Shown: positions 1 to 31,257 of the stretch, in pieces
Position numbering within the stretch: position 1 is the stretch's first letter
Layout: every line of letters begins with the position of its first letter
From: a virus
DNA: 31,257 nucleotides
Reading direction: 5' to 3' (one strand)
Virus record (IMG/VR): IMGVR_UViG_3300010354_019952
Coordinates: 1-31,257 of that record
Made by a program: the position numbers and the translations under genes
The notes under the pieces: model-generated
Told to the model about the DNA's origin: nothing
The model's input: the letters and a program-made list of their open reading frames with translations, nothing else
Databases searched by the model: none

Positions 1-849
1 AGGGTCAAACCTTTCCAAGTTGTTAGAGACTGGAACGACAAGCGATTTGCTCTATTCAATGGACAACAAAAAGCCGAAGCCCGCGCAAGGTGTACTGGCG
101 ATTTTTGCTGGCAAGTCGACATCGACGAGGTCGTTCATGAAGACGATTACGTTAAGGTTCTTGACTTGGTCAAGAAATTTCCTAAAGGCGTCGATCTCAT
201 CGCTCTGCCGGTGGTTGAATATTGGGGTGGTCCAGAAAAGGTCCGTGTCGACGTCAATCCATGGAAATGGCGCTTGAGTCGTAATAACCCCAACATCACT
301 CATGGTTTGCCAAAATCTCATCGTAGATTTGACGAACAAGGCACTATGTACTCACTAGGCTCCGATGGCGATGATTACATCTACAAGGACACGCTCGAAA
401 ATGTTCCTTGTGTTACCTTTTATACAAATGAAGTCGACGCTGCCCGCAGAGCAGCGATGTCAGGAAATAAGGATGCTCTTGCAGCTTATGAAAACTGGTT
501 AAATCACGTCGTTGATCAACTACCAGGAGTTTATCATTACTCGTGGTATGACCTTGAGCGTAAGATTCATACATACAAAGGTTTTTGGTCGCGTCATTGG
601 GCATCTCTCTACAATCAAGTACAGGAAGATGTTCCTGACAACAATAAGTTCTTTGACAAAAAATGGTCGGATGTGACCGACGAAGAAATTAAAGAGTTAG
701 CTGTAAAAATGAAAAACGAGTTGGGTGGATGGATCTTCCATCATCGCGTTGACTTTACCAAACCAACTCCGTGGCTGAAGATGAAAAAGTCAGAGCCGGC
801 CGTTATGTCCATTAAAGGACAGGTATTTGTTTCGGAGAAGTCTGAGTGA
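1..849 (+). CDS. Glycosyltransferase family 2-like protein (5' end outside window)
   Basis: The reading frame is open from the first base, so the protein starts upstream; 282 codons plus stop are visible. Near the visible N-terminus there is a GT-A pattern: an alanine/arginine-rich helix (QKAEARARCTGDF) leading into CWQVDIDEVVHEDD. The DxD-like DIDE would bind the metal and nucleotide sugar. The later VYHYSWYDLERKI segment resembles the region following the acceptor site in GT2 enzymes found in phage and LPS clusters. No membrane segment is visible, so it should act in the cytoplasm. An internal ATG at 166 would remove the DxD motif and is not the real start. The gene overlaps the next one by four bases (GTGA), which suggests translational coupling. 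Donor and acceptor cannot be told. Fold assignment is fairly sure; activity is inferred. Confidence 0.75.
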   Translation, partial: RVKPFQVVRDWNDKRFALFNGQQKAEARARCTGDFCWQVDIDEVVHEDDYVKVLDLVKKFPKGVDLIALPVVEYWGGPEKVRVDVNPWKWRLSRNNPNITHGLPKSHRRFDEQGTMYSLGSDGDDYIYKDTLENVPCVTFYTNEVDAARRAAMSGNKDALAAYENWLNHVVDQLPGVYHYSWYDLERKIHTYKGFWSRHWASLYNQVQEDVPDNNKFFDKKWSDVTDEEIKELAVKMKNELGGWIFHHRVDFTKPTPWLKMKKSEPAVMSIKGQVFVSEKSE

Positions 850-1583
850 AAAATAGGTTTGTCTTTGTTATTCCGTACTACAATGCGGAAGAAGACATAG
901 CAAAAACCCTCCACTCCATGATGGCTCAAAGCTATGATGAGTGGAGGGCTATTGTTATCGATGACATGTCAACAGACAGTGGACCAAGCCTCGTCAAAAA
1001 AGTAGTCGAAGGTTCCATTCACCGTGACAAGTTTACTTTGGTCAGCAGAAATGAAAAACACGGCGAGGTTCGTAACACGCTAGTTTCTCTCGATTCTATA
1101 GAAGACGACGAAGTAGTGTGTCGCTTGGACGGTGGGGATTGGCTCCTGGAAAATGACCTGCTTTGGGTTTTAAACGAAACATACAAAAATCCTTCGCAAG
1201 CAGTTGCTTGGACAGCGCACAGATGGAGTTATACTCCTAGAAATATTTCCGGACCTCTTAACCTGCAGCCAGGACAAACTGTTTATCAACACCCTTGGGT
1301 TTCAAGTCATCTAAAGACGTTTCGGGCAGGACAGCTTCGTAAAGTTCCTAAAGCTAATTTTTTCACAGATTCAGGCGAATACATCATGATTGCATGTGAT
1401 CAAGCTATATTCCTCCCCATGATGCATCTGTCTCATCTAGAAGGAAAAAAGTTGAACTTTGTCCCTGTCGTAGGTTATCACTACAACATTGATCTTGGAA
1501 ACAAGAATTTGTTTACTTCAAATCGGGCCATCAACCAAAAGATGTCTGCCGAAATGATTCGTGAAAGAGGGTTTTTAGAGTGA
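846..1583 (+). CDS. Glycosyltransferase family 2
   Basis: 245 residues with a GT2 (GT-A fold) N-terminus: FVFVIPYYNAEEDIAKTL is the opening strand and helix, followed by AIVIDDMSTDSG, the nucleotide-binding DD-x-S/T-x-D element. CRLDGGDWL at about residue 95 occupies the metal-binding DxD position, here D-G-G-D. The start is GTG at 846 inside the upstream stop (GTGA overlap), and the stop overlaps the next GTG start in the same way. The C-terminal half (HPWVSSHLKTF, FTDSGEYIMIACDQA) fits acceptor-binding regions of small GT2 enzymes. No membrane helix is seen, so it probably adds a sugar to a cytosolic or membrane-face acceptor. Donor specificity is unknown. Confidence 0.85.
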   Translation: MKNRFVFVIPYYNAEEDIAKTLHSMMAQSYDEWRAIVIDDMSTDSGPSLVKKVVEGSIHRDKFTLVSRNEKHGEVRNTLVSLDSIEDDEVVCRLDGGDWLLENDLLWVLNETYKNPSQAVAWTAHRWSYTPRNISGPLNLQPGQTVYQHPWVSSHLKTFRAGQLRKVPKANFFTDSGEYIMIACDQAIFLPMMHLSHLEGKKLNFVPVVGYHYNIDLGNKNLFTSNRAINQKMSAEMIRERGFLE

Positions 1584-2470
1584 GGGTTCTTTTAGACAAC
1601 GTTAATGTCAATTCTTCTTCTGGTCCAAACTCTTTTGGGAGAAGACTCATGATTGAATCTCAAAAGATTGGTCATGTTATGGGCCCCGATGTGTTTGATC
1701 CAGACGTTCAATTGTCTTTCATAATGGCTACTCAAAAGAAAGCCAAGATAGCGTTGAGACTAGATGGAATCTACTTTAATTCTCGACAAGATTGGGAAAA
1801 ATTAAACGCGCCGATTAAACACTCTTTCGATCAGGCCGAGTTAGTCGTATATCAATCTAAATTCAATCAAAAATTGACGGAAAGATATTTTGGAGCAGCA
1901 AAAAAGTCAGTGGTCATTAACAATGGTACATGTCTGCAGACTGTAGGCGTTATTCCAAAGCTCAACCATCCAGAGCTCGATAAATACTCGGAGGTGTGGT
2001 CCTGTGCCTCTTCTTGGCGTCCACATAAAAGGCTTAAGGAAAACATAGGATATTTTTTGGAAAAATCTCCTGAGGATTCTTGTCTCGTTGTAGCCGGCGA
2101 AAATCCGGACCATGTAGTTAAACACCCTCGAATACTTTATACTGGTCAGCTTTCTTGGGAACAATGTGTAGCTTTATACAAAAGATCGAGTACTTTTCTA
2201 CATCTAGCTTTTCTTGACCACTGTCCAAACGTTGTCGTAGACGCTCGAGCTGCTGGTTGCAAATTAGTAGTAGCTTCGAGTGGTGGAACTAAAGAAATAG
2301 CTGGTCCAAATTCTGTGGTGGTTGAAGATCTTGATTGGGACTTGTCACCTCTCGACCTTTATTCACCGCCACCTTTAGATTATTCTAAAGAAAGAACGAA
2401 CAAAATTATTTCCGACGTAGATATCGTCAATGTGAGTCGTCGATACATTGAAGCCTTGGAGTCGATATGA
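1580..2470 (+). CDS. Glycosyltransferase, GT4/GT1-like (GT-B fold)
   Basis: 296 residues, short for a GT4 enzyme (usually 350-400). The first part (MRVLLDNVNVNSSSGPNSFG) has the glycine-containing loop of the acceptor domain. The C-terminal donor domain runs from about residue 135, with CASSWRPHKRLKENI followed by a strand and AGENPD. The usual E-x7-E donor motif is replaced by D-x7-D (LDHCPNVVVDARAAG, about D213 and D221) followed by the typical ASSGGTKEI loop. The GTG start overlaps the previous stop. Two neighbouring glycosyltransferases upstream suggest stepwise assembly of one short glycan. The family is clear; sugar and acceptor are unknown. Confidence 0.8.
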   Translation: MRVLLDNVNVNSSSGPNSFGRRLMIESQKIGHVMGPDVFDPDVQLSFIMATQKKAKIALRLDGIYFNSRQDWEKLNAPIKHSFDQAELVVYQSKFNQKLTERYFGAAKKSVVINNGTCLQTVGVIPKLNHPELDKYSEVWSCASSWRPHKRLKENIGYFLEKSPEDSCLVVAGENPDHVVKHPRILYTGQLSWEQCVALYKRSSTFLHLAFLDHCPNVVVDARAAGCKLVVASSGGTKEIAGPNSVVVEDLDWDLSPLDLYSPPPLDYSKERTNKIISDVDIVNVSRRYIEALESI

Positions 2471-2823
2471 AAAATATACATGAGTCTGTCAGTAAGTTGT
2501 TGTCTCTTAAGTTAGAAAAATACAAAAGTGAAAAGTTGAGTTCATCGACGTGTACAGCAATTTATCAAGACATATTCGAAACGTTCGTTGATCTATTTCA
2601 AGAATCGAAGATCGAAGTTAGCAACGAAGCGATGAACATGCTTTGTCAGATGTACTACGACGCCGTCACGATTAATGGCAATCAAGAGCTAGATCCCAAT
2701 ATCTTTTCTCAAAGAGCTAGCGTAAAAAATATCGAAACAAAAGAATTGGCGCTTTTAGCAAGTCTTTTTTCCAATACACCTTTTGCTTCTCCATTTATCT
2801 TTGAAATAAAAAGAAGGTCATGA
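2467..2823 (+). CDS. Small conserved-looking protein of unknown function
   Basis: 118 residues, predicted mostly helical, with no motif, signal peptide or membrane segment that I recognise. The first half is charged and helix-rich (LLSLKLEKYKSEKLSS). The second half carries NGNQELDPNIFSQRA and ends in a basic tail (EIKRRS). The ATG start overlaps the preceding stop by four bases (ATGA), and the gene ends just before the cupin gene, so it is co-translated with the sugar genes. It could be an adaptor for the glycosyltransferases or an unrelated phage protein; the sequence does not decide. Tight packing and strand consistency are the reasons to believe it is expressed. Confidence 0.7.
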   Translation: MKNIHESVSKLLSLKLEKYKSEKLSSSTCTAIYQDIFETFVDLFQESKIEVSNEAMNMLCQMYYDAVTINGNQELDPNIFSQRASVKNIETKELALLASLFSNTPFASPFIFEIKRRS

Positions 2824-2825
2824 CC

Positions 2826-3158
2826 ATGAAGAAGGTTGAAAAGGGGTGGGGTTATGAACTGTGGATCCACAATGACGAAAAGTATTGTGGAAAACTTTTG
2901 TTTTTTTCTAAAGGTAAAAAATGTAGCCTTCACTATCACAAGTTGAAACATGAAACTTTTTATGTTCAGACTGGCTCTCTTAAGTGCACGTTCATAGATG
3001 GTGATAAAATAGAAAACGTAGTGTTGTCTCCTGGCGACGTTAAAGAAATACATCCTGGTTTGATTCATCAGATGGAAGCAATCGAAGACACAGTTATGTT
3101 CGAGTTTTCAACGCAACATTTTGACGAAGACAGTTACAGATTACAAAAGGGTGATTGA
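2826..3158 (+). CDS. Cupin, mannose-6-phosphate isomerase-like, in heptose module
   Basis: 110 residues from ATG 2826. That start is preferred because AGAAGG lies eight bases upstream; ATG 2820, overlapping the previous stop, is the alternative. The sequence is a single small cupin barrel related to the C-terminal domain of type II phosphomannose isomerase/GDP-mannose pyrophosphorylase: the WGYELW opening, SLHYHKLKHETFYV with metal ligands H36, H38 and E43, then LSPGDVKEIHPGLIH with H81. It ends in FEFSTQHFDEDSYR, typical of that subgroup. It sits immediately upstream of the GT9, HldD and HldE genes, so a sugar-phosphate isomerase or epimerase role in heptose supply is plausible but unproven. 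A structural or regulatory cupin remains possible. Confidence 0.8.
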   Translation: MKKVEKGWGYELWIHNDEKYCGKLLFFSKGKKCSLHYHKLKHETFYVQTGSLKCTFIDGDKIENVVLSPGDVKEIHPGLIHQMEAIEDTVMFEFSTQHFDEDSYRLQKGD

Positions 3159-4003
3159 TGGGCCTCGGTGGATATTTAATGTGGACAGCTGTTGCTCGAG
3201 AAATTTGCAAAGCAGCCAACGTTCAAAAAGTTTTTCCATTTGAACAACATGGAATGTTTGTCAAAACCATTAAAACGTCTATTTTTGACAATAATCCTTT
3301 TATTCAACAGTCATACGAAAGTGATGTAGTTGCATTTCCGATGCAACTTAACAATCCAAAAACAAATTATTGTAAGCAAGACACGGTGCAAAAAGCTGTG
3401 CATCGTCATGACAAACATATCATAGAACAAGTTTGCGAATTTTATGGTATTAATAGTCCTAAGCTGAAGTGCGAACTATATTTCACACCCCATGAAGAAA
3501 CGAGCGTTTCTTCTCTTCTACAACAACAAGAATTAACAAACAACTTTATTGTTTTTGAACCACAAACCAAGCCTGGATATACTGTTAACAAAAAATATCC
3601 TTTAGAAAAATGGCAAAGGGTCGTTGATTATCTCGTATCGACGGGAGAAACGATAGTACAAGTAGGCGCCCCAACTCTCGATCAAAAGTTAAAGAATGTA
3701 ATTGATTTGACCGGAAAGACTAGTTTTCGAGAAGCAGCCTGCATTATTTCACGGTCAAAGCTTTTTGTTTCTTCCGAAGGTGGTTTAATGCACGCTGCGA
3801 ATGCGGTCGGTACAAGAAGTGTAATTTTGTTTACTGGATTTATTCATCCTACAATGACAGGATATCCAGAAAACAAGAATATTTGGATTGGCAAAGATCA
3901 TGGTCCTTGTGGTATGAAATTATTATGTAATCAATGCGAAAAAAATGCGCTAGAACATGATCCTGAGGAACTAATTCAATCCATAAAGGAAATATTAAAA
4001 TGA
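3158..4003 (+). CDS. GT9-family glycosyltransferase, probable ADP-heptose heptosyltransferase
   Basis: 281 residues from ATG 3158, which shares its first base with the previous stop (TGATG); TTG 3155 is an alternative. The N-terminus MGLGGYLMWTA matches the glycine loop that opens GT9 enzymes (usual form K-G-I-G-D). The donor domain has VFEPQTKPGYTVNKKYP, EKWQRVVDYL, IVQVGAP, and the family signature SSEGGLMHAANAVGTRSVI followed by LFTG. GT9 members such as WaaC and WaaF transfer heptose from ADP-heptose to the LPS inner core on the cytoplasmic face. The genes directly downstream make ADP-heptose, which strongly supports that donor. At 281 residues it is shorter than bacterial WaaC/WaaF (about 320-350). 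The acceptor is unknown. Confidence 0.85.
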   Translation: MGLGGYLMWTAVAREICKAANVQKVFPFEQHGMFVKTIKTSIFDNNPFIQQSYESDVVAFPMQLNNPKTNYCKQDTVQKAVHRHDKHIIEQVCEFYGINSPKLKCELYFTPHEETSVSSLLQQQELTNNFIVFEPQTKPGYTVNKKYPLEKWQRVVDYLVSTGETIVQVGAPTLDQKLKNVIDLTGKTSFREAACIISRSKLFVSSEGGLMHAANAVGTRSVILFTGFIHPTMTGYPENKNIWIGKDHGPCGMKLLCNQCEKNALEHDPEELIQSIKEILK

Positions 4004-4905
4004 AAGTCTTAGTAACAGGTGGCCTTGGTTTCGTCGGGAGCAATATAATAAAAGCTCTCAATAATCGAGGCGCTGACGTTTACGTTATTGACGACTTAAA
4101 CGAAAACAATGAATACATCTTAAAGACTATTAATTTTGTCGACTTAATAAATAAAGAAAAATTTCATGATGATATTATTAGAGAACTAGGTGTCGATGTA
4201 GTTTTCCACCAAGGAGCAATTACAGATACGACGTTTCAAGACGAAAGTGAAATGACTCGAGTCAACCTAGGACTTAGTTCTAACATCTTTAGACAATGCG
4301 AAAATAACAATGTTAGATTAATCTATGCCTCGTCGGCTGCTGTTTATGGACTAGGTTACAACGGATTTAAAGAAGATCCGGTTTGTGAATCTCCTCTTAA
4401 CATTTATGGAGAATCAAAATTAAAGTTTGACAATTTTGTTAGAAGTCAAACTGCTAAAAATCAAGTTGTTGGATTAAGGTATTTTAACGTTTACGGTCAA
4501 AACGAAAATCACAAAACGAAGATGGCCTCTCCCTTAAATCAATTTTTTCGTCAAGCCAAGAAGGATGGAGAAATTAGGGTTTTTGAAGGTAGCGAGAATT
4601 TTCATAGAGACTTTATATGTGTAGAAGATGTTGTCGACGTAAACATGTTCTTTTTAGAAAATCAAAGCATATCAGGTATTTTTAATTGTGGAACGGGGAA
4701 TACGGCGACGTTTCAAGATGCTGCGAATGTTGTTTCGACAGTTCTAGAAATTCCTATCAAGACAATACCGTTTCCAGATATTTTAAAAGGAAAATATCAA
4801 GCATATACGAAATCTGAAGTTTCAAAGTTGCGATCAGCTGGATATAAAAAATCTTTTTCTAACTTCAAAATTGCTGCGACGTCTTATGTGAAGTCGATGC
4901 TATGA
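4000..4905 (+). CDS. hldD: ADP-L-glycero-D-manno-heptose 6-epimerase
   Basis: 301 residues; an extended SDR with NAD(P)-binding TGGLGFVGSN (G7, G10, G13) and catalytic Y136-x3-K140 (YGESKLKFDNF). Family-specific HldD stretches are plain: YASSAAVYG, VGLRYFNVYGQ, FEGSENFHRDF, NCGTGNTATFQDAANVV, and the C-terminal IPFPDILKGKYQAYT. The enzyme converts ADP-D-glycero- to ADP-L-glycero-D-manno-heptose, the last step before LPS heptosyl transfer. Length is close to E. coli HldD (310). It starts with ATGA overlapping the GT9 gene and overlaps the adenylyltransferase gene by four bases. The match is close enough that I consider HldD the right name rather than a generic epimerase. Confidence 0.95.
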   Translation: MKVLVTGGLGFVGSNIIKALNNRGADVYVIDDLNENNEYILKTINFVDLINKEKFHDDIIRELGVDVVFHQGAITDTTFQDESEMTRVNLGLSSNIFRQCENNNVRLIYASSAAVYGLGYNGFKEDPVCESPLNIYGESKLKFDNFVRSQTAKNQVVGLRYFNVYGQNENHKTKMASPLNQFFRQAKKDGEIRVFEGSENFHRDFICVEDVVDVNMFFLENQSISGIFNCGTGNTATFQDAANVVSTVLEIPIKTIPFPDILKGKYQAYTKSEVSKLRSAGYKKSFSNFKIAATSYVKSML

Positions 4906-5324
4906 ATAACAACGTAATTTTTACTAACGGGTGTTTCGATATTCTGCACGTAGGGCACGTTCAACTTCTCAAAGAATGTAAAAAACTCGCCGGAGATAAC
5001 GGTAAAGTTATAGTTGGTTTAAACAGCGACGCCAGTGTAAAAAAACTAAAAGGCGAATCCCGACCTGTCAACGATCAAGATTCTAGAAAGCTGCTCCTAG
5101 AATCTTTAAGATTCGTCGATGAAGTTATTATCTTCGAAGAAGAAACACCAGAACTGTTAATAGAAAAAATACGCCCAGACATACTCGTGAAAGGTGGCGA
5201 TTATTCCATAGACCAAATTGTAGGAAAACAATACACAAAAAAAGTTGTAGTATTTCCGTACGTCGATGGAAAATCAACAACAAACACAATTGAAAAACTC
5301 TCAAAGAGTTTTAGTCATCGGTGA
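4902..5324 (+). CDS. hldE2: D-beta-D-heptose 1-phosphate adenylyltransferase (HldE C-domain, free-standing)
   Basis: 140 residues of the cytidylyltransferase-like nucleotidyltransferase fold. It has TNGCFDILHVGH (H16-x2-H19), then VIVGLNSDASVKKLKGESRP and ILVKGGDYSIDQIVG, ending in DGKSTTNTIEKL. Each block is diagnostic of the C-terminal half of bifunctional HldE/RfaE, which joins ATP and heptose 1-phosphate into ADP-heptose. In E. coli this domain follows the kinase domain in one polypeptide; here it is a separate gene placed before the kinase gene. It overlaps hldD by four bases and the kinase gene by 59 bases in a different frame. Assignment is very secure. Confidence 0.95.
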   Translation: MNNNVIFTNGCFDILHVGHVQLLKECKKLAGDNGKVIVGLNSDASVKKLKGESRPVNDQDSRKLLLESLRFVDEVIIFEEETPELLIEKIRPDILVKGGDYSIDQIVGKQYTKKVVVFPYVDGKSTTNTIEKLSKSFSHR

Positions 5325-6054
5325 TAGTTGCGAAGACGTATATCATTACGGGACTTGCGAAAGATTGAGTCCCGAAGCCCCGGTTCCAATTTTGAGGTTG
5401 ACGAAAATTGAAACCAAACCTGGTATGTGTCTTAACGTTGCTAAAAACCTAGAAGGATTAGGTTTATCTGTCGACGTTATTACTCAAAGCGAGATTATTA
5501 AGAAGAATAGATACGTTGAAGAAAAACGATTGGTTCATTTGTTAAGAATGGACGAAGAACAAGCTAAGGTCACTAAACTTGATTTAAAAGACGTTGAAGA
5601 CACTTTGAGAAATTACGACTATAGCGCCATCGTTATATCCGATTACAATAAGGGTTTTTTAACTCATTCATCGTGTGAAGAATTGGTTAATCTTGTTGAC
5701 AACAAAATTCCTATCTTCGTCGATAGTAAAAAACAAGATTTATCTTGTTTTTCGAATTGCGTTATTAAAATTAACAAAGTAGAAAATGACGCAGTTAAAT
5801 CTCTACCTTCAAAGTGCAATTTGATAGTTACTCTCGGCGAAGACGGCGCCGTTTGGAACGACAGACATTATCCAACAATCAAGTCGAAGTTGTACGATGT
5901 CTGTGGAGCTGGTGATACTTTTCTAGCAGGCTTAACATTTGAATTTCTAAGAACGTCATCTTTAAACGATGCAATTTTATTTGCCAATAAATGTGCTAGT
6001 ATTTCAGTTACTCATTTTGGAAACTTTATTCTGACACAAGATTATGCAACCTGA
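5266..6054 (+). CDS. hldE1: D-glycero-beta-D-manno-heptose-7-phosphate kinase (HldE N-domain, free-standing)
   Basis: 262 residues, PfkB/ribokinase fold. The signature ERLSPEAPVPILRLTKIE is specific to HldE kinases. It is followed by GMCLNVAKNLEGLGL, VISDYNKGFL and the C-terminal anion-hole/catalytic motif CGAGDTF with D217. The enzyme phosphorylates heptose 7-phosphate at C1. At 262 residues it is clearly shorter than the usual kinase domain (about 310-320), with shortening in the middle lid/substrate region and before GAGD. ATG 5266 lies 59 bases inside the upstream gene; TTG 5290 is another possible start and neither has a strong ribosome site. It overlaps the HAD gene by 11 bases. Function is confident, start less so. 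Confidence 0.9.
   Translation: MENQQQTQLKNSQRVLVIGDSCEDVYHYGTCERLSPEAPVPILRLTKIETKPGMCLNVAKNLEGLGLSVDVITQSEIIKKNRYVEEKRLVHLLRMDEEQAKVTKLDLKDVEDTLRNYDYSAIVISDYNKGFLTHSSCEELVNLVDNKIPIFVDSKKQDLSCFSNCVIKINKVENDAVKSLPSKCNLIVTLGEDGAVWNDRHYPTIKSKLYDVCGAGDTFLAGLTFEFLRTSSLNDAILFANKCASISVTHFGNFILTQDYAT
5294..5312. repeat. Perfect 8-bp inverted repeat in the hldE2/hldE1 overlap
   Basis: AAAACTCT and AGAGTTTT are exact reverse complements separated by the three bases CAA. In RNA this would be a tight hairpin lying just downstream of the kinase start codon and within the last codons of the adenylyltransferase. It does not resemble a terminator because no T-run follows. It could affect coupling between the two reading frames, or be incidental to the coding sequence. 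Confidence 0.4.
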
Positions 6055-6670
6055 TGGCGTTATCTTCGACTTTGATGGCGTGCTATGTAACTCTGACATA
6101 GTTCATAAAGACGCCTTTGTGTTATCGTTAGAATCTTTGGGTTATTCTTGGTGCGACAACAAAGAAGAGACTTACACACGCATAAAAAACGAAAAGACTT
6201 CTTTTAAACTAAAAACATTTGTAGAATTACAACTGATAAAACTAGAAGACGTCGAAAAACTAAATTCTATAAAGCAAGATTTTACGCAAAACCTAATAAC
6301 TTCTTTGTCTATGGACAATAGAGTGATTCAAGCCATTCAAATCTTAAAAAGTAATCATTTAAAAATTGGTATCGCTTCAAATGCAAACAAACGATCTATC
6401 GTATCTTATCTTAAAGCAAATTCAGCCTTAGAGTTATTCGATGTGATAGTATCGAGCGACGACGTTGCCAAGAAGACTAAGCCATTGCCAGATGTCTACA
6501 TTAGAACGTTAAGTTTGTTGAACTTAAACGCCATCAACGTACTTGCGTTTGAAGATAGTGAACAAGGATTTACGGCGGCGAAAGAGGCTGGAATCGAACG
6601 CGTTTATCTGTGTGATTACACCAGTCTTTGTGGCGTTTTAGAAAAAGTTTGTAATTTGAAAGAAGATTGA
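6044..6670 (+). CDS. HAD-superfamily phosphatase (beta-phosphoglucomutase-like), candidate heptose bisphosphatase
   Basis: 208 residues with HAD motif I FDFDGVLCNSD (nucleophile D9, acid/base D11), motif II IGIASNAN, motif III lysine in KKTKPLPDVY, and motif IV AFEDSEQGFTAAKEAGI. This is the beta-phosphoglucomutase/phosphatase subgroup with a helical cap after motif I. It is not the GmhB type, which carries a DRDGT-like motif and a zinc-binding cysteine cluster. Its place directly after the heptose kinase and adenylyltransferase suggests it removes the C7 phosphate from heptose 1,7-bisphosphate, a non-orthologous stand-in for GmhB. Fold and catalytic residues are visible; the substrate is inferred from context. 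It overlaps the kinase gene by 11 bases and the next gene by four (TTGA). Confidence 0.85.
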   Translation: MQPDGVIFDFDGVLCNSDIVHKDAFVLSLESLGYSWCDNKEETYTRIKNEKTSFKLKTFVELQLIKLEDVEKLNSIKQDFTQNLITSLSMDNRVIQAIQILKSNHLKIGIASNANKRSIVSYLKANSALELFDVIVSSDDVAKKTKPLPDVYIRTLSLLNLNAINVLAFEDSEQGFTAAKEAGIERVYLCDYTSLCGVLEKVCNLKED

Positions 6671-7386
6671 ATAATAATCTAATGATGAAAATTACGCACA
6701 TCAAGAATAAGTTAGCAGATTTAGACTTTCCGCTTGAAAATCTTTCTTTAGGCGATTTTGACGCCATTGGCGAATTTACCGCAAAGAAAAATAGAAATCC
6801 AGACAGCGAACTCTATAAAAAGGTCGGTTGTTTTTATCGACCTAATTACGAAAGAGGTTTGTTGATTTATTCGTTGATTAGAAAATTTAAGATTCAGTCT
6901 TATCTTGAAATCGGTTTCGGTCGAGGGTATTCTTCAATTTGCGCTGCGAAAGCCATGGATGATGATGGGATAAACGGCAAGATAACCACCATCGACCCAA
7001 ATTTTGACGTAAACCACATACAAAATTTAACAAAAGTTTTTCCTAGAAGCTGGTTAGAAAAAATTGACTTTTTGCGTGGTACTTCTGCCGAGGTCTTACC
7101 GACACTTGGTAATTTTGACATGATTTATATCGATGGCGACCACACTTACGATGCTGTAAAAAGCGATTGGGAACTAAGCAAAGAGAAGTGGAATAAGGTT
7201 CTGCTTTTTGACGATTATCATTTGCCTACCCAAGAAGAAGATGCTAATATTCAATGTGCAAAAGTAATCGATCAAATCGAAGGTTACGATAAAGAACTTG
7301 TGATCATGGATCGTAGAATATTTTTAGACGATCGTGGACTAAAGGATGAAGACATCGATTATGGTCAGGTAGTCATGGTGAAGTGA
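6667..7386 (+). CDS. Class I SAM-dependent methyltransferase (Methyltransf_24-like)
   Basis: 239 residues from TTG 6667, which overlaps the previous stop; ATG 6682 or 6685 would give 234 or 233. The SAM-binding core is clear: SYLEIGFGRGYSS is motif I, TTIDPNF the acidic residue after strand 2, then LRGTSAEVLP and FDMIYIDGDHTYDAVKSDW, with VLLFDDYHLP as strand 5. The IDGDHTYD block marks the Methyltransf_24 group common in glycan and surface-polysaccharide clusters. Likely role: O- or N-methylation of a sugar or of the completed glycan. There is a two-base gap to the next glycosyltransferase. Substrate is unknown. Confidence 0.85.
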   Translation: MNNNLMMKITHIKNKLADLDFPLENLSLGDFDAIGEFTAKKNRNPDSELYKKVGCFYRPNYERGLLIYSLIRKFKIQSYLEIGFGRGYSSICAAKAMDDDGINGKITTIDPNFDVNHIQNLTKVFPRSWLEKIDFLRGTSAEVLPTLGNFDMIYIDGDHTYDAVKSDWELSKEKWNKVLLFDDYHLPTQEEDANIQCAKVIDQIEGYDKELVIMDRRIFLDDRGLKDEDIDYGQVVMVK

Positions 7387-7387
7387 T

Positions 7388-8302
7388 ATGAAGATTTATT
7401 TTAATCGCAGACCTACTCCTGGACCTTGGGGCGGTGGATCCAAAGTATTGTTTGCAATTATAGATGAATGTCTTTTAAGAAATCATGAAGTTTATTTCGA
7501 AGAAGACATTCATAGACCAATTGATTTTGATATCTTGTTTTGTATCGACCCAAGACCAAGCCAATTTGTTAATTACGAGCAACTTTTAAATCGACGTCTA
7601 AAATCGCCAACTACAAAATTGATTCAACGAATCGGCGATTTGGGTACACATGGAAAACCCGAACTGTTCGCGTTTTTAAAAGAAATAACTAAATTTCCAG
7701 ATGTATTAGTTTTCCCAAGTCAGTGGGCAAAGGATTATTTAAATCCCCCCAACGAAAAATGCGTAATTATAAAAAACGCTCCATTAAAGCAATTTTTGGT
7801 AGCTCGTAAAAATAAAACATTTTCTAAAAAGTTAGAAGTAGTATCTCATCATTGGTCTAATAACTCTTTAAAGGGTTTCGATACGTACCAAAAATTAGAC
7901 GAGTATTGTAAAAATACCAACAAAGCTAATTTTACGTTTATCGGTAGAAAACCAGACGACGTAGTTTTAAGTAACTATATTTCGCCACAAGACGTAGATG
8001 GCTTAGTGTCTTTTTTGCCCAAGCATGATGTTTATATTACTGCTTCGAAACAAGAAGCTGGGGCTAACCATGTTTTAGAAGCGCTGGCTTTGGGATTGCC
8101 TGTTCTTTATCATAAGGACGGTGGTAGCATCAACGAGTATTGCAAAGAATTTGGAATAGAATATAGCGACTTTGGCGAGCTTATAGACATAATTGAAAAT
8201 AGAACTGAAGAATTACAGGCCATCGCGAATAGAATGACATATCAAAGGTCTTCTAAAGACATGGCAAGAGAATACGTAGATCTATTCGAGGCTAAACCAT
8301 GA
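7388..8302 (+). CDS. Glycosyltransferase, GT4-like
   Basis: 304 residues, GT-B fold. N-terminal MKIYFNRRPTPGPWGGGSK carries the glycine-rich acceptor-domain loop. The donor domain begins near VVSHHWSNNSLKGFDTY, with NFTFIGRKPDD and the GT4 E-x7-E motif in KQEAGANHVLEALALG, followed by LPVLYHKDGGSINEYC. Although short for the family, both halves are represented. It sits between a methyltransferase and a deacetylase, fitting a glycan assembly and tailoring block, and overlaps the deacetylase gene by four bases (ATGA). Donor sugar is unknown. Confidence 0.85.
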   Translation: MKIYFNRRPTPGPWGGGSKVLFAIIDECLLRNHEVYFEEDIHRPIDFDILFCIDPRPSQFVNYEQLLNRRLKSPTTKLIQRIGDLGTHGKPELFAFLKEITKFPDVLVFPSQWAKDYLNPPNEKCVIIKNAPLKQFLVARKNKTFSKKLEVVSHHWSNNSLKGFDTYQKLDEYCKNTNKANFTFIGRKPDDVVLSNYISPQDVDGLVSFLPKHDVYITASKQEAGANHVLEALALGLPVLYHKDGGSINEYCKEFGIEYSDFGELIDIIENRTEELQAIANRMTYQRSSKDMAREYVDLFEAKP

Positions 8303-9003
8303 AAATTAATGTTAGCATAGACGATGTGTCTCCTCATCAATTCTCTTCGATAAAGGTACTGGATAGATGCTTTGAATTAATTCAAACGTTTCCTGATATT
8401 AAATTTACGCTGTTCGTTCCCGTGGCTTATTGGCGAACCGTAAAACCGACTACAACGACTAAGGAGCCGCTAAGACTCGACGCGTTTCCAGACTTTTGTA
8501 AAACTATAAGAGAATTACCACAACGAAATTTTGAAATTTGTTATCATGGTTTATTTCACGGTATTCCTGGAAAAAGTGACAACGATGAATTTCAGTCTAT
8601 TACTAAAGAACAAGCTATAGAAAAATTTTTAGCAATGTTTGAGATTGTTGAGCGAGCTGGTTTAAACGATATTTTTAAACCTGTTTTTAGACCACCCGCC
8701 TGGAGAATGTCGCCGCACGCGATTGAAGCCGCAAAAGAAGTTGGAATTAAAGTGTTGGCATTATCTCCCAAAGATTATGCTAAACAAACATATTGTGGCG
8801 CCGAGGAAACCTTTGAAAAGGTTGTTTATTTTAATTGCGTACCGCCATTCGAACCACTAAACGTTTATCCTGTTAATGAGATAGTTTATCACGCGTGCGA
8901 ATGGGATAAAAACTATTTGAGCGCCGATCTTACAAACGAATTAACAAATTGGCTAAAGACACAAACCAACGTTGAGTTTAAGTTTATAGAAGAATTAATT
9001 TAA
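8299..9003 (+). CDS. Polysaccharide deacetylase-like (NodB superfamily)
   Basis: 234 residues. The N-terminal INVSIDDVSPHQ supplies the catalytic and metal Asp pair (D8, D9); CYHGLFHG supplies H83-x3-H87, the metal-binding histidines of carbohydrate esterase family 4-type enzymes; and FRPPAWRMSPHAIEAA matches the R-x-P-P/W motif that follows. The final HACEWDKNYL contributes another histidine. There is no signal peptide, so unlike most secreted deacetylases it would work in the cytoplasm, probably on a nucleotide sugar or lipid-linked sugar made by the surrounding genes. ATGA overlap with the glycosyltransferase upstream; one base separates it from the next gene. Fold confident, substrate inferred. 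Confidence 0.8.
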   Translation: MKINVSIDDVSPHQFSSIKVLDRCFELIQTFPDIKFTLFVPVAYWRTVKPTTTTKEPLRLDAFPDFCKTIRELPQRNFEICYHGLFHGIPGKSDNDEFQSITKEQAIEKFLAMFEIVERAGLNDIFKPVFRPPAWRMSPHAIEAAKEVGIKVLALSPKDYAKQTYCGAEETFEKVVYFNCVPPFEPLNVYPVNEIVYHACEWDKNYLSADLTNELTNWLKTQTNVEFKFIEELI

Positions 9004-9004
9004 T

Positions 9005-9640
9005 ATGGGAAAATCCGACGAATTTGTTTTTGCAGAATATCGTAAGTTATTGAATGATTCCTTACCAGTTTCTTTGAATTCAGTAGCTTTTTTGGGATTT
9101 TCGCAAGAAAATAATTTTACAAGAAACTTTAATGTTTCAACGCGGCATTTTTATGATTTGTCTTTAGGCAACTGGAATATAAATGACGCGTGGAAACTGG
9201 AACAAAATTACGATTTTATCGTATGCACTCGTTGCGCTTATTTTAGTAAGAATCCAAAAGATTTTATTCAAAGGTGTAAAGACAACTTAACGATAGGTGG
9301 ACAAGCTCTAATTGATTGGGGACTCGGCGACCACTGGAGATTCAAAGATTATAAGGTAGGTTGGGTTAGAAACGGCGAACACGAATTTGCTTATAACCAA
9401 AATAATTTTTTGTATTCTTGTTTTTGGAATGAAGAACTAACAAATCACTCTGAAGTCCAGGGTTTTTGGAACGCGGTAAAAAACAGTTCGACATTCGGCT
9501 ACAAAGACACCGACGTTTTAAATGACGTCGTTAGAAGGGAAGTTCCAGAATTAGTAGAATACGATTGTAAAAAAATTGCCACAAAATTTCTTTGGCCAGA
9601 ATCACCGCAACTGTATATAATGACGCTTATAGAAAAATGA
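9005..9640 (+). CDS. Probable SAM-dependent methyltransferase (degenerate motif I)
   Basis: 211 residues with the outline of a class I methyltransferase. SVAFLGFSQENNF occupies motif I but lacks the usual G-x-G pattern. YDFIVCTRCAYFSKNPKDF matches the strand 4 and post-motif region of type 11 enzymes, and TIGGQALIDWGLGDHW matches the strand 5 loop (consensus L-x-P-G-G). The region after it is rich in aromatic residues (WVRNGEHEFAYNQNNFLYSC). Position between the deacetylase and an FkbM-type methyltransferase supports sugar modification. It may bind SAM weakly or have lost activity. It overlaps the next gene by four bases. Confidence 0.6.
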   Translation: MGKSDEFVFAEYRKLLNDSLPVSLNSVAFLGFSQENNFTRNFNVSTRHFYDLSLGNWNINDAWKLEQNYDFIVCTRCAYFSKNPKDFIQRCKDNLTIGGQALIDWGLGDHWRFKDYKVGWVRNGEHEFAYNQNNFLYSCFWNEELTNHSEVQGFWNAVKNSSTFGYKDTDVLNDVVRREVPELVEYDCKKIATKFLWPESPQLYIMTLIEK

Positions 9641-10242
9641 CTTTACGAAGTTACAAGAACATATACGATGCGTGCGTCCAATTCTCACAAGACAAATCCA
9701 TAAAAACAATAGTAGACTTAGGCGCCCGCCACGGTGAAGGCTACGAGCTTTTTGGAATTCATCATCCTGATGCATCTTATACTTTTGTAGAACCTTCAAA
9801 TAGATGCATACCAAACATTAATCAACTTATTAGAAAATATCCTGAAGCCAAGCTGACGCTAATAGATGGCGTTTTAGGAACGAGCAATGGCGAAACTAGG
9901 TTCTATCAACTTGAAAATGATAACGATCAATCAGGTAATTTATTTTCTAATCGCAATGGTCAATATGGGCGTTCCTCTGAGTGCGTTGTAAAAACTTACG
10001 ATTATCGGCCTATTTTTACTCATATTGATTTTGTTAAGTGCAATATCGAAGGAGCAGAATATCAATTGATTGAAGAGGGGTTCTTCGATATTGTGAACTC
10101 CTTTGTCATGGAAGTGCACAACGTTCATGTACCTAACAAAAACTATCGTAATGCCGTTTCGGCGTTGAGCGATAAGTTTGATTTGACCGTGTGGGGCGAT
10201 GTCAATTACAAATATTGTTTCATAAACGGACAAAAGAAATGA
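9637..10242 (+). CDS. FkbM-family methyltransferase
   Basis: 201 residues from ATG 9637, which overlaps the previous stop (ATGA). The frame is open further upstream to a TTG at 9592, but that would overlap the neighbour by 49 bases and adds nothing family-like. Motif I is TIVDLGARHGEG, then YTFVEPSN is the acidic strand 2 end, and IDFVKCNIEGAEYQLIEEG is the diagnostic FkbM block (usual form DfiKiDvEGaE). FkbM-type enzymes O-methylate sugars or polyketides, and in LPS/O-antigen clusters they commonly methylate a glycosyl residue. Third methyltransferase-type gene within 3.6 kb. Substrate unknown. Confidence 0.85.
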   Translation: MTLRSYKNIYDACVQFSQDKSIKTIVDLGARHGEGYELFGIHHPDASYTFVEPSNRCIPNINQLIRKYPEAKLTLIDGVLGTSNGETRFYQLENDNDQSGNLFSNRNGQYGRSSECVVKTYDYRPIFTHIDFVKCNIEGAEYQLIEEGFFDIVNSFVMEVHNVHVPNKNYRNAVSALSDKFDLTVWGDVNYKYCFINGQKK

Positions 10243-11177
10243 TCAACGCGTTTTATATTGAAGACATGACGTCGTTACGTTATGCTATTCCTTTTATAAA
10301 AACGTCGAAGAGGTTGTTAGATAGCAATATTTTGTTGATTTATAACGATTCTGTTAATTCTCACAAGTATAACTCAATTAGAAATCATTATGAAAAGCTG
10401 TTGAAAATTTGTGAAGAGAATGGAGTCGAGTGTATAAATCAAAAAGAATTTAAAAAAAATAGCGTAAAAGTACGTAATCTTTTTTGTGTAGAGAATACTT
10501 CTAAAGATATTAATTGCGAAAACTATTATTCTTTTCAACATGGATTTGATTGGGCAGTACTTTATAAAAATAAAAGAAACGCAACGTATATAGTTTCTGA
10601 AGATTACTTTAAGTCTTCTATAGAAGCTTTGGGATTAAAAGCTGTTGTGTCGCCCATGCCTGTCGTATTTTGGGATTGGGCTTATTACGTTGAAAAAATT
10701 AAATCTCAATCTTTAGATTTAAAAACTAAGACGGCGACGATGTTTTATCCCGAAGAGGGAAGTAAAGATCTTTTCAAGAAGATACACGAAAAATTAAAGG
10801 ATTCGGGTTATAAAATTTACATTAAGCAACGCAAAAAAAACCAATTAGTTCCTGGCGAATTTAGCAACATTTTTTATGATGATCTTTGGTATCCAACCGA
10901 GTCGATATTACTACCGCTAATTAGCGATTTTTCTGTAGGTTTTGGAACGTCGGCTTATACTGACTTAATTCATCTAAATAGAAACTTCGTCGACCTATGC
11001 ATACCAGACTATTCTAAGAAATATTACAAGTCACAAGTTAGTAACTTAATATCTATAACAAACGATTTTTACGAAAATTTTTGTAAACTAGGTTTTAGCG
11101 AGATTACTTTAGAAGAAAAGCTAACAGACCCTTGTGACTTACAAAAAATTAAAGATTTTTTGATTCAGCTATTTTAG
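10239..11177 (+). CDS. Uncharacterised protein, possible GT-B / CDP-glycerol transferase-like enzyme
   Basis: 312 residues from ATG 10239, overlapping the FkbM stop by four bases; a GTG further upstream is in frame but less likely. I cannot place it firmly. The layout looks like two Rossmann domains: an N-terminal half with repeated beta/alpha units and YYSFQHGFDWAVLY, and a C-terminal half with ATMFYPEEGSKDLF and IYIKQRKKN. It ends with PTESILLPLISDFSVGFGTSAYTDLI, which resembles the donor-site end of CDP-glycerol glycerophosphotransferases and related GT-B enzymes. No membrane helix. Context, last in a tight block of tailoring genes, favours a transferase. Treat as hypothetical with a hint of GT-B fold. 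Confidence 0.65.
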   Translation: MINAFYIEDMTSLRYAIPFIKTSKRLLDSNILLIYNDSVNSHKYNSIRNHYEKLLKICEENGVECINQKEFKKNSVKVRNLFCVENTSKDINCENYYSFQHGFDWAVLYKNKRNATYIVSEDYFKSSIEALGLKAVVSPMPVVFWDWAYYVEKIKSQSLDLKTKTATMFYPEEGSKDLFKKIHEKLKDSGYKIYIKQRKKNQLVPGEFSNIFYDDLWYPTESILLPLISDFSVGFGTSAYTDLIHLNRNFVDLCIPDYSKKYYKSQVSNLISITNDFYENFCKLGFSEITLEEKLTDPCDLQKIKDFLIQLF

Positions 11178-11255
11178 TTTTTGCTGGCTTTAGAAATACA
11201 TCAATTAACACTATTAAAAATTGAATTATTAATATGGGGGGTAGTGTAGCATACG

Positions 11256-12392
11256 ATGAAAATACCTTTTAATATTCCTGTCATTACTGGTAATGAACTA
11301 CAGTATGTTTCTGAAAATATAAAAAACAAAAATCTTTCTGGCGGCGACGGAAAGTATTCCACGCTTTGTAAAAATAAAATTTCAAATTTATTTGAACATG
11401 CTGTAAAAGTTTTTATGACGTCTTCCTGTACCGATGCCCTGGAGGCTTCTTCTATAATACTAGGTCTTAAGGCGGGCGATGAAGTCATAATGCCTAGCTT
11501 TACTTTCGTTACGACGGCCACTTCTTTTGCCCTTAGAGGAATCAATATAAGATTTGTCGATATCGATAGAAAAACCCTAAACATAGATCCAACAAAAATA
11601 GAAGAAGCGATTACTAAAAAAACAAAAGCCATAGTGTGCGTGCATTACGCTGGTATTGCATGCGACATGGATAAAATATTGAAGATAGCAAAAGACAATA
11701 ATCTGTTGGTCATAGAAGACGCAGCGCAATCAATGTTTTCTTATTATAAAGGAAAACACTTAGGTGGATTTGGCGATGTTTCAACTTTTAGTTATCACGA
11801 TACAAAAAACTTACATTGCGGTGAAGGTGGTAGTCTTATCATAAACAATGAAGCTTTTTTTGATAAGTCACACATAACTATCGATAAAGGAACGAATAGA
11901 AGACAATTTCTAGACGGAAATTGTGAAAAATACATGTGGTTCGACTTAGGTTCTAGTTTCGTTATGAGCGACTTAAGTGCTGCTTTTCTTTTTAGTCAAT
12001 TAGAACGTGGTTTGGATATCACTAACAATAGAAAGCGTTTGTGGAAAAGATACTACGAACTTCTTTCTGGTAACGAAAGTAATTTCGAACTACCTTATGT
12101 GCCTGAATATTGCGACCACAATGCTCACATTTTTAGAATTAGATTAAACGATGAAAAAAGAAGAGTAGAACTAATGAAGTTTCTTCAAACTAAAGGAATA
12201 AGCACTACTTTTCATTTCGTTCCCTTGCATTCTTCTCCGGGAGGAAAAAAATTCGGTAAATTTATAGGTAAAGACGTCAACACCACGTCCGAAAGCGAAA
12301 GAATAGTTAGGCTACCATTATTCGATTTGCTTACCGACGAACAAGTAGACTATGTTTGCGAAAATATTGTGAGGTTTTATAATGAGCGTTAA
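11256..12392 (+). CDS. wecE: dTDP-4-amino-4,6-dideoxygalactose transaminase (WecE/RffA-like)
   Basis: 378 residues, DegT/DnrJ/EryC1/StrS family, PLP-dependent, with the Schiff-base lysine K184 in FSYHDTKNLHCGEGG. Similarity to E. coli WecE is specific through the protein: IPFNIPVITGNELQYV, TSSCTDALE, GDEVIMPSFTFVTTATSF, IVCVHYAGIACDMD, GTNRRQF, and C-terminal TTFHFVPLHSSPGG with SERIVRLPLF. WecE aminates dTDP-4-keto-6-deoxyglucose to dTDP-4-amino-4,6-dideoxygalactose, the precursor of Fuc4NAc in enterobacterial common antigen and O-antigens. RmlA and RmlB, needed for its substrate, are not in the window. It is preceded by the largest gap here (78 bases), so a new transcription unit may begin; G6 at 11236-11241 is rather far upstream as a ribosome site. 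Confidence 0.9.
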   Translation: MKIPFNIPVITGNELQYVSENIKNKNLSGGDGKYSTLCKNKISNLFEHAVKVFMTSSCTDALEASSIILGLKAGDEVIMPSFTFVTTATSFALRGINIRFVDIDRKTLNIDPTKIEEAITKKTKAIVCVHYAGIACDMDKILKIAKDNNLLVIEDAAQSMFSYYKGKHLGGFGDVSTFSYHDTKNLHCGEGGSLIINNEAFFDKSHITIDKGTNRRQFLDGNCEKYMWFDLGSSFVMSDLSAAFLFSQLERGLDITNNRKRLWKRYYELLSGNESNFELPYVPEYCDHNAHIFRIRLNDEKRRVELMKFLQTKGISTTFHFVPLHSSPGGKKFGKFIGKDVNTTSESERIVRLPLFDLLTDEQVDYVCENIVRFYNER

Positions 12393-13185
12393 GATATGTT
12401 TGCCAGTTTCTCATCATTTTGATTCTAAAGAAAAAGTAAAAAAACTTAGAGATCTGGATCTTTATGACTTTTTAGAAGTGAGACCGAATAAGATCGATTA
12501 TGAAGAAGAAATAGAAAAACAAGTAGCATTTCATGCTGATAATATTCAACCGATACATAACTTAAAAGATGCGGATTTTAAGTTTGTAGAAAAGATTGCA
12601 AAAAATAAAAAAAATTTAGAAATAATTAGTTTTCATTGCGCTTGGGCATGCGACGAAATACTTGAAACAGGAATAGTTGCATATCCTGCTGGAAAAATTT
12701 GCACGCGCGATGAAATGTATCTTAACGCAGAAAAAAACTTAAAGATCATAAAAAATATACTAGGTAGTAATGTTTTGATTGCTATCGAAAACAACAACTA
12801 TTATCCTACTCCTGCGTATGAAAATGTTTGTGAACCTTCTTTTTTAAGAGACGTCGTTTTTAATAACAACATTAACTTTTTATTCGATAATGCCCATGCT
12901 AGGGTATCTTCACACAATTTAGGCGTAGAATATTTAGATTATAAAAATCAGTTGCCATTAGAAAAATTGGTTCAAATTCAATTTTGTCAACCTTCTATAC
13001 CTGAAAAAGCTGAAGAGATGGCGTTGGACGTACATGACGTACCAAACGAAAAAAATGTAACTGAAGTTCTAGAGACGTCTTTGAAGCACAAAGTTCAGTA
13101 TATAACGCCTGAATACTATAAAGACTTCGATAAACTTGTAGAGTTCTTAAAAACTTTAAGATCAAGTCAAAAAAAACTAGTGTAA
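12382..13185 (+). CDS. DUF692/MNIO-like TIM-barrel protein
   Basis: 267 residues; the pattern is that of DUF692, now called MNIO (multinuclear non-heme iron-dependent oxidative enzymes), or a close xylose-isomerase-like TIM barrel. Visible candidate metal ligands: H85 (SFHCAW), E136 (IENNNYY), D169 and H172 (LFDNAHAR, where DUF692 has LDvNN), D216 and H218 (DVHD), E244 (TPEYY). The HNLGVEYLDY stretch matches the DUF692 N-h-G-x-D block, but its usual following H-x-A-G is Q200 here (QFCQPS). Known MNIOs modify cysteines or other residues of ribosomal peptides with a partner protein; I see no precursor or partner. In this sugar setting a sugar isomerase role is the alternative. GAGG eight bases upstream supports the ATG, which overlaps wecE by 11 bases. 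Confidence 0.65.
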   Translation: MSVKICLPVSHHFDSKEKVKKLRDLDLYDFLEVRPNKIDYEEEIEKQVAFHADNIQPIHNLKDADFKFVEKIAKNKKNLEIISFHCAWACDEILETGIVAYPAGKICTRDEMYLNAEKNLKIIKNILGSNVLIAIENNNYYPTPAYENVCEPSFLRDVVFNNNINFLFDNAHARVSSHNLGVEYLDYKNQLPLEKLVQIQFCQPSIPEKAEEMALDVHDVPNEKNVTEVLETSLKHKVQYITPEYYKDFDKLVEFLKTLRSSQKKLV

Positions 13186-13192
13186 AAAATAA

Positions 13193-13222
13193 GGTTTTTT
13201 AAATATACTCTTTTAAAAAACC
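13193..13222. repeat. 11-bp perfect inverted repeat between DUF692-like and SDR genes
   Basis: GGTTTTTTAAA and TTTAAAAAACC are exact reverse complements around an eight-base loop (TATACTCT). It lies in the 53-base gap after the MNIO-like gene and ends nine bases before the GGAG ribosome site of the SDR gene. The stem is mostly A/T pairs closed by two G/C pairs, and no T-run follows the right arm. A weak terminator or processing site separating two sugar modules is possible, as is an operator. The left arm and loop also contain TTAAATATACT, loosely like a T4-type late promoter (TATAAATA), but I do not call it one. Confidence 0.45.
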
Positions 13223-13238
13223 AACTGGAGTTATAGTC

Positions 13239-13964
13239 ATGTCAATTAACGTTTCTTTAGAAAATAAGACTATATTAGTTACAGGCGCCCAAGGACAAAT
13301 AGGTTCAGACTTGTGTAAATTCTTAGAAGAAAAGAATGCAAAAGTAATAAGGGCAGATGTTAATAATTTTGATGTGACATCAGCAGATGATACGCGTGAT
13401 TTTTTTAGAGAATGTTTTTCTAAATTCGGTAACTTAGATGTCCTTATAAATAACGCAGGAATTCCTACTTTTGACTATTTTACTGAAAGAAAAAAAGAAG
13501 ACTTTTTAAAAGTTTTAGAAGTTAACGTGTGGGGTACCTTTAACTGTATTCGAAATTACGTAAATAATTTCGAAGAAAAAAAGCAAAAAACAGGATCTAT
13601 AATAAACGTAGGATCTATATACGGTTCTGTCAGTTGTGATCCAAGAATATACGCAGATATTGCAAATATGAGCTCAGAGGTTTATGGGGCTTCTAAGGCA
13701 GGTGTCATACAAATGACTAAACATTTTGCAGTACTTCTTGCCGAAAAAGGAATTAGAGTAAATTGTGTTTCGCCGGGCGGCGTGTTTAACGCAAAAAATC
13801 CCCAGCCTGACTATTTTGTAAAAAACTATAATGAAAAATGTCCAATGAAAAGAATGGCAAATACGTCGGATCTTTTAGGGGCATTTTTATTCTTTAGTAG
13901 CGATGCATCGAATTATGTAACGGGACAAAATTTGATAGTCGATGGAGGCTTTTCAGCATGGTGA
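13239..13964 (+). CDS. Short-chain dehydrogenase/reductase (PtmA-like position)
   Basis: 241 residues, classical SDR. Cofactor motif TGAQGQIG near residue 16, VLINNAG for the adenine-side loop, catalytic Ser in INVGSIYG, and Tyr/Lys in YGASKAG, followed by VNCVSPGGV and the C-terminal GQNLIVDGGFSAW typical of the family. It is followed by NeuB, an acetyltransferase, an aminotransferase and a cytidylyltransferase. That grouping resembles legionaminic/flagellin-glycan loci, where a similar SDR (PtmA) acts on a sugar precursor. A GGAG ribosome site lies upstream of the ATG. The SDR fold is certain; the sugar substrate is inferred. Confidence 0.85.
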   Translation: MSINVSLENKTILVTGAQGQIGSDLCKFLEEKNAKVIRADVNNFDVTSADDTRDFFRECFSKFGNLDVLINNAGIPTFDYFTERKKEDFLKVLEVNVWGTFNCIRNYVNNFEEKKQKTGSIINVGSIYGSVSCDPRIYADIANMSSEVYGASKAGVIQMTKHFAVLLAEKGIRVNCVSPGGVFNAKNPQPDYFVKNYNEKCPMKRMANTSDLLGAFLFFSSDASNYVTGQNLIVDGGFSAW

Positions 13965-14809
13965 CAGATAAAATGTTTAGAGATCTTAAGGGTCATGGTT
14001 ATAGTACAAAGAATAGATTTTATACTATAGCTGAAATAGGAATTAACCATGGTGGTAGCCTAGACAAGGCTTTTAGACTAATAGACTCAGCTGCCAAAAC
14101 AGGCGTTAATTGCGTAAAGTTTCAAACGTATATAACAGAAAAAAGAGTTTCTAAAGATTCTCCGATCTTTGATATTTTAAAAAGCTGTGAACTTAAAATG
14201 AAAGATTTCGAGTTGTTAAAGAAGCACTCGAATGACTACGGATTAGATTTTTTTTCAACACCATTCGACGATGAAAGTGTTGAATGTCTTTTGTCACTTA
14301 ATGTTCCATTTTATAAGGTCGCTTCTTTCGACGTAGTCAACCATAGTCTTTTAAAAAAATTATCAGAACAAAAAAAACCTGTGATAATGTCAACGGGCAT
14401 GTCGAACTTAAACGAAGTAAAGACTGCTCTTGCTATTTTAGGCGATAGTGTTACGACAACCTTACTGCACTGTATTTCAGCGTATCCTACTCTAGAAACT
14501 GATTCAAATTTAGCAGTTATAGATTTTCTAAGAAGTAATTTTGAGTGTGTTATTGGTCAATCAGACCATACTCCTGACATTAAAACTGCCCTGTATGCGT
14601 TTTTAAGAGGTGCTCAAGTTTTAGAAAAACACTTTAAGATAGACGAGCACTTTGAGTGTATAGACGGTTCTGTTTCAATCACGGAGTTTCAAATGAAGGA
14701 ATTAGTACAAAAACTTTGCGAGGCCGATCAAATTTTAGGAACTAGTTCTTTATGCGCAACCTCAGCCGAAAAAGAAACTCTAAAATATAGAAGATTTTCA
14801 AAACTTTGA
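13958..14809 (+). CDS. NeuB-family nonulosonate synthase lacking the SAF domain
   Basis: 283 residues covering the TIM-barrel of N-acetylneuraminate/legionaminate/pseudaminate synthases: YTIAEIGINHGG, CVKFQTYI, LDFFSTPFDDESV, YKVASFDV, VIMSTGMSN, LLHCISAYPT, VIGQSDHTPDI and VLEKHFKID. The enzyme condenses PEP with a hexosamine-derived sugar to make a nine-carbon ulosonic acid (or a shorter analogue). Bacterial NeuB proteins are about 340-350 residues with a C-terminal SAF (antifreeze-like) domain; this one stops right after YRRFSKL, where the linker to SAF begins. The next 43 bases and the GNAT gene leave no room for that domain. ATG 13958 overlaps the SDR stop by seven bases; GTG 13961 is an alternative. 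Confidence 0.88.
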   Translation: MVTDKMFRDLKGHGYSTKNRFYTIAEIGINHGGSLDKAFRLIDSAAKTGVNCVKFQTYITEKRVSKDSPIFDILKSCELKMKDFELLKKHSNDYGLDFFSTPFDDESVECLLSLNVPFYKVASFDVVNHSLLKKLSEQKKPVIMSTGMSNLNEVKTALAILGDSVTTTLLHCISAYPTLETDSNLAVIDFLRSNFECVIGQSDHTPDIKTALYAFLRGAQVLEKHFKIDEHFECIDGSVSITEFQMKELVQKLCEADQILGTSSLCATSAEKETLKYRRFSKL

Positions 14810-14852
14810 TGGTTTGTTGTTTTATATTTCGTTAATCTTTGTGGATCTTTAA

Positions 14853-15242
14853 ATGAAAAAATATAAACTAATAAAAAATACCGAAGAATATTGGGAGTTT
14901 ATAAGAAAATTAAGAAATTTAGACTCAGTTAAAAAGGGCTTCATAAAGCAAGAAAAAATTACGAAAAAAGAACAACAAGAATACATGAAAGAAAATGGGC
15001 ATAATTTTTGGATATGCCTGGAAGATCTTGAACCCGTAGGTTACGTAGGAATTATTGATGATGATATTCGCGTTGCTACTCACCCCGATCATCAAAAAAA
15101 AGGCGTAGGAACTTTTATGATAAACGAAATTATGAAAATATATCCTAATGCCTATGCTAAAATAAAGATAGAAAACGACGCAAGTATTAAGCTTTTTGAA
15201 CGTTGCGGATTCGTAAAAAAATATTTTATATTAGAAAAATAG
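14853..15242 (+). CDS. GNAT-family N-acetyltransferase
   Basis: 129 residues, a small GNAT. The acetyl-CoA pyrophosphate-binding motif A is RVATHPDHQKKGVGTFMINEI (QKKGVG fits Q/R-x-x-G-x-G/A), preceded by the PVGYVGIIDDD strands and followed by ENDASIKLFERCGFVKKY, the usual C-terminal motif B. In nonulosonate loci such enzymes (PseH, LegH-type) acetylate an amino sugar intermediate. Its position between NeuB and an aminotransferase fits acetylation of an amine installed by that aminotransferase. It begins 43 bases after the NeuB stop. Confidence 0.85.
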   Translation: MKKYKLIKNTEEYWEFIRKLRNLDSVKKGFIKQEKITKKEQQEYMKENGHNFWICLEDLEPVGYVGIIDDDIRVATHPDHQKKGVGTFMINEIMKIYPNAYAKIKIENDASIKLFERCGFVKKYFILEK

Positions 15243-15259
15243 CAATCAAGGAAATAGAC

Positions 15260-16567
15260 ATGAATAAAGGAATCAGTCTTTGGGAAAAAGCAAAAACAGT
15301 AATTCCTGGTGGCAATTGCTTGCTTTCTAAACGTCCAGAAAGATACGTGCCTGATGCGTGGCCAACTTATTATTCTCGAGCAAAAGGAATAGAAGTATGG
15401 GATCTTGAAGGAAATAAGTTCATAGACATGGCTCAAATGGGAATAGGCACGGCTATACTAGGATATTCTAATGATTTTGTCGATACCGCGGTAAAGTCAG
15501 CAATCGATCAAGGGATTAACACAACCTTAAATTGTCCTGAAGAAGTTTATCTTGCTGAAAAGCTTCTTTCTATTGATACTTTCGCAGGAGGCGTAAAATT
15601 TGCAAGAACAGGTGGAGAAGCTATGTCTATTGCCGTTAGATTAGCTCGTGCCTATACAGGTAAAGACGACGTAGCGTTTAGTGGATACCACGGATGGAGC
15701 GATTGGTACTTAGCAAGCAATCTATCGTCGTCCGATTCTTTAAAAGATCATCTTTTACCTGGCCTAGATCCGCTCGGGGTTCCAAAGAATTTGAAAGGAA
15801 CCGCGATTCCATTTAAATATAACAATTGCGAAGATTTAAAAAATCAGCTAAAGAATAGAGAGATAGCTGCGATTGTAATCGAAGGAGCGCGCTACGATTT
15901 AGCTAATCGAGACTTCTTAAAAGAAATTAAAAAAACCTGTAAAGAAAAAAATTGCTTGTTGATCATAGACGAGATATCTTCTGGGTGGAGAGCTTGTCTA
16001 GGCGGAATTTATCATACCTACGAAGACGTAGAGCCAGACATCGTGGTTTATGGAAAAGCTATGGGAAATGGCTATCCAATATCTGCTATTGTAGGAAAAA
16101 AAGCTGTAATGGAATCATCACAAGATACTTTTGTAAGCAGTACTTTCTGGACAGAAAGAATGGGATTTGTAGCAGCTTTAGCGACTATAAACCAGCTAGA
16201 AGAAAAGAACGTACCCGATCATATCAATTATATGGGAAAATACATAGGTGATATGTGGGAAAAAGTTTTTTTAGAATTTCAAATTGATGCGAAGGTAACT
16301 GAATATGCGCCCTTAATAACGTTTAAATTAAACTATGAAAAAAACGCCGAAATATTAACCTTTATATCGCAAGAAATGCTCAAGAAGGGTTATCTTTCAG
16401 CGGCTAGTATTTATGTTTCTGCTTCTCATACTAAAGATGCCGTAGACGAGTACATCAAAAACTTTAGAGATGTGATAAAGTCTCTTTCGGAATTTTTACG
16501 AGATGGCACTTTGACAAAGAAACTTGAAACTAGAGTAAGAGAAGAAGGCTTCGCTAGGCTTACTTAA
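15260..16567 (+). CDS. Class III aminotransferase, glutamate-1-semialdehyde aminomutase-like
   Basis: 435 residues from ATG 15260, which has AAGGA nine bases upstream; the frame is open to a TTG at 15203 inside the GNAT gene, but that is less likely. The PLP enzyme carries MAQMGIGTAILGYS, FARTGGEAMSIAVRLARAYTG, FSGYHGWSDWY, IIDEISSGWRA (Asp contacting the PLP ring nitrogen) and Schiff-base K266 in VVYGKAMGNGYPISAI. This subgroup is named for HemL, but members inside surface-sugar clusters next to NeuB and SpsF genes are taken to aminate keto sugars. Heme synthesis is unlikely here. Probable role: adding the amine that the GNAT then acetylates. Substrate not determined. Confidence 0.88.
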   Translation: MNKGISLWEKAKTVIPGGNCLLSKRPERYVPDAWPTYYSRAKGIEVWDLEGNKFIDMAQMGIGTAILGYSNDFVDTAVKSAIDQGINTTLNCPEEVYLAEKLLSIDTFAGGVKFARTGGEAMSIAVRLARAYTGKDDVAFSGYHGWSDWYLASNLSSSDSLKDHLLPGLDPLGVPKNLKGTAIPFKYNNCEDLKNQLKNREIAAIVIEGARYDLANRDFLKEIKKTCKEKNCLLIIDEISSGWRACLGGIYHTYEDVEPDIVVYGKAMGNGYPISAIVGKKAVMESSQDTFVSSTFWTERMGFVAALATINQLEEKNVPDHINYMGKYIGDMWEKVFLEFQIDAKVTEYAPLITFKLNYEKNAEILTFISQEMLKKGYLSAASIYVSASHTKDAVDEYIKNFRDVIKSLSEFLRDGTLTKKLETRVREEGFARLT

Positions 16568-16590
16568 ATTTAAAATTAAGGCGGTGCAAA

Positions 16591-17322
16591 TTGGAAAAAA
16601 TAATTGGTGCAATTATTCAAGCTAGAATGGGATCAACTCGTCTTCCTGGTAAGGTTCTAAAAAATATAGGAGAAAAGCCTGTATTGTTTCGCATGATAGA
16701 AAGGATTAGAAAATCTAAAAAATTGCACAAGATTATAGTAGCTACTTCTACTCTAGAACGCGACAATATAATAGAAAATTTTTGTATAGAAAATGGCGTA
16801 GACTGTTTCAGAGGATCTGAAACTGACGTTCTACAAAGATACTACGAGTGTGCAAAAAAAAATGACTTAGACACCATAGTAAGATTAACGGCAGATTGTC
16901 CTTTAATAGATTTTTCTATGATAGATAAGTGTCTCGAAGAATTCTACGCCAAGCCAGAAGTGTCTTACTACGCTAATACATGCCCTATAAATTTAAGCAC
17001 GTATCCAAATGGATCCGATATAGAGATTTTTTCTTTTGTTGCTTTGGAAAAAGCTAATGCTCTCGAAAGTTCTTTGGAGGGAAGAGAACACGTTACTCAT
17101 TTCATGTGTCGTGAAAAGAATTTGTTTAAAACAGATATGTTAAAAAATTCTCAAGATTGGTCAGGATATAGATACACTCTTGATAATCATGAAGATTTTG
17201 AAGTAATTTCTTTTTTGTTCGACGAGATAGATAAAAAAAAATTAGAAGGTTCGACGCAAGAAATAGTTAAAATATTGGATGAAAACCCCAATATAAGAGC
17301 GTTAAATAAGAAATATACCTAA
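16591..17322 (+). CDS. SpsF/NeuA-like cytidylyltransferase
   Basis: 243 residues from TTG 16591; AAGGCGGTG just upstream is a strong ribosome site and makes the TTG start credible. Signature stretches are IIQARMGSTRLPGKVL (nucleotide-binding loop), IIVATSTLERDN, VRLTADCPLID and RYTLDNHEDFEVI. These belong to the SpsF branch of the CMP-sugar synthetase family, which activates ulosonic acids with CTP. As the last gene of the SDR-NeuB-GNAT-aminotransferase series it would produce the CMP-activated sugar for a transferase. It is followed after 11 bases by a sugar dehydrogenase with a different base composition. Confidence 0.88.
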   Translation: MEKIIGAIIQARMGSTRLPGKVLKNIGEKPVLFRMIERIRKSKKLHKIIVATSTLERDNIIENFCIENGVDCFRGSETDVLQRYYECAKKNDLDTIVRLTADCPLIDFSMIDKCLEEFYAKPEVSYYANTCPINLSTYPNGSDIEIFSFVALEKANALESSLEGREHVTHFMCREKNLFKTDMLKNSQDWSGYRYTLDNHEDFEVISFLFDEIDKKKLEGSTQEIVKILDENPNIRALNKKYT

Positions 17323-17333
17323 GAGAAAAAAGA

Positions 17334-18269
17334 ATGAAAAGTATAGCTGTAATTGGCCAAGGATTTGTGGGCGGATCTCTCACGACTGTTTTCGCAGAGC
17401 GCGGATTTGATGTTTATGCTTACGATAAGGCAGGTAAGTACGTAAAAGGTGCACTACCATCGCATGGAGATCCTGTCGCAGGATACCCTGGGTCCATCGC
17501 AGAATTAATCGGAGATAATGAGGAAGGTGGAACACCGGACTTTTCTAAAGTTTATTTTGTGTGTCTTCCTACGCCCATGTTTGAAGATGGCTCTGCTGAT
17601 CTTAGCATCGTCGAAGGCGCTTTGAGAGAATTAGCCGCAGTACCAGGCGAAAGAATCGCGGTTGTAAAATCTACTATTCCACCAGGCTCTACAGAAAAGT
17701 GGAATGAAATGTTTAAAGATACTGGATTACGAGTCGTTTTTAATCCAGAGTTTTTGACAGAACGAACAGCGCTCGACGACATGAGAAATCAAGATAGAAT
17801 TATCTTGGGTGGTCCTCGACCGTGGATCAATACAGTCAAACAAGTTTTTAGAACAGCATTCCCAAACGCTAAGATGATCAAGACTTCTTCAACGACTGCC
17901 GAGATGGTCAAGTATTTGACGAATAACTTCTTGACCGTTAAGGTAGCATTTGCTAACGAGATGTTACAAATTTGTGAAGCTCTCGATAGGGTAGGTCTCA
18001 ATGTAGACTATGATAAAGTCGTTGAGTATGCGTCGCACGATGTAAGAGTAGGTCCGAGCCACTGGAACGTACCAGGTCCAGATGGAAAATATGGATACGG
18101 TGGTAGTTGCTTTCCTAAAGATATAAATGCAATGATTTGTGTTGCTAAATCTTTAGGCGTTAATCCAGCATTGCTAAAAGCGGCGTGGGAAAAGAATCTA
18201 GAAGTTCGACCAGAACGTGATTGGGAAAAGCTCGTCGGTCGCGCCGTATCAAAAAAGTCCAAGCGTTGA
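17334..18269 (+). CDS. UDP-glucose/GDP-mannose dehydrogenase-like protein lacking C-terminal domain
   Basis: 311 residues with the NAD-binding N-terminal domain (IAVIGQGFVGGSL, VYFVCLPTP, VVKSTIPPGST, FNPEFLTE) and the central dimerisation domain (MVKYLTNNFLTVKVAFANE). The catalytic cysteine is C259 in YGYGGSCFPKDI. The C-terminal UDP-binding domain (about 100 residues) of typical 400-450-residue enzymes is absent, and the downstream sequence is an unrelated gene. Full enzymes oxidise UDP-glucose to UDP-glucuronate in two NAD steps; whether this version does is uncertain. Its base composition is visibly higher in G+C than the sugar genes before it (31 of 60 in bases 17461-17520 against 16 of 60 in 16321-16380). 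Confidence 0.85.
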   Translation: MKSIAVIGQGFVGGSLTTVFAERGFDVYAYDKAGKYVKGALPSHGDPVAGYPGSIAELIGDNEEGGTPDFSKVYFVCLPTPMFEDGSADLSIVEGALRELAAVPGERIAVVKSTIPPGSTEKWNEMFKDTGLRVVFNPEFLTERTALDDMRNQDRIILGGPRPWINTVKQVFRTAFPNAKMIKTSSTTAEMVKYLTNNFLTVKVAFANEMLQICEALDRVGLNVDYDKVVEYASHDVRVGPSHWNVPGPDGKYGYGGSCFPKDINAMICVAKSLGVNPALLKAAWEKNLEVRPERDWEKLVGRAVSKKSKR

Positions 18270-18289
18270 TTTATCGTCAATAAACGACT

Positions 18290-18316
18290 GCTCGAGGATA
18301 GTTATATCCTGTGAGC
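18290..18316 (+). promoter_or_regulatory. Hairpin sequestering ribosome site of the homing endonuclease gene
   Basis: AGGATA (18295-18300) and TATCCT (18305-18310) form a perfect six-base stem with a GTTA loop. An outer GCTC (18290-18293) pairs with GAGC (18313-18316), with a small internal mismatch between the two stems. The only Shine-Dalgarno-like sequence before the GTG start at 18311, GAGGA at 18294-18298, is thus paired with UCCU, and the start codon lies within the outer structure. Known T4 homing endonucleases such as I-TevI are held back by hairpins over their ribosome site on early transcripts. The same kind of control is inferred here, not shown. Confidence 0.5.
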
Positions 18317-18976
18317 AAAAAAGAAATACAAAAATTTTGCGAATGTTGTAGATGTTCTTATTTTGCAAGAAGACATAGACAAAGATTTTGTAGCAAAAAT
18401 TGTCAATACGAATGGACTAGAAAGCCTATAGTCGAAAGAACTGTCGTAGATTGTTGCATATGTAAAAAAACTCTAATTAGAAAAGTTAATGATAGACTTG
18501 GAGAAAAATCGTACTGTAGTAATTGTTTCAAGACAAAAAGAATAGGCCACAAATTAAGTGAGCAACATAAAAAAAGAATTTCAGAAACAAGATTAAAAGA
18601 TTGGGCTTCTGGAGTTTATAGAAATGCAGTTGTTGGAACTACCAAATGGCATGATCACATAAAACCAGATGGAACAAAAATTCGTTGTCAAGGAACATGG
18701 GAACTTTTATACGCGAAGTTTTTAGATGATCAAGAAATTAATTACGAATGCCATGTTGGAGCATTACGTTATGTAAGTCAAAAAGACGGTAAAGAGCGCG
18801 TATATCTTCCTGATTTCTTTTTGATAGACTACAATCAATACATCGACATAAAGAATGATTACCTTTTTAAACTAGATTCAGAAAAAATTGAATCCGTGAA
18901 AAAATGCAATCCTCAAATCAATTTGAAAATAATAACGAAACAGGATCTAATAGCGCTAAAGATACTAAAGAATTAG
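18311..18976 (+). CDS. Free-standing homing endonuclease, PD-(D/E)xK/VSR-like with zinc fingers and NUMOD3
   Basis: 221 residues. N-terminal zinc-ribbon-like cysteines (C10/C13 with C27/C31 in FCSKNCQ) are followed by a second set (CCICKKTL and YCSNCF). GHKLSEQHKKRISETRLKDW is a NUMOD3-type DNA-binding helix motif, the hallmark of phage homing endonucleases. The C-terminal nuclease domain shows GTWELLYAKFL (E131), YLPDFFLID (P-D168) and YIDIKN (D179-x-K181), the PD-(D/E)xK/VSR arrangement. Such enzymes cut phage-free copies of a nearby locus to spread themselves. The GTG start lies in a hairpin. The 3' end overlaps the nuclease gene by 73 bases. There is no sign that it sits in an intron. Confidence 0.85.
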   Translation: MSKKEIQKFCECCRCSYFARRHRQRFCSKNCQYEWTRKPIVERTVVDCCICKKTLIRKVNDRLGEKSYCSNCFKTKRIGHKLSEQHKKRISETRLKDWASGVYRNAVVGTTKWHDHIKPDGTKIRCQGTWELLYAKFLDDQEINYECHVGALRYVSQKDGKERVYLPDFFLIDYNQYIDIKNDYLFKLDSEKIESVKKCNPQINLKIITKQDLIALKILKN

Positions 18977-19773
18977 TAAAATTGCCTACTGGGAAACCCC
19001 ATGTTTCATTTTCAGAAATAAAGTTGTGGAAAGAATGTTCATATAGACACAACTTAATTCATATAAAAAAGATAGATTTTTCGAAACCTTCACCGGTGCT
19101 CGATTTTGGTACTGCTGTCCATGCAGCGATAGAAAAATTTATTCTTACTAGAGAAATGGATTTAAATATTGCATTTCAATGTCTAGAAAATGCATGGGAA
19201 AAAAATTCAAATGTCGAAGAATTTACTCAAAAAACTTTAGAAAAAGCCAAGTCCGAAGCAGAACAAATTCTTTTAGAAGTACCGGATTTTTTTGAAAAGC
19301 AATTTCCCGCGTGGGAAGTTGTCGATGCAGAACACCAGCTATATGAAAGCATAATTGGACATGAAGATCATGCTTTTAAAGGTTTTATTGATGCAATCAT
19401 AAAAACAAAAGGCAAAAAAGGCGAATCTATATATTGGATATTGGACCACAAAACCACAGCACGCGGCTGGTTCCGAGATAAGCGTAGCGACGATATGGTC
19501 AAAGCGCAGCTGGCACTTTACAAAAACTACTGGTGTCAAAAACATCCTAATGTCCCAGTGAAAGACGTGCGCTGTGGATTCGTGTTGTTAAAAAAGGCTG
19601 CGAAGCCAGGCGAACATTGCGAATTGTTTTCAGTTTCGCTTGGGGAAGTTCCTATTAAGCGATCCCTCAAGGTCGTTAGTAATATGATAACGTCTGTAAA
19701 AAGAGGCGTAGCGTTAAAAAATAGAGACGCTTGTACGTGGTGTGAATATAAAGGCACCGAGCATTGTCTATAA
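18904..19773 (+). CDS. RecB/Cas4-like PD-(D/E)xK exonuclease with Fe-S cysteines
   Basis: 289 residues from ATG 18904; TTG 18982 would avoid the 73-base overlap with the endonuclease and give a 263-residue protein starting just before the first conserved block. Neither start has a good ribosome site. RecB-family motifs: HVSFSEIKLWKECSYRH, LDFGTAVHAAIEKF, FKGFIDAI (active-site Asp), YWILDHKTT (D-x-K), MVKAQLALY (Q-x3-Y). C45 together with C277, C280 and C288 (CTWCEYKGTEHC) matches the four-cysteine [4Fe-4S] pattern of Cas4/AddB-type nucleases. Likely a phage DNA-processing or recombination nuclease. CRISPR adaptation is not supported because no array or Cas1 is present. Confidence 0.85.
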   Translation: MQSSNQFENNNETGSNSAKDTKELVKLPTGKPHVSFSEIKLWKECSYRHNLIHIKKIDFSKPSPVLDFGTAVHAAIEKFILTREMDLNIAFQCLENAWEKNSNVEEFTQKTLEKAKSEAEQILLEVPDFFEKQFPAWEVVDAEHQLYESIIGHEDHAFKGFIDAIIKTKGKKGESIYWILDHKTTARGWFRDKRSDDMVKAQLALYKNYWCQKHPNVPVKDVRCGFVLLKKAAKPGEHCELFSVSLGEVPIKRSLKVVSNMITSVKRGVALKNRDACTWCEYKGTEHCL

Positions 19774-19820
19774 AAAAAGATTACAAACTAAAAAAAATTA
19801 TTACGATATAGCAAAATAAG

Positions 19821-21068
19821 ATGAGCAAAAAAACCATATTAATGTTAAGCGATCATCCGCTGTCAACGTCGGGTGTTGGAACTCAAGCGCGTTGGCTAGT
19901 TCACGGTTTAACTAGCACTGGAAAATATAGCTTTCGCTGTTTTGGTGGCGCCGTTCGTCATGACAATTATGACACCGTTGCAGTTAATCCTGATTTCATA
20001 GTCAAACCAACGGATGGTTTTGGCGACAGAAACTTACTACGCCAAACATTAATTCAATTACGCCCAGATGCACTAATGTTGTTTACTGATCCAAGGTTCT
20101 TTATTTGGGTCTGGGAGATGGCCGACGAGATACGTCGGATTTGCCCTATAACATATTGGCATTTGTGGGATAATGATCCATGGCCTGATTTTAATAAGGT
20201 TTTATATGAGTCAACTGATCTCATCAATTGCATCAATTGGCCAACGTACCAGATGGTAAAAGAAAGATTTCCTGAAAAGACTAACTACATTCCACACGCA
20301 GTTCCACGGGATTTATATAAACCTTTGCCCGAAGACGTCGTAAAAGCTTTCAAGAAAAAATTAGTTGGCGAAAACAAAATGGACCATTTCTTGGTCGGTT
20401 ATGTTTCGAGAAATGCTCGCCGCAAAATGCCGAGCGATATCGTCGCATCTTGGAAGATGTTTTTAGACGAACTAGAAAAGAAGCACGGTCATCGTAAAGC
20501 TACATTGGTCATGCATACCGAACCCCTAGATCCCGAAGGGCCAAATTTGTATCACGTCGTTGAGACGCTAAACGTTCAAAATAATGTTATTTTTTCGAAG
20601 AGTAGAATCGTATTCGAAGAGATGAATTTGTTGTATAACTCATTCGATACAATCGTCAATCGTAGTTGCAATGAAGGTTTTGGTCTTCCAACTCTAGAAT
20701 CGATGATGTGTGGAAAGCCAATCATCACTATTAAAACAGGAGGATTGACTCGACAAGTCGAAGACCTCGAAACTGGCGAGCAATTTGGTATTGGTTTAGA
20801 ACCAGAGGTTAGATCCCTAGTTGGTAACCAACTTGTTCCTTATATCTATGAAGACTTAATTTCTCATAAAACATTATCAGACGCTTTTATGAGAATGTAC
20901 GAAATGGGACCTGAGGCGAGAAAAGAACTTGGACTTAAGGCCATGGCTCATGCGCACAAGGACTATGACGTAAACGACATGGTTAAAAAATGGGATGAGT
21001 CATTAACAGGTTGCATCCAGAAGTGGAAAGAGAATAGACCGGCTCTTTGGAGTCATACGGAGATTTGA
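19821..21068 (+). CDS. Glycosyltransferase, GT4 family
   Basis: 415 residues, full-length GT-B enzyme. N-terminal TILMLSDHPLSTSGVGTQARW has the acceptor-domain glycine loop. The middle region holds tryptophan-rich ITYWHLWDNDPWPDF, then FLVGYVSRNARRKMP opens the donor domain and CNEGFGLPTLESMMCG is the E-x7-E motif, followed by IITIKTGGL. It pairs with the next GT4 gene one base downstream. Its codon usage looks more like the flanking phage genes than the A/T-rich sugar cassette, so it may be an older resident of the phage. Target could be a virion protein, DNA or host surface glycan. Confidence 0.88.
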   Translation: MSKKTILMLSDHPLSTSGVGTQARWLVHGLTSTGKYSFRCFGGAVRHDNYDTVAVNPDFIVKPTDGFGDRNLLRQTLIQLRPDALMLFTDPRFFIWVWEMADEIRRICPITYWHLWDNDPWPDFNKVLYESTDLINCINWPTYQMVKERFPEKTNYIPHAVPRDLYKPLPEDVVKAFKKKLVGENKMDHFLVGYVSRNARRKMPSDIVASWKMFLDELEKKHGHRKATLVMHTEPLDPEGPNLYHVVETLNVQNNVIFSKSRIVFEEMNLLYNSFDTIVNRSCNEGFGLPTLESMMCGKPIITIKTGGLTRQVEDLETGEQFGIGLEPEVRSLVGNQLVPYIYEDLISHKTLSDAFMRMYEMGPEARKELGLKAMAHAHKDYDVNDMVKKWDESLTGCIQKWKENRPALWSHTEI

Positions 21069-21069
21069 T

Positions 21070-22242
21070 ATGAAGCGAGTAGTAGTAAGAGGTCCCGCAC
21101 TAACACAATCCGGATATGGCGTACACTGTCGACAAGTTGTTAGATGGTTACTCACTAAGTCTAACGTAGATCTTAAGTTTCAAGTGCTACCATGGGGAGA
21201 TACGCCATGGTTGTTGGATACAAAACTTTACGATGGTCTAATCGAGAAGATAGCAAAAAATACTATCGACATTGTTGTAAAACCACACGAAAAATACGAC
21301 GTGTCATTTCAATTACAACTACCTAATGAGTGGGATCCTACGATCGCGAAATTTAATGTCGGTATGACTGCTGCAGTTGAAACCGATATCTGCAATCCTA
21401 CCTGGATAGATAACTGTAACAAGATGGATCTAATTATAGTTCCTTCTAGTCACGCTGCTTCAACGTTAACCAAGCATCAAAATTTGCAAAAACCAGTCGT
21501 TGTAGTACCAGAGTCATTTTGCGACGAAATTTTATCGTCAGATGATCGACTACCAACGTTGCCGAAGTTTTCTACTAACTTTAATTTCCTGTTGTTCGGT
21601 CAAATAACAGGAGACAACCCGCACAACGATAGAAAAAATATGTTCTTTACGATAAAGTGGTTGTGCGAAGCATTTAAGGATGACAAAGACGTTGGAATCG
21701 TCATCAAGACCAATATTGGTCGTAACACGCTTATTGACAGAAATAAAACCAAGCAATTGATGAAAGCATTAGTCAAAGAGTGTCGAAAGGGAGATTTTCC
21801 AAAAATTCATCTTTTACACGGAGATATGACCGATGAAGAAGTCGCTGCTCTATATCGTCACGAACAAATAAAGGCACTTGTAGCTTTGACGCGCGGAGAA
21901 GGTTATGGTTTGCCAATTTTAGAAGCTGCAGCTAGTGGTCTTCCAGTAATTGCAACTGGTTGGTCTGGTCATCTTGACTTCTTAAACAAAGGCAAGTTTA
22001 TAAACGTTGCTTATAACCTAAAGAATGTTCACTCTTCTCGAGTCGACAACAGAATATTTTTGCCACATATGAAATGGGCAGAAATTGTAGAAGAAGATGC
22101 AAAGAAAAAGTTAACGAAGTTTAGAGCATCCCCTTCCAATCCAAAAGAATGGGCAAAAGAGCTCGAAACAGTTATTAAAGAAAAATATAGTTTTACTGCA
22201 ATTTGTCAAGCTTATAACGAAGTGACAAAAGAAGTTTTATGA
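21070..22242 (+). CDS. Glycosyltransferase, GT4 family
   Basis: 390 residues. VVVRGPALTQSGYGVHCRQVV is the N-terminal glycine loop; the acceptor domain contains NVGMTAAVETDI and LIIVPSSHAAS. The donor domain has FLLFGQITGDNPHNDRKN, IVIKTNIGRN, and the E-x7-E motif in TRGEGYGLPILEAAASG, followed by LPVIATGWSGHLDFL. It lies one base after another GT4 gene and overlaps the following membrane-protein gene by four bases (ATGA). The pair probably acts in one pathway. Donor and acceptor are unknown. Confidence 0.88.
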   Translation: MKRVVVRGPALTQSGYGVHCRQVVRWLLTKSNVDLKFQVLPWGDTPWLLDTKLYDGLIEKIAKNTIDIVVKPHEKYDVSFQLQLPNEWDPTIAKFNVGMTAAVETDICNPTWIDNCNKMDLIIVPSSHAASTLTKHQNLQKPVVVVPESFCDEILSSDDRLPTLPKFSTNFNFLLFGQITGDNPHNDRKNMFFTIKWLCEAFKDDKDVGIVIKTNIGRNTLIDRNKTKQLMKALVKECRKGDFPKIHLLHGDMTDEEVAALYRHEQIKALVALTRGEGYGLPILEAAASGLPVIATGWSGHLDFLNKGKFINVAYNLKNVHSSRVDNRIFLPHMKWAEIVEEDAKKKLTKFRASPSNPKEWAKELETVIKEKYSFTAICQAYNEVTKEVL

Positions 22243-22562
22243 TATTAACTGGTATTTTTTGTTTATTATTTTTAACGACTTCTGTTTTTTTGTACTTTAG
22301 TATCAAAAAAAATCTTGAATTTTTAGAACAACAAGAAAAAATGCTAGAGATGCTAGAAGAGTCTCTGCAGGAGTTAGAGATTTGTCACAAAAAAATAGAT
22401 AAAAAGGCGAAACTGGAATTATTTTCCGACGACGCAGTCGTTAAAGAGCTGGTCGACGACATTAAAAAATCTCGTTTAGCTGTAGCAGCGTTAATCGTAG
22501 AATTAACAGACGAAAAAGAAATAATAAAAAATATTCAAAATATTGAAGGTGATAATGCCTAG
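22239..22562 (+). CDS. Small single-span membrane protein with coiled coil
   Basis: 107 residues. The first 20 residues are a hydrophobic helix (TGIFCLLFLTTSVFLYF) that would act as a signal anchor, followed by a positively charged K-K pair, suggesting N-out, C-in topology. Residues 25-60 form a heptad-like acidic coiled coil (EFLEQQEKMLEMLEESLQEL). No family is recognised. It is the only clear membrane segment in the window. Gene order between glycosyltransferases and the late sigma factor does not reveal the role; anchoring or scaffold functions are possible. Confidence 0.7.
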   Translation: MILTGIFCLLFLTTSVFLYFSIKKNLEFLEQQEKMLEMLEESLQELEICHKKIDKKAKLELFSDDAVVKELVDDIKKSRLAVAALIVELTDEKEIIKNIQNIEGDNA

Positions 22563-22577
22563 GAAGACGATAGTGAG

Positions 22578-23303
22578 ATGGAAGAAAATAAAACAGAAAA
22601 ACCAGCCAAAAAAATTGATCCGTTAAAACTATATTTTAATTCGGATACACAACACGCTATCGTCACTTTTCAAGGGACCGAAGATAAAAAAGAAAGAGAT
22701 CGATTGTACGTGCAGGAAATATTGCCTGCATTTGAAAAGTTAGTTGAAAACCTTATTAACATACATAAGTTTGCTGGTTTATACGACTCGTATGACGACT
22801 TAAAGAATGATTGCGTTAATTTTTTGTTTGAAACAATCAACAAGTTTGATGCTTCTCGCGGAACGAATGCCTTTTCGTATTTCAACGTTGTTGCAAAAAA
22901 TTGGCTAATCATAAAGACGAAGCAAAAGACACAAAAGACCAAGAAGAATATTTCTTTAGACGATCCAAGCATGTTGTCTAACTACGAAAGAAACATTGTA
23001 GAAGAACATAACGTCTTACCGTCGCAAGATCTATTGTTCGAAGACGTGAGGTCAATCGAAGCTATAACTGCGATGCTTTACGATATTAGAAATATAGCCA
23101 GGACAGAAAACGAGTTGATGTGCATAAATTCTATTATAACAATATTTGAAAATATAGACGATATTGACCTATTGAATAAAAATGCAATTCTTTTATATAT
23201 GAGAGAGCTTTCAGGATTAAGCCCTAAGCAACTCACGACGACGATGCAGGTCATCAAGAAGTATTATAGAAAAGTAAAGCTAGAGCACCAGAAAGACGGT
23301 TGA
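22578..23303 (+). CDS. 55: Late-transcription RNA polymerase sigma factor (T4 gp55-like)
   Basis: 241 residues. Sigma region 2 is visible at about residues 72-112: YDDLKNDCVNFLFETINKF, DASRGTNAFSYF and VAKNWLI, corresponding to the core-binding and -10 recognition helices. The rest is helical and charged and lacks a sigma region 4, as in T4 gp55. Such a factor directs host RNA polymerase to late promoters of the TATAAATA type. T4 gp55 ends in a hydrophobic sliding-clamp-binding peptide; this protein ends in VKLEHQKDG, so clamp coupling is not evident. The gene stands directly before the structural genes it would control. Confidence 0.85.
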   Translation: MEENKTEKPAKKIDPLKLYFNSDTQHAIVTFQGTEDKKERDRLYVQEILPAFEKLVENLINIHKFAGLYDSYDDLKNDCVNFLFETINKFDASRGTNAFSYFNVVAKNWLIIKTKQKTQKTKKNISLDDPSMLSNYERNIVEEHNVLPSQDLLFEDVRSIEAITAMLYDIRNIARTENELMCINSIITIFENIDDIDLLNKNAILLYMRELSGLSPKQLTTTMQVIKKYYRKVKLEHQKDG

Positions 23304-23305
23304 TT

Positions 23306-23665
23306 ATGCAAACGATATCCGAGGACTCCGAACTAAAATTAGAAGAAAAGGTAAGGGACTTTTCAAGTCTATTAGACCAGATCGAGGGTTTGTCGGATAA
23401 GAAGAAAAAACTCTGGAAAGAGATTTACGAAAATGCGATATACGATAGACAAAACGCTTATTCGCTTTTCGTAAAGTTAGTTAAGATCGTTGATGATAAA
23501 AGCACAGAACACGCCGTGCATGGAAAGTCCTTGGCTTCCTACATAGAAAAAATGAGCAAGGCTAACGATCAGCTAATTAGACTTGCAGAGCTAGTTTCCA
23601 AGGCAGAAAAAACTAATGACGAAATAGACCCTGAAGAAATGTTTAAAAGGATCAATTCGAAATGA
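23306..23665 (+). CDS. Small helical protein, possibly small terminase subunit-like
   Basis: 119 residues from ATG 23306, three bases after the sigma gene stop; an in-frame TTG at 23300 overlapping that stop is the alternative. Almost entirely helical and charged. The segment IYENAIYDRQNAYSLFVKLV, then ASYIEKMSKANDQLIRLAEL, resembles the central helical hairpin of T4 gp16 (small terminase), and the acidic tail DEIDPEEMFKRI is typical of phage helper proteins. The likeness is by eye and weak; a late-transcription co-activator or a virion assembly factor is also possible. It overlaps the next gene by four bases (ATGA). Confidence 0.6.
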   Translation: MQTISEDSELKLEEKVRDFSSLLDQIEGLSDKKKKLWKEIYENAIYDRQNAYSLFVKLVKIVDDKSTEHAVHGKSLASYIEKMSKANDQLIRLAELVSKAEKTNDEIDPEEMFKRINSK

Positions 23666-25263
23666 GCGATCATAGAATATTATCTTCGATAAGTCAAGGC
23701 GAATCGGTAGCAAAGGCTTCTGAAATTAGAGCCGCTACTAATAATTTTTATCCTCATTTTTCTCAAATGATAGTACTTGAGGTAATATCAGATCCGAAGA
23801 CTATAACGCGAGAAAAAATCTTATACTGGAAAAATATTTTGAAAGTTGGCTTAAGTTGGTCAGCTAACTATTTAAGCGCGCCTCTTAACGATGAATCTGC
23901 CAAAGATTTTCCGCGCGTATTTCCACGTAATACAGTTATAGTTCAAAAAAAACAAACAGGTGAGACTTCTTTAAATCCACCTACATTTGCGCTACCTTTT
24001 TTCCCATCGCATCTTTCGATGCCGTGTAAGCCCGGTGAAATCGTCTGGGTTGTATATGAAAATCCTGCCGCAGGAGGCGAAAAGATTCCTTATTGGATGT
24101 GTAGCGTAGTACAACCATATTTTATAGACGACGTAAATCACACGCATGCGCCAATGGCGCTTCGTCAAACAACGCTACCTAAATCAGCCCCAGAAAACAT
24201 AAAAATTCCATATCAATTGAGAAATGGCACTTTAGATTTACTTCAAAAAGGCGGAAAATACGTAGACGATAAGAATGAACCGCTTATATCCTCGGACGCG
24301 GGTACCAAATTTTTACAAAGCGAAGATCAGGAAATTTTTGAAAAATTAATCACTATTACTGACGCGTCAAAAATAACAAGTTATGAAGCAATCCCCAGAT
24401 TCTATAAACGACCTGGAGATGTCGTGCTTGAAGGTAGTAATAACGCGCTAATAGTTTTAGGAACTGATAGAACTGGAAAAATAGGCGAATATCAAAAAAC
24501 GAAGCTCGTTTCTAAATCATCTCAAATCGATATAGGTTTATCGCCGAGATGGCCCGTTGACGATCTTCAATATAACGCTGGTTCTATTGATATAGTCGTT
24601 GGTAGAGGTTATGCAGACGACACGGGTGGGTCAAAAGATGTTGAAGTTACAAAAATATCAGATTCAAAAATTGTTCTTGAAAAAGAATTAGATAAATTGA
24701 ACCCGCCACCCAATGAAGGCGATCCTGATTTCATTAATGATAGAAGTAGAATTCTAGTTTCTCAAAACACATACGTCGACGAAAACTTTCAATTAAATGA
24801 ATATTTTTTAAAGACCGAGGGTAGTCCGTCGGAGGTTCAAGATTCTCCAGGGGGCGATTCCGGTGTTGTAATAAAATCAGACAAAATAAGGCTGATAGCT
24901 CGATCGGATATTTCGTTTATTGTTACTAATTTTGATGAAAAAATGCCTATTAGCGAAGATAGAATACAACACGCATACAAGAATGAATCATTCGATACTA
25001 CGCAGTGGGCTTCTATTACGATACGTCGCAATGGCGATATAATATTTAAGCCCTCTGATAAGGGTTTAATAAAATTGGGAGGCGACGACGCCGACAAGGC
25101 TATATTATGCACAGATAATTTAGCGCCTGGCGCAGCTGGTAAACCAATGGTAAAAGATGGTCAAGTGTCTTTTACACCAGGCATTATTAGTACAGGCGCT
25201 GACTTGATTGGAACGGGCAAACCTAAGCAAGGAACATTCGCTACGAAGATATTGGTAAAGTGA
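23662..25263 (+). CDS. Baseplate hub/spike protein (T4 gp5-like OB-fold)
   Basis: 533 residues. After a helical N-terminus comes an OB-fold-like region around residues 80-150 (FPRNTVIVQKK, PCKPGEIVWVVYE, PYWMCSVVQP) as in gp5/VgrG hub proteins. Residues about 240-330 (IPRFYKRPGDVVLEGSNNAL, VLGTDRTG) resemble the strand-rich spike entry. The C-terminal half is beta-rich with VVIKSDKIRLIARSDISFIV and SITIRRNGDIIFKPSDKG, the kind of repeating beta structure found in trimeric spikes. No lysozyme domain is visible, unlike T4 gp5. Position just before gp25- and gp6-like genes supports a central tail role. Confidence 0.75.
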   Translation: MSDHRILSSISQGESVAKASEIRAATNNFYPHFSQMIVLEVISDPKTITREKILYWKNILKVGLSWSANYLSAPLNDESAKDFPRVFPRNTVIVQKKQTGETSLNPPTFALPFFPSHLSMPCKPGEIVWVVYENPAAGGEKIPYWMCSVVQPYFIDDVNHTHAPMALRQTTLPKSAPENIKIPYQLRNGTLDLLQKGGKYVDDKNEPLISSDAGTKFLQSEDQEIFEKLITITDASKITSYEAIPRFYKRPGDVVLEGSNNALIVLGTDRTGKIGEYQKTKLVSKSSQIDIGLSPRWPVDDLQYNAGSIDIVVGRGYADDTGGSKDVEVTKISDSKIVLEKELDKLNPPPNEGDPDFINDRSRILVSQNTYVDENFQLNEYFLKTEGSPSEVQDSPGGDSGVVIKSDKIRLIARSDISFIVTNFDEKMPISEDRIQHAYKNESFDTTQWASITIRRNGDIIFKPSDKGLIKLGGDDADKAILCTDNLAPGAAGKPMVKDGQVSFTPGIISTGADLIGTGKPKQGTFATKILVK

Positions 25264-25264
25264 T

Positions 25265-27490
25265 ATGACGATAATGATCGATGCAGGTTACTTGAACGGT
25301 GCAGAAGAAATTCGCGGTGGTGCTGCAGAGATGTTTTTTAAGCATAGAGATGAAATAATACAGGAAAAAATACAAGCTAACACACCTGAAAGTAGTCAGT
25401 ATGATTTTTTGCCACGCGAAAGTTACATAAGAGATAAGGAAGAATTTCCTACTTTTCATCGAAATTGGATAGATGGAATTCTTACGTCTTGTTTAAAAAT
25501 TTTAAATCATGTTGCAGCGATCTCAAGCCAGTATGCCTCGCCAGTGTTAGTTCAGCCGCCGACTCCAGGACCGATATGCGATCCATTGTTTGTTTATCAG
25601 TATATATCGAACGTAGCGCCCGACATAGGGGTTACGCAACCGCAACTTGACATAAATAAAATAATAACGTATTTTGCGCTACCAGGCGCTGGCGGAGAAG
25701 CTGTAATTGCAAATGATTTAGGACTATTGTATCCGCCCCCCGTGCCAGACCCCGTTGAAGGCCCGCGTTCTACTAAGTATGTCGCTGCGATGCAAACAAT
25801 TTCTTCAATAGCAAAATATGAAAAAAGAAATGCTGCAAACTATATTCCATTAGTTCCAAGCGATGAATTCCCTAATTTAAATTACGGTGATAGTGAATTA
25901 TCTATAAAAAGTAAACAAGAACTACTGTTTACTGCAGTCGTTAATGCTTTTGATGATTTAGTAAAATTAGTTTTGTTGACTCCCGCGGTTTATTTGTTTC
26001 CAATATCGACGGGCGTTAATCCTGCTCCTGAGAAACCTCCCGTGGGCCAACAATTACCTGGCGTCGGTTTAGTTCCAATTTTTAATGCAGCGAAAAAAGT
26101 TTTAAACGCGCGACTGCCAGATCCAGAATCTTCGGCGGACAATGCGATTACTAATGTTGTTAATTTTGAGGCATTAAAGAGGTGGTTAGTAAAACCGCTA
26201 TATTTAGCCGTTATAGGAGTTTTGTTCGGTTCGCATGAAGGTGGTTTTACTGGTTTGATGGGTAGCGTAATGCCTGATGCTGTTGATGAATTTAACAAAA
26301 ATTTTACAGATCCAAAACCTGAAAAATTGAATATTGAAGAAAAAGCAGAACAAGAATACGCGAGCGCTGCAATATTAGTAGATCCTGATGATTCAACTAG
26401 AAACAACATTCCATTAAAAAGACAGGATTATATACCGCGAAAATATAAAAACCTCGGTAAGGGTTTTAAAAACGAATTTTACCAAAAGCTAAAGGAAATT
26501 GGTAGTAAATTCGTATCTAGCGGTCCCGTAAATTCAAACGCCGACGATAACCATAAAGGTTTAATATTTTTATTGATTTTTAATCACGAAACCAGTGTAG
26601 ATCCAGGCGCTTCTAACTCAGGAAAAAACAAACAAACAGGTAAATGGGAATCCGCAGATGGGCCTGGCGGTTCTAAGTCTGACGCAATGATTTGGGGAGC
26701 TTCTGTCGGTAACCTCGGTGGAAACTTCAGCAGTTTTTCCGGTAATGAGTTTAGATACGCACCAGTTTGGGATCCGAATGGTTCGCCCGACGAACGCGGT
26801 ATGGACGTCATGCAACAACTAGAGTTTTATCAAGAATTTTTAGCTAGAAATTTAGCGTTTATTGGCTCGAAACTTCAAAATCCCAAAACTTCGAAAGAAG
26901 AAGTTAGCGGTGGAAAAATACATCCTGTACACGGCGTACCATATGCAGGTCCTGATCCTCATGTACAAGAACACTTAAAGAATTCTTTGAATAAATATTT
27001 ATTGCAAGGTGTAACTTCAGGACAGGCTGGTAGTAAAAGTGGGTACATTCCTACGTCAATAGGCGGATCAGCGCAATATAGGTCAGAGGCGTATAAGGAA
27101 TATAAGCGACCTTATTATTACGTTCAAAATCCTTATGATGTATATGCATTTCATATGGGCATTCTTAGTAAAGGAGATAGTTTAGTTTATTCTCCTCAAG
27201 ACGATGACGCTGAAAAAAAACATGTAATTATTTACACGATGGCCGCTCGACAGTGTACGTTAATTCAAAACAATGAACATATACCACGATACATGGCTGC
27301 GAACGGAATGTCGAGTATAGATTGGGATCAAGTTGGTATAGTCGGTTTAAAAAAATATGTTGATGATCGAGGCAACTGGATATATGATCAAAAATATTTA
27401 CCAAAACCTACGCTTTGGAGAAACGAAAATTCTGACGAATTAAATAGAATGTCTAAGCTGATTAATGAAAGAGGGTCTAATAATAAGTGA
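25265..27490 (+). CDS. Large tail/baseplate protein with possible lysozyme-like segment
   Basis: 741 residues, starting one base after the hub gene. The first 380 residues have long hydrophobic helices and proline-rich linkers (PVLVQPPTPGPICDP, GLLYPPPVPDPVEGP). From about residue 436, LIFLLIFNHETSVDPGASN and the glycine-rich stretch after it resemble the catalytic Glu region of lytic transglycosylases (consensus E-S-x-x-x-P-x-A). A cell-wall-degrading or cell-wall-binding role is therefore possible but unproven. The C-terminal part is aromatic-rich (YKRPYYYVQNPYDVYAF). Context makes a virion protein near certain; the precise part is not recognised. Confidence 0.65.
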   Translation: MTIMIDAGYLNGAEEIRGGAAEMFFKHRDEIIQEKIQANTPESSQYDFLPRESYIRDKEEFPTFHRNWIDGILTSCLKILNHVAAISSQYASPVLVQPPTPGPICDPLFVYQYISNVAPDIGVTQPQLDINKIITYFALPGAGGEAVIANDLGLLYPPPVPDPVEGPRSTKYVAAMQTISSIAKYEKRNAANYIPLVPSDEFPNLNYGDSELSIKSKQELLFTAVVNAFDDLVKLVLLTPAVYLFPISTGVNPAPEKPPVGQQLPGVGLVPIFNAAKKVLNARLPDPESSADNAITNVVNFEALKRWLVKPLYLAVIGVLFGSHEGGFTGLMGSVMPDAVDEFNKNFTDPKPEKLNIEEKAEQEYASAAILVDPDDSTRNNIPLKRQDYIPRKYKNLGKGFKNEFYQKLKEIGSKFVSSGPVNSNADDNHKGLIFLLIFNHETSVDPGASNSGKNKQTGKWESADGPGGSKSDAMIWGASVGNLGGNFSSFSGNEFRYAPVWDPNGSPDERGMDVMQQLEFYQEFLARNLAFIGSKLQNPKTSKEEVSGGKIHPVHGVPYAGPDPHVQEHLKNSLNKYLLQGVTSGQAGSKSGYIPTSIGGSAQYRSEAYKEYKRPYYYVQNPYDVYAFHMGILSKGDSLVYSPQDDDAEKKHVIIYTMAARQCTLIQNNEHIPRYMAANGMSSIDWDQVGIVGLKKYVDDRGNWIYDQKYLPKPTLWRNENSDELNRMSKLINERGSNNK

Positions 27491-27536
27491 ACTAAAGAAA
27501 TAGGGTAACTTTAATAAGGTCTAATATTTATGTGAC

Positions 27537-28004
27537 ATGGCCACTTTGAGCTTCAAAAGTGTAGGTAGAACTTCTCAATCTTTCGATAAGGAAACTGTTT
27601 CTGCGAAAGCTTTACCTATTGGAATAAAGACTCCACTGCAAATTAGAGATATAGATGGTCCCCTCGCGATGCACTATTCGCTTGAAGATCAGTTAGCTGA
27701 TAATTTAAGAAATTTATTGCAAACTAACTTTGGTGAAAGAGTAGGCTTGTACGATTATGGCGCTAATCTAAAACCCCTAACGGTAAATTTTAGTTCGCAA
27801 GATTCTTTTGATAGTGAAGCATTAAGCCGAATAGCTTCAGCTATTTCTAGATGGATGCCTTTCGTTGAGCCACTAGACTATGCTTCAGAAGTCGATAGGT
27901 CGCAAAATTTAAATACAGCGCTAATTAGAATTACAATTAGTTATAATATACCTAGTCTGAATTTAGATCAACGAAAATTACAAATAGTTCTATATGTAAT
28001 TTGA
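27537..28004 (+). CDS. 25: Baseplate wedge protein, gp25-like (GPW_gp25)
   Basis: 155 residues. The core LEDQLADNLRNLLQTNFGERVGLYDYGANL matches the gp25/GpW family, in which a helix leads to the E-R motif and a Y/F-G turn. It is followed by ISRWMPFVEPLDY (the W-x-P-x-V/I-E segment) and a final beta strand pair (ALIRITISYNIP, KLQIVLYVI). gp25 joins the baseplate wedge and starts sheath assembly in contractile tails and type VI systems. A 46-base gap precedes it and the next gene is gp6-like, the same order as in other T4-type phages. Confidence 0.9.
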   Translation: MATLSFKSVGRTSQSFDKETVSAKALPIGIKTPLQIRDIDGPLAMHYSLEDQLADNLRNLLQTNFGERVGLYDYGANLKPLTVNFSSQDSFDSEALSRIASAISRWMPFVEPLDYASEVDRSQNLNTALIRITISYNIPSLNLDQRKLQIVLYVI

Positions 28005-28015
28005 AAAGATAAGAG

Positions 28016-29869
28016 ATGGCTACAGATAGAAAAACTCAAGTACAACAAGTTAGACAGAGAAGATATTTGTCTAGAGACTTTGACTCTTTAAGAGCTACTC
28101 TAGTAAATTACGCGCGCCAATATTATCCAAATCAGATTCAAGATTTTTCAGAGTCTTCGGTTGGTGGTTTGTTTTTAGATATGGCGGCGTACGTTGGCGA
28201 CAATATGTCGTTTTATGTTGACCATCTTTACAACGAACTAAATTATGACACTGCCGTAGAACCAGCATCTATCCAGCGATTGCTAGCTAATTCAGGAATA
28301 CAGATTAACGGGGCGTCCCCCGCAACAGTGACAGTAACTGTTTTTATAGAAGTGCCTGTTGAAAACCTGGACGACGATGAGCCCAACATTAATCTTTTGC
28401 CTATTATTAAATCGGGCACGACATTCGCTTCTGCAAATGCGATAACCTATAATTTAATAAATGATATAGAATTTTTATTAGATGATGGCTCTGGTAATTA
28501 TATCTTAAACCCTAACGTACAAAAAAAGATTGGTAATACTAATTTAAATGGTGAAGTAACTTCTTACATTTTGTCGCTTGGTGGATTGTGCGTTTCAGGT
28601 AATCAGGCGACCGATATTTTTTCAATTGGAAGCTTTGTTCCTTTCAGAAATTTGACGCTAAGATTTCCAAACGTGACTGAGATCATTAACGTTTATGATT
28701 CTGACGGAAACACCTATTATGAAGTCGGAGCCTTAACACACGATGTCGTATACAAAAATGTGCTAAATACAACGAGCGATAACGATATTGTTAAGGATAC
28801 TTTAAAGGTAATTCCTGCGCCATACAGGTTTACAAAATCTACCTCTCTACTCGAAAGAAAGACGTCCCTAACATTCGGTGGAGGAACGGCTGATACGTTA
28901 GAAGACGATATAATTCCAGACCCTTCTGAATTTGCAATTGCGACACCATACAGTAGGACGATGTCCCGTGTGCCTGTTAATCCGGAAAAATTATTAACGA
29001 CTAATACTCTCGGCGTAGCTGCGAGCAATACGACACTCACTGTAATTTATCGCCACGGGGGCGGTCTTGAGCATAACGTACAAGCTAACGCTATTAGAAG
29101 CATTATAAATTTGATCATACAATTTCCTCTTAATCCTTCTATAAATTTGTCGACGGCAATACGTAACACGATAGAAGTGACAAACTTAGAACCGGCTTTA
29201 GGTGGCGAGGATGCACTTACGACCGACGAATTAGTCGCTCTAATCCCAAACGTAAAAAATTCTCAAGAAAGAATAGTGACAAAAGAAGATTTGCTGGCAA
29301 GAATTTATACGATGCCGTCTAACTTGGGTAGGGTATTCCGTTCCGCGATTGTGTCGAACAGCAACAATCCGTTAGCGACTCAACTATTCATAATTTCACG
29401 AGATGGAAATTCTAGATTAACGACCTCGCCCGATTCTTTAAAATTAAATTTGAAGAAATATTTAAATTCTTATCGCATGATATCCGATTCAATCGATATT
29501 TTAGACGCCAAAGTAATTAATTTACAACTTAAATTTTCTGTAGTTTTAGATCCATCGCTAAATAGAGATAGTTTGTTGTCAGTAATTTTAGCTTCACTAC
29601 AGGCTAAATTTGACGTCACTAAATTCCACATAAATCAGCCAATAATAATTTCAGAAGTTGTTAATGCTATCTACGCAGTAGACGGTGTTATCGCTGTAGA
29701 TAACGTTCAGTTCGTCAATATTTCGGGCGTCGTTAACAATAGGCAATACAGCATCGAAACTCACGATGTTAAAAATTATACGCGACGTCAAATGATATTC
29801 CCACCGCTCGGCGGAATTTTTGAAATAAGATATCCTGAAGTAGATATCATTGCTAAGGTGGCTACATAA
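28016..29869 (+). CDS. 6: Baseplate wedge subunit, gp6-like (baseplate J family)
   Basis: 617 residues. The N-terminus YLSRDFDSLRATLVNYARQYYP followed by DFSESSVGGLFLDMAAYVGDNMSFYVDHLYNE is characteristic of T4 gp6 and baseplate J proteins. The central domain contains GLEHNVQANAIRSI and TNLEPALGGEDALTTDELVALIPN, then the conserved RIVTKEDLLARIYTMPSNLG and VFRSAIVSNSNN. A C-terminal domain (KLNLKKYLNSYRMISDSIDIL) matches the family's distal part. gp6 forms the ring that links wedges around the hub. It sits 11 bases after gp25 and its stop overlaps the next start (TAATG). Confidence 0.92.
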   Translation: MATDRKTQVQQVRQRRYLSRDFDSLRATLVNYARQYYPNQIQDFSESSVGGLFLDMAAYVGDNMSFYVDHLYNELNYDTAVEPASIQRLLANSGIQINGASPATVTVTVFIEVPVENLDDDEPNINLLPIIKSGTTFASANAITYNLINDIEFLLDDGSGNYILNPNVQKKIGNTNLNGEVTSYILSLGGLCVSGNQATDIFSIGSFVPFRNLTLRFPNVTEIINVYDSDGNTYYEVGALTHDVVYKNVLNTTSDNDIVKDTLKVIPAPYRFTKSTSLLERKTSLTFGGGTADTLEDDIIPDPSEFAIATPYSRTMSRVPVNPEKLLTTNTLGVAASNTTLTVIYRHGGGLEHNVQANAIRSIINLIIQFPLNPSINLSTAIRNTIEVTNLEPALGGEDALTTDELVALIPNVKNSQERIVTKEDLLARIYTMPSNLGRVFRSAIVSNSNNPLATQLFIISRDGNSRLTTSPDSLKLNLKKYLNSYRMISDSIDILDAKVINLQLKFSVVLDPSLNRDSLLSVILASLQAKFDVTKFHINQPIIISEVVNAIYAVDGVIAVDNVQFVNISGVVNNRQYSIETHDVKNYTRRQMIFPPLGGIFEIRYPEVDIIAKVAT

Positions 29870-31257
29870 TGTTTAGAATATTGAAGGCAGATAAAGACAC
29901 CTATATTACTAACAAATATATTGGTGGCAAGCGAGTCGTAAGTGGCAACGTTGGTATCGCGGGCACTTTAGATTTATTCAAACTTTATGGTATTACTGTC
30001 GTTTCGTCGGGAAGCGATAGAATTCCGCAGACCGAACTTTCTCGAGCATTAATACACTTCGATTTAAATCCACTTAGAGACTTAGTCGATGAGGGTCGTA
30101 TTGATATATCGCACGCAAGTTTTAAATGTTTTTTGTCGTTAAAAGACGTATACGGAGGACAACCTACTCCTAACAACTTTACGATTGATGTTTTTCCGTT
30201 GTCTGCTTCGTTTACAGAAGGCTATGGAAAAGACGTAGCCTATTATTCCGATGAAGATAAATGTAATTTTTTGTCTGCTTCAAGTGATGTGCTGTGGGGC
30301 GCTGAAGGTTGCGCCTTGGCATGTTTTTCGACAGGATCAGGAGATTATATAACCAGTTCGATTACGATAGCCAATACTAAGGTTTCGCAGACATTCGTAA
30401 AGGGTACCGAAGACTTATTGGTAGACGTAACGCAAATAGTTTCAGCAACTATCAAAGGAAATCTACCTGACCAAGGATTTAGGTTGTCGTTTTCTTCAAC
30501 GCAGGAAAATGATTTAAAGACTTATTTCGTAAAACGTTTCGCTAGTCGTCAAGCTTACGATGAAACTAAACATCCGAAGATTATCGTAAAATTTGACGAT
30601 TCGATCCAAGACGATACGTCCAATCTATATCTTGATTCGCCAACGTCTTCTAATCTATTCCTATACAACTACATACACGGCCAGTTATCTAGCTTGTTAT
30701 CGGGAGCAACAACCCTAACGGGACAAAACTGTTTGTTGTTGGAACTACAATCAGAAGTTACTGGCGTAGGAAAGTATTCTTTATATTTCACTGGTTCGCA
30801 ACATCTAAATAACGTAGGAATTTATTCGGCGTCAGTTACTTTACCATTAAGTAACGCCAATATTAAAACAAGTTTTGATTTATCTGGTTCAGTAATTTTT
30901 ACGCCGATCTGGACTTCTTTGGATCAAACTGTCACGTTTATAACAGGTTCATCGATTACGGCCCGCTCGCCCGAAAGAACGTCTTATCGCTTAAATCCGA
31001 GGAGGTATACTGTAAACGTAACAGGTATTACTACAGACTATTCCGAAGAAGAAGAAGTTACGATGCGAATTTATATCTTCGACGACAACGATCCCATAAT
31101 AAAGGCAAAAAGATTACCCGTCGAATTACCTGGAGTATCTTTGCGTAACGTTCATTACGCAATAAGAAACGTAGCTACAAATGAATACGTCGTACCGTTC
31201 GATACGCTGTATAATTCGACTAGAGCAAGTAGCGATTCTAAAGGTATGTATTTCAAT
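29869..31257 (+). CDS. Virion structural protein with DNRLRE-like domain (3' end outside window)
   Basis: Open from ATG 29869, whose A is the last base of the gp6 stop, to the window edge: 463 codons and no stop, so it continues downstream. The N-terminal 150 residues look like a DNRLRE-type beta-sandwich: FRILKADKDTYITNKYI, then RALIHFDLNPL, ISHASFKCFLSL, FTIDVFPLSASFTEGYG. This domain usually lies at the start of extracellular or phage tail-associated proteins. The remainder is rich in Ser, Thr and beta strands (GVGKYSLYFTGSQ, TSYRLNPRRYTVNV). By position it belongs to the baseplate or tail periphery, where T4 has gp7/gp8, but I see no clear similarity to those. Possibly part of a receptor-binding apparatus. 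Confidence 0.75.
   Translation, partial: MFRILKADKDTYITNKYIGGKRVVSGNVGIAGTLDLFKLYGITVVSSGSDRIPQTELSRALIHFDLNPLRDLVDEGRIDISHASFKCFLSLKDVYGGQPTPNNFTIDVFPLSASFTEGYGKDVAYYSDEDKCNFLSASSDVLWGAEGCALACFSTGSGDYITSSITIANTKVSQTFVKGTEDLLVDVTQIVSATIKGNLPDQGFRLSFSSTQENDLKTYFVKRFASRQAYDETKHPKIIVKFDDSIQDDTSNLYLDSPTSSNLFLYNYIHGQLSSLLSGATTLTGQNCLLLELQSEVTGVGKYSLYFTGSQHLNNVGIYSASVTLPLSNANIKTSFDLSGSVIFTPIWTSLDQTVTFITGSSITARSPERTSYRLNPRRYTVNVTGITTDYSEEEEVTMRIYIFDDNDPIIKAKRLPVELPGVSLRNVHYAIRNVATNEYVVPFDTLYNSTRASSDSKGMYFN

Follow-up and report, generated by a model that had tools for sequence, protein, structure and literature searches.

Can a phage supply its own ADP-heptose and, if so, which glycan would receive the sugar? 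This question is raised by six adjacent genes in an IMG/VR virus record of 31 kb, called here the window (the whole stretch of DNA that was analysed). An earlier note on this DNA had proposed a near-complete ADP-heptose pathway ending in its own heptosyltransferase, and had regarded it as unusual for a phage. The profile, PHROG, tree and structure analyses presented here are all computational.

Phage context and layout of the glycan cassette

The six genes were all found as overlapping ORFs on the plus strand (2820-6670), and encode a cupin, a GT9 glycosyltransferase, HldD, an HldE-type adenylyltransferase, a short HldE-type kinase and a HAD hydrolase. They are part of a glycan cassette that takes up the first ~17 kb of the window. 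Upstream of them (166-2823, plus strand) there are an ORF cut by the contig start, a GT2, a GT4 and a small protein. The first ORF (window 1-849) is open at the contig start and its visible part matched no Pfam family; in the relatives L028 and L035 a conserved protein of ~640 aa is found at this place. Downstream (6667-18269, plus strand), the remaining variable cassette encodes methyltransferases, a GT4, a DUF2334 protein, DegT and class III aminotransferases, an SDR, NeuB, a GNAT and a CTP-transferase, and it ends at a conserved UDP-sugar dehydrogenase. The window contains no tRNA and is AT-rich along its whole length.

Within this downstream part, positions 11256-17322 resemble a nonulosonic-acid route and could form a second sugar branch (DegT aminotransferase, MbnB/TglH/ChrH-type TIM-barrel protein, SDR, NeuB-like synthase, GNAT, class III aminotransferase and CTP-transferase), in which the NeuB-like synthase scores well under the NeuB equivalog cut-offs. 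The protein encoded at 12382-13185 belongs to the MNIO (MbnB/TglH/ChrH) family of RiPP-modifying oxidases and lies inside this sugar cluster.

The phage backbone extends from ~17.3 kb onward, starting with the UDP-sugar dehydrogenase and followed (18904-29869, plus strand) by a PD-(D/E)XK nuclease, two GT4, a late sigma-like factor and the baseplate genes gp25 and gp6. The gp25-like gene falls in a PHROG of baseplate wedge proteins, and both baseplate genes are on the same strand as the heptose genes, which, together with the virus-contig record, bears out the earlier view that this is phage DNA. The gp6-like protein matched only six INPHARED records, with ~30% identity (Flavobacterium phages, a Microcystis phage and one uncultured phage), and no Prochlorococcus or Synechococcus cyanophage of that collection; hence, the phage looks T4-like and is not a described Prochlorococcus or Synechococcus phage. 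The overall arrangement is common to five further contigs, where the cassette varies around the fixed module, which indicates that it is not due to chance.

Epimerase, adenylyltransferase and kinase

HldD, the ADP-glyceromanno-heptose 6-epimerase (4000-4905, plus strand), reached 315.5 bits with TIGR02197, over the equivalog cut-off of 274.6, which is also passed by the HldD of three relatives. Its best PDB relative is E. coli HldD 1eq2 (3.9e-71), and the alignment to 1eq2/2x6t places the Tyr of the YxxxK motif at Y136 and the Lys of the HK..MAS block at K172 of the window protein; the catalytic pair of the E. coli enzyme is Y140 and K178.

The two HldE activities are encoded by separate genes. 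The candidate D,D-heptose-1-phosphate adenylyltransferase (4902-5324, plus strand; phrog_7878) is of the HldE C-terminal type and obtained 166.5 bits with TIGR02199, under the cut-off of 181.5 and with the next unrelated family at 63 bits, so it is probably best described as HldE2-like only. The putative heptose-7-phosphate kinase (5266-6054, plus strand; PfkB family, 262 aa, phrog_8133) is of the HldE N-terminal type and ~50 aa shorter than bacterial HldE1. Its match to TIGR02198 (1.2e-42, 146 bits) is under the cut-off of 345, and likewise it may be called HldE1-like only. Its best PDB relative is HldA 4e84 (1.1e-30), to which it was aligned, followed by a ribokinase (5.5e-11). It retains the SPEAPVP block and the GAGD motif; the latter, which carries the catalytic Asp, is invariant in the 12 rows of the kinase alignment, and SPEAPVP is present in most of them. 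In other viruses, both HldE domains are fused in one protein of 394-400 aa that scores ~300 bits against full HldE.

Profile searches and, for HldD and the kinase, the best PDB relatives thus agree with the three family identities given in the earlier note, and the predicted kinase, adenylyltransferase and epimerase steps of the ADP-heptose route are supported at the level of protein families.

A mobile block under purifying selection

Compared with the nearest relative (G001, L028), positions 2820-6050 mostly show 80-99% nucleotide identity, with a dip to 60-68% within the GT9 gene, whereas the flanks show 51-61%. The borders of the block coincide with the start of the cupin gene and the end of the kinase gene. 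Values of dN/dS are 0.025 for the cupin, 0.12 for the GT9, 0.08 for HldD, 0.09 for the adenylyltransferase and 0.10 for the kinase; outside the block synonymous sites are saturated with respect to the same relative, and the HAD proteins are only 42% identical. The sharp borders and the low dN/dS indicate that the cupin, GT9, HldD, HldE2 and kinase genes move between phages as a unit that is kept by selection. Positions 2820-6050 are therefore a discrete mobile cassette of five genes under purifying selection, not stuffer DNA, and the HAD gene is outside it. The locus had previously been placed at 2826-6670; its location holds, but its first ORF begins at 2820, and the kinase (~6050), not the HAD, marks the end of the exchanging unit.

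The GT9 glycosyltransferase and its link with HldD

The product of the second gene (3155-4003, plus strand; 282 aa) is a heptosyltransferase-like glycosyltransferase of the GT9 family, as had been proposed, since its match to PF01075 (2.2e-14, 53.8 bits) is well over the gathering score of 22. Its AF2 model is of moderate quality (pLDDT 76), and the top Foldseek matches are GT9 enzymes, WaaF, WaaC and TibC; a sequence search of the PDB gave no match at E<0.01. No relative of this subfamily appeared in the scan of bacterial genomes, nor in sequenced cyanophages, and close GT9 companions of the module came solely from uncultured viruses. The protein begins with MGLGG and does not have the usual first strand. 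By eye, its N-terminal motif reads GLGGYL and the WaaC-type aspartate is not apparent; in WaaC, this residue is D13, the catalytic base. Given this start, the mechanism may differ from that of WaaC. Transfer of heptose from ADP-heptose is the activity expected for this protein from its family.

A scan of IMG/VR with the GT9 profile gave 21 loci of the subfamily, in every one of which the GT9 gene is located directly before hldD or before the HldE2 and kinase genes. In the GT9 tree (24 rows, 21 of them different; HldD present in 8 and absent in 16), one branch separates the loci with HldD from those without it, with no exception, which means a single change. This branch has a support of 97/91 and appears in 98% of the bootstrap trees (0 of 500 shuffles). 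In the tree of kinase plus adenylyltransferase, which contains two long-branch rows, the presence of HldD changes about five times, three of them on well-supported branches, and the kinase group of the window holds both states (G001, G002 and G007 with HldD; G005 and G006 without it). As the GT9 clades match the HldD state while the kinase tree shows repeated changes, HldD and the type of GT9 appear to be replaced together. Only three of the HldD switches are independent and well supported, and with this number a sign test cannot reach significance.

The simplest reading of these data is a donor switch, where the GT9 of the HldD-linked clade, to which the window protein belongs, would use ADP-L,D-heptose and the other clade ADP-D,D-heptose. 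The alignment columns distinguishing the two clades (146 K/R, 212, 230, 235 and 236) are all in the C-terminal half, which is the half that binds the nucleotide sugar in GT9 enzymes. Their placement on the donor side is only suggestive, as the chance of five out of five by position alone is ~0.05. Moreover, linked exchange of the neighbouring GT9 and HldD genes could give part of the co-variation. The two clades are a natural pair predicted to differ in the heptose epimer used.

Candidates for the isomerase and phosphatase steps

The claim of a near-complete pathway holds for the kinase, adenylyltransferase and epimerase, but not for the other two steps. The HAD protein (6044-6670, plus strand), adjacent to the exchanging block, was considered as GmhB and rejected, since its best families are HAD-IA and beta-PGM, both in the window and in relatives. 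It is a candidate bisphosphate phosphatase of the HAD-IA (beta-PGM-like) type. GmhB searches gave no match with TIGR00213 in five relatives and none with TIGR01656 in the window; GmhB-like proteins are present in 3-4 of 50 related contigs. Regarding GmhA, a SIS_2 search found none in the window or in 11 related records. Matches to TIGR00441 occurred in 5 of 50 related contigs (up to 267 kb), all far below the cut-off and four of them being SIS proteins, although these contigs are fragments and GmhA could lie beyond them. Two of the five pathway steps are consequently left without a canonical enzyme.

The proteins annotated as phosphoheptose isomerase in P-SSM2 and P-TIM68 were discarded as isomerases, because both are short HAD-type proteins that carry a DxDGT motif, not SIS proteins. 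The copy of P-SSM2 is EcbF-BcbF-like, and the annotation error has spread through cyanophage records (L005:12747-13091, L003:10535-10873). Another observation concerns four phages without HldD (L141-L144), which carry a SIS protein and, in two cases, a dehydroquinate-synthase-like protein close by (by eye). Cyclases of this kind can use sedoheptulose 7-phosphate.

The first gene of the block (2820-3158, plus strand) encodes a single-domain metal-binding cupin of 112 aa (PF07883, 2e-8; phrog_7851, 1.2e-46), a candidate sugar-phosphate isomerase whose His-x-His/Glu/His motif is invariant in 32 homologues. Its AF2 model (pLDDT 96.9) matches many cupins, and the whole-length matches include the single-domain phosphomannose isomerases of Thermococcus 7zvm and 7zvy (TM 0.77-0.84). 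Isomerisation of sedoheptulose 7-phosphate is the one-carbon-longer analogue of the phosphomannose isomerase reaction. When 54 adenylyltransferase loci of IMG/VR were surveyed with 2.5 kb on either side, the kinase was found in 51, the cupin in 47, HldD in 35 and GT9 in 9, with the cupin adjoining 22 of 23 fused and 25 of 31 split modules. The rarity of GmhA and the presence of this phosphomannose-isomerase-like cupin in 47 of 54 modules make it a candidate replacement isomerase.

It is tempting to go further and propose that the cupin replaces GmhA as a non-orthologous isomerase of sedoheptulose 7-phosphate, and that the phages thus bring a self-standing ADP-heptose route to cells that have none, adding a host-foreign sugar to their own glycan. 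In line with this, most picocyanobacterial genomes examined (113 of 151) give no GmhA match. This proposal is tentative and, on balance, unlikely. The structural likeness among cupins in general counts against it, in sequence the protein is linked only weakly to isomerases, and its weak matches extend to other cupin families as well. Furthermore, cupin relatives in genomes assigned to Binatota, Deltaproteobacteria and Planctomycetota mostly have no heptose genes in the flanks that were fetched. If the cupin were the missing isomerase, these phages would equip their hosts with a sugar pathway that is foreign to them.

Possible function of the cassette

With a probability of about 0.6, positions 2820-6050 are a mobile cassette that makes ADP-heptose, and the co-inherited GT9 adds heptose from it to a larger glycan encoded by the phage. 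Heptose 7-phosphate would come from host GmhA or from the cupin; the kinase would convert it into heptose 1,7-bisphosphate, and the 7-phosphate would be removed by a phosphatase of the host or by the neighbouring HAD. The adenylyltransferase would then produce ADP-D,D-heptose and HldD would epimerise it to ADP-L,D-heptose, from which the GT9 would move L,D-heptose to a cytoplasmic acceptor within that larger glycan. Where HldD is absent, the GT9 of the second clade would be expected to take ADP-D,D-heptose directly. Among the window genes that were scanned, neither a flippase nor a polymerase could be recognised. This favours an acceptor in the cytoplasm, such as a TibC-like virion protein or LPS core, over the export of a newly made polymer. 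The most likely target is a virion protein or some other acceptor located in the cytoplasm, host LPS core being the main alternative.

That alternative, in which the cassette rebuilds the LPS core or O-antigen of the host during infection with the help of host GmhA and GmhB, for example against superinfection or re-adsorption, is possible but doubtful. It is in line with GT9 being classically the family of LPS heptosyltransferases, with the supply of GmhA and GmhB that hosts with heptose in their LPS would offer, and with a cassette that varies around a fixed module, as surface diversification predicts. The hosts of related cyanophages argue in the opposite direction, although this evidence concerns relatives and not the window phage itself. 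The LPS of Synechococcus WH8102 contains neither heptose nor Kdo (PMC4515613), yet the WH8102 phages Sf-CH5 and Sf-FS3 carry the module, which in Sf-FS3 adjoins neck and head-closure genes; there, heptose cannot simply top up a native LPS sugar. In addition, of 151 picocyanobacterial genomes, taken from the family of a Prochlorococcus single-cell genome and of unstated completeness, 120 have no match to HldE2 and 113 have none to GmhA.

The recruitment of a PfkB kinase, a nucleotidyltransferase and an epimerase for a non-heptose nucleotide sugar would explain why the kinase and the adenylyltransferase stay under the curated cut-offs and why the GT9 does not present the canonical N-terminal features. 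Nevertheless, it is improbable, as HldD exceeds its equivalog cut-off and three independent enzymes each match their own heptose-pathway family best by a wide margin. Whether the LPS genes of cyanophages function or are stuffer DNA was left open in previous work (PMC3037559). For this block, functionless packaging filler is hardly credible: dN/dS of 0.025-0.12 argues strongly against it, and gene order and motifs are conserved over many phages. Finally, an influence on ADP-heptose-sensing responses, which had also been suggested, is speculation, and the link with ALPK1 and innate sensing was dropped, as none of the papers listed by the literature search was relevant.

Comparison with known systems

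The adenylyltransferase, kinase, cupin and epimerase of the window correspond, taken as a set, to T4-GC 304, 305, 307 and 308, which are among seven LPS genes that co-occur in three cyanophages (Sullivan et al. 2010, PMC3037559). The cyanophage module (P-SSM2, S-SM2, S-SSM7) belongs to the same PHROG families (7878, 8133, 7851 and 540), and the four families are also found together on the maps of P-SSM2, S-SM2 and P-TIM68. The whole set is present in ~35 sequenced phage records, mostly of cyanophages, and at least 531 IMG/VR stretches encode a relative of the adenylyltransferase, so the claim of rarity fails for these four genes and is at most partly right in view of the close GT9 companion. 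Unlike the window, the cyanophage module has no GT9 of this subfamily, and its epimerase is shorter, ~34-36% identical to the window HldD and under the HldD cut-off.

Other records contain parts of the system. An HldE2-like adenylyltransferase, in some cases beside a glycosyltransferase, is encoded in 63 Streptomyces phage records of INPHARED; to our knowledge, Streptomyces hosts have no LPS. The module or its cupin also appears in contigs from assemblies labelled Prochlorococcus, Euryarchaeota, Planctomycetaceae and 'Bifidobacterium breve' (L149, L154, L161, L163, L178 and L182); these contigs resemble phage DNA that was binned wrongly, or come from odd bins by their look.

With respect to the GmhA-HldE-GmhB-HldD pathway of E. 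coli, the HldE1, HldE2 and HldD activities would be expected to act in the same order, but in the window HldE is split into two overlapping genes with a shortened kinase, and a cupin and a beta-PGM-like HAD are present instead of GmhA and GmhB. The GT9 has its fold in common with the LPS enzymes WaaC and WaaF and with the protein O-heptosyltransferase TibC, its top structural matches; it differs from them in being shorter, in its N-terminal start and in forming a subfamily of its own. What is new here with respect to these systems is the subfamily of GT9 companions, a mobile unit with clear borders and evidence of selection, and the coupling between HldD and GT9. The loosely annotated 'LPS cluster' of marine T4-like phages becomes a specific and testable pathway.
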